Positions 1 to 64,000 of a DNA stretch of 64,000 nucleotides are shown here, piece after piece. Position 1 is the stretch's first letter, and each line of letters starts with the position of its first letter. Source of the stretch: Gillisia mitskevichiae (GTDB lineage: Bacteria > Bacteroidota > Bacteroidia > Flavobacteriales > Flavobacteriaceae). The notes under the pieces were generated by a model, which had not been told where the DNA came from, searched no databases, and saw only the letters and a program-made list of their open reading frames with translations. The stretch is from NCBI RefSeq assembly GCF_003634585.1, contig NZ_RBLG01000002.1, positions 1,054,001-1,118,000 of the forward strand. The letters run 5' to 3'. The position numbers and the translations under genes are program-made.

Positions 1-1034
1 ACTTTTAGCGCAAGGTTCTTTTCAAGTTCCTTAGCCAAACGTTCTCTAATATGTCTAGAAGTTACAAATTTACCATCCTGCCCGAAGAATGGAGAATCGT
101 TAATTGTAAAAAGCATACTCATGGTAGGCTCATCGATAGCAATAGTTTTTAATCCTTCTGGATTTTCAAGATCGGCAACGGTATCACCAATTTCAAATCC
201 TTCTAGACCAACAATAGCACAAATATCTCCTGCTACAACTTCGTCTATCTTTCTTCTTCCTAATCCTTCAAAAGTATGAAGCTCTTTAATCTTGGTTTTC
301 TTGATGCTTCCATCGCGCTTAACCAAAGATACAGCCATACCTTCTTTTAACTTTCCTCTTTGTAATCTTCCAATTGCAATTCGTCCTGTAAAAGATGAAA
401 AGTCTAAAGAAGTGATCAACATTTGAGTTGTTCCTTCTTCAATTACTGGAGATTTAATATGTTCTAAAACCATATCTAATAATGGTTCGATATTTTCAGT
501 TTGGTTTTTCCAATCGTCACTCATCCAGTTATTCTTAGCTGAACCGTAAACCGTTGGGAAATCTAGTTGCCATTCTTCAGCACCTAATTCAAACATCAAG
601 TCGAAAACTTTCTCATGAACTTCGTCTGGAGTACAGTTTTCTTTATCAACTTTATTAATAACAACACAAGGCTTAAGACCAAGGTCGATCGCTTTCTGAA
701 GTACAAATCTCGTTTGTGGCATTGGCCCTTCAAAAGCATCTACTAATAGAAGTACACCATCTGCCATATTTAATACTCTCTCTACTTCACCACCAAAATC
801 GGCGTGACCAGGAGTATCAATAATATTGATTTTCGTGTCTTTGTATACTACAGAAACGTTTTTAGAAGTAATTGTAATACCACGTTCTCTTTCAAGATCG
901 TTATTATCAAGGATAAGATCGCCAGTATTTTCGTTGTCACGAAAAAGTTGACAATGGTACATAATTTTATCAACCAAGGTGGTTTTACCGTGGTCAACGT
1001 GTGCGATAATCGCAATATTTTTAGTAGCTTTCAT
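1..1034 (-). CDS. typA: GTP-binding ribosome-associated protein TypA/BipA, N-terminal part (3' end outside window)
   Basis: Translation-factor GTPase of the TypA/BipA family, which acts on the ribosome and is linked to stress and ribosome assembly. The reading frame is open from an ATG at 1034 to the window edge, so only about 344 residues are seen. The N-terminus shows the G1 motif [14 protein letters not shown], the switch I region ending ERERGITI, the G3 motif [16 protein letters not shown] and the G4 motif NKVDK, followed by domain II (around [19 protein letters not shown]). This matches TypA rather than EF-G or LepA by the spacing and the sequence [15 protein letters not shown]. The G1-G4 set is intact. 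The C-terminal half lies beyond base 1. It is a housekeeping gene transcribed away from the lipoprotein gene to its right. Confidence 0.95.
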
Positions 1035-1291
1035 AATAAACGCCTCATTTTTAAGGCTGCAAAGGTACTCCTATTTTCGTCGAAAATACTATAGTTAACA
1101 AATATTCTTTAATTTAAAGGCAAAGAACCAATATTCTGGCCTACTGTCTTTTAAAATTACATATACTTAACTATTAATATCACAGAGGTATATAAAGAAT
1201 GTAAACTGAAAAAAGGATATTTGGAAACATTTAATACCAGCTTCTTACAGACTCTTTAAAAGGTGATGTCTGTATTATTACAGAAATTGAA

Positions 1292-1726
1292 ATGAATAGA
1301 ATATACCTGATTTCACTAATTATTCTCCTTAACATCTCTTGTAATGGATTCGGTCCTGTTGATATGTCTATAGAAACCGAAAATTTTAAAATTTCTCAAG
1401 ATGAACTCTTAGGGAAATGGAAGATGGATTCATTTTCGTATAAATATCTCTCAAGTTTCAAAAATGATAGCATTATAATTGAATTTAAAAATGATAGCAC
1501 TTTTATATTAAATACTTCATCCAAATTGTTCGATAATAAAATTGACAATACAACAGTAAAAGGAACTTGGAAAATTGAAAGTTTTAAGAGAGAAAAATCA
1601 ATTATATTAAACTTTAAGGATAATATTTCTAAAGAATTACAGATCTATAAAAATGATAAAGATTTTCAATTGTGGCATTTTTTATCTGATCCAGATTCTG
1701 GAGAAAGAATAAGATTTTTGCGATAA
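1292..1726 (+). CDS. small putative lipoprotein, lipocalin-like
   Basis: Protein of 144 residues with an N-terminal hydrophobic segment ending in a lipobox (LLNISC, Cys at residue 17), so it is probably lipidated and exported. The remainder reads like a small beta-rich lipocalin-like domain (LLGKWKMDSF near residue 40, then KGTWKIESF near residue 91, the common LxGxW pattern of Bacteroidetes lipocalin-like lipoproteins). I see no catalytic motif. It stands alone between typA and a receiver gene. Function unknown; the lipoprotein call is firm, the lipocalin call is inference. Confidence 0.7.
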   Translation: MNRIYLISLIILLNISCNGFGPVDMSIETENFKISQDELLGKWKMDSFSYKYLSSFKNDSIIIEFKNDSTFILNTSSKLFDNKIDNTTVKGTWKIESFKREKSIILNFKDNISKELQIYKNDKDFQLWHFLSDPDSGERIRFLR

Positions 1727-2044
1727 AATACTTCATGCAACAACGTTTATTGCATATAGCGGGTATTCCAGCGTATTGTGATATCTTTTATATAAACTAA
1801 CAAACATCAAAGTAGATAAGAACTTGTCCCTAAGCCACGATTTGCGTTGACCAAGACCGATAATAATATATTCATTTTTAATCGCTTACAACTTCCAACT
1901 GTTCAAAAATACGATAGTATAACATAACTTTTAAATTATGTTTATTATCGATAAAATAAGGGCAGTGGGCGAATAAAACTATAATCATCCAACGAATGCC
2001 ACATCTTTACATTCCCAAACTAAGATATCTATTTATAAAAAGCT
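1727..2044. other. non-coding gap, no clear content
   Basis: About 318 bases with no convincing reading frame. It is AT-rich and probably carries the promoter of the receiver gene, but I cannot place a clear TAnnTTTG element. Confidence 0.4.
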
Positions 2045-2461
2045 ATGATTGAAGATTTTAAAATCCTTTTAGTTGAAGATGATTCAATAGAAATAATGAA
2101 ACTAAGAAGAACATTAACTACTTTAAAACTACCACATAAAATTATAGAGGCAGAAAATGGACAAGAAGCTATAGAGGCGCTGAAGAATAATGATTTTTCA
2201 CCCAATCTAATTCTACTTGATCTCAATATGCCAAGAATGAACGGTATTGAATTTTTGAAATATTTGAAGACAGATGAAAAATTAAAACTTATCCCAACTG
2301 TTATTCTTACGACATCTGAGAATAATATGGACATCTTAAATTGTTATCGTCTTGGCATTTCAGGCTATATAATTAAACCAGCAAAGTTTGTAGAATATCA
2401 AGAAAAATTAAAAAGCTTATTTGACTACTTGAGTTATAATGAGCTGGCAAAAGCCTCATAA
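2045..2461 (+). CDS. single-domain response regulator (receiver only)
   Basis: CheY-like receiver of 138 residues with no output domain. The acidic pocket is E11-D12-D13, the phospho-acceptor D59 lies in LILLDLNMPRMNG, the switch Thr in ILTTSE near residue 90 and the conserved Lys in IIKPAK at residue 111. The pattern, with an extended C-terminus after KPAKF, is that of the Rcp1-like family often paired with phytochrome or hybrid kinases. No kinase is adjacent. It is followed by a strong terminator and then by an Hpt protein and a LytTR regulator, so a phosphorelay among the three is a reasonable inference but is not shown by the sequence. Confidence 0.9.
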   Translation: MIEDFKILLVEDDSIEIMKLRRTLTTLKLPHKIIEAENGQEAIEALKNNDFSPNLILLDLNMPRMNGIEFLKYLKTDEKLKLIPTVILTTSENNMDILNCYRLGISGYIIKPAKFVEYQEKLKSLFDYLSYNELAKAS

Positions 2462-2494
2462 ATAAAGGACAACAATCCCCTACATTGTTTAATT

Positions 2495-2552
2495 GGAGAT
2501 ATCTAGTAACTAAATCCCTACAATTTAGTAGCTAGTAATATCTCCTTTTTTT
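2495..2552 (+). terminator. rho-independent terminator after the receiver gene
   Basis: A long hairpin with arms starting GGAGATATCTAGTAACTAAAT and ending in the complementary TATCTCC (2495-2545) is followed directly by a run of seven T. It sits 33 bases after the receiver stop codon. Confidence 0.85.
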
Positions 2553-2788
2553 ATTTAAAATTGTTACAGAAATTTTCCAATCTTAATATTCAATATTTCT
2601 TTTCTACTGAAGTAATCTCTAACTCTATTTGAAATTAGCCATTTTTATTCTACAGATATACATTGCATAAGTATTTCATTATTCTTGAAGTATTTTATTT
2701 GACAACAGATTAATTAGTCAAAGCGGCCTCCCATATATTAATTTTTATTAAATTTAAGCCTAATTCTCCCTACGCTTACGTTTAAAAT

Positions 2789-3109
2789 ATGCCCGAAAAG
2801 CCTTCATTAGATACTATTAAAAAAATTGCATCTGGAGATAACAAGTTCGAAAAGAGACTTTTATCAATAATAAGAAGAGAACTACCTCAAGAAATTGAAC
2901 AGCTAAATAAAAATTTTGCTGCTTTTAATTATATTAAGGCTGCAGAAAACGTTCATAAATTAAACCATAAAATTAATATCTTCGGTCTCGAAGAAGGAAG
3001 CAAAACAGCAGTTAAATTCGAAAATGAATTGAGATCTGGTAACTGTGAAATGAAAAGCGAGTTTGAAGCAATATTAGAAGAAATGACACGATTTATAAAT
3101 ACCCTTTAA
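2789..3109 (+). CDS. Hpt (histidine phosphotransfer) domain protein
   Basis: Protein of 106 residues made of a single predicted four-helix Hpt domain. The phospho-accepting His is most likely H56 in ENVHKLNHKINIFGLEE, which corresponds to the AHxLKGxxxxxG signature with the usual Gly displaced (N59-H60 instead of K-G). It ends 10 bases before the LytTR regulator and is probably co-transcribed with it. Role inferred: shuttle of phosphate between a distant hybrid kinase and the LytTR or receiver protein. Confidence 0.75.
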   Translation: MPEKPSLDTIKKIASGDNKFEKRLLSIIRRELPQEIEQLNKNFAAFNYIKAAENVHKLNHKINIFGLEEGSKTAVKFENELRSGNCEMKSEFEAILEEMTRFINTL

Positions 3110-3119
3110 CCAAATAAAA

Positions 3120-3836
3120 ATGAATTGCATTATAGTTGATGATGAAGAACTGGCAAGAGCTATAATTCATCAGTTTGCATCCATCAATACTCATATTTCT
3201 GAAGCAAATGAATTTGATAGCGGGATCGCTGCCATTAAATATTTAAACACAAATCCTAAGGTAGATCTTATCTTTCTAGATATTCATATGCCTGGTTTTA
3301 ATGGATTTGATTTTATTCAAACTATAAATAGTGAGGCTAAAATAATACTTACCACCTCCGATAAAAATTTTGCAATTCAAGCTTTTGAATATGATGCAAT
3401 AGTAGATTATTTAGTAAAGCCTATAACTTTAGAAAGATTTCAAAGAGCTATACAAAAAGCACTAGATAAAAAACCAATTGAAAATATATCAGAAACAACA
3501 GATGAAATGCCAATTTCCTCTAGTAGCGACGATTTATTTGTAAATGTAGATCGAAAATTAATTAAAATAGATATTCCGACAATCCAAGTAATAGAAGCAA
3601 AAGGAGATTATATTTTAATAAAAACAGAGCAAAAGAATTACACAGTTCATTCAACATTAAAAAAGATCGAGGATCGTATTCAAAGAGATTATTTTTTAAA
3701 AATACATAGATCTTATATTATAAACCTGAAGGAAATAGTAGATATTAAAGATAATAGTGTGCTAATTTCTAAGAACATTATTCCTATAAGTCGCTCTAAA
3801 CGCCCAGAGTTGATGCAACGTTTAAATTTATTATAA
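3120..3836 (+). CDS. LytTR-family DNA-binding response regulator
   Basis: Protein of 238 residues: N-terminal receiver (D7-D8, phospho-acceptor D54 in IFLDIHMPGFNG, conserved Lys at about residue 100 in DYLVKP) and C-terminal LytTR DNA-binding domain (about residues 135-238; KGDYILIKTEQKNYTVHSTLKKIE and FLKIHRSYIINL are typical). LytTR regulators bind short direct repeats upstream of target genes. The usual partner, a LytS/YehU-type kinase, is absent here; instead an Hpt gene lies just upstream, which is unusual for this family. Confidence 0.92.
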   Translation: MNCIIVDDEELARAIIHQFASINTHISEANEFDSGIAAIKYLNTNPKVDLIFLDIHMPGFNGFDFIQTINSEAKIILTTSDKNFAIQAFEYDAIVDYLVKPITLERFQRAIQKALDKKPIENISETTDEMPISSSSDDLFVNVDRKLIKIDIPTIQVIEAKGDYILIKTEQKNYTVHSTLKKIEDRIQRDYFLKIHRSYIINLKEIVDIKDNSVLISKNIIPISRSKRPELMQRLNLL

Positions 3837-3899
3837 TATTATCTTCCACCCTATTCATAATAAAATGAACATCATGGTGATTTTATTATTAAGGAATAA

Positions 3900-4388
3900 T
3901 TAAAGATCTTCATCTGCAGAAGGCCCGTAGGTTGCCGGCACAGGAATATCCAATAATCTAAAATAAACTCCTAACTGTGCACGATGATGAGGAATCTGAT
4001 TTAAAACCATACTTCTTAGCACTTTTATTTTAGGCATATCCATAACCGTTTCTCCGTTCATTATCATTTTCCAGTTTTTCTGATACTCTTTATCAGACTT
4101 TTTTAAGGATGCTTCAGCCTCCGAGGCATTTTTCCTTAAAGTTTCCACCAGCTCGTCCACAGATTTAATATCAGTAGGTTTGTAATCGTCCATATTCATC
4201 TCATCCATTTCCATGGTACCGGTTATCCAACTAGGTATTTCAGCTAAATGATTACCTAATTCTCTAATGTTCATGGATTTTTTATGAGGCCTCCATTCCA
4301 TTTTATCTTGAGGGATCCTTCTTAAAAATTTCTCTGTCAATGCTGCTTCTTGCTGTAATTCAGGGATCAATATTTCTTGAATATCCAT
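3900..4388 (-). CDS. DinB-fold metal-binding protein
   Basis: Protein of 162 residues with the four-helix DinB/YfiT fold. Candidate metal ligands are H47 (ELGNHLAEIP) and H134/H135 (NQIPHHRAQLGVYFRLL). The C-terminal VYFRLLDIPVPATYGPSADE is characteristic of DinB proteins. Members include DNA-damage-induced proteins and thiol transferases; nothing here decides the substrate. It is a single gene, transcribed convergently with the LytTR regulator. Confidence 0.85.
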   Translation of the reverse strand: MDIQEILIPELQQEAALTEKFLRRIPQDKMEWRPHKKSMNIRELGNHLAEIPSWITGTMEMDEMNMDDYKPTDIKSVDELVETLRKNASEAEASLKKSDKEYQKNWKMIMNGETVMDMPKIKVLRSMVLNQIPHHRAQLGVYFRLLDIPVPATYGPSADEDL

Positions 4389-4512
4389 GATCTGATTATT
4401 TTAAATTAGTACTCGTTAATTTACGATTTCTATAATCCATAAAATCAAATATTAAAATTTATTGAATACTTGAATTCCCGTAATTTTGCTCGCCAAGAAC
4501 TTTCTATATCAT

Positions 4513-4520
4513 TATCTTTG
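4513..4520 (+). promoter_or_regulatory. Bacteroidetes -7 promoter element for kdsA
   Basis: TATCTTTG, a perfect match to the TAnnTTTG element of the primary Bacteroidetes sigma factor, 17 bases before the kdsA ATG. The upstream TTTG at 4485-4488 is somewhat far for the -33 element. Confidence 0.65.
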
Positions 4521-4537
4521 TCCCTTAATAGAATATC

Positions 4538-5356
4538 ATGAAACTAGAAAGAATCCCTCAAATACAACATCTTAAGTCAAAAAACTTCTTTTTACTTGCT
4601 GGTCCATGCGCTATAGAAAGTGAAGAAATGGCATTGAGAATTGCCGAGAAAGTTTTAGAGATCACTAATAAATTAGAGATCCCTTACATTTTTAAAGGCT
4701 CTTTTAAAAAGGCAAATAGAAGTAGAATAGATAGTTTTACTGGGATCGGGGACGAAAAGGCATTAAAGATATTAAGAAAGGTATCCGAAACTTTCAAAGT
4801 GCCAACTGTAACAGATATTCATGAAATTAGCGATGCGGCAATGGCAGCAGAATATGTAGATATATTACAAATTCCTGCCTTCCTTGTTAGACAAACAGAT
4901 CTTGTTGTAGCAGCAGCCAACACCGGCAAAGTGGTAAATCTAAAAAAAGGACAATTTATGAGTCCTGAAAGCATGAAACATGCGGTGACCAAGGTAACCG
5001 ATTGCAATAATGAACAGGTAATGATCACAGACAGAGGGACTATGTTTGGTTATCAAGATATGATTGTAGACTTTAGAGGTATTCCAACTATGAGGGAGTA
5101 TGCGCCTACTGTTCTAGATGTTACACATTCTCTACAACAACCTAATCAGAGTAGTGGAGTTACGGGTGGAAGACCAGATATGATAGAAACCATCGCTAGA
5201 GCCGGAATTGTAAATAATGTGGATGGTTTATTTATAGAAACTCATTTTGATCCTGCTAATGCAAAAAGTGATGGTGCGAATATGTTAGACCTAAAATATC
5301 TTGAGAAATTACTTACCAATCTTACTGCAATTAGAAAAACGGTAAACACACTATAA
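4538..5356 (+). CDS. kdsA: 3-deoxy-8-phosphooctulonate synthase
   Basis: Condenses phosphoenolpyruvate with arabinose-5-phosphate to make Kdo-8-phosphate for lipopolysaccharide. Length 272 residues is normal. Family motifs are present in order: LAGPCAIESEEMALRIAE near residue 21, the PEP-binding FKGSFKKANRSR near 53, the THSLQQPNQSSG loop near 196 and IETHFDPANAKSDGANML near 233. It is a single-gene unit with its own promoter and a terminator directly after it. Confidence 0.97.
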   Translation: MKLERIPQIQHLKSKNFFLLAGPCAIESEEMALRIAEKVLEITNKLEIPYIFKGSFKKANRSRIDSFTGIGDEKALKILRKVSETFKVPTVTDIHEISDAAMAAEYVDILQIPAFLVRQTDLVVAAANTGKVVNLKKGQFMSPESMKHAVTKVTDCNNEQVMITDRGTMFGYQDMIVDFRGIPTMREYAPTVLDVTHSLQQPNQSSGVTGGRPDMIETIARAGIVNNVDGLFIETHFDPANAKSDGANMLDLKYLEKLLTNLTAIRKTVNTL

Positions 5357-5375
5357 TCAAACCTATTTTATAAAT

Positions 5376-5406
5376 AAAACTCTTGCTTTAGGTAAGAGTT
5401 TTATTG
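5376..5406 (+). terminator. terminator after kdsA
   Basis: AAAACTCTT and AAGAGTTTT form a hairpin around GCTTTAGGT, followed by ATTGTTTT, starting about 20 bases after the kdsA stop codon. The palindromic A/T flanks could let it act on both strands. Confidence 0.75.
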
Positions 5407-5580
5407 TTTTATATAAGTAGATATCAGCATAAACCCTCGTTAGATATCTATAGTTTTCATATATTAATTTGTTATAGCTTTCCTAAATAGGCCTGAAAAC
5501 CATTATTGAAGTCGTAAATTACCAAACTTGGGATTTTCCCCTTTCAATCCGAAATATTTAGTAACCTCTTAATTCCCTAC

Positions 5581-6732
5581 ATGATAGATAACATTACTCA
5601 TTTATTATTTTCAAAAAAATTTTACCTCCTATTATTAAGCTTATGCTTTATAATTCCTGCCACTGCTCAAGACTCACTACAATTAAAAGTAGGAGGAGCA
5701 TTACGCTTTAACTACAACTTATCTTCCTGGAAAGATGGGCAAAAAAAACGCGGAGGAGATTTTGGTTATGACATGTTTAGAGTGAATGCCGAAGCTGCTT
5801 ATAAAGGAGTCTTTCTTAATGCTGAATATCGTTTATATTCAGATGGCTTTGGAGGAGGATTTTTAAAACAAGGCTGGGTAGGTTATAAATTCAATGAATT
5901 AGATCAACTTCATATTGGTCTTACCCAAGTTCCCTTCGGAATTCAGCAATACAACTCACATAATTGGTTTTTTAATCTTACTTATTACGTAGGGATGGAA
6001 GATGATCACGATATGGGAGTAAAATACATGCATATTGGAGATACATTTGAATACCAATTGGCATTCTTCAAAAATGCTGAAGAATTAAAATTTGGTAATA
6101 ATACTGAAAGTTCTCCCAATAGATATTCCTATGATGTTACTGGGCGTAATAAAGAAATAAACCAATTCAACGGTAAATTTATTTATAAGTTTGGAAATGA
6201 GGCAGCGCATAGGCTTGGTTTTTCTGCTGAATATGGGAAGCTTTACAACTTAGATACTGAAGATCTTGGAGATCACTCTGCACTTGCAGCCCATTATGAG
6301 TTTACCAAAGGAAAGTGGAATGCAAAAGCACAATTTATTACTGCTACTCATGATCCTGCAAATGCTGAAGGAGAACCCAGAGATGTGGTAGTAATGGCTG
6401 CATATGGTGCTCCTTATGAAGTTGCCGCTCATTTCAACTTGTATTCTCTTGCCGTTTCCAGAAATATCCCGGTGGAATGGGGCCCAATTTCAAACCTACA
6501 ATTCTATAATGATTTTGGTTACATGCAGAAGAAAACTAAAGGTTTTGAGGACACCTACATGAATGTTACAGGAGTTCTAGTAAGCGCCGGAAATGTATAT
6601 ACTTATGTAGATTATGCGGCCGGATACAACCATTCTTGGTTAGGGGGAAATTTTGTTGACGATTTCTCTAAGGGAAACCCTGATGCTAAATGGGAAGCTA
6701 GATTCAATATTAATATTGGTTATTACTTTTAA
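5581..6732 (+). CDS. outer-membrane porin-like beta-barrel protein
   Basis: Protein of 383 residues with a signal peptide (hydrophobic residues about 13-28, cleavage after PATAQ) and alternating aromatic and hydrophobic strands throughout, ending in ARFNINIGYYF, the C-terminal aromatic signature of outer-membrane beta-barrels. It lies 70 bases upstream of a BCCT transporter and in the same direction, so it may bring betaine-type osmolytes across the outer membrane. That pairing is inference; the barrel call is from sequence pattern. Exact family not recognised. Confidence 0.75.
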   Translation: MIDNITHLLFSKKFYLLLLSLCFIIPATAQDSLQLKVGGALRFNYNLSSWKDGQKKRGGDFGYDMFRVNAEAAYKGVFLNAEYRLYSDGFGGGFLKQGWVGYKFNELDQLHIGLTQVPFGIQQYNSHNWFFNLTYYVGMEDDHDMGVKYMHIGDTFEYQLAFFKNAEELKFGNNTESSPNRYSYDVTGRNKEINQFNGKFIYKFGNEAAHRLGFSAEYGKLYNLDTEDLGDHSALAAHYEFTKGKWNAKAQFITATHDPANAEGEPRDVVVMAAYGAPYEVAAHFNLYSLAVSRNIPVEWGPISNLQFYNDFGYMQKKTKGFEDTYMNVTGVLVSAGNVYTYVDYAAGYNHSWLGGNFVDDFSKGNPDAKWEARFNINIGYYF

Positions 6733-6802
6733 AAACCAACTTGTTACTTATAGAATTGAAGTTCTATTACAACTAATTACCATCAACTAAACAATCTATT
6801 TT

Positions 6803-8428
6803 ATGGCTAAGAAAATTATAAGAAGTGATGAAAGAAAATCCATTTTTGGCTTAGAAGTAAACGGCCCTGTCTTTTTCACCTCAGCAATTATCATCATCCT
6901 AATAATTACTTTCACCTTGCTTTTTAAGGAGCAGGCAGAAGAATATTTTACTGCTACACAAAATTTTGTAGCTAACAAAGCAGGATGGTTCTTCATATTA
7001 AGTGTGAACCTATTTTTAATATTCATGGTCTATCTGGCCTTTAGTAAATTTGGGCAGCTAAGAATTGGAGGGCAATCTGCCAAACCAGAGTTTAAAACCA
7101 TGTCCTGGTTCGCGATGCTATTTAGTGCGGGAATGGGGATTGGATTATTGTTTTGGAGTATTTCTGAACCTATCTATCATTTTCTAAGTCCTCCGATGGC
7201 AGAAGGCGGAACCGCCGAAGCAGCCAAGGAAGCTATGAAATTCACCTTTTTACACTGGGGATTCCACGCTTGGGCAGTATATGCCTTAGTTGGATTATCC
7301 TTGGCGTATTTCACTTATTCCCGTGGTTTACCTCTAACTATCAGATCGATCTTTTATCCTTTTTTAGGAGATAGAATATATGGTAAAATTGGAGATGCCA
7401 TAGATATATTTGCAGTACTAGCCACTTTATTTGGTCTTGCCACTTCCTTAGGAATGGGAGTACAACAAATAGCAGCAGGATTAAATCACCTCTTCGGAAT
7501 CGATAGCGGGGTACAAACTCAAATACTTTTAATTGCCGGAATAACTTTGATTGCAACTATTTCTGTTGTTTTAGGAGTAGATAAAGGAGTAAGAGTTTTA
7601 AGTGAATGGAATATGAGAGTTGCGGTTTTCTTTCTTCTCATTGTTTTAATTCTAGGACCAACTATCTTTATTTTTAAATCTTTTGTGCAAAATACCGGGA
7701 ATTATTTCTCTGGTTTTCTTGAAATCGCAACTTGGACAGAAAGTTATACCGGTTCTAATTGGCAAAATGCTTGGACTGTATTTTACTGGGGCTGGTGGAT
7801 CGCCTGGTCTCCTTTTGTAGGAATGTTTATTGCTCGTATTTCTAAAGGGCGTACCGTACGAGAATTCATTTTAGGAGTTTTATTAGTTCCATCGATTGTA
7901 ACTTTCTTTTGGATCTCTGCATTTGGAAGTACCGCAATACACGAGGCACTTCTTGGAAACGATACAATCGTAAATGCAGTGAATGATAATGTTGCCACTG
8001 CCCTATTTGTGTTTTTAGAAGATTATCCTTTCGCATTTATTCTTAACATTATTGCTATAATTTTAATAGCAGGATTCTTTATTACCTCTTCAGATTCTGG
8101 ATCTTTGGTAGTAGATAACTTAACTTCTGGTGGTAAGATAGACGCTCCCGTAGGTCAAAGGATCTTTTGGGCGATTGCTGAAGGTAGTGTAGCGGCTGTT
8201 CTATTAATAGGTGGTGGCTTACAGGCACTCCAGACCGCAACCATAGTTACAGGCTTGCCCTTTGCAGTGATTCTCATAATCATGTGCTTCTCACTATATA
8301 AAGGTTTAAGTGAAGATCTGAAGAAACTACAAAAAAAGGAATCTCAGAAGGAACTCGAAAATTATGAAGAAATAGTTTCCGACATCGTGAAGAAGAGAAA
8401 TATAAATCAGCAAAACACATTAAAATAG
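6803..8428 (+). CDS. BCCT-family betaine/choline/carnitine transporter
   Basis: Twelve-helix secondary transporter of 541 residues. The glycine-rich stretch FSAGMGIGLLFWSISEP (near residue 110) and the tryptophan-rich signature WGWWIAWSPFVGMFIARISKGRTVREF (near 330) are diagnostic of the family. The GMGIG form is that of sodium-coupled betaine carriers rather than the GVGIG/GMGVG exchanger variants, but substrate cannot be fixed from this. The C-terminal tail is charged (LKKLQKKESQKELENYEE), as in osmosensing members. It ends 6 bases before a universal stress protein gene, suggesting one osmotic-stress operon. Confidence 0.93.
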   Translation: MAKKIIRSDERKSIFGLEVNGPVFFTSAIIIILIITFTLLFKEQAEEYFTATQNFVANKAGWFFILSVNLFLIFMVYLAFSKFGQLRIGGQSAKPEFKTMSWFAMLFSAGMGIGLLFWSISEPIYHFLSPPMAEGGTAEAAKEAMKFTFLHWGFHAWAVYALVGLSLAYFTYSRGLPLTIRSIFYPFLGDRIYGKIGDAIDIFAVLATLFGLATSLGMGVQQIAAGLNHLFGIDSGVQTQILLIAGITLIATISVVLGVDKGVRVLSEWNMRVAVFFLLIVLILGPTIFIFKSFVQNTGNYFSGFLEIATWTESYTGSNWQNAWTVFYWGWWIAWSPFVGMFIARISKGRTVREFILGVLLVPSIVTFFWISAFGSTAIHEALLGNDTIVNAVNDNVATALFVFLEDYPFAFILNIIAIILIAGFFITSSDSGSLVVDNLTSGGKIDAPVGQRIFWAIAEGSVAAVLLIGGGLQALQTATIVTGLPFAVILIIMCFSLYKGLSEDLKKLQKKESQKELENYEEIVSDIVKKRNINQQNTLK

Positions 8429-8434
8429 TCCAAT

Positions 8435-9292
8435 ATGTACAATATTAAAAACATTCTGGTTGCACTCGATTTATCTGATATTGATGACACTTTAATAAAT
8501 TATGCTTCATTTATTGCTGAAAGTCTTAAAGCAGATAAAGTATATTTTGTGCATAATATTAAGAAATATGAAATTTCAGCCTTGTTCGATGAACAGCTGA
8601 AGGATCTAAATCTAGATGAAATAATAGGGGACGAATTAAATGAAAAAGTGGAAGAGAAATTTAAAGCTCCCGTAGACTGGGAAGTTCTTATTTCAGAAGA
8701 TCCCTATTCAGAATCTCTTATTAATTATATCGTTAATAAATACGAAATTCAACTTGCCATCATTGGTAACAAGAATAAAGTTAGAGGCTCAGGAGTTGTA
8801 AGCGGGAAATTACTCCGTATGCTTAAATGCAATATCTTATCTATCCCAAAAAACGCAAAACCGGAGATCACAAATATTTGGGCAGGAGCAGATTTTTCTA
8901 ACGCTTCTAAAAAAGTTTTCGAACTCACAGAAGTATTACAAAATTGTACAAATGCCCAGGCGAAAGCAGTGCATGTTTATAATATGCCAGTTCAATTCTC
9001 TCCATATATTCCCAAAGATAATCTTGATCTCAAAATTGAAAAACATTTGAAAGAACGCTATGATAAGTTTGTAAAAAAACTCCATTTAAATAGGGTATTA
9101 GAAATTGAGATCATTCCTGGAAGAGATACTGGAGTTGCTGAAAAATTACAAATAAAAGCACAAAATTCTAAAGTGGATTTAATTGTTTTAGGAGATAAAG
9201 GTGGAAATACTTTTTCTTCTCTTTTAGTAGGTAGTGTAACCGAGGAAATATTCAATCAAGATCTAGATGTGCCACTCTGGATCACAAAATAA
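8435..9292 (+). CDS. two-domain universal stress protein
   Basis: Protein of 285 residues with two tandem Usp domains: the first begins YNIKNILVALDLSDIDDTL, the second near residue 145 (NIWAGADFSNASKKVFEL) and ends with DLIVLGDKGGNTFSSLLVGSVTEEIF, which resembles the ATP-binding Gx2Gx9GS(S/T) motif. In the first domain the equivalent is IGNKNKVRGSGVVSGKL. It is almost certainly co-transcribed with the transporter and may regulate it, as small Usp proteins do for some transporters; the regulation is inference. Confidence 0.88.
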   Translation: MYNIKNILVALDLSDIDDTLINYASFIAESLKADKVYFVHNIKKYEISALFDEQLKDLNLDEIIGDELNEKVEEKFKAPVDWEVLISEDPYSESLINYIVNKYEIQLAIIGNKNKVRGSGVVSGKLLRMLKCNILSIPKNAKPEITNIWAGADFSNASKKVFELTEVLQNCTNAQAKAVHVYNMPVQFSPYIPKDNLDLKIEKHLKERYDKFVKKLHLNRVLEIEIIPGRDTGVAEKLQIKAQNSKVDLIVLGDKGGNTFSSLLVGSVTEEIFNQDLDVPLWITK

Positions 9293-9312
9293 TTATAATC
9301 TATTATATATTG

Positions 9313-9345
9313 AAAAAGCTTGAAACTAAATGTTCCAAGCTTTTT
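9313..9345. terminator. bidirectional terminator between convergent genes
   Basis: AAAAAGCTTG and CAAGCTTTTT form a ten-base-pair hairpin around AAACTAAATGTTC. It has A and T runs on both sides and lies between the universal stress protein and the convergent dehydrogenase gene. Confidence 0.85.
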
Positions 9346-9367
9346 CTCTTTTTATTAATTCTCAAAC

Positions 9368-10576
9368 CTATTCTTTCCCGTCTACATAATCTTGTAGATA
9401 CTTGAATCTTATGGTGAGTTTTCCGCCTTCAGTCATTTTAGCACGCTTCAAGATCCCATCTTTATCTCCATTAAAAAATGCGGGAATTACATGCTCCATA
9501 AACATTTCCCCAAATCCTTCACTTGCATCTTTAGGCAACTCGCAAGGCAAATTATCTACTGCCATAACAGTAATGGCTCCCTTTTCTCTGAAATCTGTTT
9601 CTTTTCCAGTTTTAGGATTATATCCATAAATAGGATCTGCAATTGTAGATGATCTTATGGTGCTTGCAATAGGAATACCTATATCGCATGAAATGTCTGC
9701 AACCAATTTGATCTTGAATTCAGGTGAATTTGCCTGTTCTTGAGTAAAAAATATGGGTGCTCCATCTCCATAGAAATGTCCTGAAATGAACATATCGCTC
9801 ACCTTTGCAAATCTCATAAAGTTGGATTTGTATTCTTCGGGGTGTTTATAGAAATGCCTATTTGTAGTATTCTTTCCGCTGCTATGAATATTATAATCTC
9901 GTACGTCTATTAAACAATAAACAGGCTCGTGGAATTCATTCTCCAAGTATTCTGAAACAGGTACTTGTTTGATTTTTAAATGATCTAATATTTCCTTAGC
10001 TCCGTGGGCAACTTTTCCTGAGCCGGTAAGCACTATTTTAATATTTGGGATTTTAATCTTATCTAACTCCTTCATTACAGATTTTAGATCTGGCAAAGAT
10101 TCTACTTTAGGTAGCTCATAAAAAGAATCTCTTAATCCTAAAGCACGAAATCCATTATAAGCACCTACCAAACCTGCATATCTACCAAAACCAATTAATC
10201 TATGTCCATTCTCCTTAACAATAACCTCATGATCTAATAATTCTATATTATTCTTTAAAATAGCCCTTAAGAGTTCTCTATTATAAGGTTGTTTTTTTAT
10301 GGTATGAGAAAAGAAGAAATACTTTTTGTTAGGTATTAAATTAGCAATTGGCACTTCCTTCACTCCAAGCAAAACATCGCAATCTGAAATATCTTGAGAT
10401 ACTTCAAATCCTGCATCTTCATATTCCGAATCTTTAAATACTCTAAGATCTGAGGCTTCAACTTTAAAACTTGCTTCTGGAAAATTTTGAACGATCTCTT
10501 GTAATTTTTGAGGAGAAAAAACAACTCTTCTATCTGGTGGAGTTTTACGCTCTTTGATTAAAGCAAATTTTATCAT
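9368..10576 (-). CDS. NAD(P)-dependent dehydrogenase of the alanine dehydrogenase / saccharopine dehydrogenase (lysine-forming) superfamily
   Basis: Protein of 402 residues. The N-terminal half matches the AlaDh/PNT N domain (KERKTPPDRRVVFSPQKL near residue 8, DVLLGVKEVP near 66), and a Rossmann motif follows (IKIVLTGSGKVAHGAKEIL near 185). The middle carries YCLIDVRDY and the C-terminal half DISCDIGIPIASTIRSSTIADPIYGY, which resembles lysine-forming saccharopine dehydrogenases. Bacteroidetes carry many members of unproven substrate. Single gene; start ATG at 10576 is the only good choice. Confidence 0.8.
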   Translation of the reverse strand: MIKFALIKERKTPPDRRVVFSPQKLQEIVQNFPEASFKVEASDLRVFKDSEYEDAGFEVSQDISDCDVLLGVKEVPIANLIPNKKYFFFSHTIKKQPYNRELLRAILKNNIELLDHEVIVKENGHRLIGFGRYAGLVGAYNGFRALGLRDSFYELPKVESLPDLKSVMKELDKIKIPNIKIVLTGSGKVAHGAKEILDHLKIKQVPVSEYLENEFHEPVYCLIDVRDYNIHSSGKNTTNRHFYKHPEEYKSNFMRFAKVSDMFISGHFYGDGAPIFFTQEQANSPEFKIKLVADISCDIGIPIASTIRSSTIADPIYGYNPKTGKETDFREKGAITVMAVDNLPCELPKDASEGFGEMFMEHVIPAFFNGDKDGILKRAKMTEGGKLTIRFKYLQDYVDGKE

Positions 10577-10635
10577 AGACTGGTATATTTTTTGCAGATT
10601 ATTCTGTGTGTTCCAAAGATATAAATTTTAATCTG

Positions 10636-10643
10636 TATCTTTG
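10636..10643 (+). promoter_or_regulatory. -7 promoter element for the structured RNA / ssrA
   Basis: TATCTTTG fits TAnnTTTG exactly and ends 5 bases before the first stem of the structured RNA. It is the only good promoter match before ssrA, so it may serve both. Confidence 0.65.
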
Positions 10644-10648
10644 CAGCC

Positions 10649-10743
10649 GCGTTAGGGATAGAAGTGAAAATCCCAGTTTAATTTTTTTTTGAAATTAAAC
10701 TGGATTGAAGCGGATAGCCCGGTCCCGCAGATGCGGGAAACGC
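10649..10743 (+). ncRNA. structured RNA upstream of tmRNA (Flavo-1-like candidate)
   Basis: A compact set of helices: outer GCGTT/AACGC closing the element, GGGAT/ATCCC, a 12-base-pair CCAGTTTAATTT/AAATTAAACTGG hairpin, and CCCGCA/TGCGGG at the 3' side. Single-stranded GAAGTGAAA and GAAGCGGA segments look conserved in type. It starts directly after a TAnnTTTG element and ends 20 bases before ssrA. I recall similar GCGTTAGGGAT...GAAGCGG sequences as recurrent in flavobacterial genomes (possibly the Flavo-1 Rfam family), but that name is from memory and unverified. Confidence 0.6.
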
Positions 10744-10763
10744 ACAAAAGTTCATTATTTTAT

Positions 10764-11165
10764 GGGGTCGACTTGGATTTGACAGCGAGTCTAATTGGAT
10801 AGTAAGCACGTCGAGCGCTGAGATATAGCTCGTAAATCTCATATTTCACACTTTTTTAAACGGCGAGAATAACTACGCCTTGGCTGCATAATCCGAATTA
10901 CAGTAGGATTATCTTTATCCCTACCAGGTAGGGAGCCGAGATGCCTCGTGAAAGCCTTGATTTACGGCGTTCACACCAGAGGTATCGATAAAGTAAATAT
11001 AGGAATTGCAGGGTCTTGATGTAATTCCGAAACTCAATTGAGAATACGTGTAAGATTGGTGGTTTTCGGCCGGTCTTGCATCGACAATTAAGTGAAAACT
11101 AAGCGTGAAGAAAGCTATGTTAATTGCTTGTTTGGACGAGGGTTCGAAACCCTCCGACTCCACCA
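10764..11165 (+). ncRNA. ssrA: transfer-messenger RNA (tmRNA)
   Basis: Rescues stalled ribosomes by adding a degradation tag. The 5' end GGGGTCG pairs with CGACTCC at the 3' end, followed by A and the encoded CCA (11163-11165). The T arm is GAGGG TTCGAAA CCCTC with its canonical TTCGAA loop. The tag reading frame at 10862-10891 reads GENNYALAA and then TAA, the expected Bacteroidetes-type tag (the preceding resume Ala is charged on the RNA itself). The length of 402 bases is normal for a one-piece tmRNA. The 3' end doubles as the attachment site of the integrative element that follows. Confidence 0.97.
11142..11163 (+). repeat. attL: 22-bp direct repeat in the tmRNA 3' end
   Basis: Twenty-two bases beginning GTTCGAAACCC and ending GACTCCAC, covering the T loop and acceptor strand of ssrA, recur exactly at 36980-37001 just outside the recombinase gene. 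This is the classic use of the tmRNA T-arm/acceptor region as an attB core by tyrosine recombinases, with the tmRNA restored at the left junction. Confidence 0.9.
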
Positions 11166-11168
11166 GAT

Positions 11169-11207
11169 AACCCGGTAAGCACTAATCTTACTGGGTTTTT
11201 TGTTTTT
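11169..11207 (+). terminator. tmRNA terminator
   Basis: AACCCGGTAAG and CTTACTGGGTT pair around CACTAAT, followed by TTTTTGTTTTT. A degraded copy of this sequence recurs at 37491-37530. Confidence 0.85.
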
Positions 11208-11208
11208 A

Positions 11209-11229
11209 GGTGACAATTTTGGTGACAAA
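11209..11229 (+). repeat. integrase arm-type site candidates, left end
   Basis: Two direct copies of GGTGACAA (11209 and 11221, spacing 12) lie just inside the left attachment site. The same motif occurs three times at the right end (36838-36870), a layout typical of recombinase arm-binding sites. Confidence 0.55.
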
Positions 11230-12042
11230 AAATGGATTAAAAACATTACGTTATTCAAAACTCAATTCAGATATTTCTTCAAAAAATAATGTAGCAGATT
11301 TTAATTAAATCTGGCAAAAGATATTAAATCTTCTCGAAAGATATTAAATCAAATTTTAACAAGTAGCCACTCCTTATTTTTTGGTTTTAATCCTATAAAA
11401 CCTATTTATATATGCAGATACAACCTTTACCGGATTTATCAACAAATAGTAAATCTTAATAACAATAGGTGTTTTTACTGGTAACAAAGAAGTAATTTTG
11501 AAATGTCTTAGTAATGGAACTATCTAGGACTGAAATAACAAAAGACCGGATTCCAGTCCGATCTTTTAGTTTTAAGCGTTCCTTCAAATTGTATCAAATG
11601 GAACAGTTAATATTTGCCATGGTAGTTCTTTATGTAATAGTTAGAGAACTGTAATTTTCAAACCACCTTGCCAAAACAAGGTGGTTTTTTTTTTCTAATA
11701 TAATACAAATATAGTCTTAATGATTTAATTTAATTATTGGTCTTGAAAATCTTCGGTTTTACTTTTTAACATCGGTTAATAAGTTGATTGGAAAATAGAC
11801 AATTATTCTTACGCATTCATTCGACCTATTACTTTATCTATTAGATAGGCACTCCTATTTAATCTTCCATGTTAGTCCAAGATCCTGACTTCCAAACTTC
11901 ACCTTCCCATTTTACAAATAAAACCGTAGAGATCTAGATCACTTAATTCGCTAAATGGAAGTTTATAATCTTCGAAAAGTTGATGAGAGAAAGAAATATT
12001 TTTTTCGAGTGGATTTCAACGGATCTACTAACCTTTTATAGG
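11230..12042. other. left-end non-coding region of the element with two hairpins
   Basis: About 810 bases without a supported gene. It contains a hairpin AAAGA-CGGA/TCCG-ATCTTT at 11541-11566 and a strong rho-independent terminator at 11661-11694. The stretch 11700-12042 next to the Mrr-like stub has several interrupted frames and is probably its decayed 3' part. Confidence 0.5.
11661..11694 (+). terminator. orphan rho-independent terminator
   Basis: AACCACCTTG and CAAGGTGGTT pair perfectly around CCAAAA and are followed by T runs. No plus-strand gene precedes it, so it may end a small RNA that starts upstream, around 11500. Confidence 0.75.
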
Positions 12043-12222
12043 CTACCAAGGTACTTCCTCCTCGAACATTTTCTGGACCCTATTGCATAAAATATCTTCT
12101 GGTAAATGGGAAAAGTATTTTTCACGAATTTTGGCATCTAATTTTCGACTATTCATAGGCTCACCTGAACCAAGAATTTCTAACAGTGGCATGTTGGACT
12201 CGTGGTACTTTGGTAATTCCAT
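12043..12222 (-). pseudogene. stub of an Mrr-like restriction protein (N-terminal winged-helix part)
   Basis: A short frame of 59 codons reads MELPKYHESNMPLLEILGSG and then a charged helix (REKYFSHLPEDIL). This resembles the N-terminal winged-helix domain that precedes the nuclease domain in Mrr-type restriction endonucleases (PKYxExxxPLLxxLxxG). It stops at TAG 12043-12045, with no nuclease domain in any nearby frame, so I read it as a truncated gene. It begins 13 bases after the GIY-YIG frame and runs in the same direction as it and the reverse transcriptase. A functional mini-protein cannot be excluded. Confidence 0.5.
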
Positions 12223-12234
12223 TTGGTATAAATT

Positions 12235-12815
12235 TTAATGTGTTCTAAAGCTATTATGCTTAGTGTTAAATCTTACCGAAACAAAAACTTCAAAAAGGTA
12301 CAGCATTACTTCCTCTTTATGTTGAGCGAAATTGTTTTGTTCATGTGCCTCAAGGTCTTGATCGTAGAATTTAATCATGGAAATTTCACAGTTCAATAAA
12401 TCATTACGTTCTGATTCAAAAGCTTCGATATATCTTTTATCTGAAGTATCTGGATATTTATTTTTTGCAATTCTATGAGCCAATGTTGCTGTTGAACTTG
12501 TACCTCCTTTTTGATGATCTAAGATTCTCTTTATCACATTTCTAGAAATTCCACAGTAAAAAGGTTCATCATCCTTTAAAAACATATAAAGTCCGGCAAA
12601 ATCCTCCGTTATAGATATAGGTTGTCGATTATTGTAGTCAAAAACTTTTTGATTTAATCTGTCTATTGCTGTTACGGGTCCTACAGCTTCCAGCGTACCT
12701 TGATCGTTAGTGAAACATTTATAAGAAATTTTATTTTCTATAGGTCTCCATTACTCACGGAGCTTTTGTAATTCACAAAGAATTTAGTAAGGTTGTTTAC
12801 TTTTAAATCGTTCAA
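12235..12815 (-). pseudogene. GIY-YIG-type nuclease-like gene, apparently frameshifted near its 5' end
   Basis: The ATG at 12585 starts a 116-residue frame (MFLKDDEPFYCGISRNVIKR), but coding-like sequence extends upstream in that frame to a TAA at 12753: WRPIENKISYKCFTN, then AVGPVTAIDRLNQKVFDYN, then FAGLYMFLKDDEPFYCGIS. With GLY before the ATG and YCGIS after it, the GIY-YIG motif spans the ATG, so the real protein must start earlier. A second frame, LNDLKVNNLTKFFVNYKSS (from TTG 12815), joins it only through a one-base frameshift near 12740-12755. The family uses an Arg and a distal Glu as catalytic residues; R and E candidates exist but are not assigned. Either a decayed gene or a shift-dependent one. 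It follows the reverse transcriptase in the same direction. Confidence 0.55.
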
Positions 12816-12873
12816 ACTAATAAAATAAATTTAAGAATTTTCAACTATTGCAATTTTTACAGAAACAACCGTA

Positions 12874-14490
12874 TTACAATTTATTACCTTTTACTCTTTT
12901 TTCTCGTTCTCGTAATTTAGTTTCCGGACTCTTAATTAGGCGATGAAAATTTCTTTCAAATTTTCGAGTTTGTTTTTTGATTGTGTCTTCTCCTCCATTC
13001 AGTTCTTTCATCACATGGTTTACCTTATTAAGATAACTGAAATAATTCCCCCAATTGTAAGTCTTTTCAGGATCAGTAAGGTATTTGCCTGGATTTTTTG
13101 GATCAGGAATTCTTTTTAAAATTCGCTTACCACCGATTATGGTAAATCTTTTAATTAATTTTTGCTTAAACAATCCTTTTCCCTGGTGATGCTTCTTTCC
13201 AGCATAAAACTTCCCTCTTTTAATACTTCTTATCATACTTCGGTAATACCTTGATATTCCCTGTGTTTTTACATAAACACGCTTCCCGGTATATTCAAAT
13301 CCAAGGTATTCAAGTTGATAATCTGGGTTCACTTTACCATTTTCCCCTATCAATCCGCCTTTGTAATGTCCCGAACTATGATGATATTGATAAAGCTTTG
13401 TTTTATCTGGATGAATATCTAGTTTGCAAGTGCCTGAAATAGAATCGAGCATAGCATTATGAATTTCTGCTTCCGCTTCTAAAGGACAAATCAAAATCAA
13501 ATCATCACTATAACGCTGATAAAAACCCCCAACTGCCGATACCGCATCAAACATCTCTTCATCAAAAGATAACATATAAATATTTGCTAAAGTCGCACTC
13601 ATAGGGCTACCTTGAGGTATTCCTTTTTCGGAAAATGTATTCTTGTGGTTTTTGTCCCCTTTAAGTCCACGTCTCTCTGAATGCACTAAATATGTATGCT
13701 TCTTAAAAAATTCTTTTTTTTCACAAAAAGCAATTACATTTTCTCTTCTGAAATTTCTAAGCTTGGCAACTTTTTTTTGTTTCCATTCTGATATGCTGGG
13801 ATTATTTATTTTTTTGCGTTCTACCCATAACCTGTTATGAAAAGTATTATGAAGCTCATTTAATTTAACATAGCGTTTCTTTGTTAAAGCCCTATAAACA
13901 TTGTAATGATCATCTGGCATTGAAAGCCTTCCTTTGTCATCATATTGGCTCAGAATCCTTTTCCATTGTGTGTGAAGGATTCCATGATCGAGATTATCAA
14001 AAAAGTTTGATACATCTGCAACTATTACACTAACTGGTTTACCATCAAAATCGTTGATTGCTCTAAATGCATCATGAGCAAATTCAATATTAGATTTATT
14101 GCCTTTTTTACCTTTTTCCTGTCTTATTTTTCGATAAGCTACAGAACAGTGATTATAATTTTTATGCCTAATAAACCACTCGTACATTATACTTAGATAA
14201 TAACTATAATAGCTAAAAATCAATGAGTCCAAATGTGTAGCGTAGAGGATAGGTCTTTTTTTGGGGGGTTCCTTGACTTCTCTTACTCTTTTCCCAAATT
14301 CATTTTTCTCAGATCCTATTGCCCTATACTTACGCTGAATGATTTCACGCTTAATAAATGGTGTAAATCTATGTTTTCTTATTAATTCAGGATTAGTGAC
14401 GTAATCAACTAGCCAGCTTCTATCCTTCGGTTTGAAGGGTAGACCAATATGTGCGTATTGCTTTAATTTAAACCAATTATCTGTAGCCAT
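12874..14490 (-). CDS. reverse transcriptase of the unknown-group/DRT (defence-associated) type
   Basis: Protein of 538 residues. RT motif A is VIVADVSNFFDNLDH (catalytic D159), motif B GIPQGSPMSATLANIYM (near 291-306) and motif C RYSDD (D329, D330). A roughly 115-residue basic insertion (about 175-290) separates A and B, and the C-terminal 150 residues are basic, with no maturase, HNH or nuclease domain. It lacks the VTG motif and compact size of retron RTs and shows no group II intron RNA around it. Directly upstream lies a ~347-nt structured RNA, and the ATG is only 12 bases past that RNA's 3' stem. This fits defence-associated RTs with cognate RNA (DRT2- or DRT9-like). The exact class cannot be decided without a phylogeny. 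Confidence 0.85.
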   Translation of the reverse strand: MATDNWFKLKQYAHIGLPFKPKDRSWLVDYVTNPELIRKHRFTPFIKREIIQRKYRAIGSEKNEFGKRVREVKEPPKKRPILYATHLDSLIFSYYSYYLSIMYEWFIRHKNYNHCSVAYRKIRQEKGKKGNKSNIEFAHDAFRAINDFDGKPVSVIVADVSNFFDNLDHGILHTQWKRILSQYDDKGRLSMPDDHYNVYRALTKKRYVKLNELHNTFHNRLWVERKKINNPSISEWKQKKVAKLRNFRRENVIAFCEKKEFFKKHTYLVHSERRGLKGDKNHKNTFSEKGIPQGSPMSATLANIYMLSFDEEMFDAVSAVGGFYQRYSDDLILICPLEAEAEIHNAMLDSISGTCKLDIHPDKTKLYQYHHSSGHYKGGLIGENGKVNPDYQLEYLGFEYTGKRVYVKTQGISRYYRSMIRSIKRGKFYAGKKHHQGKGLFKQKLIKRFTIIGGKRILKRIPDPKNPGKYLTDPEKTYNWGNYFSYLNKVNHVMKELNGGEDTIKKQTRKFERNFHRLIKSPETKLREREKRVKGNKL

Positions 14491-14501
14491 AATGAAAAAA
14501 A

Positions 14502-14848
14502 AGAGCTGGTCGGGACTATATTGTCGCCTGTCTTAAGACTTGGTAGTACATCGGCTTGCTACTTTATCACGCAATATAATTACGCTTATAGATAGCGTCC
14601 CTACGCTAATTAGAATACTTATTGCTATATTAATAAATATATTAACGCCACTTAACATGACAGAATTACTTATCAACAGCATATCGCAGTTCCTTGTAAG
14701 GTTGCTCTTCTCTGACCGACTAACGGGAAGAGAGAACGTACCACACTTTGGAATGTTCAATCAAACTACGGACAACCCGTAGCTGGTTGTATTCCTACTC
14801 TACAGTAAGAATACCGTAAATAAACGTACTTACCGGCTAACCAGCTCT
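14502..14848 (-). ncRNA. structured RNA upstream of the reverse transcriptase, candidate RT template
   Basis: Read on the minus strand, the 347 nt are closed by a perfect 9-bp stem AGAGCTGGT/ACCAGCTCT (14848-14840 with 14510-14502). Inside are: an 11-bp stem GTATTCTTACT/AGTAGGAATAC (one G-U), CTACGG/CCGTAG, CTCTTC/GAAGAG, GCA-CCTT/AAGG-TGC, TAGCGT-AGGG-ACGCTA inside GCAATA/TATTGC, and the palindrome GTCTTAAGAC. Eight T follow the closing stem, then the RT ATG. One sense frame (14760-14536) has 75 codons without a stop while the other two frames carry many. In DRT2 systems such RNA is reverse-transcribed into tandem repeats encoding a stopless protein (Neo); here this is inference by analogy. 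Confidence 0.75.
14533..14682 (-). CDS. hydrophobic 49-residue frame inside the RT-associated RNA
   Basis: From ATG 14682 the stop-free frame encodes MLLISNSVMLSGVNIFINIA followed by a second hydrophobic run ending SVIILRDKVASR and stops at TAA 14535-14533. It reads as one long hydrophobic helix with a basic tail. Three interpretations: the translated portion of a Neo-like concatemer made only after reverse transcription, a conventional small membrane peptide encoded by the RNA, or a chance frame. No ribosome binding site is visible. I give low confidence to conventional translation. Confidence 0.35.
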   Translation of the reverse strand: MLLISNSVMLSGVNIFINIAISILISVGTLSISVIILRDKVASRCTTKS

Positions 14849-14979
14849 CATGCAAATATAATTTTTTTTTATTAGTCACTTAAAGCTTTTATATAATTAC
14901 TCATATTAGTTTTGAACCTGTAAACTTTTTTCAAATGATTACTAAGACTTATGTTTAAATTACAATTAGTTTCACCTCT

Positions 14980-16056
14980 CTACCATTTGCCATAAATTTT
15001 CTTATAAACATCCTCACCCCATCGGCTAACAAAATCATTTTTTCTTATTTGTCTTTCAATGTTCTGATTACTTATTTCCTCAGAGAATTCACTGGAGTTT
15101 TGAAAAATCGCAATATATAAATAGTAAAATTCAGGAATCTCTAAACATTTATATTTTTTGCTGCGATCTTTCTTTAGATCCATAATCAATCTTATAGCAT
15201 AATTTGGATCTCTCTCAAAATTTCTTATTTCAGGAATTAGCTCCTCATTTTTAAACTCAACATAATCATCATAAAAAACCTTTACCCTGGATAACATCTC
15301 ATTCAGAATTGATTGCCGATTTCGTTTAAGAAACTTTTCTAAATTCGGAAAATGAAGCCAGTTGTGTAAATATCTCTTATTTACTAAAATGCTTTTTACG
15401 TATTCAATTGAGTAATCCTCACTGCTTTTAAAATAATTTGAAAGATCTATTTCAAGAAAGCATAGATTCCTTTCAGTCAATCGTTCTTTCTTTTTATTTT
15501 CCACTTTATGGGTAACATAAATTTCAATATGAAGATTTCGATCCGTATTTTTTAATTGAAGCCTGAGATCTGGCGTCATGTCCTTTATCGATTTTTCCAC
15601 AAATAAATCGATATCGGATAAATCAAGTGTACAGCCTGGGAATACCTGAATTGCAGCTTTGTCCCAGTTTGTTAGGCAATGGCTAAATTCATAAGAATAA
15701 TAAACTTTATCTGGTACCTGGAAACCAAGCTTTTTCTCATAACTATTTATCTCGTCTTTAAAATATGGAATGAGCTCATTGAAGTAAAGTTTATAATCTG
15801 GTAGTTCAAATTTTTCTAATTCTTTGAGGACTTCTTTTGCCAAAATATGCAACATACTTTCATAACCAGTACATCCATTTTCGGGGCTGTGAGCGAAATG
15901 ATGATCTCTAATACTGCCTTTTTTAGCTGTAACCGGGGACTGACAGAAAGGATCTGGACACTTCAAATTAGGGTTAAATCCTCTTTTCACGGAGGAGTCA
16001 TTTATATCTATTAGATCACCATTCCTATCTAATACCTTTGGGAGCTTTAAGGCCAT
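14980..16056 (-). CDS. CoiA-like protein: zinc-finger-like N-terminus plus PD-(D/E)XK nuclease-like core
   Basis: Protein of 358 residues. The N-terminus has C33 and C38 (KCPDPFCQSP) and the DHHFAHSPENGC segment (H52-C62), the arrangement found in competence protein CoiA. A restriction-like core is suggested by MTPDLRLQLKNTDRNLHIEIYVTHKVENKKKERL (about 165-198), with D, ExEI-like strand and Lys in the PD-(D/E)XK order. Role unknown; family members are found in competence, phage and defence contexts. It lies upstream of the RT-associated RNA in the same direction, separated by about 130 bases, so read-through into the RNA is possible. Confidence 0.65.
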   Translation of the reverse strand: MALKLPKVLDRNGDLIDINDSSVKRGFNPNLKCPDPFCQSPVTAKKGSIRDHHFAHSPENGCTGYESMLHILAKEVLKELEKFELPDYKLYFNELIPYFKDEINSYEKKLGFQVPDKVYYSYEFSHCLTNWDKAAIQVFPGCTLDLSDIDLFVEKSIKDMTPDLRLQLKNTDRNLHIEIYVTHKVENKKKERLTERNLCFLEIDLSNYFKSSEDYSIEYVKSILVNKRYLHNWLHFPNLEKFLKRNRQSILNEMLSRVKVFYDDYVEFKNEELIPEIRNFERDPNYAIRLIMDLKKDRSKKYKCLEIPEFYYLYIAIFQNSSEFSEEISNQNIERQIRKNDFVSRWGEDVYKKIYGKW

Positions 16057-16336
16057 ATTTTTCTAAATCAATGTTTTCAATGTGATGGTAACAAGGGTAA
16101 TATTTTGTTCAGTGCCATCAAAATGGTCAGGCATAATTAGCTTAGATTTTTTTTTGATTTTAGGACGTCAGCAATATTATTCTTGTTTTGAAAACCGAAA
16201 ATAAGATAATTTCAAAGGTTGTAAAATGATGTAAAAAGTATTTCACTATTAATCACTTACTTTGCAACAGGAATAATTTAAATTCTATCTATAAAGACTT
16301 AATCCCGATCTACTAATAAGCAAGAGGAGAATATAA

Positions 16337-16468
16337 ATGAATGCAGTTGAAATTGAGAAAGCTATCTTCGATCTAGCCGGTCAAAAATTTAATCCCGAAG
16401 AATGCTTAATCGAATTTGTAGAAAGATATCGCGAAACGCCAGCTGACAAAACGGTTTACAGCAAATAA
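16337..16468 (+). pseudogene. N-terminal remnant of a DNA methyltransferase-like gene
   Basis: A 43-codon frame begins MNAVEIEKAIFDLAGQKFNP and stops at TAA 16466. This is very like the N-terminus of large MmeI/DrmMI-like class I DNA methyltransferases (MNAxEIExAxxxLAxxxFDxxEF). The rest of the gene is missing. It is followed 123 bases later by another orphan N-terminus, so both look like deletion scars of a lost modification system. Confidence 0.45.
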
Positions 16469-16591
16469 TAGGCATTCCAGTGGAAAGTGATATTTTCTAC
16501 ACTAAGTGATAAACAACCAAGCCGGCAGGTTCGCGTCCTTACTCCACGCCACTTTTGATAACAAAAAACATTATATCGAATTTTTAAACCT

Positions 16592-16819
16592 ATGATTGAA
16601 TTCCAGGTAAATGATCTAACTTTAGAATCTCAATGGAGAGCATTGATATTAGTTGGAAAGAACTCAGAGAATATTTCAATTCTTCGGGGATCATCTGTAC
16701 TTTCTCTATGGTTTTTACATTTTTTTATTAAAATTTGTTTCTGTTTATTTCTTTTAATAGATCAACTTCCGTTTCAACAAATGGATCATACCAATCAGCT
16801 TTTTCCCTGGCCCATTTAA
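16592..16819 (+). pseudogene. N-terminal remnant of an HNH-endonuclease-like gene
   Basis: The first 25 codons, MIEFQVNDLTLESQWRALIL and the following VGKNSE, resemble the N-termini of restriction-associated HNH proteins (DLTLESxWRxxILFGxN). After that the frame continues into sequence antisense to the neighbouring gene (16728-17840) with no family resemblance, so only about 16592-16670 is meaningful. It is probably a relic of the same lost restriction cassette as 16337-16468. Confidence 0.4.
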
Positions 16820-17840
16820 TCCACTTTCGTTTTCCTTCATTTAAGGATCCCGATTGGATAGAATGTTCCTCAAACTCCTTAATATAATTTCTTATGTATT
16901 GAGATTTATGCCAGCGAGTTGCAGTATCAAAAAGTTGTTTGAAATTGTTTAGCTCTTCAGCAACTTTTTCCTCTCTGGCTTTTTTCTTGGCTTGCTCTTC
17001 TTCATACTCTCTATGCCAAGCTTCACGTTCAATTTTAAATTGTTTTTTCTTTTCAGATAACAATTCTAGTTTGGCCAAAATACTAAGTAATTGTTGTTCT
17101 AAGGTTTTGGTATTCTGATCACGCCATTCCTTTACCGGATAAGTATTCTCAATTTTAACTGATAATATTCCCGACCCTATCATCTCATAGAGTTCCCATG
17201 AAGAATCGTTTGCCTTTACTTTTTTCAATATTTCCCTTACTCTAATCTGAAATTTTTCATCATAAATTAAAAATTCAGATTTTTTCTCATTGGAAATTTC
17301 ATGCCCTCTTTGTAATATTAATTTAATTAGGGTATCCCAGATCCTTAAAGCCCTTGGGATATTTAACCTTGTAACTTCAGTCGCAATACACTCCCCACTA
17401 GAATAAATTATATCTTGACCTTTACCATACCAGCCCAATTTCTGATTTTTTAAAACTTCTTTTGCTTTCTTGACCAAAGGATGTGGATTGGAAAGTCTGT
17501 CTGGAACTATATAATTTAAATCTGAATTCTGAAGTTCGTTTTTGATTTTTGCCAATTGGCTATTAGTATGAATTGATTTGCTTCCTTCGTCTCTAATATT
17601 AAGCTCAATTTTGGTGTTGACTCCTTTTGGCAAAGGTTTCATAGGTGACGATTTACCATGTCGAAGTTTGGTCCAATGTCCTGCCTTAGGTGTAGGGATA
17701 TTGTGTTTCTTGCAAATCTTACGCAATCCATTATCAGAATAATTATATTCCTTCGATAATGTCGTAAAGGGCTTTGACCATATTAGTTCATAAATTTCAT
17801 TTCGAGATAGAAATACCTTTTCCGAGCTGCATTTTGTCAT
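16728..17840 (-). CDS. HTH and coiled-coil protein of unknown function
   Basis: Protein of 370 residues. Residues about 11-62 (LSRNEIYELIWSKPFTTLSKEYNYSDNGLRKICKKHNIPTP, then GHWTKLRHGK) form a helix-turn-helix-like module recurrent in uncharacterised proteins of mobile and defence regions. Residues about 245-310 are strongly coiled-coil with many Lys and Glu (EKKKQFKIEREAWHREYEEE). The C-terminal KRKWIKWAREKADWYDPF is conserved in type. No catalytic motif. It is divergent from hsdM at 18035, so it could be a regulator of that operon; this is inference. Confidence 0.6.
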   Translation of the reverse strand: MTKCSSEKVFLSRNEIYELIWSKPFTTLSKEYNYSDNGLRKICKKHNIPTPKAGHWTKLRHGKSSPMKPLPKGVNTKIELNIRDEGSKSIHTNSQLAKIKNELQNSDLNYIVPDRLSNPHPLVKKAKEVLKNQKLGWYGKGQDIIYSSGECIATEVTRLNIPRALRIWDTLIKLILQRGHEISNEKKSEFLIYDEKFQIRVREILKKVKANDSSWELYEMIGSGILSVKIENTYPVKEWRDQNTKTLEQQLLSILAKLELLSEKKKQFKIEREAWHREYEEEQAKKKAREEKVAEELNNFKQLFDTATRWHKSQYIRNYIKEFEEHSIQSGSLNEGKRKWIKWAREKADWYDPFVETEVDLLKEINRNKF

Positions 17841-18034
17841 ATTTAAATTTAAATAATTCTGATTATTTTTAGGTTAGATAATACAGGATATTTTATGGCT
17901 TAATTTATTTAACCATTGGTTCAGATTTTTCTATATTTACTTTCTCTTCGACAATTCGAGGTTAATGAGCCCCTACTGCTCAAATTCAATTATTTCATTT
18001 TAATCATTCATTTGCAATTACATCTTTTTTATTA

Positions 18035-19516
18035 ATGAAAAAAGAAAAAATCACCCTATCCCAATTAGAACAATATTTATCTAAAGCCGCCTGGATTTTA
18101 AAAGGACCGGTAGATGCTTCAGATTTTAAGGTTTATATATTTCCTTTATTATTTTTCAAACGAATTTCGGATGTGTATGATGAAGAATATCAGCAAGCTC
18201 TTTCAGATTCCGAAGGAGATGATGAATATGCTTCTTTGCCCGAATTTCATCGTTTTGTAATTCCAAAAGGTTGTCATTGGAATGATGTACGGGAAACAAC
18301 AACTAATATTGGTTTAGCTATTGAAAAGGCACTTCGAGGAATAGAACAGGCTAATCAAGAATATCTTTATGGTATTTTCGGGGATGCCCAATGGAGTAAT
18401 AAAAACAAGCTTTCAGATAGGCTCTTAATTGATCTTATTGAGCATTTTTCACAATATGATTTATCAAATAGTAAGGTTGACAATGATTTGCTCGGACAAT
18501 CCTATGAGTATCTTATTAAACACTTCGCAGATCTTACTAACAAAAAAGCTGGAGAGTTTTATACACCAAGATCCGTAATTCATTTATTAGGTTTAATTCT
18601 TGATCCTCATGAGGGGGAAAGTATATACGACCCTGCTTGTGGAACTGGAGGCATGCTATTAGAATGTGTGGACCATCTAAAAGATAATCACGAAGATTAC
18701 CGCACCCTTAAACTATTTGGACAAGAAAAGAATCTTACTTCGAGTTCTATTGCCAGGATGAATATGTTCCTACATGGTATAGAAGATTTTCAAATCTTTC
18801 GTGGCGATACATTACGACAACCCGCTTTCTTTGAGGCAGATGGTCTTAAAACTTTTGATTGTGTGATAGCAAATCCACCATTTTCTTTAAAAGAATGGGG
18901 TGCTGAGAATTGGGCGAATGATCCATATGGAAGAAATATTGCAGGGATTCCTCCCAAAGGTAATGCGGACTTGGCTTGGGTACAGCATATGATCAAATCC
19001 ATGGATTCGAATGGACGCATGACGGTGGTACTCCCTCCGGGTGCTTTGTTTAGAAAAGGAGCAGAGGCAAAGATTAGAACTGAGTTACTGCAACAAGATT
19101 TACTGGAGGCAGTTATTGGCTTAGGTCCAAATATTTTTTATGGAGCACAGTTAGCAGCCTGTGTGATTGTTTTTAAGAAGAAAAAGGATGCAGTAAAAGA
19201 GGATAAGGTGCTGTTCATAGATGCTTCAGACCAAGTTAGAGTTGGACGAGCGCAAAATTACTTAGAACCTGAACATGTAAATCAAATTTTTGATTGGTAC
19301 AAAGCTTTTGAAAATGTAGAGAATTACGTTAAAATAGCCTCACAAACTGATTTAAAAGAAAACGATTATAACCTCAATATTCCTCTCTATGTAGAGAAAA
19401 TCATTGAAGATAATTTACCCTCCGTGGACGAAGCCTTGGCAGATTTAAAAGAAGCCTGGAATGAAAGCTTAATTGCAGAAGAAAAGTTCAAAACAATTTT
19501 AAAAGAATTTTTATAA
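18035..19516 (+). CDS. hsdM: type I restriction-modification methyltransferase subunit, first copy
   Basis: N6-adenine methyltransferase subunit of 493 residues. N-terminal HsdM domain (LEQYLSKAAWILKGPVDASD), SAM-binding motif I YDPACGTGG (about 198-206) and catalytic motif IV NPPF (N280-F283) are intact, as are RMNMFLHGIEDF and the C-terminal region. It opens a tightly packed operon: its TAA overlaps the ATG of the DUF262 gene by one base. A second, clearly different HsdM follows after that gene, so the holoenzyme could use a mixed M1-M2 pair or each copy may have its own partner. Confidence 0.95.
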   Translation: MKKEKITLSQLEQYLSKAAWILKGPVDASDFKVYIFPLLFFKRISDVYDEEYQQALSDSEGDDEYASLPEFHRFVIPKGCHWNDVRETTTNIGLAIEKALRGIEQANQEYLYGIFGDAQWSNKNKLSDRLLIDLIEHFSQYDLSNSKVDNDLLGQSYEYLIKHFADLTNKKAGEFYTPRSVIHLLGLILDPHEGESIYDPACGTGGMLLECVDHLKDNHEDYRTLKLFGQEKNLTSSSIARMNMFLHGIEDFQIFRGDTLRQPAFFEADGLKTFDCVIANPPFSLKEWGAENWANDPYGRNIAGIPPKGNADLAWVQHMIKSMDSNGRMTVVLPPGALFRKGAEAKIRTELLQQDLLEAVIGLGPNIFYGAQLAACVIVFKKKKDAVKEDKVLFIDASDQVRVGRAQNYLEPEHVNQIFDWYKAFENVENYVKIASQTDLKENDYNLNIPLYVEKIIEDNLPSVDEALADLKEAWNESLIAEEKFKTILKEFL

Positions 19517-21297
19517 TGGCGTACGAAACTCCAATAACCATTAAAAAGGCAATCGAACATATTAGAAAAAGAAAATATGTTCTGCCTTCAATTCAGAGAG
19601 AATTTGTTTGGAATACAGAACAAATTGAAAAATTATTTGATTCATTAATGAGAGAGTATCCAATAAGCACTTTCCTGTTTTGGAAAGTAGATAAGGATAA
19701 TATCAAAAATTTTCAATTTTACGAATTTCTTAAGCATTACCACGAGAAAAATGCAAAACATAATACTAAAGTAGATCTTGGAAACGATGAAGATGTAATT
19801 GCAATTCTTGATGGGCAACAAAGAATGACCTCTTTGTTTATAGCTTTAACAGGTACTTACACTAAGAAATTGCCTTATTACAGTTGGGATAATCCAAATG
19901 GATTTCCTTCTAAAAAATTATATCTCAATTTGTTAGCTAAGGCTAATGATATAGAAATGGAATTTGACTTTAAATTTTTGACTGAAAAGGAAGTTTTAGA
20001 AACGAAGAATAAATATTGGTTTGAGACTTCGGAGATTATGGAGTTAGAGGATATGGGAAAAGTTTCAAAATATCTTTCTAGAAATAACCTAATGGATTCT
20101 TCTATATATAATGAAAATCAAAGGGATTTCGCTATTGACACACTTACCTCCTTTTTTAATGTGATACACCAAAAAGGTACTATTAGTTATTATCTTGAAG
20201 AAGACGAGGAATTGGATAAAGTTCTTCAAATTTTTATTAGAATAAATAGTGGTGGCACCAAACTCAGTTATTCAGATTTACTTTTATCAATTGCAACAGC
20301 GCAATGGAAAGAAAAAGATGCGAGAGAAGTTATTCATGAGTTTGTAGATGAAATAAATGCAATTGGAGATGGTTTTGCCTTTAATAAAGATTTTGTTCTA
20401 AAGTCTTGCTTAGTGCTAGCAGATTTCAATGACATTAAATTCAAGGTTGACAATTTCACAAAAGAGAACATGAAGGTGATAGAGTCTAACTGGGAGAAGG
20501 TCTCATCCTGCGTTCGTAAAGCAATTGAGCTAGTTTCAAAATATGGTTACAATCGTGATAATTTATTAGCAACAACCGCTATAATTCCTATAGCTTATTT
20601 TATTTATACTAATAACTTTGAAGATTCTATTCTACATTCTTCCTCAAGAGAAAATGATCGTAGAGCTATAAAAGAATGGCTTGCTCGAGTACTCCTTAAA
20701 GGAACTTTTGGTGGAACTCCAGATGCTATTTATCCGGTAATGCGAAACTTAATGAATGAACACAAGGAAAGGTTCCCATTAGAAGAAATTATTGATTATT
20801 ATAAAGGTAGAAGAAAATCTATTTCTTTTACAGAAGATGATATAACCAATATTCTGGAAATGGATTATGGTAAAGCGAGAACTTATTGTGCATTAACCTT
20901 ATTATATCCCTCTCTCAATTATAATTTTAAATACCATCAAGATCATATTCATCCAAAATCATTTTTTAATAAAAGAAAACTTGTGGAATTGGGAATTGAA
21001 GATGAGGATCTGAAAGAAAAATTTACAGCTCGTTTTAATAAGTTACCAAATCTCCAATTATTACAGGCAAACCAAAATATAGAAAAAAGTGATATTTATT
21101 TTGAAGAATGGATAAGTAAAACCTTTCCAAATGAATTAGATACCCAATCTTTTTTAATGCAAAATCATATTAAGACCAATCAGTCACTGAAATTTGAAGA
21201 TTTTTTAGATTTTTATGAAGTAAGAAAAACTGTCCTAGAGAAAAAGTTAAACACCATTTTGAATGTGAAACAGGTGGAAACCACAGAAATTAACTAA
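19516..21297 (+). CDS. GmrSD-like DUF262/DUF1524 protein embedded in the type I operon
   Basis: Protein of 593 residues. The N-terminal DUF262 part has PSIQREFVWNTEQIEKLFDS and the nucleotide-binding-like ILDGQQRMTSLF (about 95-107), then FIRINSGGTKLSYSDLLLS (about 236). The C-terminal DUF1524 part carries an HNH-like HQDHIHPKSFFNKR (about 475-488) and NKLPNLQLL. This is the single-chain GmrSD arrangement, a type IV family that cuts glucosyl-hydroxymethylcytosine phage DNA, and is also like BREX-associated BrxU. The start overlaps the hsdM stop and the stop abuts the ATG of the second hsdM without a gap, so it is translationally coupled between the two. Confidence 0.9.
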   Translation: MAYETPITIKKAIEHIRKRKYVLPSIQREFVWNTEQIEKLFDSLMREYPISTFLFWKVDKDNIKNFQFYEFLKHYHEKNAKHNTKVDLGNDEDVIAILDGQQRMTSLFIALTGTYTKKLPYYSWDNPNGFPSKKLYLNLLAKANDIEMEFDFKFLTEKEVLETKNKYWFETSEIMELEDMGKVSKYLSRNNLMDSSIYNENQRDFAIDTLTSFFNVIHQKGTISYYLEEDEELDKVLQIFIRINSGGTKLSYSDLLLSIATAQWKEKDAREVIHEFVDEINAIGDGFAFNKDFVLKSCLVLADFNDIKFKVDNFTKENMKVIESNWEKVSSCVRKAIELVSKYGYNRDNLLATTAIIPIAYFIYTNNFEDSILHSSSRENDRRAIKEWLARVLLKGTFGGTPDAIYPVMRNLMNEHKERFPLEEIIDYYKGRRKSISFTEDDITNILEMDYGKARTYCALTLLYPSLNYNFKYHQDHIHPKSFFNKRKLVELGIEDEDLKEKFTARFNKLPNLQLLQANQNIEKSDIYFEEWISKTFPNELDTQSFLMQNHIKTNQSLKFEDFLDFYEVRKTVLEKKLNTILNVKQVETTEIN

Positions 21298-22761
21298 ATG
21301 ACCCAAAAAGAATTAGAAAAATATCTCTGGGGTGCCGCTGTTCAACTTAGAGGGACGATAGATGCCGGAGATTATAAACAATATATTTTCCCATTATTAT
21401 TCTACAAAAGAATATGCGATGTATATGATGAAGAATTTGAAATTGCTTTAAAGGAAAGCAATGGCGATATAGAATATGCTTCTTTTGCAGAAAATCATCA
21501 TTTTCTGGTGCCAGAAGATACTCATTGGAATACCGTGAGAGAAACCACCACTAATGTTGGAATGGCGCTTCAAGAAGCTATGAGGGCTATAGAGAAGACT
21601 AATCCAGACACCTTATATGGAATTTTTGGAGATGCTTCTTGGACCAATAAAAACAGGTTAAGTGATGAAACGCTCACTAACCTTATAGAACACTACTCTC
21701 AGCATAAATTAAGCTTAAGCAATATTCCAGATGATAAGCTTGGGAATGCCTATGAATATTTGATTAAGGAATTTGCAGACGATAGCGGGCATACCGCTGC
21801 CGAATTCTATACCAACCGTACCGTAGTAAAGTTAATGACAATGATCATGGACCCGCAACCCGGGGAATCTGTGTACGATCCTACCTGTGGTTCTGGTGGC
21901 TTGTTGTTGAATTGCGCTTTACATTTAAAAGAAGAAGGAAAAGAATATAGAAACTTAAAGTTATATGGGCAGGAGATTAACCTGCTTACCTCTGCCATTG
22001 CGCGTATGAATATGTTTATGCACGGCATAGAGGAGTTTAGCATTATACGTGGAGACACTTTAGCAAATCCAGCATTCTTACATAATGATGAATTGAAGAA
22101 GTTTAATGTAATATTAGCTAATCCACCTTATTCCATTAAATCCTGGGACCAAAAATCCTTTATCAATGATCCTTATGGGCGTAACCTTTGGGGAGTACCA
22201 CCGAAAGGTTGTGCAGATTATGCTTTCCAGCAACATATACAAAAGAGTTTAGATAATGAAAATGGCCGTTCAATTTCTTTATGGCCTCATGGAGTTCTGT
22301 TTAGGGATTCTGAAGTAGAGATGAGAAGAAAAATGATCGAAGAAGATGCAGTAGAATGTGTAATTAGTTTGGGCCCTAATTTATTCTATAATTCTTCAAT
22401 GACATCTTGCTTATTAATTACGAATAACAATAAAACTCCTGATAGAAAAAACAAAATTCTATTCGTACAAGCCGTGAATGAAGTAAGAAATGAAAAGACA
22501 ATGAGCTATTTAGATCCTCAACATGTTGAAAGGATACATAATGCTTATTTGAGTTTCAAAAATGAAGAAAATTTTTCAGCCGTAATTGATAAGGAAGAAA
22601 TTTTAAAAGACAAGAACGTAAGAATAAGTGTACAGTTATTTGTGAAAGCAGATAAAATTGATGAAGAATCTTTTGAAGTAATTCTTGAAGAATGTGAACA
22701 AAGCTCTATTTCACTTAAAAGCTCTATGGATGAACTCTTTAAAACCTTAGGCAATGGATAG
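21298..22761 (+). CDS. hsdM: type I restriction-modification methyltransferase subunit, second copy
   Basis: Protein of 487 residues, homologous to the first HsdM but diverged across its length. Motif I is YDPTCGSGG (about 196-204) and motif IV NPPY (about 278), so it too should be catalytically competent. The N-terminus LEKYLWGAAVQLRGTIDAGD parallels the first copy. It overlaps hsdS by 8 bases, which suggests this copy is the direct partner of HsdS. Together with the first copy it makes an operon with two methyltransferase subunits and one specificity subunit. Confidence 0.95.
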   Translation: MTQKELEKYLWGAAVQLRGTIDAGDYKQYIFPLLFYKRICDVYDEEFEIALKESNGDIEYASFAENHHFLVPEDTHWNTVRETTTNVGMALQEAMRAIEKTNPDTLYGIFGDASWTNKNRLSDETLTNLIEHYSQHKLSLSNIPDDKLGNAYEYLIKEFADDSGHTAAEFYTNRTVVKLMTMIMDPQPGESVYDPTCGSGGLLLNCALHLKEEGKEYRNLKLYGQEINLLTSAIARMNMFMHGIEEFSIIRGDTLANPAFLHNDELKKFNVILANPPYSIKSWDQKSFINDPYGRNLWGVPPKGCADYAFQQHIQKSLDNENGRSISLWPHGVLFRDSEVEMRRKMIEEDAVECVISLGPNLFYNSSMTSCLLITNNNKTPDRKNKILFVQAVNEVRNEKTMSYLDPQHVERIHNAYLSFKNEENFSAVIDKEEILKDKNVRISVQLFVKADKIDEESFEVILEECEQSSISLKSSMDELFKTLGNG

Positions 22762-23977
22762 TATATTAATGGAAAATAAGGTTTTGAATTTAGACAAGTC
22801 AAATTGGAAATTAGCTAAGCTGGGGGACTTGGCAAATGATATCTCAAAACGTGTTGATAATCCAAGTAAATCAGAATATGACCGGTTCGTAGGGCTCGGA
22901 AATTTCGTGTCTGGTGATATTAAAATTAGAACTTGGGAAACCACTGAAAACCTTGCCTCCTCAGCAAGAGCTTTCCAAGCTGGAGATATCCTTTTTGCTA
23001 GACGTAATGCTTATTTGAGACGAGCTTCCTTAGTCGAATTCGATGGCTGCTGTTCCGGGGACGCTTTTGTATTAAGAGAAAATCACAATAAAGTAGTAAC
23101 CGGTTTTTTAGCATTTTTATTAAATTCTAATGCTCTGTGGGATTTTGCAAATTCAAATGCGGCAGGCACAATGTCTAAACGTGTGAAATGGCGAGATCTA
23201 GAAGAGTATGAGTTTCTTCTTCCACCCAAAGACCAACAAGTCCAACTTGCTAAATTATTTTGGGCGATGGATAATGTGATAGAGAAGGAAACTGAAATGT
23301 TATTAAATTGCGAGACTCTTAGAGATGTTAACAGGGAAAGATTATACACTTTTGGTATTTCTGCTATGAATGGATTGAAAATATCCACTAGAAAGGGACA
23401 TTCTGGTATAATTCCTGTAAAATGGGACGAAAGAAAGTTTTTAGAAATTGTTAAAATCACAAGTGGTCAAGTTGATCCCACAGATGAGCAATTTAAAAAT
23501 TTGTACCAAATTGGATCAGAAAGGATTGAACCAAATACTGGAAAAATCACTGAGTTTAAAACTGCACAAGAGTTAAATATTACAAGTGGAAATTTCTTAT
23601 TCACTAAGGAACATATAATATATTCTAAAATTAGACCATATTTTAAAAAGGTTGCTAATCCAAATATTATGGGGTTATGTAGTGCAGATATTTACCCATT
23701 GCTGCCTAATCAAGATATCATTAGCAAGGAATTTCTGTTTTTTTATTTGTTGACAGAAAAATTTACTCAAAGTATTTTAAGGTTTCAAAATAGAACAGGA
23801 ATGCCTAAAGTTAATAGGGACGAACTTGGAGCAATATATATACCAATTCCTAAGGCTGAAGAACAAAGGAAAATTGTGAAAATATTGACAGGGATAGATA
23901 ATTCAAGAAATCATATACTTTCAAAATTAGCAACATCCAAAGCCCTTCAAAAGAGTTTAATCAATCAGGTATTTTAG
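22754..23977 (+). CDS. hsdS: type I restriction specificity subunit
   Basis: DNA-recognition subunit of 407 residues with two target recognition domains. The first includes LGDLANDISKRVDNPSKSEY and GDILFARRNAYLRRASLVEFDGCCSGDAFVLR and ends before the coiled coil at LPPKDQQVQLAKLFWAMDNVIEKETEML; the second includes SGQVDPTDEQFKN, IIYSKIRPYFKK and the final coiled coil IPIPKAEEQRKIVKILTGID. The tandem layout gives a bipartite site. ATG 22754 overlaps hsdM; an ATG at 22769 is a possible alternative start. Confidence 0.93.
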   Translation: MDSILMENKVLNLDKSNWKLAKLGDLANDISKRVDNPSKSEYDRFVGLGNFVSGDIKIRTWETTENLASSARAFQAGDILFARRNAYLRRASLVEFDGCCSGDAFVLRENHNKVVTGFLAFLLNSNALWDFANSNAAGTMSKRVKWRDLEEYEFLLPPKDQQVQLAKLFWAMDNVIEKETEMLLNCETLRDVNRERLYTFGISAMNGLKISTRKGHSGIIPVKWDERKFLEIVKITSGQVDPTDEQFKNLYQIGSERIEPNTGKITEFKTAQELNITSGNFLFTKEHIIYSKIRPYFKKVANPNIMGLCSADIYPLLPNQDIISKEFLFFYLLTEKFTQSILRFQNRTGMPKVNRDELGAIYIPIPKAEEQRKIVKILTGIDNSRNHILSKLATSKALQKSLINQVF

Positions 23978-23989
23978 AAAAAAAGGGTC

Positions 23990-24349
23990 ATGAGAAAAAA
24001 CCAACTTATAGGCTTTGTTAACCATAATTATAATGGTCTTTTATCTGCGGCTAACACCAGTTTTGGGAGTATAAATAAATCTAAAGAAGTTTGGTGGTTA
24101 AATATTCCAGTTCATAAATTTAATGATGATGTGCATTTACTGTTAAATGTTTCTAATTACTCAATCTGGCTTTGCTTACCAAAAGGATTTGCAAAGGGAG
24201 TCCCTTTCAAGATTCGTGAAGATAAAAATGCAGTGGATTTAGAAATTTCAGCAGATAAAAGCATTCAATATTTAAAAGATGTAAAGTCTGGCGGGACTGG
24301 ATTTGATTTTAAGCCTTATGTAAAGGAGAAATTTAAATTTATTGATTAA
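23990..24349 (+). CDS. hypothetical protein in the restriction operon
   Basis: Protein of 119 residues I do not recognise. It lacks a signal peptide or membrane segment and has no obvious catalytic motif; the most distinctive stretch is KEVWWLNIPVHKFNDDVHLLLN. It starts 12 bases after hsdS and overlaps the next gene by one base (TAATG), so it belongs to the operon and its product probably acts with the Cas4-like nuclease. Confidence 0.75.
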   Translation: MRKNQLIGFVNHNYNGLLSAANTSFGSINKSKEVWWLNIPVHKFNDDVHLLLNVSNYSIWLCLPKGFAKGVPFKIREDKNAVDLEISADKSIQYLKDVKSGGTGFDFKPYVKEKFKFID

Positions 24350-25524
24350 TGCCACATTCTATGACTGATTTGCTTATCCAAGAAAAACTTCCAGAAAATC
24401 CCCAATTCTCTGATTTGGATATGATTTTTTTGGTGTTTCTTTTAAAAAAGATTGGTTTTAAGGATGAAAAGAGATTAATCGCATATTTAGAAGGGGTAAT
24501 AAAAGTTTATGGCAAAAACGAGAAGACTAGGATTTCGAGATATCATGGAGGGAGAAGCATCACTAATTATAATTCCTCCCGTTGTTTTGGGTTGCTGAGT
24601 ATGGAAATTGCAATAAGAGAAAATCTTGAACTAATAGTTTCTATAGATAGTAAACATAATTCACTAATTAGCGCAACGGACCTTGCCAATTTTTGTTTTT
24701 GTCCTGTTAGTTATAGTATTTCTAAATCCTTGGAAGTAAAATTCCCCACCAATCTACGCTCAAGGTCAATTGGAACCGGTTTACATGAGCAATTAAGACT
24801 AATTTCCCGGTTACCTAAACAATATTTGGAAAATACAGATAGCAAGAATTATACACCCGAGGCGCAGAAGATTAAAAAGATTAGAGGTTGCAAACTTATT
24901 TTCGCTGGTCACACTAAGGAAAGGAAAGTTTTTATAAATGAATCTGAGAAATTCATTGGTCAGCCAGATTATATTTTTCAAGATCCAAATGGGGATTATT
25001 TTGTGGTGGAAGAAAAATTTCATGCTGTTCAACCAGGACAATATGATAATCAACTAGTACAATTACAGGCTTACATAGCATACATTACGGAATACGATAT
25101 AAAATATGGTGTATTAATAAATTGGAGTTACGATTTTCATTTCCAAACTTATGAGCCATTTATTAATGATGTTAAAATTAAGGTGGTAAAAAGTGAAAAA
25201 GACTTTTCATTATTAACCAAAATTCATCATCAACTTAAAGTTTTTCAGAATAAAAAAGAATTGAATTTATCCCGAAATCCTAATGTTAACAAATGTATTT
25301 CCTGTGTTGTAAATAAATATTGTTCTCATAAAGCAGGTTACCAAACTAAGGTTAAATTTCCTTACAAGAGAGATGATCTCAGATTAAAAAAAGTCAAGCA
25401 ACCTGAGGTTTTATGGGAATATATAAGGGATAAACCTACTATAGATATTGTGGAACTTTATGATTATGAAAATGAATTTACTGTAAATACTCAAAGCGAA
25501 ACTTCAAGGAGGGGAAAAATTTGA
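24349..25524 (+). CDS. Cas4-like PD-(D/E)XK nuclease with cysteine cluster
   Basis: Protein of 391 residues. The C-terminal two-thirds match the Cas4/DUF83 exonuclease family: ISATDLANFCFCPVSYSI (about 104-121, first cysteines), HEQL (about 144), GQPDYIFQ...YFVVEEKF (about 204-221; D, E and K of the nuclease core), the QLVQLQAYI motif and a C-terminal cluster CISCVVNKYC (about 307-316) that could hold a Fe-S cluster. The N-terminal ~100 residues are a separate unknown domain. No CRISPR array or cas1/cas2 is present, so the protein is not a CRISPR adaptation factor here; it may process DNA ends for the restriction system. Confidence 0.75.
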   Translation: MPHSMTDLLIQEKLPENPQFSDLDMIFLVFLLKKIGFKDEKRLIAYLEGVIKVYGKNEKTRISRYHGGRSITNYNSSRCFGLLSMEIAIRENLELIVSIDSKHNSLISATDLANFCFCPVSYSISKSLEVKFPTNLRSRSIGTGLHEQLRLISRLPKQYLENTDSKNYTPEAQKIKKIRGCKLIFAGHTKERKVFINESEKFIGQPDYIFQDPNGDYFVVEEKFHAVQPGQYDNQLVQLQAYIAYITEYDIKYGVLINWSYDFHFQTYEPFINDVKIKVVKSEKDFSLLTKIHHQLKVFQNKKELNLSRNPNVNKCISCVVNKYCSHKAGYQTKVKFPYKRDDLRLKKVKQPEVLWEYIRDKPTIDIVELYDYENEFTVNTQSETSRRGKI

Positions 25525-25628
25525 AAAACAAGTTTTAAGTTAGAACAGACGAAGTATTTCATATCGCGATTTACGATATAGTATTAAAAATGAAAGTTAA
25601 GAAAGCATTTTACCCTATTTAATGGAAA

Positions 25629-25754
25629 CTTGGAGCTCGTTTATAATAAAGGATTGCTGGAGGATGAATTACCGGTGCATATACACCCCCTTATACAGGA
25701 AGAAATTATGTATATAGTGATAGAAAAGATAAATCATATATTAAAAAATAACCA
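25629..25754 (+). pseudogene. short remnant of an unknown gene, possibly DegT/DnrJ-type aminotransferase C-terminus
   Basis: Between the nuclease gene and hsdR one frame reads LVYNKGLLEDELPVHIHPLI and then a helix ending IVIEKINHIL, with a layout like the C-terminal region of DegT-family aminotransferases (P-x-HP-x-I...EE...VIxxIN). No start is present. This is a weak call from pattern only. Confidence 0.2.
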
Positions 25755-28721
25755 ATGGCCTTCAACGAACTCAACAGTGTAGAACACTACATCATCCACA
25801 AACTAAGTGGAGATAATTTAAATAATGGAGAAGCTCAAGAGCCCATCTCAGGATATTCTCCCCACTGGAAGTTCAAAGCATCTAAAGACTTAGACAGATC
25901 TATTAATGAGGTTTTAATTGAGCCTGATTTAAACGATGCACTTGTGCGTTTAAATCCTGAAATAAAGTCTAGACCAGAGTTAGCGGAGGAAGTGATTTAC
26001 AAACTCCGGGCTATTTTGATTTCGGTGAATCAAATTGGGTTAGTTAAAGCTAATGAGGAGTTTTTTAAATGGTTAGCGGGTGAAAAAACCATGCCTTTTG
26101 GTGAGAATAATAGACATGTCCCGGTAAGGTTAATAGATTTTAAAGATCATTCCAACAATGAATATATAGTTACAAACCAATTTCATATCCATCATCGTGA
26201 GACCAAAATTCCGGATGTTGTTATGATGATTAATGGCATCCCAGTTGTTATAGGAGAGGCCAAAACACCTATTCGTCCATCGGTAAGCTGGTTAGATGGA
26301 GCTCATGAAATTCATGAGATTTATGAAAATGCAGTTCCTCAATTATTTGTTCCCAACATTTTGTCATTTGCTACAGAGGGTAAAGAATTATATTTTGGTC
26401 CTATTCGTACTCCCTTAGAATTCTGGGCACCTTGGAGGTTAGAAAATGATGACCAAGCATTAGCAAAACATTTTGGCTTAGGTGAAGTTGGAAAAGAGCT
26501 TTTAGACCTTTTACATCCCGCCAGATTATTAGATATACTTCAAAACTTCTCCCTTTTCACCACCAATAAAAAAAGGCAGAGAATGAAAGTGATTCCTCGC
26601 TTTCAGCAATATGAGGGCGCAAATAAAATTGTAGAAAGAGTTAAGGAGGGTTTAATTAAAAAAGGATTGATCTGGCATTTTCAGGGCTCTGGAAAATCAC
26701 TGTTGATGGTTTTTGCAGCCCAGAAACTTCGAAAATCCCCGGAATTAAAAAGTCCTACGGTTCTAGTTTTGGTTGATAGAATAGACCTAGATACTCAAAT
26801 TAGTGGGACGTTTAATGCTGCAGATATAGCCAATGTAGAATCTACTGAGAGTATTGGTGAATTACAGCGGATGCTAGAAAGGGATACGCGTAAAATTATT
26901 ATATCTACGATCTTCAAATTTAGGGACGCTAAACCTAACATGAATACTAGAGATAATATAATTGTCTTAGTAGATGAGGCTCACAGAACACAGGAAGGTG
27001 ACTTAGGTAGAGAAATGCGGGCCGCTTTGCCAAATGCCTTTTTATTCGGACTTACTGGAACTCCAGTTAATAAGGCTGATAAAAACACGTTCTGGGCTTT
27101 CGGAGCTGAAGAAGATCAAGGTGGTTATATGTCCAGATATACCTTCCATGATTCGGTAAGAGATAACGCTACTTTAAAATTACATTTTGAACCTCGCTTA
27201 GTAGATGTTCATGTCGATAAAGAAGCAATAGATAAAGCCTTCGAAGAATTTAAGGAAAGTTCTGCACTCTCAGATGAAGAGGCAGATGCATTGAACCAGA
27301 GATCAGCAAAAATGGCTGCGTTTTTAAAATCCCCTGAGAGAGTTGAAAGAATTGTAGAAGACATCTCAAATCACTTTAAGGAAAAAGTTGAACCTCATGG
27401 CTTCAAAGCTATGATCGTAACTCCAGACAGACATGCGTGTGTTCAATATAAAGAGGAGCTTGACAAATATTTTTCTGAGCAAACAAGCCAAGTTGTAATT
27501 TCAACTACAGCTAATGATCCTTTAGAATTTAAACAGAAGTGGGGAATTGATAAAAGTGCACAGGAAAAAATAATTGATAAGTTTAATGATGCTTCATCAG
27601 AATTAAAATTCATAATTGTTACCGCAAAGCTATTAACAGGATTTGATGCTCCAATACTTCAAACCATGTATCTGGATAAATCTATAAAGGATCACACCCT
27701 TTTGCAGGCTATATGTAGAACTAATAGGTTATATCCTAAAAAGACATTCGGTAGAATAGTTGATTATTTCGGAGTGTTTGATGATGCTGCTAAAGCACTT
27801 CAATTCGATGAAGAAAGCGTAAAACAGGTAATTTCCAACTTATCTAAGTTACGAGATGAATTACCAAAAGCCATGCAGGATACATTGGCACATTTTGAAG
27901 GAGTAGATAGAGCCATTCTTGGTTTTGAAGGTCTGGAAGCAGCACAAAACGCAATTGATACTAATGATAAAAAAGATGCTTTTGCGAGGGATTATAAATT
28001 TCTCTCTAAGCTTTGGGAATCCTTATCTCCTGATAGAATGTTAGATATTTATAATACAGATTATAAGTGGCTTTCTCAGGTATTCGAATCAGTAAAACCA
28101 GCATCTAATAATATTGGAAAACTTTTGTGGTTTACACTGGGAGCACAAACAACTAAACTTATTCATGAAGGTATACATGTAGGGCAAGTTCACACATTAG
28201 ATGAATTTATCTTAGATGCAGATGTAATTGAAGATATTTTCAATAACCCAGATCCTAAACGAGCAAGAACCCTGGAGCAAATGCTCATAAAGCGATTTAA
28301 GAAGCATCAGGGAGACCCTAAATTCAAAAAACTGAGTGAGCGCTTGGAAAAGCTTAGAGAACGAGCAGAACAAGGTTTAATCACTTCTATAGAATTTGTA
28401 AAAGAACTCTGTAAATTGGCTAAAGAAACGGTTCAGGCGGAAAAGGAAGCCGCTGCAAATATTCAACTGAAAACGCCAAGGGCTGCCTTATCAGATCTAT
28501 TTTCAGAATTGAAATCAGATCAAACTCCTGCAGTGGTTGAAAGAATTGTAGATGACATAGACAGTATTGTAAGGGTTATAAGATTTCCTGGATGGCAAAC
28601 TACAAGTTCTGGAGAAAGGGAGGTACAGCAGTCCCTGCGAAAACAACTTTTAAAATATCAACTACACAAAGATCAAGTTCTATTTGATAGGGCTTATGCA
28701 TATATCAAGGAGTATTATTAA
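25755..28721 (+). CDS. hsdR: type I restriction endonuclease/translocase subunit
   Basis: Motor and nuclease subunit of 988 residues. The N-terminal nuclease domain shows VVMMINGIPVVIGEAKTP (E-x-K of the PD-(D/E)XK core, about 155-172); the helicase core has HFQGSGKSLLMVFAAQKL (Walker A, about 308), LVDEAHRTQEGDLGREMR (DEAH, about 409), GLTGTP and LLTGFDAPILQTMYLDKSIKDHTLLQAICRTNR. Length and layout are normal. It is separated from the preceding gene by 230 bases and probably has its own promoter, which would allow methylation to precede cleavage after transfer. Confidence 0.95.
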   Translation: MAFNELNSVEHYIIHKLSGDNLNNGEAQEPISGYSPHWKFKASKDLDRSINEVLIEPDLNDALVRLNPEIKSRPELAEEVIYKLRAILISVNQIGLVKANEEFFKWLAGEKTMPFGENNRHVPVRLIDFKDHSNNEYIVTNQFHIHHRETKIPDVVMMINGIPVVIGEAKTPIRPSVSWLDGAHEIHEIYENAVPQLFVPNILSFATEGKELYFGPIRTPLEFWAPWRLENDDQALAKHFGLGEVGKELLDLLHPARLLDILQNFSLFTTNKKRQRMKVIPRFQQYEGANKIVERVKEGLIKKGLIWHFQGSGKSLLMVFAAQKLRKSPELKSPTVLVLVDRIDLDTQISGTFNAADIANVESTESIGELQRMLERDTRKIIISTIFKFRDAKPNMNTRDNIIVLVDEAHRTQEGDLGREMRAALPNAFLFGLTGTPVNKADKNTFWAFGAEEDQGGYMSRYTFHDSVRDNATLKLHFEPRLVDVHVDKEAIDKAFEEFKESSALSDEEADALNQRSAKMAAFLKSPERVERIVEDISNHFKEKVEPHGFKAMIVTPDRHACVQYKEELDKYFSEQTSQVVISTTANDPLEFKQKWGIDKSAQEKIIDKFNDASSELKFIIVTAKLLTGFDAPILQTMYLDKSIKDHTLLQAICRTNRLYPKKTFGRIVDYFGVFDDAAKALQFDEESVKQVISNLSKLRDELPKAMQDTLAHFEGVDRAILGFEGLEAAQNAIDTNDKKDAFARDYKFLSKLWESLSPDRMLDIYNTDYKWLSQVFESVKPASNNIGKLLWFTLGAQTTKLIHEGIHVGQVHTLDEFILDADVIEDIFNNPDPKRARTLEQMLIKRFKKHQGDPKFKKLSERLEKLRERAEQGLITSIEFVKELCKLAKETVQAEKEAAANIQLKTPRAALSDLFSELKSDQTPAVVERIVDDIDSIVRVIRFPGWQTTSSGEREVQQSLRKQLLKYQLHKDQVLFDRAYAYIKEYY

Positions 28722-28915
28722 ATAAAGAATCATTTGAAGAATTATTTATTTAACACTTATTTTATTCATTTTCAAACAATGAACTGATTAATGCCCTTAA
28801 ACAATAAACCTATTTTTGTGGTAAGGTTTAAAAGATCATTCTCCCACAAAAGCATATTCTTAAAGGATTTCACTAATTACATAGGTTAACAAAACAAGCC
28901 TCTTCTGCCACTTCG

Positions 28916-28958
28916 CAACATATAATTAATAATAATTTTTAATATTAATTATATGTTG
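28916..28958. repeat. palindrome copy 1
   Basis: CAACATATAATTAAT pairs with ATTAATTATATGTTG over 15 bases around an AT-rich centre. The same sequence recurs at 29268-29314. Confidence 0.7.
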
Positions 28959-29267
28959 TGGATTTTATATAACAAGATAAAAATGTTGTTTTAATAGTAA
29001 AACTTTAAGAGAAAATATTGAAGGAAGACTAAATTATAAATTTGGCGCTTTAGCAATTATATATTTTAATTGAGGAACGTGTAATTGTTAATTGTTAATT
29101 GTTTTGTTTACAAAAAGATAGAATATTTATTTCATCCTCAAATTCATAAAACACCCTGTTTTTTAATGGTTTTAGAAATTATTCTATCACAAAAGCATAA
29201 TATTTCTGGACTATGCTAAATTCTTAATTTAAAAACCAAGTCGATGACAGGCATATTACTGCAACTT

Positions 29268-29314
29268 CGCAACATATAATTATTTAGAATTTTTAATATT
29301 AATTATATGTTGCG
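29268..29314. repeat. palindrome copy 2
   Basis: CGCAACATATAATTA pairs with TAATTATATGTTGCG and is followed by ATTTTTTTA, so this copy could also terminate plus-strand transcription. It is preceded by CTTCG like copy 1. Confidence 0.7.
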
Positions 29315-29759
29315 ATTTTTTTATATAACAGTTCAAAAAATATTATTTAAATAATAAAAGTGTAGGAAAAAAAATTAAATCATAGCTAAATTTTAAAATT
29401 GTACATCTAGAAAACTCGTAATTGAATTAAGAAATACGCAAATTTATGTAGTTTTATAACTGTTTTAATAATAATATCATATATTTTAACTAATTAAATA
29501 AGAATTATATAATTTCATATTATTTATGTGTTGTATTTCAACAAACATAATAATTTCAATAATATTAATTAATTAATATTTTGTAGGAAAAAATCCTTTA
29601 AATTATATGTTGCGTTTGAACAGTATAATTTTTTTATATGTTCTAATCATTTTAACTATTACAAATACTAAAAAAACCTTGCAGTGAGCACTGAACTTTA
29701 AGGTTGTAACTACTTATTCATATAATAGTATAGTTTGATTGCCAAGAGTAATAAACCGA

Positions 29760-30263
29760 CTAGGGTTTATTACTTAAATCAGCATGAAAAGTATGTCTAA
29801 CGATATTTACATTTTCATTATTAAACCCTAATTCTTTGTTGTTGTAAGGAGGATAAATTTTGCCATTTGTGTTTTTGTTCCAAACTATCCAATAAGCATC
29901 ATAGCCTTGATCATTTAAAACTTCAAGTTTCTTATAGCTATAAATTTTATGAGAGCTATCTAGTTCTATAGCAATATCTTTTCCATTCGGGTTAATTATA
30001 ATAAAGTCTACAATTCCACCGATCTTTCTTTTGTGTTCATTTCTAATATGTTCCGGCATAATTATGTCTACTTCAGGAACAACTCTTAGATTTAATCTAT
30101 TACATGTTTCTTTTATGGATAAACTCATTGCTTTGGTGAAGTCAGATTTGTGTGGGATATAATAATAATCATATCTACCTATATCTATTTTATTAAAATC
30201 TTCTAATAGTATTTCTACTATTTCTTTTGATGTCATTTCTGATTTGTTCTTCTGATTTTCCAT
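29760..30263 (-). CDS. DUF559/Vsr-like PD-(D/E)XK-fold protein
   Basis: Protein of 167 residues. The central segment KRKIGGIVDFIIINPNGKDIAIELDSSHK (about 89-118) has the restriction-like pattern of a D followed by an E-x-D on the next strand, then a helix and KLEVLNDQGYDAYWIVWN, which resembles the core of DUF559/very-short-patch-repair-like nucleases. The canonical Lys is replaced by Asp (E-L-D), as in some DUF559 members. Function unknown; it may be a nuclease acting in element mobility or defence. It lies alone between two repeat-rich non-coding regions. Confidence 0.6.
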   Translation of the reverse strand: MENQKNKSEMTSKEIVEILLEDFNKIDIGRYDYYYIPHKSDFTKAMSLSIKETCNRLNLRVVPEVDIIMPEHIRNEHKRKIGGIVDFIIINPNGKDIAIELDSSHKIYSYKKLEVLNDQGYDAYWIVWNKNTNGKIYPPYNNKELGFNNENVNIVRHTFHADLSNKP

Positions 30264-30330
30264 AATTAATTGATTTAAATTATATCCTCTTCGGGACTTT
30301 GATGTTTACTTTTTTGATGCCAAACGAAGA

Positions 30331-30402
30331 ACCTTATCTATTACTGAATTAGCCGTATAAAAAGTGTAACGGCTTTATGCCGGCTTCAGAAATGGATAAG
30401 GT
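30331..30402. repeat. 72-bp imperfect inverted repeat
   Basis: ACCTTATC pairs with GATAAGGT at the ends, and CTGAA with TTCAG or AGCCG with CGGCT inside (these overlap). It can extrude as a cruciform and sits between the DUF559-like gene and a tandem repeat, next to a mobilisation gene. A part of an origin of transfer or replication is possible. Confidence 0.6.
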
Positions 30403-30560
30403 AGTTTTGCTATCGAATAAAGAAATGTGAAGAAGTCCAAAGATTTAATTCCAATTATTGTAATATAAAAACAGTCAGGTAATTAATAGCATAAATACTC
30501 AATTATGGAATTGAATATTTATAGAACTGCTTAATTGGTGTAATATCATAATGCCATTAT

Positions 30561-30724
30561 ATTAGCATATTATAGTTTTAATATATTATGGCAATGCGAT
30601 AATACTATATTAGCATATTATAGTTTTAATATATTATGGCAATGCGATAATATTATATTAGCATATTATAGTTTTAATATATTATGGCAATGCGATAATA
30701 TTATATTAGCATATTATAGTTAAT
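30561..30724. repeat. 48-bp tandem repeat, about 3.4 copies
   Basis: Units start at 30561, 30609, 30657 and (partial) 30705, each ATTAGCATATTATAG...TATTATGGCAATGCGATAATA, with one difference between unit 1 and the others. Such AT-rich iterons commonly bind replication or mobilisation proteins. They lie just downstream of the MobC-like gene. Confidence 0.85.
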
Positions 30725-30784
30725 TTGTAAAGTTCTATTAGACACTAATAGTTTAGTGAATCAATTTAATTCTAATTAGAATTT

Positions 30785-31291
30785 TTAATTAAAGATCCTT
30801 CTTAAAGATTTATCTATAACCGTTTTTTGATCTAAGCATACCTCTAATAATAGAGAAGTTTGCTTGATAATTTCATCTGAAAAGGAATTTTCAACATATT
30901 TATTCTTCCATAAATAGTTAGTGTAGTTTGCAATTTGATTTATATTACTCCCAATTTTATTTAATTCTCCCCTGGTTCTATACAATTCTTCCCTAACTTC
31001 TTGTGGATCTCCAACTAGAATTTCCTTTGAAAATATAATTTTTCTCATATATGTACTAATATCATTTCCATAACCAAGTTTACCAATCCTATCATAAATT
31101 ATTTTTTTTTCCTTTTCAGTAACCTTAAATCCTATAAAATCTGTTTTACTTTCAGGGTTCTTTTTAGCTATCCAAACATAAAGTGTAGCTAAATGAATAT
31201 CGTATTTTTTTGCAATTTCCCCCTTATTTTTACTTTGAATAGCTTCTTCAACTATAAGATCCTTTTCTTCCTTATTATATTTCTTTTTCAT
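30785..31291 (-). CDS. MobC-like mobilisation protein with N-terminal HTH
   Basis: Protein of 168 residues. Residues about 1-45 (EEKDLIVEEAIQSKNKGEIAKKYDIHLATLYVWIAKK) form a transposase-type helix-turn-helix. The remainder matches MobC relaxosome accessory proteins: FKVTEKEKKIIYDRIGKLGYG (about 53), then the signature RGELNKIGSNINQIANYTNYLW (about 130-150). MobC proteins help a relaxase nick oriT. No relaxase gene is visible in the element, so it may be mobilised by one supplied in trans. It stands alone between the tandem repeat and an unassigned palindromic region. Confidence 0.75.
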   Translation of the reverse strand: MKKKYNKEEKDLIVEEAIQSKNKGEIAKKYDIHLATLYVWIAKKNPESKTDFIGFKVTEKEKKIIYDRIGKLGYGNDISTYMRKIIFSKEILVGDPQEVREELYRTRGELNKIGSNINQIANYTNYLWKNKYVENSFSDEIIKQTSLLLEVCLDQKTVIDKSLRRIFN

Positions 31292-31662
31292 TTTTTTTAA
31301 AATATTGAGCTGCGAAAATATTTGTTTCTTTTGACGCCAGGAAAAACAAGGTTTAGTTTTCGTTTAACGAAAACACATCTTGCAGTCCGTCTGGCAGATA
31401 TTATTTCTATCGATTTTTCTACTTACTCCCTATCTGATAATTTGGATAAATATTTCTCTTGCTAATGAGATTTTAAATCTTTTCTAAATTGTTATTTGGT
31501 GTATCAGGTGTACTAGAATTGCTAATACATTATTTATGAAAAATTCTCTCTACATATTATTTTCAATTAACCTACACCTCCTACATTTTTCAAGTAATTA
31601 CTAGTGTTTAATCTACACTCCACATACATTAGTAAATTGATCTGCTACATCTCCTACAACAA
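31292..31662. other. non-coding region upstream of mobC, possible oriT
   Basis: About 370 bases without a gene. It holds the near-perfect palindrome GTTTTCGTT/AACGAAAAC (31357-31375) flanked by GACGCCAG (from 31334) and the partly complementary CTGGCAG (about 31398), a nested inverted-repeat layout found near relaxase nick sites. The region 31420-31660 shows nothing clear. Confidence 0.35.
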
Positions 31663-33126
31663 TTATTTAATAAAAGTGAAGTTCATTCCATTTTTACCTC
31701 TCTTTTTATTTAAAAAATATTCCTTGTACTCGGCATATCTCATTACCCATTCAACTATTCGCTTCTTATTTATTTCCAAGAAATTATACTTTTTACCATA
31801 TATTGAAATAAGTTCACCTCTTAAAGTCTGATAATCATGACTGACATTGAGTATGTTAAATTTCTCTTCCATTAAATCATAGAAATCCGAAGACGTCTCA
31901 TTTTTAAGCATTTTCAATCTTAAGTTTTTGCTTTCATAAGAAATCAAACCTTTATTTAGATACAACTTTAAGCAGCCTAACATAAAATGATCAAATAATT
32001 TCCATTCTTCTTTATCCCATTCATGAAAAAATTCGCATTTAAATTCATCTGCGGGAGAAAAAGTATCGCTATAATGGTTTTTTAAAAATATATCAAATCG
32101 CCTACGTTTATAACTTGAGGAATCCCCCTTTATGGTATAATTAGTAGTAATTATAAATTTTGGACTTATTTTATATGGGATTAATTTTATCGGCTGATGC
32201 TTTTTTTCAACAGGTAGATCGTCAGTAATTACACTAAAAAGTGATTCAAAGTCAAAATTTCTACAGGCATCATCAATTAACATAACACAAGTCGTTTCAT
32301 CCACATTTTGATATGCAAATTTATTATTTGAAAAATCAGCATTTTTACCATTATACACGGCTTTTTCTACAATCTGAGATATAGCTTTTACTATTAGACC
32401 TTTACCGGTTCCTCCTTGCGGTTTTTCTTCATCTGGTTGACTCTCATCATTTATTATTAAACAAATAGGTTTTCGTTCATCTTTGTATGTATGAATGGCG
32501 TATCCAATCGCGGAACATATTGAAACAAAATGATCAGACCCATTAGATAAATTTTTAATAAACTTACTAAACATAGATATATCGTAAAACTCATCCAAAT
32601 CTGGATATACTTTGAAATCTCTTTTTTTAATTGCTTTTTCCCAGATGAAACCGGGAGCCATTTTATAGGCTATCAATTTAAATGGCTTATTTGGAGTGAT
32701 TTCTACAATTGCATTCTTGTAAAATTTATAGCTTATATTTTGGTGATCCCTAATCATAGGGACTTCTATAATTGGCAAGGAAATAAGCAAACCTCTATTT
32801 TTAATTAAAATTGATTCTCCCTGTTTTATATATGCCCCCTCTAGCCCTGGATCTTTTAAATTTTTTATATAGTTATAACAGTGATTATAAATCACTTCAG
32901 GTGAAACAGGATTTGCAATATTATTCTTTAGGCAGATTAATTTATTCTCGTGGTTTCTAAAACCAGAATCAATAATAAATTGTCTTAATCTTGGTGTATT
33001 TAGAGTATATTCTTTATATACTTTATCATCCTTAAGCTTAGTTTTTTCATTCCAAAATATAGTTTTGTCTCCATATTTGATATTAAAAACTTTTCCGTCT
33101 AATTTTTTTCTGATAGCTCCGTCCAT
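31663..33126 (-). CDS. SF3/primase-helicase-like replication protein
   Basis: Protein of 487 residues with a helicase core in the C-terminal two-thirds: Walker A GGTGKGLIVKAISQI (about 238), Walker B-like TTCVMLIDDACRNFDFE (about 277) and PKFIITTNYTI (about 323), followed by an arginine-rich SYKRRRFDIFL. This is the superfamily 3-like ATPase of phage and plasmid replication proteins (DUF5906-like). It overlaps the upstream primase-domain gene (TAATG), and together they probably replicate the element after excision. Confidence 0.8.
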   Translation of the reverse strand: MDGAIRKKLDGKVFNIKYGDKTIFWNEKTKLKDDKVYKEYTLNTPRLRQFIIDSGFRNHENKLICLKNNIANPVSPEVIYNHCYNYIKNLKDPGLEGAYIKQGESILIKNRGLLISLPIIEVPMIRDHQNISYKFYKNAIVEITPNKPFKLIAYKMAPGFIWEKAIKKRDFKVYPDLDEFYDISMFSKFIKNLSNGSDHFVSICSAIGYAIHTYKDERKPICLIINDESQPDEEKPQGGTGKGLIVKAISQIVEKAVYNGKNADFSNNKFAYQNVDETTCVMLIDDACRNFDFESLFSVITDDLPVEKKHQPIKLIPYKISPKFIITTNYTIKGDSSSYKRRRFDIFLKNHYSDTFSPADEFKCEFFHEWDKEEWKLFDHFMLGCLKLYLNKGLISYESKNLRLKMLKNETSSDFYDLMEEKFNILNVSHDYQTLRGELISIYGKKYNFLEINKKRIVEWVMRYAEYKEYFLNKKRGKNGMNFTFIK

Positions 33127-33971
33127 TAATCAAAAGATTTAGAGGCAAATTCAGCTCTTTTATAAGCGGAATCAATTATTTTAAGAATTTCTTCATAGCC
33201 GAAATCCTTATCTACAAATGAACCGAATAGATCTTCCGTAGTCAATTTGGCAACTCCAAAATTCGAAAGAGAACAGGCTAAAACAAATAAACTGTTATTT
33301 CTATTACCCGAAGAATAATCATATTTTTTGCTCCACCATCGTATCAATCGTTCAACTACAGATCCTTCAGAATAAATTTTATTTTTATGGGAACTATATA
33401 AAGTTTCTGTAACGGTAATTTTCTTTCTGAGATTAAAACGAGTAGCATTCTTATTGAAAATCAGGTTAGGATCATAACTTTCAAAACACAATCTGTTTAC
33501 ATCACTGGTCGTCCGGTCAGGACCCATTTTCCAATAATGGTCTATAACAGCATTATAATACTCCTTATAATCCTTTTTCGAATTCACAATTGGGATCTTA
33601 ACTATTGCTTTAACCCCATTACCAGAGGGAGAAATCCAAGTTGCTAAAATATATTTCGAGTTTGAAAGTTTCTGGATGAGACTTGAAGTAGAATTCACTT
33701 CGTCAAAATCGAGGCAAACCAAGCCCGTCCCCCTTTTTAGAGTAGTTCTATTCTCGAGCACTCCCGAGAAGCAAGTTGCAGGTAGTTTTTGCTTGAAAAA
33801 CATTCTTTCATTTTTATTCTTAGCACTCCTGATCTTAGAAATCAAATTTTTACTTTGTCCTTCTTTAATTCTTTGAATCGCTTCAATGAATTTGATGGGG
33901 GTTGAGTATTTTGATCTGCAGTTGACAATCCAGGAAACTTCCATTTTAAATATATTCTGTTGATTATTCAT
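33126..33971 (-). CDS. BT4734/BF3469-type primase-like (VirE N-terminal) protein
   Basis: Protein of 281 residues. Features of the BT4734-like domain: GTGLVCLDFDEV (about 82-93; DxD-like acidic pair), SPSGNGVKAIVKIP (about 114-127), TSDVNRLCFESYDPNLIFN (about 155-173). The domain belongs to the archaeo-eukaryotic primase-like group. It is separated from the helicase by no gap and is the usual partner of such helicases in Bacteroidetes mobile elements. The C-terminus (about 205-281) is helical, like the primase C-terminal domain. Confidence 0.8.
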   Translation of the reverse strand: MNNQQNIFKMEVSWIVNCRSKYSTPIKFIEAIQRIKEGQSKNLISKIRSAKNKNERMFFKQKLPATCFSGVLENRTTLKRGTGLVCLDFDEVNSTSSLIQKLSNSKYILATWISPSGNGVKAIVKIPIVNSKKDYKEYYNAVIDHYWKMGPDRTTSDVNRLCFESYDPNLIFNKNATRFNLRKKITVTETLYSSHKNKIYSEGSVVERLIRWWSKKYDYSSGNRNNSLFVLACSLSNFGVAKLTTEDLFGSFVDKDFGYEEILKIIDSAYKRAEFASKSFD

Positions 33972-34203
33972 ATAAATGGATTATAAAAATTAGTCCTGCC
34001 GGTGCAATCAATATGTTGAATTCAAATAAACGCGGCGTTTGAAGAGTATAATGATTTAAGCCTTTAACTCTTTTAAAATGCTGTATTGAACCATAAGGAT
34101 TAGGATTATTATGATTACAAGAGGTAAATTCATTGGGAGATCCTAATCTATATTTCGGTAAATTGAAAATCTGTTCTTTCTGATAATTTTGTATATTTAT
34201 CAT
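33964..34203 (-). CDS. hypothetical short frame upstream of the primase-like gene
   Basis: A 79-codon frame overlapping the next gene by 8 bases. The composition (many Asn, a hydrophobic C-terminal ILIAPAGLIFIIHLYE) is not family-like, and there is no clear start signal. It may be a real leader gene or noise. Confidence 0.25.
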   Translation of the reverse strand: MINIQNYQKEQIFNLPKYRLGSPNEFTSCNHNNPNPYGSIQHFKRVKGLNHYTLQTPRLFEFNILIAPAGLIFIIHLYE

Positions 34204-34230
34204 CTATTTTATAATTTGGAATAATTTGTA

Positions 34231-34267
34231 AAAAAAACCCGACAGCTGAAGACTGCGGGTTTTTTTA
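34231..34267 (-). terminator. bidirectional terminator after the excisionase-like gene
   Basis: ACCCG-CAG pairs with CTG-CGGGT around TGAAGA, flanked by A and T runs of at least seven on either side. It ends at the stop codon of the HTH gene (34265) and separates it from the primase-like operon. Confidence 0.85.
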
Positions 34268-34573
34268 TGTTCTTTTGTATTTTATTGATTTAACCTCAGA
34301 AAGGGCATTTTGGAATTCCTCCTCTGAAATAAATATTCTACGTCCAATTCGCTCAGCCTTTACTTTGCCCTCCGTAATCCAATTTCTAACGGTTAGATCT
34401 GCTACACCGCAATGTTGGGCCAATTCTTTAACCGAATACTTTTCAGGTTTTTTGTTGGCCTTTTGAAGAGTATTAATTTTATCTTCTAAGCGTTGAAATA
34501 CCCTCAAAAAATCATCCTTTGTTATACCATGTACTTGTGTTATGTTTTCCATTACCTTGAGATTTTTATTCAA
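34265..34573 (-). CDS. excisionase-like helix-turn-helix protein
   Basis: Protein of 102 residues with a MerR-like DNA-binding module: KYSVKELAQHCGVADLTVRNWITEGKVKAERIGRRIFISEEEF (about 44-88), the excisionase/SinR-type winged helix that reads short sites, preceded by a coiled-coil-like N-terminus (FQRLEDKINTLQKANK). It lies between the recombinase operon and the replication genes, as directionality factors do. Confidence 0.8.
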   Translation of the reverse strand: MNKNLKVMENITQVHGITKDDFLRVFQRLEDKINTLQKANKKPEKYSVKELAQHCGVADLTVRNWITEGKVKAERIGRRIFISEEEFQNALSEVKSIKYKRT

Positions 34574-34608
34574 GGCAAAATTGCATTAGATATATCTCTT
34601 TTTACAAT

Positions 34609-34633
34609 GTAAGGGGTTACAGTAAGGGGTTAC
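34609..34633. promoter_or_regulatory. tandem GTAAGGGGTTAC operator-like pair
   Basis: The 12-mer GTAAGGGGTTAC occurs twice, at 34609-34620 and 34622-34633, spaced by 13. Its ends form a dyad (GTAA/TTAC). It lies about 35-60 bases upstream of the excisionase-like ATG and just past the stop of the unknown gene, a good position for an autoregulatory site. Confidence 0.55.
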
Positions 34634-34643
34634 TATTTTTTAC

Positions 34644-35558
34644 CTAATATAATTCGTTATAGAAATAATTAAGTTTGAGTAAAGAAACAGCTTGTGGAAA
34701 TTCAGTCTTAAGTCTTTCCTCCACCGACTTATAATCATTCATAGTATACTTGCCATGTTTGGGATCTGAAATACCTTTCCTTGCATCGTTTAGTTTCTGA
34801 AGCTTTTGATAAAAGGTATTATGAGAAATAGCTTTCCCATCTGGTTTAATCATATTTTTTACTAATTCAGATATATCTTTTTTGCGTCTAAAATAATTCT
34901 TACGATCCTTTTCTACTAATACTGAATGATAAAGAACCGCTTCCCAAACAGTATTAAATACTTTAGCGTTCTCAGCAATTGATAGCTGAACATTCGATGA
35001 TTTATTATTAGTTTCATTTTGAGATAAGTTCAAATTTATTTCAGAAGATTTTTGTAATGATTTATCAAACTTTGAAATCAAAAATTGATGAATTTTATAT
35101 AGGTCGAGATATACAACATAGCAATAATCTATCAAACTTGTAAGCGAAGTTTTATTAATCCTTAATTCAATAAATTTCACTAAATCTTGATGCATAATAG
35201 ACTTGCTCTTTAAGTCAGTTAATAATGTTTCATCATAATCATTAGCTTTTCGAAATGATTTTACATCCTTAATTTCCATGACAGAACTCTCTACGTTATA
35301 ACGCAAAAAAATAGATTTAAGCTCCTCCATATTTTCAGTTATAATTTCTAATTCATTTTCAATGAACTCATTTTGAAAGATAGCATATGAAATGGGATCA
35401 CTGGAATCATTACCCCTTATGAAATCATAAGATGCTGCAAAAAAATAATCTTCAGAATAATAATCAAAATTTAAATCGCGTGCCCATAAAACCAAAAAGT
35501 AAGTGACTTCATTAATTACATCTTCGTGTTTTGGTATTAAATTTTTGTTGAAGATCAT
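34644..35558 (-). CDS. unknown protein co-transcribed with the recombinase
   Basis: Protein of 304 residues, helical throughout, with no recognised motif. Its ATG overlaps the recombinase stop by four bases (ATGA), so it is translated in coupling with it. Genes of this kind follow recombinases of several Bacteroidetes elements; the C-terminal part (KAISHNTFYQKLQKLNDARKG) could bind DNA or protein. Function unknown. Confidence 0.7.
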   Translation of the reverse strand: MIFNKNLIPKHEDVINEVTYFLVLWARDLNFDYYSEDYFFAASYDFIRGNDSSDPISYAIFQNEFIENELEIITENMEELKSIFLRYNVESSVMEIKDVKSFRKANDYDETLLTDLKSKSIMHQDLVKFIELRINKTSLTSLIDYCYVVYLDLYKIHQFLISKFDKSLQKSSEINLNLSQNETNNKSSNVQLSIAENAKVFNTVWEAVLYHSVLVEKDRKNYFRRKKDISELVKNMIKPDGKAISHNTFYQKLQKLNDARKGISDPKHGKYTMNDYKSVEERLKTEFPQAVSLLKLNYFYNELY

Positions 35559-36817
35559 TGTTTTTCCTTTTTTAGGTTTTGAAATTTAATTTTAAAAGTA
35601 CTTTCAACTGCTTCTTTTTTAGCGTGATCATCAACTTGGTAATATTGATTTAAAGTTTTTAGATCCTTATGGCCGGTAATTTTCATAATTAGCTTATCAC
35701 TCTTGCCATTTTGCTTAAGCATTGTAATAAAAGACCTACGCGATGTATGCGTACTAATTCTATCTTTAAAAAGCACATTTTCTCTGATCACATCCTTTCC
35801 CCTAGTAGTGATTTTTTCGACAAAATGATTATATCCAGCCTTTTCGAAAACTTCTTTGATATATTCATTATGCTTTTGATTGGCAATCAGCGGTAGTTTA
35901 TAATCATATTTACTTAGTATATACATTGCAAGATCATTTAAAGGGATCGTTCTCGCTTCTTTTTCCGAGCCTTTTTCTTCTTTAAGGTGCAAATATCCAT
36001 CTATTATATTTTCGTTTGATATAAGCTTTAATTCCCCGAAGCGCAACCCAGTTACACAAGCAAAAACAAAAATATCTCTAACCCTTTCAAGTTTAGGGCT
36101 GTTATATTCGTGTTTCAAAATTATTTCTAGATCTTTTTGTTTAAGAGCAACTTGAGCAGTAATTACTTTCTCTTTCTTGCGAAACTTTTTAAAATCTTCA
36201 TTATAAGTATAACGATTTTCTAAAGCCCAAAACATAAACGTTTTAAATAGTCCCAAGTTCCTAGAATAGGTGTTATTAATATGCTTTTTCTCACTCATAC
36301 AATAATCAGTGAATTCAGCATGGAAATTATTATTAATTGAGTTAAAATTTAGTTTATATCCTCGGTCCTTTTCAAAGCTAATAAGTAAGTTCTGGATGTT
36401 ATTATAACGCTTTTCAGTAGATTTCGCCCACTCTTTATTTTTTGTTTTTTGTTCTTCGAATGCATCAAATGCATCGAAGAAAATATTTTTACCAGTAGGG
36501 GCATTCTTAAATTCTTCATCAAAAGCCTTTTTTAATAGTAGTGAAGTGAAATCCTCTTGCATTTCAATGCATCGAGATCTTAAATTCCTAAAACATCTTT
36601 CATACCTACTTAGCTGTGTTTTAATAGACCCTCGATTTAAAGCTTTATTTTTACCTTTAACTAATGGGGTTTTATTCTCCTGACTCCAATGAGCCGGCAA
36701 AATGTTCTCTCCAGTAGAATAAACAAATTTCTTACCTTCTTCCTTAAAATAGCACGAAAAATATATTAACGATTCCTTTTTTGATTTTGGTTCTTTCAGA
36801 TAGAATGTACTAGTCAT
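35555..36817 (-). CDS. tyrosine recombinase (integrase)
   Basis: Protein of 420 residues. N-terminal arm-binding-like region, then a core-binding SAM-like domain (about 95-210: FDAFDAFEEQKTKNKEWAKSTEKRYNNI), then the catalytic domain with R in CVTGLRFGEL (about 257), H-x-x-R in HTSRRSFITMLKQNG (about 356), H in KITGHKDLKTLNQYYQV (about 380) and the nucleophile Tyr in that segment. It sits about 160 bases inside the right attachment site and is transcribed inward, the standard position for a tmRNA-specific integrase. Confidence 0.95.
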   Translation of the reverse strand: MTSTFYLKEPKSKKESLIYFSCYFKEEGKKFVYSTGENILPAHWSQENKTPLVKGKNKALNRGSIKTQLSRYERCFRNLRSRCIEMQEDFTSLLLKKAFDEEFKNAPTGKNIFFDAFDAFEEQKTKNKEWAKSTEKRYNNIQNLLISFEKDRGYKLNFNSINNNFHAEFTDYCMSEKKHINNTYSRNLGLFKTFMFWALENRYTYNEDFKKFRKKEKVITAQVALKQKDLEIILKHEYNSPKLERVRDIFVFACVTGLRFGELKLISNENIIDGYLHLKEEKGSEKEARTIPLNDLAMYILSKYDYKLPLIANQKHNEYIKEVFEKAGYNHFVEKITTRGKDVIRENVLFKDRISTHTSRRSFITMLKQNGKSDKLIMKITGHKDLKTLNQYYQVDDHAKKEAVESTFKIKFQNLKKEKQ

Positions 36818-36837
36818 GTAGTATTAGAATTTGATTA

Positions 36838-36872
36838 GGTGACAATACTCGGTGACAATATCGGTGACAATA
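36838..36872 (-). repeat. integrase arm-type site candidates, right end
   Basis: GGTGACAATA is present at 36838 and 36851, and GGTGACAATAT at 36863 (spacing 13 and 12). They are in the region between the recombinase start and attR. The motif matches the pair at 11209-11229 next to attL. Confidence 0.6.
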
Positions 36873-36979
36873 TAACCTAAACTTAATATATTAACCAGTA
36901 ATATTAATGTTAATTTCATCAACTAATAAAGGGTTTTGTCGAATGTATATGATGGTTTAATGAAATTAAGATAAAGAAA

Positions 36980-37001
36980 GTTCGAAACCCTCCGACTCCA
37001 C
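36980..37001 (+). repeat. attR: second copy of the 22-bp ssrA-end repeat
   Basis: Identical to 11142-11163. It lacks the rest of tmRNA (AAA directly before it, TATGAAG after it), so it is the right junction of the element. Confidence 0.9.
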
Positions 37002-37488
37002 TATGAAGCGCAGCTATGCTGCGGATTAAAAAAATAAAAATCTGCCAAGTATTTTCACTTGAGCAGATTTTTTGTTTTTAAGACGCCCGGGCCGTAGGAA
37101 CGGTAAAGCACTGCGGCATTTCCTAATAGGGAGCACTAGGGTTCTATTTTTATTCAAGCCTCCGACTCCACAATCAATCGGAAATTCCGAAATGGATTAA
37201 AAATTATAAATTCCCGTCAGGTATTTTCACCTGAACGGGAATTTATAATTTAAGACATCGACGACCTTAGTCGTCGGGAAGTTCCAATTGCAGGATGGGA
37301 GCACTAGGGTTCTATAAACCCTCCGACTCCACTTGAAGCGGTAAATCCGTAACAGATCAAAACTAACGGATTCCCGTCAAGCTCGCTTGAACGGGAATTT
37401 TTATTTTAAGACATCGACGACCTTAGTCGTCGGGAAGTTCCATTTGCAGGATGGGAGCATTAGGGTTCTATAAACCCTACGACTCCAC
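37002..37488 (+). repeat. tandem array of three degenerate ssrA-end (att-like) units
   Basis: After attR, the acceptor-like string CTCCGACTCCAC recurs at 37160-37171, 37321-37332 and, with one change, 37477-37488, every ~160 bases. The last three carry a T-arm-like AGGGTTCTA...AACCCT or a remnant of it. Between them each unit has a strong hairpin (for example ATTCCCGTCAGGT/ACCTGAACGGGAAT) and, in the second and third, CGACGAC-CTTA-GTCGTCG followed by GGGAAGTTCCA. Units two and three are nearly the same; the first is diverged. This looks like repeated capture of the ssrA 3' end. Confidence 0.7.
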
Positions 37489-37545
37489 TAGATAATCCGT
37501 TAAGCACTATTTTTACTGGTTTTTTTTGTATTAAGGTGACAAAAA
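37489..37545 (+). repeat. degenerate copy of the sequence downstream of tmRNA
   Basis: TAGATAATCCGTTAAGCACTA...TACTGGTTTTTT...AGGTGACAAAA mirrors the tmRNA terminator and arm site at 11166-11230 base for base with scattered changes. It probably marks the end of an older element or the original chromosomal flank. Confidence 0.65.
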
Positions 37546-37810
37546 TTGCGACATTTTTAAGATTTCTGTCCCGCAGGCCATGAGGACTATAATTGCATTT
37601 GCTTTAAATTCTTAAGACCAAAATAACTATATCATCTGCTACTTCCCTAACCAATTCCGAAAGAAAATCAACCTGTAGTTTTAAATTATACTCCCTGCTA
37701 ATCTTATTTGGCCCATCCACATTCAGAATTTCTCGGGAGCACTGACTTTTACTATAGATTCTATGAATTTCTAACACCGTTAGCTTTAACAAAGAGAAAC
37801 GTGCTTCTAA

Positions 37811-38710
37811 TCACTTCCCTGTTTTGATCCAGTAGCTTATACCGGCAGACCAGTAGAACACGCTTTCAAGATCTTCTGTATACACTGCACTCTCTGTAGT
37901 GATACTTGCACTACTTTGCGGAAATGCAACCATGGGTGTAAAAGAGAAAATAAAGGATTTATGGTAGTACTGCATTGGAATTCGTGCTTCAATGTTAAGG
38001 ATGTTGAATTCTGAAGCTTCTGAAATTGTCACATTATTAATTTCAGATTGCATAATACTGGATCCACCCGAGCCTGGTCCTTGTTGCCCGTTACCTCCAC
38101 CTTTGCGATTGCCGAGCCTGCTGGTATTGTAATACTCTTCATAAAAGTATTGGGTTCCCGCCCCTACCATAACCGCGGGCATAATTAGTAGCTTCCTGTC
38201 CATGGCATAAAATGTCCGGTCCAGCATCAAACTGGCAACCAAATCAGTAGAACTACCAGAGCCAAAATAACTTGCTGCACTTAAGGTGAGTTCAGCGATC
38301 TTGAAATCATAACCAACCATTGCTGTAATGTCTGCATCAATCTCTGATTGCACATTATAACTTTCCTCATTAAAAAAGTATGTAGTACCCGAAATTCCGG
38401 CGCTGAAATCCTCTCCTGTAAAAAGGTATCCGGCACTAATAAGGAACAAATCGAATCTTTGCTCATCTGAAGAAACTAGGTAGGAGGCAGAAGCATTTCC
38501 AAAAAAACCGGTCTTATTATAATAACCTAGGGAAGAAAATATATAAGGTGCTTTGATAGAGTCCCTGCGGCCCATAAAAACCGCATCACTTGAATAGCTG
38601 ATATCCCCAAGAACATACGAGAAATCTTGAGAGGATTCTTCGGGGGCTTGGGCAATTAGGTTTCCCTTTACCAATATGAGTAACAGGAAAAATATGGTAC
38701 TTATTTTCAT
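37811..38710 (-). CDS. exported beta-barrel-like protein of unknown function
   Basis: Protein of 299 residues with a signal peptide (MKISTIFFLLLILVKGNLIAQA, cleavage after about residue 21). The rest has alternating strands (SSLGYYNKTGFFGNASASYLV and similar) and ends SAGISYWIKTGK, with a Gly/Gln-rich loop (GGGNGQQGPGSGG) near residue 207. It resembles small outer-membrane or periplasmic barrel proteins. It lies just downstream of the DUF6799 gene in the same direction and is probably co-transcribed. Confidence 0.65.
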   Translation of the reverse strand: MKISTIFFLLLILVKGNLIAQAPEESSQDFSYVLGDISYSSDAVFMGRRDSIKAPYIFSSLGYYNKTGFFGNASASYLVSSDEQRFDLFLISAGYLFTGEDFSAGISGTTYFFNEESYNVQSEIDADITAMVGYDFKIAELTLSAASYFGSGSSTDLVASLMLDRTFYAMDRKLLIMPAVMVGAGTQYFYEEYYNTSRLGNRKGGGNGQQGPGSGGSSIMQSEINNVTISEASEFNILNIEARIPMQYYHKSFIFSFTPMVAFPQSSASITTESAVYTEDLESVFYWSAGISYWIKTGK

Positions 38711-38770
38711 GACTTGACTTATTTCAGGAAGAGAGCTTTCTCTGGAAACGCTCTTCCTGAAATTTAGTTT

Positions 38771-39463
38771 TTAATTATTACCCTTTTTTTTGACTGCAGT
38801 AGTCTTCTTCTGAACGTTTTTCTGAACCTTTGGCTGCATTTGCGGCTTATTTATGTTCTTTTGCTGGTTCATGTTCTTCTGCATGACCATTTTTCTGTGC
38901 TGCAGGATATTCTGGTATTTTTGGCCATCAAGATTAAGGCATTCGCCATCCTTAAGCCGGAGTTGTTTTTGATCCCTGGTTTGATAAGTTCCATCCGGAT
39001 TAATTCTGGTTCCATTTCCCAAAGCCATCTCATTCTGAAGACGATTTTGTTCTTGGTTCCTAATCTGGAAAATCTGTCCATCCATCGCTACAAACTGGGT
39101 TCGTTTCTCATTTCTTTCTCTTATTTGCTCCTGAGAAAGTCCTTTATTTTCCTGCATTACCTTGAACCTGTACTGGTACTCGTTGTTGTATTTAACACCA
39201 TCCATGTCTAGACATTCCCCGTCTCTCAAACGAAGTTTTTCACCCTCCCTTGTGCCATAGCTGCCGTTTGGACTTAGAACGGTGCCGTCATTAAGGGTGA
39301 CATTATCCTTTAGTTGGACCTGATCGCGATCCCTTATCTGTAGCAGATCCCCGTCTACCATCATCAGTCTGGTCTTATCCCTATCCTGATCTTTAATTTG
39401 ATCCTGAGCATTCATAACAGGATTAAAGACCAAAAGTACCAGCAAAATCAATAAATTTTTCAT
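38771..39463 (-). CDS. exported protein with two DUF6799-like repeats
   Basis: Protein of 230 residues with a signal peptide (cleavage after NPVMNA). Two repeats of about 75 residues each carry MDGxxxQIRxxxQxxLxxxxxLxxGTxxxPxGxYxTRxxxxLRLxDGECLxxDGxKYxN (about 32-95 and 124-185). The tail is lysine/glutamine-rich and disordered (KNVQKKTTAVKKKGNN). This matches the DUF6799 group of secreted Bacteroidetes proteins of unknown role. Confidence 0.75.
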   Translation of the reverse strand: MKNLLILLVLLVFNPVMNAQDQIKDQDRDKTRLMMVDGDLLQIRDRDQVQLKDNVTLNDGTVLSPNGSYGTREGEKLRLRDGECLDMDGVKYNNEYQYRFKVMQENKGLSQEQIRERNEKRTQFVAMDGQIFQIRNQEQNRLQNEMALGNGTRINPDGTYQTRDQKQLRLKDGECLNLDGQKYQNILQHRKMVMQKNMNQQKNINKPQMQPKVQKNVQKKTTAVKKKGNN

Positions 39464-39940
39464 TTTTGAAATTTTTAAAATTGTCTAATAAAACTATGCT
39501 ATTCAATACTTGTAAAAAATGATTTATATCACCTCCAACAGGGACAAATATTAATTGCAACTCCTTGTTCTAGGATTGGACGATAGCTTGCGACTCCCCT
39601 AAAACTCGGAAATCCCGAAATAGATTAAATATTATAAATTCCCGTCAGGTGTTATCACCTGAACGGGAATTTATATTTTAAGACATCGACGGCCTTAGTC
39701 GTCGGGAAGTTCCATTTGCAGGATGGGAGTACTAGGGCTCTAAAAATCATCAGAGTTCACAATCATTTGAAAATCCCGAAAGGAATTAAATCACTACTAT
39801 TAAGACCTTATATCTATTAAATAAATTATTAACAAGTAATCTAATTGTGTAGCCTTGATCAAGCGTTAAACTAATCCAAAAGTCTAGGCTTTAAACTTTT
39901 TCTACAGGTTATTGGTATATTTATTGGTCGAAAGGATGAC
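39464..39940. other. non-coding gap with a further repeat copy
   Basis: A gap of 477 bases. Its centre (39600-39755) is a copy of the repeated unit described at 37172-37332. The remainder (39760-39940) shows no clear content and presumably carries the promoter of the uvrA-like gene. Confidence 0.5.
39600..39755 (+). repeat. dispersed copy of the att-array unit
   Basis: Contains the hairpin ATTCCCGTCAGGT/ACCTGAACGGGAAT, then CGACGGCCTTAGTCGTCGGG and GTTCCATTTGCAGGATGGGA, in the same order as the units at 37172-37488. The T-arm-like end is decayed (GGGCTCTAAAAATCATCAGAGTTCAC). It lies 2.1 kb away from the array. Confidence 0.65.
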
Positions 39941-42478
39941 ATGGAACAACCGCATGACAATACGACAATAAAAGAAGGATTCGTTGCTATAATTGGAGCA
40001 CGCCAAAATAATTTAAAAAATGTTTCTCTGGAAATTCCCCGCGATGCTATGGTGGTCTTTACCGGGGTTTCCGGGTCGGGGAAATCTTCCCTCGCTTTTG
40101 GTACTCTATATGCCGAGGCTCAGCGAAGGTATCTTGAGTCTGTATCGCCATACGCACGTCGCCTTTTTCATCAAATGCCAATTCCAGAGGTAGATGAAAT
40201 TGAGGGTTTACCTCCGGCAGTTGCCTTACAGCAACAGCGAGGTTCAGGAACTACAAGGTCTTCTGTAGGCTCTGTAACGACTTTATCAAACTTGCTGCGC
40301 ATGTTATATTCCCGAGCAGGGGATTATCCAGCGCATCAACCTCTTTTATATGCTGATTCTTTTTCAACGAATACAGTAGAAGGAGCCTGCCCAGAATGTC
40401 ATGGACTGGGAAAAGTCTACGAGGTAACGGAAAAAAGCATGGTTCCAGATGACAGCTTAACTATTCGAGAAAGAGCGATAGATGCCTGGCCCACTGCATG
40501 GCAAGGAAAAAATCTTCGAGACATTTTAGTCACACTTGGTTACGATGTTGATGTTCCTTGGAAAGATCTTCCTAAAAAAGATCGTGACTGGATCTTGTTC
40601 ACAAACGAAAAACCACAGGTGCCTGTATACCGAAATCTCAATCGAGATGAGGTTCAAATTGCAATTAAAGAAAAAAGACAGCCAAGTTATATGGGAACAT
40701 ATACGGGTGCCAAAAAACACATATTGCACACATTTGCAAATACGCAAAGTGCTTTAATGAAAAAGCGTGTGTCAAAATACATGATAAGCAGTGAATGTCC
40801 TAGCTGTAACGGAAAACGTTTACGTCGTGAATCGCTTTCTGTGACTTTTGCTGGATATGATATTGCAGACATCTCAAGACTGCCTCTTAAAAAATTACTT
40901 TCTATTTTCTCTCCATATAGCAATGGCTCAGCACCTGGTTTGGCTAAATTGGGTGAAAATCACAAGGAAAAGGCAATGGTAGCCCAACGCATTGCAGAAG
41001 ACCTTGTTGCAAGAGTCACAGTTTTATTAGAATTAGGACTAGGCTACTTATCCTTAGAGCGTAACACGCCTAGCCTTTCCCCGGGTGAACATCAGCGATT
41101 AAGACTTGCAACCCAAGTGCGTAGTAATTTGTTTGGAGTGGTATATGTTTTAGATGAGCCTTCTGCAGGTTTACATCCTGCAGATACCGAAGCTTTACTA
41201 AAAACTTTAGACAGACTAAAAGCAAGCGGAAATTCACTTTTTGTTGTTGAACATGAGTTGGATGTAATTCGCCATGCCGATTGGATAGTAGATGTAGGTC
41301 CTGATGCTGGAGAAGGTGGGGGAGAAATTTTATACAGTGGTCCTCCCGAGGGATTGAAAAACATTTCAAGATCTAAAACCAGAGAACATCTTTTTAATGA
41401 TCTACCATTTGAGAAATCTAAACCACGGAAACCTTCTTCATGGCTTAAACTGAGTGGAGTTTCCAGAAATAATTTATCTAACCTCGATGTTTCTTTTCCA
41501 TTAGGTGCATTAACGAGTGTTACTGGGATTTCAGGCTCGGGAAAAAGTAGCTTGGTAAGCCAGGTTTTGGTTGAGTTAATGACTACAAAATTAGGAAATG
41601 GATCTGCTAATGAAGAAGAAGTAGAAGATGCGCTGCAACAGGATGTTGTAGCCACGCTGGGAGGTGAAATCACCGAAGGTTCCGAAAATATAAAACGCAT
41701 GGTAGTGGTTAACCAGAAACCAATTGGTAGAACCCCACGTTCTAATCTGGCGACTTACACAGGCTTGTTTGATGTAGTTAGAAAATTATTTGCTTCAACA
41801 AAATTAGCTAAATCACGTCATTATAATGCTGGTCGCTTTTCCTTTAATGTTGGAAAGGGACGTTGTCCCAATTGCGAAGGGGAAGGTTTTGTTATGGTGG
41901 AACTCTTATTTCTTCCAAGTGTTTATGCTCCATGTCCTGTATGTAGTGGTACTCGTTACAATGATGAAACCTTGGAAGTAACCTATCACGATAAAAATAT
42001 TGCTGAAGTTCTCAGCATGACCGTAAATGAAGCTACAGACTTTTTTGAAAAAGAAGACCGAGTAAGCCGTACTCTTAAAGTATTGCAGGAAGTAGGTTTG
42101 GGCTATTTACGTTTAGGACAACCGGCAACCGAACTCTCCGGAGGGGAAGCGCAGCGTATAAAGCTTGCTAAAGAACTTCAGCGTTTAAGCCGAGGAAATA
42201 CGCTTTTTATTTTAGATGAACCAACTACTGGCTTACATCCTACCGATGTAGAAAAATTACAGCTTCAGCTAGCAAAATTAGTGGATGCAGGCAATACAGT
42301 AATTGTGGTAGAACATGATATGCAGATCGTTGCTGGAAGTGATTGGATTATCGATATTGGCCCTGGTGCTGGGGAAGAAGGAGGAAAAGTGGTAGCAGAA
42401 GGAACACCAGAGAAAGTTGCAAAAAACAATCAAAGTAAAACAGCATTATATTTAGCGAGAACTTTGAGCGGACATTAG
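39941..42478 (+). CDS. UvrA-like excinuclease ATPase (UvrA2-type paralogue)
   Basis: ABC-type ATPase of 845 residues. Two nucleotide-binding domains: Walker [17 protein letters not shown] (about 39) and [15 protein letters not shown] (about 529), with signatures [12 protein letters not shown] (about 380) and [12 protein letters not shown] (about 729). Cys pairs for zinc modules are seen in CPECHGLG (about 149), CPSCNGKR (about 286) and CPNCEGEG...CPVCSGT (about 645-672). It is shorter than canonical UvrA (about 940), as expected for UvrA2/drug-resistance paralogues that lack the UvrB-binding domain. It leads a group of repair genes. Confidence 0.9.
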
Positions 42479-42697
42479 TAATTAATTCCTAATACCGTAT
42501 TCTGAACTCAGGTTGATTTTAATACTGAAATTGCAAAAAGACTATGGTTTCATAAGAATTTAATATTACGATCACTTCCATTGAACCTGTCACAGTAGAT
42601 ATAGATTTAAGAGAATAAATTACAGATATAGAACTAATGAAAGGTAAAATTACGATAGAGATGAGCCTAGCCTATTGGAATTCCAGATCTTGGAAAA

Positions 42698-44053
42698 TTA
42701 AATATAAAGTATGTCTTCTTTTCTTAAAGTTTTCGCGAAGGAGCTTACAATCCTAGTGGTGTCATAATTGTTCTTTTGTTTTACCAAATGCCCTAAAATA
42801 TCATTGTGATTGGAGATATTGGAAGATTTCTCGATGTATCCATAACCTTCATAGATACCATTAGACTCATAAATAAAAGCATCTTCAGAAAGGTTTCTAC
42901 CTTTTAACTTAAGGATCCTTCTTGTTGTTTTTCTTCGGAATTGATCGAAGGCAATTTGAAATCTTTTATTATATGATTCAAAAGATTCTCCCCCTGAACA
43001 GACGCAGGGAATAGTTCTTTTTGTGAAATTACTGCATGGACCTTTCACCTTTTCAAGTCCGCAGTGCTTTTGGCACAATTGATATTCGAGGCAGAAAGTC
43101 TTCAATGAAGCTACTACAGATTTTCTATTGAAATATTTTTCGGGTAAACTATCTTCATATTCTTTTCGGGTGATCTTAATTTTAGAAATTCCTTTAGAAG
43201 TAGCACCTACTGTAATTATATACGGGTCAGGGTTTGTGATTTGTTGAGTATTATAAAAAGGTTTTAAATTCTTGATATTCTCGGTTTCCACAAGTTGGGC
43301 GATAATATCATTCCCAGTATAGATCACATCAATATCTGCTACTTCCGAATAATCAATATTACTTTGTTCAGCGGTATTGGAAAAATGACTTTGCAAACGT
43401 TTCCTAATATTTTTTGCTTTGCCAACATAGATCACTTCTTCTGCAGCGTTCAAAAAGAAATAAACTCCAGGACATTTATTAAATTTTGAAAGATCATGAG
43501 CCTGTTTCGTTATATGAATTTCCTTGTAATCTTCTAATTGTTGTTCTTGCCGATCTTTGTAATTAAACATTACCTCCAAGAAGACCTTAGCAAATTCTAA
43601 AGATTTAGGCAAATGTCGCTTAGAGATCAATTCTATTAGCTGTTCTAAATCCCCTTTCTCTTTTAATGAAGTCCATAGAATTGTTGGCTTCAGATTAAAA
43701 TTGTAGCCAATATTCCTAAATTGAGCTTTAAGTAAATTGAACTGTTCTTTTTCGCTAAAAACTAATTTCTGATCTGTAAAAAGTTCGATCAATTCATCTG
43801 CAGAATTACAAAAAGGTTCACAGGATAATATTTTTAATCGATCCAAGTTATTCGGAGTATATAACTTTTTAGGAATCGATAAAGCTGGTCTAATACCAAA
43901 TACCATATAATTCTGAGGAAAGTCTTCAGAAAATAGCACTAAACGAAATGGAACTTTTGTCTTTACGCCTAGTGTTAAGTATTGAATATAAATAAATATC
44001 ATCTCGACAAAAATAGGAAATATTCCGCATATTGGAAAAATTCCTAATTGCAT
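42698..44053 (-). CDS. UvrC/Cho-like GIY-YIG nuclease with degenerate exonuclease-like N-terminus
   Basis: The GIY-YIG domain is at about 197-285: CPGVYFFLNAAEEVIYVGKAKNIRKRLQSHF and LVETENIKNLKPFYN (catalytic Arg, Glu present), followed by a Cys-rich UvrC-like region (CLEYQLCQKHCGLEKVKGPC) and a conserved end (KNNYDTTRIVSSFAKTLRKEDIL). In relatives the N-terminus is a DnaQ-type exonuclease. Here about 30-170 keeps only the later helices and lacks the DIET motif and other acidic residues, so exonuclease activity is unlikely. The ATG at 44053 overlaps the divergent helicase start; the ATG at 44002 (residue 18) is the more credible start. Confidence 0.8.
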   Translation of the reverse strand: MQLGIFPICGIFPIFVEMIFIYIQYLTLGVKTKVPFRLVLFSEDFPQNYMVFGIRPALSIPKKLYTPNNLDRLKILSCEPFCNSADELIELFTDQKLVFSEKEQFNLLKAQFRNIGYNFNLKPTILWTSLKEKGDLEQLIELISKRHLPKSLEFAKVFLEVMFNYKDRQEQQLEDYKEIHITKQAHDLSKFNKCPGVYFFLNAAEEVIYVGKAKNIRKRLQSHFSNTAEQSNIDYSEVADIDVIYTGNDIIAQLVETENIKNLKPFYNTQQITNPDPYIITVGATSKGISKIKITRKEYEDSLPEKYFNRKSVVASLKTFCLEYQLCQKHCGLEKVKGPCSNFTKRTIPCVCSGGESFESYNKRFQIAFDQFRRKTTRRILKLKGRNLSEDAFIYESNGIYEGYGYIEKSSNISNHNDILGHLVKQKNNYDTTRIVSSFAKTLRKEDILYI

Positions 44054-46116
44054 TTAAATTATTATCTTTACAAAAAAAAGTGGAGAATCATATTCTTAAC
44101 GAAAAGCAGAAAAAAGCTGTTGAATTTAGCGGGAAGCATCTATTGGTACTTGCAGGAGCGGGAACTGGAAAAACCAGATGTATTGTAGGGAGAGCAGCTT
44201 ATTTAATAGATCAGGGAACACCTCCAGAAAAGATACAAATCCTCACATTTACGAAAAGATCTGCTAATGAAATTGTGGAGCGAGTAAAATCTTCACTTTC
44301 AGATAATCAAGCGCAAAGCTTAAATGGTTCTACTTTTCACTCTTGGTGCAATCAGTTAATTGTGCGATATCCAAATTTATTTGGGGCTTCTAATTATACT
44401 GTGATAGATCCAGATGATCAATTAAGCGTGATGAAAATGGTGTGTGGAGATCAGGTTATTGAGTATAAAGGGATACGCATAAAACCTCAGCAATTAATAG
44501 ACATCTATTCTTACGGAAGAAATACCCGACAAAATCTTTCTAATTCCATTCGAGAAAAAGTTTATAAGGGTAAGACAGATGAAGAAACGAATGACGAAAT
44601 AGATATTATTAGACCAAAAGTTGAAGTTTTATTAAGAGCCTATCAAACAAAAAAAGGAGATGGACGTTATTTAGATTATGATGATCTTTTACTAATAGTT
44701 GCTAATAGATTAAGAAACGATGAAGAGGCCAGAACAATTCTTTCTCATCAGATCAAGCATTTATTGATAGACGAATTTCAAGATACCAATCCACTACAAT
44801 GGTATTTGCTGGAGCCATTTTTAGAAATTGCAAAATTCTATTGTGTGGGAGATGATGCCCAGTCTATTTATTCTTTTAGAGGTGCAGATTATAAGAATGT
44901 ACATTTATTTAAAGAAAGAGTTCCAGAATCTGAAGTTTTGATACTTGATAATAATTATAGATCTACCCAAGAAATATTAAATCTTTCTAATTGGCTGTTA
45001 GATGAATCCAGTTTGGATTATAAGAAAAAATTAATTTCCACCCGTGGAGAAGGGCTCAAACCCAAGTTGATAAATGTTGCTAGCCAATGGGAAGAAGCTA
45101 ATTTTATAGCCGAAAATATTCTTGAGAACTTCACAGAAAACAATAAGAATTTCATAGATCATTTAATACTTTCAAAATCTACTTATTATACCAAACCGCT
45201 ACAAGCAGTATTTATTCAGAAGAAAATTCCCTACGTAACTTATGGGGGAAGGAAATTTATGGAAGCCGCTCATATTAAAGATGTGATATCTGCTTTAAGA
45301 GTGGTGAATAATGTTTATGATGAAATTGGATGGATGCGTTTTCTAACTTTTTGGGATGGTATTGGTGAAATTCGAGCCGGTAAATACATCTCTAAAATCC
45401 TAGAATTTAAAGATCCATTAGAGTGTGCACAAAATCTGGAAGATGTTATTGGTGGTGCAGATGGAGAAAAAATTGGAGATATCTATAATACAATTTTTAT
45501 AAATTCTGGGAACGTTAAAAAGGCACTTCAAGAGACATATTCTATAATGGAAATGCCTTTGGCTTTTAAGTATCGCAAAGATTGGGAAGAGAAAAGAAAA
45601 TCTGACTTTCCAGTGCTGGAAATGCTGGGTGACAATTATTCCACCATTGGCCAGTTAATTTCTGAAGGTATTCTTGAAAATGCAAAACAAATAAATGGAG
45701 AGCCGGTTTTGGAAGGATCTCAATTAAATGATAGCGAGATAAAAGATCATGTTATAATATCTACGGTGCATTCGGCTAAAGGTTTAGAATCTGACGTGTG
45801 TTATGTGTTGAATGTCTCTCCAAAAGTATATCCCAGTGCTTGGAACCTTCATAGTGAAGAAAGTATTGAAGAGGATAGACGGGTATTATATGTGGCTTTA
45901 ACCAGAGCTAAAAATGAATTATTCATTACTCGTGATACTAATTCCATAAATACAGTTAATAATTCTGAAAGTTCTGATTCTTCTTCAAAGTATTTTCTTG
46001 AGAATTTGCCAGAGAACTTGATAGATCAACTAATCAATCCGTTTTCTGTAATTAAACCAAGAGATATTCTAACTCCAAATAAAATTGATCTCTCTGCGGG
46101 AATGGATTTTTCGTAA
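44032..46116 (+). CDS. UvrD/Rep-family DNA helicase
   Basis: SF1A helicase, 694 residues from ATG 44032 or 678 from the better GTG at 44080 (the conserved VENHILNEKQKKAVEF starts there; a TATCTTTAC promoter-like sequence lies directly before it). Motif I is LAGAGTGKTRCIVG, Ia TFTKRSANEI, II HLLIDEFQDTNP, III GDDAQSIYSFRGA, IV DNNYRSTQEIL, V STVHSAKGLES and VI RRVLYVALTRAKNELF. A 3'-5' repair or recombination helicase, divergent from the UvrC-like gene. It is shorter than UvrD/PcrA and probably lacks their C-terminal extension. Confidence 0.92.
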   Translation: MEKFLIAFKLLSLQKKVENHILNEKQKKAVEFSGKHLLVLAGAGTGKTRCIVGRAAYLIDQGTPPEKIQILTFTKRSANEIVERVKSSLSDNQAQSLNGSTFHSWCNQLIVRYPNLFGASNYTVIDPDDQLSVMKMVCGDQVIEYKGIRIKPQQLIDIYSYGRNTRQNLSNSIREKVYKGKTDEETNDEIDIIRPKVEVLLRAYQTKKGDGRYLDYDDLLLIVANRLRNDEEARTILSHQIKHLLIDEFQDTNPLQWYLLEPFLEIAKFYCVGDDAQSIYSFRGADYKNVHLFKERVPESEVLILDNNYRSTQEILNLSNWLLDESSLDYKKKLISTRGEGLKPKLINVASQWEEANFIAENILENFTENNKNFIDHLILSKSTYYTKPLQAVFIQKKIPYVTYGGRKFMEAAHIKDVISALRVVNNVYDEIGWMRFLTFWDGIGEIRAGKYISKILEFKDPLECAQNLEDVIGGADGEKIGDIYNTIFINSGNVKKALQETYSIMEMPLAFKYRKDWEEKRKSDFPVLEMLGDNYSTIGQLISEGILENAKQINGEPVLEGSQLNDSEIKDHVIISTVHSAKGLESDVCYVLNVSPKVYPSAWNLHSEESIEEDRRVLYVALTRAKNELFITRDTNSINTVNNSESSDSSSKYFLENLPENLIDQLINPFSVIKPRDILTPNKIDLSAGMDFS

Positions 46117-46138
46117 AAATAAATTGTAATACTTGAGG

Positions 46139-48571
46139 CTAATTTTCTAGTCTCTGGATTGCAGCCATCATATCTGTATCAAGTGATAACACCTCAGCAA
46201 ATAGATCACCCTTTTCTTGAATTCGTGCTTGAATATTTTTGATGTTAAAATCTAAGATCTTCAATCCAGACTTAACTTCCTTCCATTCTAATGGTGTAGA
46301 AACTGGAGCGCCTGTTTTTGGTCGTACACAATAAGGTGCAGCTATTGTTTGCCCTTTTCTGTTTTGAAGGTAATCCAGATAGATCTTCCCTTTTCTGTCT
46401 TTTACCGCCCTAAGCATGCTTGTTAGTTCAGGCACTTTTTGTTCGATGAAATAGCAAAGGAGTTTTGTGAAATTTCTAGCTTCTTCATAGGTGTATTTTG
46501 CGTTCAACGGAATGTAGATATGAAGACCACTGGAACCGGATGTTTTACAAAATCCTTTTATTTTCGCCAAATCTAAAACCTCTTTTGCAGCTTGCCCTAC
46601 AGTAATTACTTCTTCAAAAGTATTTTCTTTAGATGGATCTAGGTCTATTATAGTATAATCTGGATAGTCTAAATTATTTACCCGAGAGTGCCACGGGTTA
46701 ATTTCTATACATCCCAAATTAGCCATATATAAGAGGCTCGCTTCATTCTGGCAGAGGAGATAGTTAATGTTCTTTTTTGTGGATTTTGAAAATATTTCTT
46801 CTGTCTTTATCCATGATGGCAAATTTTCATTGTCCTTCTGAAAAAATCCGGGACTTTTAATGCCGTTAGGATGACGGTGTAAACTCTGAGGACGGTCTTT
46901 TAAATAGGGTAGAATATAATCTGAAACATTAAGATAATAATCTATAAGATCATATTTAGTATATCCGTTATCTGGCCATAAAACCTTTTCTAAATTTGTG
47001 ATTGGCACATCGATTCCTTCTACTTCTAAAATAGTAGCTTTTGAATTGGAACTACGTGTTTCAACTTTCTCTTTTTTATGAGTGGATTTAGATACTTCAT
47101 GAAGATCTCTATCGCTACGAATCCCTTTATAAACGGGATGACGCATAAGTCCGCTTTTTGTCCATTCAGAAAATTTCACTTCACAAATTAAGATCGGACT
47201 TACCCAATGCGAATTGCGACCTTTAAGATTTGGCTTTCGCTTAAAAGGATGTTTTTCAACTTCGAGTTTTTTTAACTTATTCAGCAACTCACGTTGATCC
47301 TTTGCTGAAAATCCGGAGCCACAATTTCCAATATACTTTAATTGATCCTCTACAAACATTCCTAAAATTAAACTGCCAAAAATAGCTCCCCCACTTTCTG
47401 AATCTGTATATCCACAGATGATCACTTCTTCAGTCTCTACCGCTTTTATCTTAAGCCACTTTTCACTTCGATATCCAGGCGAATAGGTGGAATCGATCTT
47501 TTTTGCGATCACTCCCTCCATCCCAGCATCAATTGCTTTTTTATAAAGTGCGGTTCCCATTCCTTCTATATGGTCACAAAACAGGGTGTAGGATAAATTT
47601 TCAATGATTTCAGGGATCAAGCTTTTTCTTTCAAGTAAATCGAGATCCAGCATACTGTGACCATTGAGATAGAGCATATCGAAAACATAATATCGCAGTA
47701 TTCCAGAAGTGTTTTCATCATAATTTTGCAGGGCTTGAAATTGGGGAAGCCCATTTTCATTTACCACAACTACTTCCCCATCAAGTATAACATCATTTTC
47801 CACATGTTCCAGATCTTTAACCAGTTGCTTAAATTTAGAATTATAGGCAATTCCATTGCGCGAATAAAGATGCACTTTCCCGTCTTTAATATTGGCCATT
47901 ACTCTGTATCCATCCCATTTTAACTCGTAAACCCAAGCTTTATCATTAAAAATATCCTTTATTGAAGATGCCAACATTGGTTTTACAAACTTCTCCGGAC
48001 TCAGCTTTTTTACTGGAGTGTCTTTATTTGTTGAAGGTTTTTTAGCATCAGAAAAAACTTCTGCATCATAATCGAGATCTGTAGAATAACTATCCTTCTT
48101 TTTTATTAATAACCAGTGATTATCTGCATCGCGACGCTTGGTATGTACCAAAGCAAACGTGCCCTTGATCTTCTTACCAAAAAATTCAATTTTTAGATCT
48201 CCTTTTTCAAATTGTTTCACTAGATCCATCTCCTGAAATTCCGGAGCAACATTATAGGTGCCTTCATCCCAAATTTTCATAACCCCTGCCCCATAATTAC
48301 CCTTTGGAATAGTGCCCTGAAAACTGAGGTACTTTACTGGATGATCTTCAGTTTGTATAGCTAATCGCTTATCATCCGGATTCATCGATGGACCTTTAGG
48401 AATTGCCCAACTTTTTAAAACTCCTTCCATCTCCAGACGGAGGTCATAATGTAATCTACTTGCCTTGTGGCGTTGAATAACAAATCGACCAGCATTCTCA
48501 TGGCTAAGCTCCGCCGGAGGTTCTGGAGTATTATTGAAATCGCGTTTTTTATTGTAATCGTGGAGTGCCAT
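46139..48571 (-). CDS. ligD: ATP-dependent DNA ligase D
   Basis: Multi-domain NHEJ ligase of 810 residues in the order phosphoesterase, ligase, polymerase. The N-terminal 3'-phosphoesterase domain has FVIQRHKASRLHYDLRLE (about 31-48) and GTIPKGNYGAGVMKIWDEG (about 86). The ligase nucleophile is K218 in VYELKWDGYRVM, with EGVIAKK and ESGGAIFGSLILGM further on. The primase-polymerase domain starts at about residue 512 and has YTIIDLDPSKENTFEE (the metal-binding DxD) and TSGSSGLHIYIPL. It starts 3 bases after the ku stop, forming the ku-ligD pair. Confidence 0.96.
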   Translation of the reverse strand: MALHDYNKKRDFNNTPEPPAELSHENAGRFVIQRHKASRLHYDLRLEMEGVLKSWAIPKGPSMNPDDKRLAIQTEDHPVKYLSFQGTIPKGNYGAGVMKIWDEGTYNVAPEFQEMDLVKQFEKGDLKIEFFGKKIKGTFALVHTKRRDADNHWLLIKKKDSYSTDLDYDAEVFSDAKKPSTNKDTPVKKLSPEKFVKPMLASSIKDIFNDKAWVYELKWDGYRVMANIKDGKVHLYSRNGIAYNSKFKQLVKDLEHVENDVILDGEVVVVNENGLPQFQALQNYDENTSGILRYYVFDMLYLNGHSMLDLDLLERKSLIPEIIENLSYTLFCDHIEGMGTALYKKAIDAGMEGVIAKKIDSTYSPGYRSEKWLKIKAVETEEVIICGYTDSESGGAIFGSLILGMFVEDQLKYIGNCGSGFSAKDQRELLNKLKKLEVEKHPFKRKPNLKGRNSHWVSPILICEVKFSEWTKSGLMRHPVYKGIRSDRDLHEVSKSTHKKEKVETRSSNSKATILEVEGIDVPITNLEKVLWPDNGYTKYDLIDYYLNVSDYILPYLKDRPQSLHRHPNGIKSPGFFQKDNENLPSWIKTEEIFSKSTKKNINYLLCQNEASLLYMANLGCIEINPWHSRVNNLDYPDYTIIDLDPSKENTFEEVITVGQAAKEVLDLAKIKGFCKTSGSSGLHIYIPLNAKYTYEEARNFTKLLCYFIEQKVPELTSMLRAVKDRKGKIYLDYLQNRKGQTIAAPYCVRPKTGAPVSTPLEWKEVKSGLKILDFNIKNIQARIQEKGDLFAEVLSLDTDMMAAIQRLEN

Positions 48572-48574
48572 GAT

Positions 48575-49351
48575 CTAGGAGGCTTTACTCTTCTTTTTCT
48601 TCTCTAAACTAGCTTTAAGTTGTGCCATGAGATCTTTGGCAGGAGTCGGCTTACTTTCAAATTTTTCGGGTTTCTTTACTTTCCCTGTAGATTTCGAATC
48701 AATTATTTTCATCAATTGTTCATTGTACACATCCTTATATTTTTCAAGGTCAAATTTATCGGTGTACTGGTCAATTAAATTAATAGCCATATCTACTTCT
48801 TTTTTTGAAATCTTAGTAGATGGTAATTTAAGCTCGCTTGGATCTCGAATTTCATCATCGAATCTAATAACATGAAGTACAAGTGCATTTTTATAAATAC
48901 CAATAAGACTGAGGTGTTCCTTTTGGCGCATAACAAAGGTTGCAACTCCCACTTTTTTAGTTTTTTTTAATGCATCTCGTAATAAGTTATAAGATTTCCC
49001 CCCTTCTTTTTGGGGTTCCAGGAAATAGGGTTTTTTAAAGAGTACATCAGCCACATCTGCTTCATTTATAAACTCCTCAATATCTATAGTCTTACTTTTT
49101 TTCAAATTAGCTTGTTCAAAGTCCTCCTTTTCCAAAACTATATAACTTTCATCTTTTTTGAATCCTTTTACAATATCTTTCCATTCTACTTCTTTCCCGG
49201 TATCTTCATTAACTCGTTTATACCGAATTCGGGCATTATCGTGTCTATCAAGCATATCTAAATCCAGCTTTCTATCTTCTGAACCAGAATACAATTTAAT
49301 AGGTATTGAAACTAGTCCGAAGCTTATTGAGCCATTCCAAATTGATCTCAT
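48575..49351 (-). CDS. ku: non-homologous end-joining protein Ku
   Basis: Bacterial Ku of 258 residues; the homodimer rings DNA ends and recruits LigD. The family pattern is clear: MRSIWNGSISFGLVSIPIKLYSG at the N-terminus, YKRVNEDTGKEVEWKDIVKGF near 44, FLEPQKEGGKSYNLLRDAL near 112 and the KVGVATFVMRQKEHL region near 134. The lysine-rich tail (KKKKSKAS) is usual and binds DNA. It heads the ku-ligD operon. Confidence 0.96.
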   Translation of the reverse strand: MRSIWNGSISFGLVSIPIKLYSGSEDRKLDLDMLDRHDNARIRYKRVNEDTGKEVEWKDIVKGFKKDESYIVLEKEDFEQANLKKSKTIDIEEFINEADVADVLFKKPYFLEPQKEGGKSYNLLRDALKKTKKVGVATFVMRQKEHLSLIGIYKNALVLHVIRFDDEIRDPSELKLPSTKISKKEVDMAINLIDQYTDKFDLEKYKDVYNEQLMKIIDSKSTGKVKKPEKFESKPTPAKDLMAQLKASLEKKKKSKAS

Positions 49352-49558
49352 ACTTAACTCATTTTAATTAGACAAGTGGAAATATTTGTCTGTATTAAAA
49401 TTAAGTATTCAAGCTAAAATATAATTGGAATTAACATTAATTTGTAAGCCCTGAAAGAATAGACGCTCTAAGTTTGAATGGCAAATTAGCTTGCGTTCAG
49501 AAGTAATATATATCTTTAGTTTTATAATTCATCATAAAAATTAGGCGTTATAAAACAC

Positions 49559-49595
49559 AAAAAATCCCATAAACCTATTGTTTACAGGATTTTTG
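49559..49595 (-). terminator. terminator after the GH31 gene
   Basis: AAAAATCC...ATAAAC pairs with GTTTA...GGATTTTT around CTATT, with T-runs on the minus-strand side. It follows the last gene of the glycogen operon. Confidence 0.75.
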
Positions 49596-49624
49596 CTTTA
49601 TAATATTTGAGGTTTACTTCAGCA

Positions 49625-52027
49625 CTACTCCATGATATGTAACTCAGTGAAATCTTTATCTATGATCAATGTGTTATCTCCATTCACCTTTAAGGATTCA
49701 AGTGCTATTTCTTCGTTATCTACCTGGATCTTGGAGATCTTGAATGGCAAGCCTATCAATTTTAATTTAAAGGTTTTATAACTCGTGATAAAGGTTCCAG
49801 CTTTGTGTTGCTGAATGATCAACTCATTTGTTTTCCCCGTAAGTTTAAAAGTTCTTAAGCTGAATCTTCCCTTGGTATAATCGTAGCCATCGTGAGCATC
49901 ATCGAACAGAAAAGAATTTTCTTTTCCTGTTTTGAAATAAACATCTAGACCAACTTCATCTATCTCTTTTTCACCCACATATTGTTGAATTGGGTATTTA
50001 GGAATTATTGCTCCCTCTTTCACGAAAATCGGCATACTATCCAGATCTGCCTCTACCCAATGCTCTTTTCCTCCAGAGCTAACTTCATTATTCCAGTAAT
50101 TATACCAGTTTCCCTTTGGAAGATATAATCTTCTTCCCTTAGAATTGGCTTCAATTATTGGACACACAAGTATTTGATCTCCAAATATAAATTCATCTGT
50201 TCTATAATGAGTTTGAATATCTTCCTGATCATACAATACCAAAGATTTTAATATTGGTGTTCCTTCATTTAAGTAATGCCAAAATGAAGTGTATAAATAA
50301 GGTAAAAGTTGATACCTAAGTTCAATGAATTTTTTCACTATCCCGGTGATCTCTTCTCCAAACATCCATGGTTCTTGTTCGCCATGGTCTCCTGAAGAAT
50401 GCGTTCTACAAAATGGGTGAAATACTCCTAATTGGATCCAACGAGCATAGAGTTCTCCATTGGGCTGTTCTGCAAATCCTCCAATATCACTTCCTATAAA
50501 TGAAAATCCGGATAGCGCCATTCGTTGTGCTTGCACATTGGCGATCCATAAATGTTCCCAAGTGGCTATATTATCTCCTGTCCAAGAAGAGGTGTAACGT
50601 TGTGTTCCGGCATATGCGGCACGAGTAATTACAAAAGGCCTCTTAGGGTATCCAAACTTTTTTAAACCCTGATAAGTAGCTCTAGCCATTTGCATCCCAT
50701 AAATATTATGGGCTTTCCTATGGCTACAAGGGTTTCCATCGTAATCATGTCTTACATCATCGGGAAATGTTTTGTTGGGAACCTCCATCACGGCAGGTTC
50801 ATTCATATCATTCCAAACACCTTTTACCCCAATATCCTCTATAAGTTCTTTAAATAATCCAGACCACCAATCCCTCACTTTTGGGTTAGTGAAATCCGGA
50901 AAATAACATTCCCCGGGCCATACTTTTCCTTTCATATAAGGACCATCGGCACGTCTACAGAAATAATCGTTTTCTATTCCTTCTTTATAGACTTCGTAAT
51001 CCTTATCTATTTTAATTCCCGGATCTATAATGACGATAGTTTTAAATCCATCTTCTAGCAACTCCTGCACCATCCCTTTTGGATCTGGGAAGTATTCTTT
51101 GTTCCAGGTAAAACATCTAAAACCTTCCATATAATCTATATCCAAATAGATAGCGTCACAAGGTATTTGAAGTTCTCTAAATTTAGCCGTTACCTCCTTT
51201 ACCTTCGATTCCGGATAATAACTCCATTTGCATTGATGATATCCAAGCGTCCAAAGCGCAGGTAATTGATGTGGTTTTCCTGTTAGATCGGTATAGTTAG
51301 CAACCACATCGGTCATTTTTGGACCATAGATAAAATAATAATTCATCTCCCCTCCCTGTGCCCAAAAGCTGGTGACGTTTTTACGTTCATGAGCAAAATC
51401 AAAAAATGATCTAAAAGTATTGTCGAAAAATATTCCGTAAGATTTCCCGTGATGTAAGCCGGTATAAAAGGGTATTGCTTTATAAATAGGATCTGTATCC
51501 TTGCCATATGCATAAGAATCTGTCACCCAATTTTCAAAACGCTTTCCTTTAAGGTTTAAATGAGATGGTTTATCTCCTAGGCCATAGTAGCTTTCTCCAT
51601 CCTGAGAGGTTTTACTCATTTTCACGATGTCACCACCAAATTCGTAGCTTTCTTCCCAGTGAAAACCAAGTTCATCATGACTTATAAGGCTTTTATCCTT
51701 TGCATCATAAATGTTCACTTTTAGATCTTGCTTATTTACATGGCAAATAAGCTTTTGAGTGGTAATAATATACTGTTCCTCCTCTTCCTCTATTTCCAAA
51801 AAATTATAGCCGGTGCTTGCGTATTTAGTAATAGCATAGGAGAAGTCATTATCGAAATTAGAAGTTGTGGAATATCGAAATCTTATTACACTATCTCTAA
51901 CAATTGTAATTTGAAGAGTTACATCATTTTCTGTTTTAAAATCCAGAACATCGATGTTCTTATTATAGGAAACTATATGGTTTGGAAATTGATTTCCTTT
52001 TAATTCTAATTCTGTATTAGTGATCAT
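49625..52027 (-). CDS. glycoside hydrolase family 31 alpha-glucosidase
   Basis: Releases glucose from alpha-linked glucans. The 800-residue chain has an N-terminal beta-sandwich, a (beta/alpha)8 domain with the nucleophile Asp in KGVWNDMNEPAVM (about 400-412), the acid/base Asp in SSWTGDNIATWEHL (about 479) and FIGSDIGGFAE (about 506), then C-terminal beta-domains (PKGNWYNYWNNE). No signal peptide is visible at the N-terminus, so it is likely cytoplasmic and acts on the storage glucan made by the neighbouring enzymes. Confidence 0.94.
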   Translation of the reverse strand: MITNTELELKGNQFPNHIVSYNKNIDVLDFKTENDVTLQITIVRDSVIRFRYSTTSNFDNDFSYAITKYASTGYNFLEIEEEEEQYIITTQKLICHVNKQDLKVNIYDAKDKSLISHDELGFHWEESYEFGGDIVKMSKTSQDGESYYGLGDKPSHLNLKGKRFENWVTDSYAYGKDTDPIYKAIPFYTGLHHGKSYGIFFDNTFRSFFDFAHERKNVTSFWAQGGEMNYYFIYGPKMTDVVANYTDLTGKPHQLPALWTLGYHQCKWSYYPESKVKEVTAKFRELQIPCDAIYLDIDYMEGFRCFTWNKEYFPDPKGMVQELLEDGFKTIVIIDPGIKIDKDYEVYKEGIENDYFCRRADGPYMKGKVWPGECYFPDFTNPKVRDWWSGLFKELIEDIGVKGVWNDMNEPAVMEVPNKTFPDDVRHDYDGNPCSHRKAHNIYGMQMARATYQGLKKFGYPKRPFVITRAAYAGTQRYTSSWTGDNIATWEHLWIANVQAQRMALSGFSFIGSDIGGFAEQPNGELYARWIQLGVFHPFCRTHSSGDHGEQEPWMFGEEITGIVKKFIELRYQLLPYLYTSFWHYLNEGTPILKSLVLYDQEDIQTHYRTDEFIFGDQILVCPIIEANSKGRRLYLPKGNWYNYWNNEVSSGGKEHWVEADLDSMPIFVKEGAIIPKYPIQQYVGEKEIDEVGLDVYFKTGKENSFLFDDAHDGYDYTKGRFSLRTFKLTGKTNELIIQQHKAGTFITSYKTFKLKLIGLPFKISKIQVDNEEIALESLKVNGDNTLIIDKDFTELHIME

Positions 52028-52158
52028 AGTTAGGGTGCTAAAAAATAAGGTGTAAACGTACTAAAAAAAGCAAAATCTAAAGCGTGCAATTCCATAATAA
52101 TAAAGGGCATTTATTACATAAAACGCAATTAAAACTCCTAATTCACAGTATTTTGCAA

Positions 52159-54072
52159 TTATAATTTCATGTGTTGAAAAACCACTATTCCTAAAGGCGG
52201 TAAGGTGATTATTGCTGAATAATTTCGTTGATTCCATGCTTCCTGAGAAACCTTGATATTTTCAGAATTACTAATTCCGCTACCCCCATAAGGCAATAAA
52301 TCGCTGTTGAAGATTTCCTTTATTTGTCCTGGTTTAGTAAGTCCAATTTTATAATTCTCCTTTACAGTAGGTGTGAAATTACACACGACGATCACATCAT
52401 TTTCGGCATCATGACCCTTTCTTAAAAAGGACACCACCGAATTTTCATTGTCATCGTAGGCGAGCCACTCAAATCCGTCAGTACTAAATGCTTTTTCATA
52501 AAGTGCTGGTGTTTCTTTATAAAATAGATTGAGGTCTTTAACGAAATTCAGCATTCCTTGATGCGGAAGAAACTCCAGCAAATTCCAGTCTAAACTCTTT
52601 TCAAAATTCCATTCTTCATATTGGGCAAATTCAGCGCCCATAAATAAGAGTTTCGCTCCAGGGTGCATAAACATGAAACCATATAAGGTTCTTAAATTAG
52701 CAAATCGTTGCCACTCATCCCCGGGTTGCTTGCTTAAAAGTGACTTTTTACCATGAACTACCTCATCATGAGAAAGTGGTAACATAAAGTTTTCTGTAAA
52801 GGCATAAGCCAAACTAAACGTCAACTCATTCTGATGAAATTTTCTATGAATGGGATCTTTACTGAAATATGCCAATGTATCATGCATCCAGCCCATCATC
52901 CACTTCATTCCAAAACCTAGGCCTCCTTGATCTACAGGTTTTGTAACACCCGGAAAAGCAGTAGATTCTTCTGCTATGGTTTGCACTCCTTCAAAATTGT
53001 TATAAACCGCTGTATTGAATTCTTTTAAGAAAGACACAGCCTCCAAATTCTGATTTCCACCAAATATATTTGGTTCCCACTCCCCGTCTTCTCTGGAATA
53101 ATCTAGATAGATCATTGAAGCTACAGCGTCTACACGTAGCCCATCAATATGATAATATTCCAGCCAGAATAGCGCATTGCTAATTAAAAAGGAACGAACT
53201 TCATTTCGCTCATAGTTAAAGATCAAACTTTTCCAATCTGGATGATATCCCTTTTTAGTATCTGGATGTTCATAAAGATGAGTCCCATCGAATAGACCCA
53301 AACCATGATTGTCTGATGGAAAATGTGCAGGAACCCAGTCTAGGATCACGCCAATATCATTCTGATGAAAAGCATCTATTAAAAACATAAAATCCTGAGG
53401 AGATCCAAAGCGAGAAGTTGGTGCAAAATACCCTATAAGTTGATATCCCCATGAAGGGTCGTAAGGATATTCCATAATTGGCATAAGCTCCACGTGTGTG
53501 AAATTCATCTCCTTCACATATTTCACCAAATCTTCAGCTAGTTCTTTGTAGGTGAGAAATTCACCTTCTGTATTTTTTTTCCAAGAACCCAGTTGTACTT
53601 CGTAAACTGAATAAGGTTTATCTAGATCGTTTTTATCCTTTCTATAACCCATCCAATTTTTATCTTTCCATAGATAATCCTTAATGTCCCAAATAATTGA
53701 AGCTGTATTTGGAGATCTTTCAAAATAATGCGCGTAAGGATCTACTTTTTCAGTAATAATATCGTTATTATTGGAAGTGATCTTGAACTTATAGCGCATT
53801 CCTTTTTTTGCTAATGGAATAAAACCTTCCCAAATTCCGGATGAATCCCAACGCACGTTAAGCAAATGTTCATCCCCGTCCCAATAATTAAAATCGCCAA
53901 TTACTGCAACAGATTTAGCAGAAGGAGCCCAAACCGAAAAATACACGCCCTCTTCTCCATCTAATTGGATTGTATGCGCACCAAATTTTTCGTAAAGTTT
54001 AAAATGTTTGCCAGCTTTGAATAAAGAAATATCAAAATCTGTAAATAAACTGTGAGCTATTACTTTAGACAT
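52159..54072 (-). CDS. glgB: 1,4-alpha-glucan branching enzyme
   Basis: Adds alpha-1,6 branches to glycogen. 637 residues: N-terminal CBM48 module (GVYFSVWAPSAKSVAVIGDFNYWDG, about 43-67), GH13 barrel with VILDWVPAHFPSDNHGL (about 240), the nucleophile Asp in IDGLRVDAVASMIYLDYSR (about 310), the acid Glu in QTIAEESTAFPG, and MLPLSHDEVVHGKKS (about 428), then a C-terminal beta-domain. All four conserved regions are present. It belongs to one operon with GH31, glgC and glgA. Confidence 0.96.
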   Translation of the reverse strand: MSKVIAHSLFTDFDISLFKAGKHFKLYEKFGAHTIQLDGEEGVYFSVWAPSAKSVAVIGDFNYWDGDEHLLNVRWDSSGIWEGFIPLAKKGMRYKFKITSNNNDIITEKVDPYAHYFERSPNTASIIWDIKDYLWKDKNWMGYRKDKNDLDKPYSVYEVQLGSWKKNTEGEFLTYKELAEDLVKYVKEMNFTHVELMPIMEYPYDPSWGYQLIGYFAPTSRFGSPQDFMFLIDAFHQNDIGVILDWVPAHFPSDNHGLGLFDGTHLYEHPDTKKGYHPDWKSLIFNYERNEVRSFLISNALFWLEYYHIDGLRVDAVASMIYLDYSREDGEWEPNIFGGNQNLEAVSFLKEFNTAVYNNFEGVQTIAEESTAFPGVTKPVDQGGLGFGMKWMMGWMHDTLAYFSKDPIHRKFHQNELTFSLAYAFTENFMLPLSHDEVVHGKKSLLSKQPGDEWQRFANLRTLYGFMFMHPGAKLLFMGAEFAQYEEWNFEKSLDWNLLEFLPHQGMLNFVKDLNLFYKETPALYEKAFSTDGFEWLAYDDNENSVVSFLRKGHDAENDVIVVCNFTPTVKENYKIGLTKPGQIKEIFNSDLLPYGGSGISNSENIKVSQEAWNQRNYSAIITLPPLGIVVFQHMKL

Positions 54073-54120
54073 ATTATTGACTGCTAATTAAAAGATTGAT
54101 ATTCATAAAGTGGCATTAAC

Positions 54121-54229
54121 TAATAATGGGCATCATTCTGTTCCGATAGATATCGGAATTGTTTCAGAATCTCATAACTCTATAAATTATAACAATTAGT
54201 TGAGACCCTGAAATAAATTCAGGGTGACG
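54121..54229. repeat. imperfect palindromic intergenic repeat
   Basis: ATTCTG-TTCCGATA/TATCGGAA-CAGAAT is followed by CCCTGAA/TTCAGGG, which ends GAGACCCTG...CAGGGTGACG. The last hairpin resembles dispersed REP-like repeats of flavobacterial genomes. It separates glgC and glgB. Confidence 0.55.
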
Positions 54230-54253
54230 AAATTACTTCCTAAAAAAAGAAAT

Positions 54254-55519
54254 TTAAATTTCATAGCCATCGGGAATAACAGCTCCCTTTTTTATAACTA
54301 CAATTCCTTCCTTTATAAAATAAGTGTCTGTTTCTTTTTCTTCTAACTGCGCATTTCCATTTATTTTCACATTATTTCCAATACAACAGTTCTTATCTAG
54401 AATCGCATTATTAATACTGCAATTTTCCCCAATTCCCATTGGAATCTTAGTATCTCTATCTTTTAAATCATCCAATGTTTGGTAACTATCACTCCCCATC
54501 ATATAAGTATTGCTTACTACAGTACCGCTACCTATTCTAGAACGAATTCCAATAACAGAACGCTCTATCTTAGAAGCAGTTATCAAACATCCATCTGCAA
54601 TTACGGCTTTGTGAAGAACTGTGCCCGATATCTTGGTGGTAGGAAGTAATCTTGCGTGTGTATATATTCGCTTAGCACTATTATAAAGGTCAAATTTTGG
54701 AATATCATCGGTTAAACCTAAGTTGGCTTCAAAGAAAGATTCTATATTCCCAATATCTGTCCAATAACCTTCAAATTGATAGCTAAGCGTTTTATGTTTA
54801 TGGATATTCTGCGGGATGATCTCTTTCCCAAAGTCGACAGTGGACTCATCATTCATAAGTTCTACCAAAAGATCTTTATTGAAAATATAGATACCCATGG
54901 AAGCTAAATGATTTCTCCCCTCTGCACTCATCTCATCACTAACCGGCGAAGTCCAATCCTTCAAAAGCTCTGTCTTTGGCTTTTCTATAAAAGATGTGAT
55001 TAAGTTGCTTTCATCTGTTTTAAGAATTCCGAAGGAAGTAGCATCCTTTTCTGTCACTGGTAAAGTAGCAATAGATATTTTTGCATCACTATCTATATGC
55101 GCTTGCAGCATATTATTAAAATCCATTTGATATAATTGATCTCCAGATAAAATAAGTGCATATTCAAAATCATGGTTTAGGAAATGATGCATACTTTGCC
55201 TAACAGCATCTGCAGTTCCTTGAAACCAAGTGTTATTTTGAAGAGTCTGCTCTGCCGCCAAAACATCTACAAATGCTGAACTAAAAAAACTGAAATGGTA
55301 GGTGTTTTTAATATGTGTATTTAATGAAGCAGAATTGAATTGCGTGAGCACGAACATTCGCTTTATATCGGAGTTGATACAATTAGAAATTGGAATATCT
55401 ACCAATCTATATTTTCCTGCTATTGGAACTGCGGGTTTAGACCGTGTTGCTGTTAAAGGATATAATCTGGAACCTTGGCCACCGCCCATAATAATTGCTA
55501 ATACCTTGTCATTGATCAT
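54254..55519 (-). CDS. glgC: glucose-1-phosphate adenylyltransferase
   Basis: Makes ADP-glucose for glycogen synthesis. 421 residues. N-terminal nucleotidyl transferase motif MGGGQGSRLYPLTATRSKPAVPIAGKYRLVDIPISNC (about 11-47), GTADAVRQ (about 100), FIEKP (about 175) and the left-handed beta-helix C-terminus (IGIRSRIGSGTVVSNTYMMGSD). It overlaps the glgA gene by four bases at 55516-55519, and allosteric control by sugar phosphates is expected for the family. Confidence 0.96.
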   Translation of the reverse strand: MINDKVLAIIMGGGQGSRLYPLTATRSKPAVPIAGKYRLVDIPISNCINSDIKRMFVLTQFNSASLNTHIKNTYHFSFFSSAFVDVLAAEQTLQNNTWFQGTADAVRQSMHHFLNHDFEYALILSGDQLYQMDFNNMLQAHIDSDAKISIATLPVTEKDATSFGILKTDESNLITSFIEKPKTELLKDWTSPVSDEMSAEGRNHLASMGIYIFNKDLLVELMNDESTVDFGKEIIPQNIHKHKTLSYQFEGYWTDIGNIESFFEANLGLTDDIPKFDLYNSAKRIYTHARLLPTTKISGTVLHKAVIADGCLITASKIERSVIGIRSRIGSGTVVSNTYMMGSDSYQTLDDLKDRDTKIPMGIGENCSINNAILDKNCCIGNNVKINGNAQLEEKETDTYFIKEGIVVIKKGAVIPDGYEI

Positions 55520-56928
55520 AAATTCTGAATTAAAGATTTATATAAACTAACATATTGCTGTGCCGACTCATCCCAGGAATGATCTATTTGCATGATCGTT
55601 TTTCTGGTGTCTTTAAATTTTGAAGTGTCATTATAAAATTGGCTGGCTCTTTTCATGGAATTAAAAATCCCCTCTACCGTGTTCTCTGTGTGCACGAATC
55701 CAAAACCATTTTTAGAAACATCTATAACGGTATCTTTTAACCCACCTATTTTATTAACAATTGGAATGGTACCGTATCTTAAGGAATACATCTGATTAAG
55801 TCCACAAGGTTCTACACGAGAAGGCATTAATAAAAAATCGCCCCCTGCATACATATTGTGAGACAATGCCTCATCATAACCTATATATGCATTATACGAG
55901 TTTGGATATTTGCTGGTAAGCTTAGATAATTGCTCTTCTATCTGCTTGCTCCCAGAACCTAATAAAAGAATAGAAATATCCAGATTTTTTAAAGCATGCT
56001 CGAACAATTCGTAGAAAAGATCGGCTCCCTTTTCGCCCACCAATCTACCTATAAAAACGAATAATGGTTTTTCAGGATCTAAACTAAACTTTTCACATAA
56101 CCAATCCTTTGATGCCTTTTTACCATTATTACAATTAGAACTATTATATTTCGCTTGGATAAGATCATCGGTTTCGGGATTCCAAACCTTGATATCTATT
56201 CCGTTCAGGATGCCAATACATTTTTGACTTTCCGAAGTAATTAAACTTTCCAGGCCATTTGCTTTCACTTTCAATTCTTCCATATAACTTGGAGAAACAG
56301 TAGTAACAAGCCAGGCACATTTTATTGCTGTAGCCAATGGATTTACGCAATTATTCCAATCTAATAAACCTATAAGGGACAAAGGAAAAGAAGGAAGAAG
56401 ATCTATTTTATCATGAGAGAACCAACCCTGATATTGGGCATTATGAATAGTAAATACAGAAGGAATATTCTTTAATTCTCTATAATTATTAGCATGAGAC
56501 ATCATAAAGGGAATCAAACCAGTATGATGATCATGGCAATGTATAATATTTGGTAATTTTTTATTTTGAAGGATCCAATCTAAAGCAGCAATTTGAAAAG
56601 CCAGAAATCTCTCGGTATCGTTATCAGAATACACATAATCTGTAAATAACAATTTTGGAATATCTACAAGGAAGAGATCGTAACCTAAGGTATTTAATTC
56701 AGGAATTAAGATCTTAAAATCTATAGAATCTGTTCCCAGCTTTAAAATACCTTTATATATGCTTTTAAACTTATTCTCTTGAGTGAATTTATTATTGTAG
56801 AAAGGCATAACAACCTGACTTATAGTTGTTACATTATTCTGATACTTAGGCAAAGCCCCTACAACGTCTGCCAATCCTCCTACCTTTGCTATTGGAAAAC
56901 ATTCGGCACTTATATGTATAATCTTCAT
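55516..56928 (-). CDS. glgA: glycogen synthase (ADP-glucose type)
   Basis: GT5 glucosyltransferase that elongates the alpha-1,4-glucan from ADP-glucose. 470 residues, with ADP-glucose-binding AECFPIAKVGGLADVVGALP (about 8-27), HCHDHHTGLIPF (about 149), KPLFVFIGRLVGEKGADLF (about 287) and LLMPSRVEPCGLNQMYSLRYGTIPIVNKIGGLKDTV (about 365-400). Its stop overlaps the start of glgC. As the promoter-proximal gene it heads the glycogen operon. Confidence 0.96.
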   Translation of the reverse strand: MKIIHISAECFPIAKVGGLADVVGALPKYQNNVTTISQVVMPFYNNKFTQENKFKSIYKGILKLGTDSIDFKILIPELNTLGYDLFLVDIPKLLFTDYVYSDNDTERFLAFQIAALDWILQNKKLPNIIHCHDHHTGLIPFMMSHANNYRELKNIPSVFTIHNAQYQGWFSHDKIDLLPSFPLSLIGLLDWNNCVNPLATAIKCAWLVTTVSPSYMEELKVKANGLESLITSESQKCIGILNGIDIKVWNPETDDLIQAKYNSSNCNNGKKASKDWLCEKFSLDPEKPLFVFIGRLVGEKGADLFYELFEHALKNLDISILLLGSGSKQIEEQLSKLTSKYPNSYNAYIGYDEALSHNMYAGGDFLLMPSRVEPCGLNQMYSLRYGTIPIVNKIGGLKDTVIDVSKNGFGFVHTENTVEGIFNSMKRASQFYNDTSKFKDTRKTIMQIDHSWDESAQQYVSLYKSLIQNL

Positions 56929-57149
56929 TAAAATTTATATAAGCAATTAATTTACAAAAAAAAATCTCCGATTTACAGAAATCTATAATTGTTAATTGTA
57001 AATAGTGGTGTTATATAAAATATTATAATTTCATATTTACATATTACTCACTTTAAAATATATCCTAAGTAGCTCTATTTTAATAGATATCTAAATTAAT
57101 TTTTAGACTAACTTGCAGTTGTTAAAACAAACTGTTATTTTTCCTACTT

Positions 57150-58253
57150 ATGAAAAGTGCTAGCAATTCAATCCTTCCAGGTATAGGAACTCAAACACCT
57201 TTTGATCTTGAGCAGTTATTTCAGTTAACATCAGATATAGTTTGTATTGCAGATTACAAAGGGAATTTAAAAAAAGTAAATCCCGCCTTTTCCAAAATAT
57301 TAGGATATAAAATGGAGGAGCTGATTGATAGCCCGGTTAGTAATTTTATATATTCTGAAGATAAATTAAACACCTCACGTTTTAGAGATAATCTTAGGGA
57401 GAAAAACCCTGTTTTAAATTTCGAAAATAGATATCTTACTAAAAGCGGTAATATTATATGGTTGTCATGGACATCTGTTTCGGAACCAGAAAGCCGGTTA
57501 ATTTATGCCATAGCAAAGGATATAACTCATGTTAAAAAACTAGAGGAAGAAAGAAATTTGCTGCTAATAGATCTCGCAAAATTAAATAGCGATCTTAAGA
57601 AATTCACTTATACTACAACTCATGACCTAAGGGCGCCTGTGAACAATTTACTATCGCTTTTCAATTTATTAGATCTTTCTAAGATAGAAGACGAACAAAC
57701 GCTAGAGTATATAGAATTACTCAATTCTTCTACTATCCAAATGAAAAGCACCTTAGATAAATACGTTGACGCTGTGAGTCAAGAGAAAAAAATAAATATA
57801 CAGGTGGAAGCTCTAAGCCTAGAGGAAACCTTTTTTATGGTACTAAACTCAATTAATACTGTGGCTCAAAAATCAAATGCCAATTTTGAGGTGGATTTTT
57901 CTGAAGCTCCAGAAGTGAATTTTAGTTCTTTTTATTTGCAAAGTATATTACTTAATCTTATTTCTAATTCCATTAAATATTCCAACCCAAAAATAGCTCC
58001 AGCTATTACCATAAAATCTACTAAGGTGAAAAATGGGGTTCAACTTTTATTTACAGATAACGGAATTGGATTTGACATGGAAAAGGTGGAAGGTTCCATC
58101 TTTGGCTTACATCAAAGTTTTCATGATAATGCCGATAGCAAAGGAATAGGACTATATCTAGTTCAAAGCCATATGGAAAGTTTAGGTGGTAAAATATCTG
58201 TAACTAGTAAGGTAAATGAAGGAACTACTTTTAAATTAATCTTCAAGAAATAG
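57150..58253 (+). CDS. PAS-domain sensor histidine kinase
   Basis: Cytoplasmic kinase of 367 residues without membrane segments. PAS domain at about 22-130 (FQLTSDIVCIADYKGNLKKVNPAFSKILGY), then HisKA with the phospho-accepting His in YTTTHDLRAPVNNLLSLF (about 158) and an ATPase domain with N-box LNLISNSIKYSNP (about 270), G-boxes FTDNGIGFD and KGIGLYLVQSHMESLGG. All catalytic motifs are intact. No regulator gene is adjacent; the signal is unknown. Confidence 0.9.
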   Translation: MKSASNSILPGIGTQTPFDLEQLFQLTSDIVCIADYKGNLKKVNPAFSKILGYKMEELIDSPVSNFIYSEDKLNTSRFRDNLREKNPVLNFENRYLTKSGNIIWLSWTSVSEPESRLIYAIAKDITHVKKLEEERNLLLIDLAKLNSDLKKFTYTTTHDLRAPVNNLLSLFNLLDLSKIEDEQTLEYIELLNSSTIQMKSTLDKYVDAVSQEKKINIQVEALSLEETFFMVLNSINTVAQKSNANFEVDFSEAPEVNFSSFYLQSILLNLISNSIKYSNPKIAPAITIKSTKVKNGVQLLFTDNGIGFDMEKVEGSIFGLHQSFHDNADSKGIGLYLVQSHMESLGGKISVTSKVNEGTTFKLIFKK

Positions 58254-58504
58254 TTTACTTACACTACAATCTTATTAAATAGTATTCAGAAGACATTAGT
58301 AATATATGGAAGGATTCTCCGCCTAATCATATCTCCTATACATTGTTTTTATAAAACCTCCTTTTTTAGATAGCTAAAAAAACTTGAAATAGTTGAATAT
58401 TTCGCGTTCCTAACTGGCCTCTAAATTATTACAACTATTTGACTATCTTTAGATTACAACTAAAAGCAAATAATTAGGAATTCTGTCTTCAAAAAGAGAT
58501 CATT

Positions 58505-59383
58505 ATGAAAAAACAATTAATATGCACTGTCTTAAGTCTATTCTTCGCATCTGTAATATCTGCACAAAATAATGATATAGATAAAAATTTGACAATGTAT
58601 TCTGAAGTATGGGATGCAATAATTAATAATGGAGAAATTGAAAAGATAAATAGTGAAAATTTCGATAAAAATGCCACTATTGTTATGAGGCCTGAAAACA
58701 TAGTAGGAATCGAAAATTTTAAAGCATATTACCAAAATTTTCTAACCGGTTTTTCTGAGATTGAATTTACCATAATTGATGCTTTTGGACAGGAAGATAA
58801 AATTGTAAAACACTGGAATTTTAAAGGAAAACACACGGGAGATTTCTTTGGTATCCCTCCCACTGGAAAAGAAGTAAAGGTTCAAGGTGTTACACTTGTT
58901 AAAATGAAAAATGCTAAGATTCTACAAGAACAAGATTTTATGGATAATATGGAATTTTACAGTCAACTAGGATTAATCTCAGATCCAAATAATAAGGCCG
59001 TAATTAACAGCTTGTACGAAGCTTTTTCAATTGGTGACATTCCAGCTGCTTTAAGTACGATGGATCCAGAAATAGTTTGGAATGAGGCTGAGGGTAATTC
59101 TTATGCAAGTGGAAATCCCTATATAGGGCCAGAAGCAGTATTAAACGGAGTATTTGCAAAGATTGGTGCAGATCATGAATATTTTAAACTGAATGACATA
59201 GAATTGCACGAAATGAGCAACAATAAGGTTCTTGCTACATTAAGATATAATGCAAAAATAAAGGATAATGCAGCTACTTATGATGCACAAGTTGCACATC
59301 TATTCACACTGAAAGATGGAAAAATAATAAGCTTCCAGCAATTTGTAGATACCAAGAAAATAGATGAAGCCTTTAAAATGTAA
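58505..59383 (+). CDS. exported protein with two NTF2-like domains
   Basis: 292 residues: signal peptide (LICTVLSLFFASVISAQN), then two SnoaL/NTF2-fold domains. The first (about 25-150) has KNATIVMRPENIVGIENFKAYYQNFLTGFSEIEFTI and HWNFKGKHTGDFFGIPPTGKEVKVQGVTLVKMKNAKILQEQDFMD, typical of SnoaL-type ester cyclase-like proteins. The second (about 160-290) has LYEAFSIGDIPAALSTMDPEIVW. Duplicated domains in one exported chain are less common. Substrate unknown. Confidence 0.75.
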   Translation: MKKQLICTVLSLFFASVISAQNNDIDKNLTMYSEVWDAIINNGEIEKINSENFDKNATIVMRPENIVGIENFKAYYQNFLTGFSEIEFTIIDAFGQEDKIVKHWNFKGKHTGDFFGIPPTGKEVKVQGVTLVKMKNAKILQEQDFMDNMEFYSQLGLISDPNNKAVINSLYEAFSIGDIPAALSTMDPEIVWNEAEGNSYASGNPYIGPEAVLNGVFAKIGADHEYFKLNDIELHEMSNNKVLATLRYNAKIKDNAATYDAQVAHLFTLKDGKIISFQQFVDTKKIDEAFKM

Positions 59384-59708
59384 ACCAAGAATTTCAGTAT
59401 AAATCCAAAAGTATATCATATCCATAACATACTTCTGGCATTATTTTTTATCCTCTAGACATAAACAACGTAATCTTAAATAGATTTCAATTTTATTTTG
59501 CTACTTCTTATGCAAAGTGATCTATCTACTACATTACAAAATACTCCCCCTTTTTTATAATCATTAAGTCTATTACAGTTTTTTTTATAATAATTATTAT
59601 CGTGATATTAAATAATTATCAAAAAACCATGTTTTAGGCATATTATTTGATAATTATTCATCGCAACCAGATTAACTTTTCTATTCATTTTTAAATCTTC
59701 AAAAAATT
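59384..59708. other. non-coding gap upstream of the TonB-like gene
   Basis: 325 bases, very AT-rich. Its right end (59611-59658) contains a 13-bp inverted repeat; the left 200 bases show nothing I can name. Confidence 0.4.
59611..59658. promoter_or_regulatory. 13-bp inverted repeat, operator-like
   Basis: AATAATTATCAAA (59611-59623) and its exact complement TTTGATAATTATT (59646-59658) lie 22 bases apart and end 50 bases before the TonB-like ATG. Confidence 0.45.
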
Positions 59709-60425
59709 ATGGAAGTAAAAAAAACTACAAAAGCAGATCTTAACAAGCGAACCGTATTCTTCTTACAAATTGGTTTAATTCTCGTGCTTCTTCTGGCCTA
59801 TTTCATTGTACAATGGCGTTCTTACGAAACAGCAGAAATTAATCAAGATCAATTTGTAACAACACCCATAGAGGAGTTGGAAATTCCCATTACTATTTTA
59901 CCTACGCCTCCTCCACCAGAGATACCTGTAGCTCCAGATGAGATTAAATTGATATTAGATGATGAAGACATAGAAGAGGATCCTATTAAATCTTCAGAAA
60001 TAGATAATGAACCCATCGCTGAAATGGAAGACATAAAAGAGGTGAAAAAGGTTGTAGAAGTAGAAACAGTACCATTTATATTAATAGAAGATGTTCCAAT
60101 ATTCCCTGGCTGTGAAAGCTTAAGCAATAATGTAGAGAGAAAAAATTGTATGAGTGAGAAAATCACAAAATTCATCAATAAAGAATTTAATACAGCGCTA
60201 GGAAGTCAATTAGGTTTAAAAGGAATTAACAAAATAAACGTGATGTTTAAGATTGATACAAATGGTGATATCGTGGATATAGGCGCTCGTGCTCCACATC
60301 CTAAATTAGAAGAAGAAGCAAAACGGGTTATCCAGGCTTTGCCTAAAATGAAACCAGGAAAACAAAGAGGAAATCCTGTGATTGTTCAATATGCAATTCC
60401 CATCATATTTAAAGTTCAAGAATAA
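59709..60425 (+). CDS. TonB-family energy transducer
   Basis: 238 residues: one N-terminal membrane helix (VFFLQIGLILVLLLAYFIVQW, about 18-38), a Pro/Glu-rich periplasmic linker (LPTPPPPEIPVAPDE near 61 and an acidic stretch), a Cys pair (C136 and C148, GCESLSN...NCMSE) and a C-terminal TonB domain (about 162-238: INKINVMFKIDTNGDIVDIGARAPHPKLEEEAKRVIQALP). It powers TonB-dependent outer-membrane receptors. No exbB/exbD is adjacent. Confidence 0.9.
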   Translation: MEVKKTTKADLNKRTVFFLQIGLILVLLLAYFIVQWRSYETAEINQDQFVTTPIEELEIPITILPTPPPPEIPVAPDEIKLILDDEDIEEDPIKSSEIDNEPIAEMEDIKEVKKVVEVETVPFILIEDVPIFPGCESLSNNVERKNCMSEKITKFINKEFNTALGSQLGLKGINKINVMFKIDTNGDIVDIGARAPHPKLEEEAKRVIQALPKMKPGKQRGNPVIVQYAIPIIFKVQE

Positions 60426-60454
60426 AATTAAATACTCCAACAACCTTTAGTTGT

Positions 60455-60490
60455 AAAATTCCGTTTGTAGCAATACAGCGGAATTTTTTT
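60455..60490 (+). terminator. terminator after the TonB-like gene
   Basis: AAAATTCCG pairs with CGGAATTTT around a loop of about 15 bases and is followed by T-run. Located 30 bases after the stop codon. Confidence 0.8.
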
Positions 60491-60612
60491 ATTCCACTAA
60501 TTTAAAATTCTATCATTTCTTCCCGGAATAAAACTGCTACAGATATTGCAGTAACTATGAAAGTAAAGCTAGAATGCTATTGCCTGTAGTTAGAATAGTT
60601 TAACCCAATTCC

Positions 60613-60900
60613 ATGTTCTTATTCTTACTGTGGTGTAAGAATGATGCTTCTCAAATATTAATAGATGTACTAAAAAGCATACTTAATAGAGATGTAATCC
60701 AATCAATTAAAAATTTGGAGGAATACCAAGAAGCCTTCCCTCTATATTCACTAAATCTTGTTTTAGAAAAATTGAAACAAAATAAGGAGTCGCTTTTAGA
60801 TAGGAATAATCCTGAATGGAAGCTAGTTTTTAATCTTATTTTGGATAATTATTCTTCTAAGCTACCCGCGTCGGTAATAGAAAAACTAAAAAATCAGTAA
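60613..60900 (+). CDS. hypothetical small protein
   Basis: 95 residues, helical and leucine-rich (DVLKSILNRDVIQSIKNLEEYQEAF, FNLILDNYSSKLPASVIEKLKNQ). No recognised motif. The first codons (MFLFLLWCKND) may be an upstream extension rather than a true signal. It precedes the STAS gene by 172 bases in the same direction. Function unknown. Confidence 0.45.
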   Translation: MFLFLLWCKNDASQILIDVLKSILNRDVIQSIKNLEEYQEAFPLYSLNLVLEKLKQNKESLLDRNNPEWKLVFNLILDNYSSKLPASVIEKLKNQ

Positions 60901-61072
60901 AAATTATATTTCATAATAAGAAGGTTTTCATAACACTTCACCTTCTAACAAACTCATTATTAGTTCATTCACGTTTTAGTTATACCTATTCGACTAAGAA
61001 ATAGTCAATCTCATCGTATTAATAGAAGTTCAGAAACAAGTAATCTTACCTTAACGTAAACAAATTAAACTA

Positions 61073-61351
61073 ATGTTTCACACACTTCCAGATCAAGAAG
61101 AATTCATTGTCGAGCTAAAAGGACAAATTACTTATGCTAATTCTTTTGAAATTCAGTTAGATCTTGAAATGGTACTTTATCATTTTGAAACTCTAATATT
61201 AGATTTAAGTGATTTAAAGTATTTAGATAAGGCTGGAGTAAAACTGTTATCGGGTTTAAAACAGAAGGCTAGATTGAATGGGAAAGAGGTCATTATATTT
61301 AGTGATCAAGAAGAAGTTTTACTATTAAACATAAGAAACCCCTCTGAGTAA
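61073..61351 (+). CDS. STAS-domain protein
   Basis: 92 residues matching the anti-sigma-factor-antagonist-like STAS fold: FIVELKGQITYANSFEIQLDLEMVLYHFETLILDLSDLKYLDKAGVKLLSGLKQKARLNGKEVIIF. The position of the phosphorylated Ser in SpoIIAA (DxSG) is replaced by LDKAG, so classic phospho-regulation is doubtful. No kinase or sigma factor gene is next to it. Confidence 0.75.
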   Translation: MFHTLPDQEEFIVELKGQITYANSFEIQLDLEMVLYHFETLILDLSDLKYLDKAGVKLLSGLKQKARLNGKEVIIFSDQEEVLLLNIRNPSE

Positions 61352-61468
61352 TTTATTCGTGAAACTACCTCTCTAGAAATTAAAACTCAAATTTTCTCTT
61401 TAAAAAACCAACTACTTTGAATAGCTGATTTTTTTAAAAAAATTTAATTCTTATATTAAATTGGAAAC

Positions 61469-62500
61469 TTAATTTAGTTCGAATAAACCAAGTTTTTCAA
61501 GGTCGTAAAAATAATAATTTCTATCATTATTCATCGCAGCGAATAGTCCTTTCTTAAATGTGTTATTTAGTGGAATGGTAACCACTTCGCAACCATCTGT
61601 TTGTTTTGTATTTAAATTGATCTCTCCAATAAATTCATTACTTTTTCTGGAAAAGATATTGAAAGTCCCTTTTTTCTGATTAGAAACAATAATATACCCA
61701 GCACCATTTTTAAAATTTGCAATGGCTATACCTTCAATATCGCCCTCAAATAAACCTTCACCAAAACAGCCTAATTCCATATTTCCCTTAAGGGGTTCTG
61801 CATAATATTTTCGAATACACTTAGATTCATCAGCATAATAAATAAATCCTAGGTCGCTATCTACTGCTATTGCTTCTATTTCTTGTTCATTACTAAATGT
61901 ACCAAACTTCCTTACTAATTTTAAATCTAAGGCTCCATCATCGGGCATGAGTTTATATTGATAAAGATAGTCTGACACAGGTCCATTTTTCCTACTAACT
62001 ATAATATAGGTTGATTTATCTACAGGGGAATTATAAAAAGCAACTCCCATAGGTTCATTATATTTATCTGGTTCTCCAACAAATACTGCTAAACCGCCAT
62101 TATCTAAAGGTTGCATAGAGGGAATAGCAAAAATTCTTATCTGTTTTCGTCCCCTCTCAGTAACAACTAAAATATCTGCTTTAAATTCCTCGCTTATTAT
62201 TACATTATATGCAATATCAATATTATTTGGTTCATTAAGATTATAAATCGTTTTTTCTGGAATAATATTACCATTGAGGTTAAAGGCATAAACAGCACCC
62301 TTAATATTTTTATCTGTTCCAAAAATGATACTCTCAGCTGGATATTTATAATTCACCCAAATTGCAGGATCTTCCGAATCGTTTGGGATTTGTTGTGTAA
62401 TAATATCTGGCTGCACGATTTTCCTTTCTATCTTTTGGCCGGTACAAAAGAAAAATGAGGACATTAGTAAGAAAAAACTTATAAATTTATTCCCAATCAT
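61469..62500 (-). CDS. phytase-like six-bladed beta-propeller
   Basis: 343 residues with a signal peptide (cleavage near TGQK) and Asp-rich propeller motifs: PNDSEDPAIWVNYKYPAESIIFGTDKN (about 40-67), GLAVFVGEPDKYNEPMGVAFYN (about 135), EIEAIAVDSDLGFIYYADESKCIRKY (about 207), FEGDIEGIAI (about 248) and QTDGCEVVTIPL (about 300). These match the calcium-dependent beta-propeller phytases, which release phosphate from phytate outside the cell or in the periplasm. It lies just after the tyrosine kinase gene, likely by position only. Confidence 0.88.
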   Translation of the reverse strand: MIGNKFISFFLLMSSFFFCTGQKIERKIVQPDIITQQIPNDSEDPAIWVNYKYPAESIIFGTDKNIKGAVYAFNLNGNIIPEKTIYNLNEPNNIDIAYNVIISEEFKADILVVTERGRKQIRIFAIPSMQPLDNGGLAVFVGEPDKYNEPMGVAFYNSPVDKSTYIIVSRKNGPVSDYLYQYKLMPDDGALDLKLVRKFGTFSNEQEIEAIAVDSDLGFIYYADESKCIRKYYAEPLKGNMELGCFGEGLFEGDIEGIAIANFKNGAGYIIVSNQKKGTFNIFSRKSNEFIGEINLNTKQTDGCEVVTIPLNNTFKKGLFAAMNNDRNYYFYDLEKLGLFELN

Positions 62501-62507
62501 TTCTATA

Positions 62508-64000
62508 TTATTTCAAGCTAAAAGTCCTTCTCCAAAAAACCTCCTTTTCCGCACCATAACCATATCCATATTTATTCCCGTACCCCAAGTTACCTTTACT
62601 TACATCATTTAAAATAAATCCTACATTTTTAATAGATCCAGATTTTTTAGCGGAGGTAGCGAATTCCATCAATTTACTTTCTGTATATCCAGCTCTCACA
62701 ATATAAAGAACTACATCTGCATATTTGGTTATAAAAAAAGTGTCTGCCACCATCATAGAAGGAGCGGTATCTACAATTACATAATCGTAAAATGTCCCTA
62801 ACTTTTGGAACATTTTCCCCGTTTTATCCTGATTAAGCAGTTCGGAAGGGTTCGGTGGAATGGTTCCTGAAATAAGTAAGTCTAAATTATCATGGATTTC
62901 TGATTTATGTATTAAGCTTGTTAATTCCAATTCGTTAGACGCCAAATAATCACTTACTCCTAGTTTTGAGTTTTCCTTAGATACATATTTATTCAACTTA
63001 GGATTTCTTAAATCACCTCCCACTAAAACAACTTTATGTCCGGCATTTGCAAGTGTTATTCCTAAATTTAGGGATACAAAAGTTTTTCCTTCCCCTTTAA
63101 CTGAAGATGTTACAAATGCAATCACCCCCGTTTCTTTATCTTTATAATTAATACGCAAATAGTGCATATTAGATAAAAGTATACGAAAAGATTCAGCTAA
63201 AATTGAACGGTCATTTTCCTTAATAAGCACTCCTTCTTTTCTTTTAATTTTTGGCACCTCACCAATAATCGGAATTTCTTGATTCCCTTCAAGATCTTCT
63301 CTGCTTCTTATCTTATTATTAAACAAGCTTTTTAAATAAATTACAGAAAAAGGAATAAAAAGTCCCAGCACCAAACTACCCAACAAAATCGCTCCAGAAT
63401 TTGGAGAAACCACACCCCCAGTATTATAAGCCTTATCTACTATTTTTGCCTTAGGAGCTGTAACTGCCAATGCAAGAGAATTTTCCTCTCTTTTTCTCAG
63501 TAAAAAAAGATACAATGCCTCCTTAATATCCTGTTGGCGTTCTATACCTCGATACTGTCGTTCTTGAGATGGAACCGCAAGAATTCTAGAGCCTATGCTT
63601 GAAGCTTGCCTACTTAGATCATCTCTTGCTATTTGTAGATTGGTTTGCATTCCGCGAAGTCCTTGAACTATATTTGATCTGATTTGATTTATTTGATTGT
63701 TTAACCTTACAATTGTTGGATTCTTTTCAGTTGAACTAGATAATATTCTATTTCGCTCTAAAATTAAATCATTGTTCTCATTAATTTGCTGATTCACAGC
63801 TCCTCCTTGAATTCCTAGATTTGCTGGTAAAAGTTCAGAATTAGAGGCAGATGAGATATACTCCAACATTGCTTTAGATAGCTCCATTTGGGTTGTTACA
63901 TCTTGAAGTTTCTTATTATATTCACTCGCATTTTGAATATACATTTGCGATTCTGCGCCTAGATCGGTAAGACGATTAGTTTCTTTAAATTCTTCCTTCC
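62508..64000 (-). CDS. Wzc-type polysaccharide biosynthesis tyrosine kinase, C-terminal part (5' end outside window)
   Basis: The frame is open through the window end, reading ETNRLTDLGAESQM upstream of the internal Met at 63944, so the N-terminal Wzz-like part is missing. Visible are the coiled coil and second membrane helix (GAILLGSLVLGLFIPFSVIYL) and the cytoplasmic BY-kinase domain: Walker A TSSVKGEGKTFVSLNLG, Walker A' VVLVGGDLRNPKLNKYV and Walker B YDYVIVDTAPSMM. The tail has a Tyr cluster (YGNKYGYGYGAEKEV) that is autophosphorylated in the family. It controls length or export of exopolysaccharide. Confidence 0.92.
   Translation of the reverse strand, partial: KEEFKETNRLTDLGAESQMYIQNASEYNKKLQDVTTQMELSKAMLEYISSASNSELLPANLGIQGGAVNQQINENNDLILERNRILSSSTEKNPTIVRLNNQINQIRSNIVQGLRGMQTNLQIARDDLSRQASSIGSRILAVPSQERQYRGIERQQDIKEALYLFLLRKREENSLALAVTAPKAKIVDKAYNTGGVVSPNSGAILLGSLVLGLFIPFSVIYLKSLFNNKIRSREDLEGNQEIPIIGEVPKIKRKEGVLIKENDRSILAESFRILLSNMHYLRINYKDKETGVIAFVTSSVKGEGKTFVSLNLGITLANAGHKVVLVGGDLRNPKLNKYVSKENSKLGVSDYLASNELELTSLIHKSEIHDNLDLLISGTIPPNPSELLNQDKTGKMFQKLGTFYDYVIVDTAPSMMVADTFFITKYADVVLYIVRAGYTESKLMEFATSAKKSGSIKNVGFILNDVSKGNLGYGNKYGYGYGAEKEVFWRRTFSLK

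What the first reader, a model, noticed from the sequence alone, without database searches (positions are those of the whole stretch)
12874..14848. Reverse transcriptase preceded by a structured RNA with a 75-codon stop-free frame: a candidate DRT2/Neo-like defence system
Directly seen: a 538-residue RT with complete A, B and C motifs (D159, PQGSP, YSDD) and no maturase or nuclease domain; just upstream on the same strand, 347 nt closed by a 9-bp stem with at least six internal helices; inside it one sense frame (14760-14536) free of stops for 225 nt while the other two frames carry many stops. Established: DRT2 reverse-transcribes its RNA by rolling circle to a concatemer encoding the hydrophobic Neo protein, and stop-free template is its hallmark. 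Inferred: this is a Bacteroidetes relative or a new class. The predicted peptide is hydrophobic and helical, as Neo is. Repeat length is unknown; a TAA at 14535-14533 must lie outside it. DRT9, with a cognate RNA and poly(A) cDNA, is the main alternative.
Basis: partly seen in the sequence, partly recalled or inferred. Interest (0 to 1): 0.88.

Follow-up and report, generated by a model that had tools for sequence, protein, structure and literature searches.

The report
Bacteroidota DRT2 with hidden antisense gene
A Bacteroidota genome carries a divergent version of a known antiviral reverse transcriptase, and comparison with its relatives suggests that the RNA beside it hides a repeat which, copied over and over into DNA, would become an endless gene read from the opposite strand to the one first proposed.

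Summary
In detail: a 538-aa reverse transcriptase (RT) preceded by a strongly folded 347-nt RNA with a 75-codon stop-free sense frame. The RT is of the DRT2/UG2 group (PADLOC Drt2 E=2e-129), in a divergent Bacteroidota clade below NCBIfam's Drt2 cut-off. The DRT2 reading is well supported; the proposed Neo frame is on the wrong strand. Published Neo is antisense to the ncRNA, and here antisense runs of 60 codons or more occur in 28 of 28 loci, sense runs in 13. Short direct repeats (ATTC in the window) mark the template ends and give a 138-nt, 46-codon repeat. In 23 loci of the clade the repeat is 126-198 nt, always a multiple of three (at least 13 length changes on the tree), with an open antisense frame across the junction. 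In 19 of 23, joining the ends rebuilds a Bacteroidetes-type promoter instead of the sigma-70 type of Klebsiella DRT2; the window and its two closest relatives keep only the TTTG half. Nothing was measured: function is inferred from sequence comparison and published DRT2 experiments. New variant of a known kind.

The parts
12874..14490 (-). DRT2/UG2-group reverse transcriptase, 538 aa
   Evidence: PADLOC Drt2 E 2.1e-129; NCBIfam NF041746 322 bits, cut-off 390; best PDB chain 9c0i, named Drt2, E 2.1e-48; motifs
14502..14848 (-). cognate structured ncRNA, about 347 nt
   Evidence: z -4.75; helices with compensatory changes in relatives
14853..14860 (-). predicted genomic -7 element TATATTTG for the ncRNA; with the -12..-5 placement of PMC9723704 transcription would start at 14848
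   Evidence: TAnnTTTG shortly before the RNA in L002 (window), L001 and L003; consensus and placement
14839..14848 (-). 5' arm of terminal stem P1
14502..14511 (-). 3' arm of terminal stem P1
14823..14834 (-). 5' arm of long-range helix P2
14542..14552 (-). 3' arm of P2
14751..14754 (-). jump motif 1 (ATTC), 5' end of the template, counted in the repeat
14613..14616 (-). jump motif 2 (ATTC), just 3' of the template
14617..14754 (+). predicted cDNA repeat unit, 138 nt, one open antisense frame across the junction: LIAILINILTPLNMTELLINSISQFLVRLLFSDRLTGRENVPHFGI
14657..14659 (+). predicted neo start codon ATG
14747..14750 (+). -33-like TTTG at the 3' end of the repeat unit
14634..14641 (+). best but poor -7 candidate, TAAATATA, 21 nt after TTTG across the junction; two mismatches to TAnnTTTG

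Best explanation
A divergent Bacteroidota DRT2-type defence system. The RT binds the upstream ncRNA. On phage infection it would copy a 138-nt template (ncRNA 14754 to 14617); the cDNA end made on ATTC-1 (14754-14751) would re-pair with ATTC-2 (14616-14613) and start again, giving head-to-tail repeats. After second-strand synthesis the repeats would be transcribed antisense to the ncRNA and translated into a stop-free chain of hydrophobic 46-residue repeats (Neo) that arrests the cell. In most relatives the junction assembles a Bacteroidetes-type promoter. Shown by computation here: RT group, RNA structure, repeat geometry, divisibility by three, kept antisense openness, promoter in 19 of 23 loci. 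Inferred from KpDRT2: RNA binding, phage trigger, template jumping, second strand, toxicity.
For: Drt2 431 bits, next profile of another group 78. Antisense runs of 60 codons or more in 28 of 28 loci (window included), sense in 13 of 28. From end homology alone, the right pair of alignment columns ranks 1 of 93 in group B (6 loci), 1 of 124 in C (4), 2 of 78 in D (4), tied 3-5 of 307 in A (3, window included), with every length divisible by three and every unit open. 21 of 21 units divisible by three and antisense-open; 1.7 open expected from shuffles. Motif-only scan: top hit at score -1 or better, divisible by three and open in 15 of 23 antisense, 0 of 23 sense, 0.09 expected. Promoter at the junction in 19 of 23, in 6 of the 7 loci fetched after the idea was written down. 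At least 13 length changes on the RT tree. In homologous columns the jump motif changed at both ends together in L035, TTTC/TTTC, against ATTC/ATTC in its group. Known-type control L056 (Photobacterium Drt2): TTGACA-N17-TATAAT, 111 nt, open; 111 nt is a published length.
Against: No cDNA, RNA or phage data. NCBIfam Drt2 cut-off not reached. No good -7 box at the junction in the window, L001, L003 or L058. In the window's 64 kb, TTTG-N20-TAnnTTTG occurs 0 times among 84 TAnnTTTG, so the 20-nt spacing is not seen as the host's favourite. No purifying selection on Neo residues in 9 of 10 pairs; in L004/L035 the Neo frame is more alike than chance (2 of 500) but so is a sense frame (0 of 500). Sense frame also open across the unit in 10 of 21, window included. 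Control L057 not recovered. L042's top motif-only hit is 140 nt; its 141-nt unit was picked by hand. Anchors of groups A-D were chosen by eye before lengths were computed; those of L033, L034, L036 and L042 after seeing scan output that showed frame status. Second-clade relatives gave no convincing junction.
Confidence: 0.87

Rival explanations
1. One reading: Neo is read from the sense frame 14760-14536, same strand as the ncRNA.
For: 75 sense codons free of stops; the sense frame is open across the predicted repeat in the window.
Against: Closed in L001 and L003, open in 10 of 21 units; no junction with promoter, divisibility and open frame on the sense strand, 0 of 23; published Neo is antisense.
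Confidence: 0.04
2. DRT9- or DRT10-like: the RNA templates a homopolymer or short tandem repeat, with no encoded protein.
For: These too pair an RT with an ncRNA (PMC12632851 passages); UG17 (DRT10) is the best profile outside Drt2.
Against: Drt9 41 bits and UG17 78 bits against Drt2 431; lengths divisible by three and stop-free over at least 13 length changes have no reason in a non-coding product.
Confidence: 0.04
3. The antisense openness is a by-product of RNA composition and structure; the RT copies the RNA but no protein matters.
For: No clear purifying selection on residues; sense frame open in 10 of 21.
Against: 1.7 of 21 open expected from shuffles, 21 seen; divisibility by three; in-frame ATG within the first 75 nt in 23 of 23 units; promoter at the junction in 19 of 23.
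Confidence: 0.05

Closest known systems
KpDRT2 (Klebsiella pneumoniae DRT2; PMC12039810, PMC11100668)
   Same: DRT2-group RT with upstream ncRNA; direct repeats at the template ends; repeat divisible by three; antisense stop-free hydrophobic frame with an ATG not far after the junction; promoter split across the junction (in 19 of 23 clade loci).
   Different: RT 538 aa (425 in PDB chain 9c0i; that this chain is the Klebsiella protein is recalled); ncRNA about 347 nt (281 published); repeat 138 nt, 126-198 in the clade (111-129 published for 42 close homologues); jump motifs ATTC, ATACC, TATT and others instead of ACA; Bacteroidetes -33/-7 promoter instead of TTGACA/TATAAT.
DRT9 (poly-U tract copied to poly-dA)
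   Same: RT plus ncRNA defence system
   Different: RT profile far weaker (41 vs 431 bits); a long template divisible by three instead of a homopolymer tract
DRT10 / UG17
   Same: RT plus ncRNA, tandem-repeat cDNA
   Different: UG17 profile 78 bits only; no coding repeat in the passages read

Membership tests
DRT2 (UG2) | RT matches Drt2 profiles far above other RT groups | tested here: met
   PADLOC Drt2 430.8 bits, next RT_UG17 77.8; 9c0i E 2.1e-48
DRT2 (UG2) | NCBIfam Drt2 equivalog cut-off (390 bits) | tested here: not met
   322.4 bits for the window, 327.9 for L006; all 11 members of A2 hit the model, the other scores are not shown
DRT2 (UG2) | structured ncRNA immediately upstream, same strand | tested here: met
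DRT2 (UG2) | template bounded by ACA-1 and ACA-2 | tested here: not met
   the matching pair is ATTC/ATTC in the window, other motifs in relatives
DRT2 (UG2) | repeat divisible by three, antisense frame stop-free across the junction | tested here: met
   138 nt, one antisense frame open; 21 of 21 units
DRT2 (UG2) | promoter rebuilt across the repeat junction | tested here: inconclusive
   19 of 23 clade loci, Bacteroidetes type; window only TTTG
DRT2 (UG2) | pseudoknotted 3' scaffold held by a long thumb and a fingers insertion | not tested
   no structure prediction or pseudoknot search was run
DRT2 (UG2) | phage-triggered concatemeric cDNA, toxic Neo, defence | not testable with these tools
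   needs experiment
DRT9 | Drt9 RT profile as best match | tested here: not met
   41.1 bits against 430.8 for Drt2
Group II intron RT / retron | maturase or retron RT model above its cut-off | tested here: not met
   group_II_RT_mat 71.8 (cut-off 300), retron_St85 45.8 (cut-off 235)

The most novel reading that the evidence does not exclude
In the window's own trio (window, L001, L003) the 18 nt that span the junction, TTTGGAAT|ACTTATTGCT, are identical (some other stretches of the unit are too), while the host-type -7 box of the sister groups is missing. The junction may therefore assemble a promoter for something other than the host's main sigma factor, for instance an alternative sigma or a phage polymerase. 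Wilkinson et al. speculated that some DRT2 systems rebuild phage-specific promoters (discussion section read). The neo gene would then be switched on only by the infecting phage's own transcription.
Probability: 0.08. Interest if true: 0.85.

Novelty: new variant of a known kind. Interest (0 to 1): 0.6.

Why it matters
Tang et al. (section 10 read) could model the ncRNA of more divergent DRT2 clades but found Neo annotation 'more challenging' there and left open other mechanisms. Here the repeat, the jump motif and the Neo frame are predicted for a Bacteroidota clade. In most of it the hidden promoter looks like the host phylum's own type, so the same trick would have been refitted to another transcription machinery. 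It gives exact tests and a rule (a short motif shared by both template ends) for finding Neo without the ACA motif.

Tried and rejected
Sense-strand Neo: rejected. Purifying selection on the Neo peptide: 10 pairs, no clear signal; one pair (L004/L035) above chance, but in a sense frame too. Sigma-70-type promoter at the junction in 8 clade loci (L002, L001, L003, L006, L008, L013, L033, L037; best two hits of each shown): three hits are divisible by three and open (L008 99 nt, L013 99 nt, L033 159 nt), all with poor scores (0.8 to 1.8 against -1.6 for the control) and none at the length found by comparison; L003's entries with an empty unit are artefacts of the script. Second clade (L016-L026, L030 and others): no consistent junction; of the comparative groups E1 gave two weak column pairs, E2, F and G none; 11 of the further loci L038-L055 were scanned, L040, L045, L051, L053 and L054 were not. 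Viral contigs: the pattern scan found no relative. Rfam: no family for 14400-15000 up to E = 1. Spacing of -33/-7 boxes in the window: no peak, 0 at 20 nt. RT or Neo structure prediction: not run. Rows dropped: L029 and L031 (RT fragments) not extracted; L027 and L028 extracted, not grouped; L043 (frameshifted RT) left out of the 23, and looked at later it has a 114-nt open unit with CTTG-N20-TAACTTTA as second-ranked hit; nine rows left out of the tree (L027, L028, L032, L040, L043, L045, L051, L053, L054). One search used 6 of 7 group B loci (not L032) and 4 of 5 D-like loci (not L042). My first extraction ignored the strand of minus-strand loci and was redone. In one search some patterns also gave distances not divisible by three (L003 263, L011 358, L013 133), one locus (L005) gave none; one pair per locus was taken for 15 of 16. 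In one search the anchor words for L034 hit a wrong place (302 nt); its unit was taken from the scan instead.

Full report
Observation. The RT at 12874-14490 (-) has 538 residues with Asp159, PQGSP and YSDD and no Pfam domain above cut-off other than RVT_1. The RNA before it (14502-14849) folds far better than shuffles (z = -4.75, 0 of 100) and is closed by a 10-pair stem. The sense frame 14760-14536 exists exactly as described, but 1.8% of shuffles have a run that long. The antisense strand has an 81-codon run over the same stretch.

Identity of the RT. Best profile is Drt2 (430.8 bits, E 2e-129); the next group, UG17, has 78 bits, Drt9 41. NCBIfam's Drt2 model scores 322, under its cut-off of 390. 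The best solved relatives are chains named Drt2 (9c0i and others, E 2e-48). In a tree of 47 RTs (quick method, SH-aLRT only) the window sits with L001 (uncultured Mesonia, 74% over 519 columns) and L003 (support 100), next to group B (99), in a clade of 22 Bacteroidota RTs (support 86) beside a second clade of 23 (support 90). The genome searches covered 397, 395, 395 and 201 genomes of family, order, phylum and another family, with 28, 4, 10 and 16 matching at the thresholds set; the sets overlap.

Which strand. In both papers on KpDRT2, Neo is antisense to the ncRNA (PMC11100668 section 8; PMC12039810 passages and section 9 part 1). In the 420 nt upstream of the RT start, 28 of 28 loci (groups A-E, window included) have an antisense stop-free run of at least 60 codons; 13 of 28 have a sense run that long.

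Where the repeat ends are. I first noted by eye short direct repeats at the two ends of the variable part and then measured them: one pair in each of 15 of 16 loci, all distances multiples of three, 129 to 162 nt (other matches of the patterns are listed under Tried and rejected). A check that ranks alignment column pairs by shared motif only puts this pair first of 93 in group B (6 loci), first of 124 in C (4), second of 78 in D (4), and tied third to fifth of 307 in the window's trio A, where sequences are similar; in every group all its lengths are divisible by three and all units antisense-open, and in A it is the only one of the six pairs shown of which that holds. In D one further pair of the six shown also has that property. 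Within group B the motif at homologous columns is TTTC/TTTC in L035 and ATTC/ATTC in the other five. For the window the unit is 14617-14754, 138 nt.

Coding signal. For 21 loci every unit is divisible by three and antisense-open across the junction; 1.7 open would be expected from shuffles; the sense strand is open in 10 of 21, including the window but not L001 or L003. Two more units (L037, 153 nt; L058, 162 nt) come from the scans. On the RT tree the 22 labelled loci need at least 13 changes of unit length; if unconstrained, each would keep the frame one time in three. All 23 units have an in-frame ATG within the first 75 nt. The peptides are hydrophobic (window GRAVY 0.80, z 2.3; z 0.9 to 3.9 over 21 units). 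Against strong constraint on the residues: in 10 pairs of equal-length units there is no clear third-position excess; 9 pairs are no more alike in the Neo frame than expected; L004/L035 is (2 of 500 random versions as good), but a sense frame is too (0 of 500). Wilkinson et al. likewise attribute most conserved Neo residues to nucleotide-level motifs.

Promoter. Flavobacterial sigma-A promoters carry TAnnTTTG at -12 to -5, and a minor class (SM5) TAnnTTGY (PMC9723704, passages); the -33 TTG element is recalled knowledge. Joining the unit ends gives NTTG, 20 nt (19 in L033), then TAnnTTTG or TAnnTTGY with at most one mismatch in 19 of 23 loci; spacings of 18-21 were allowed. The idea was written down from L006, L008 and L013; of the seven clade loci fetched afterwards (L033-L037, L042, L058) six have the promoter, L058 does not. 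A scan that scores only the sigma-A motif and at least 3 nt of end homology, blind to length and frame, has a top hit of -1 or better that is also divisible by three and open in 15 of 23 loci on the antisense strand, 0 of 23 on the sense strand, 0.09 expected from shuffles. Of these 15, L013 counts with 141 nt although 162 nt, its second hit, is the unit used elsewhere. The window, L001 and L003 keep TTTG next to the junction but have no matching -7 box. Spacing in the window's own 64 kb shows no preference for 20 nt (0 of 84 boxes). As a check of method, the Photobacterium Drt2 locus L056 gave TTGACA-N17-TATAAT with a 111-nt open unit; the Psychrobacter locus L057 was not recovered.

The ncRNA itself. 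In the trio a TAnnTTTG box lies shortly before the RNA (window 14860-14853), which would start transcription at the first base of the terminal stem. In the trio 16 of 92 predicted pairs show a compensatory change, some of them in the terminal stem; in groups A and B together 12 of 28 do, including the long-range helix around (A/G)CGUU, while the terminal stem is not predicted there. Rfam has no match.

Surroundings. The locus sits in a mobile island: the 3' end of the tmRNA gene (11142-11163) is repeated exactly, 22 bp, at 36980-37001, next to a tyrosine integrase (35555-36817). The island also holds type I restriction genes and a GmrSD-type protein. The RNA has one copy in the genome.

Literature. 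No paper describing Neo or its promoter in Bacteroidota DRT2 was seen in the listings of four searches, which show 25 of 536, 17 of 17, 15 of 9,653 and 30 of 51 papers (one search listed no DRT2 paper). 'Bacteroid' occurs in none of four DRT papers searched inside. Supplements could not be read, among them fig. S6 of Tang et al. on divergent clades, nor the final version of that preprint.

Conclusion. By RT and by repeat geometry this works like DRT2. It lacks the ACA-bounded template of the Klebsiella type and falls under the NCBIfam cut-off, so I call it a divergent Bacteroidota variant of DRT2. All functional steps remain to be measured.

Noticed in passing
window 11142-11163 and 36980-37001: 22-bp exact copy of the tmRNA gene's 3' end bounds a roughly 26-kb island with a tyrosine integrase (35555-36817); further partial copies at 37316-37332 (17 nt) and 37472-37542 (86% over 71 nt) may mark nested or earlier insertions.
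   Followed up: partly
window 18035-28721: Defence genes: HsdM-like methylase 18035-19516 (Pfam) and a second ORF 21298-22761 that looks alike but was not scanned; GmrSD_N protein 19516-21297; PD-(D/E)XK/Cas4-like 24349-25524; HsdR 25755-28721.
   Followed up: no
window 14980-16056 and 12235-12585: Neighbours of the RT: a protein with a CoiA-type N-terminus, and a short GIY-YIG-like ORF below Pfam's cut-off.
   Followed up: no
L016-L026, L030: Second Bacteroidota DRT2 clade: antisense runs of 60 codons or more in 12 of 12, but no convincing junction; in L016, L018 and L030 the antisense strand shares ATGTCATC, a possible Neo start.
   Followed up: partly
L003 and L030 (genome G054, contig 2): One genome carries members of both DRT2 clades about 47 kb apart.
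   Followed up: no
window 10641-10728: Flavo-1 RNA (Rfam) directly beside the tmRNA gene.
   Followed up: no
window 31663-33971: Primase-like BT4734_N protein (PADLOC RTasVirE-PriCT2, PrimPol) and a DUF5906 protein, probably replication genes of the mobile element.
   Followed up: no
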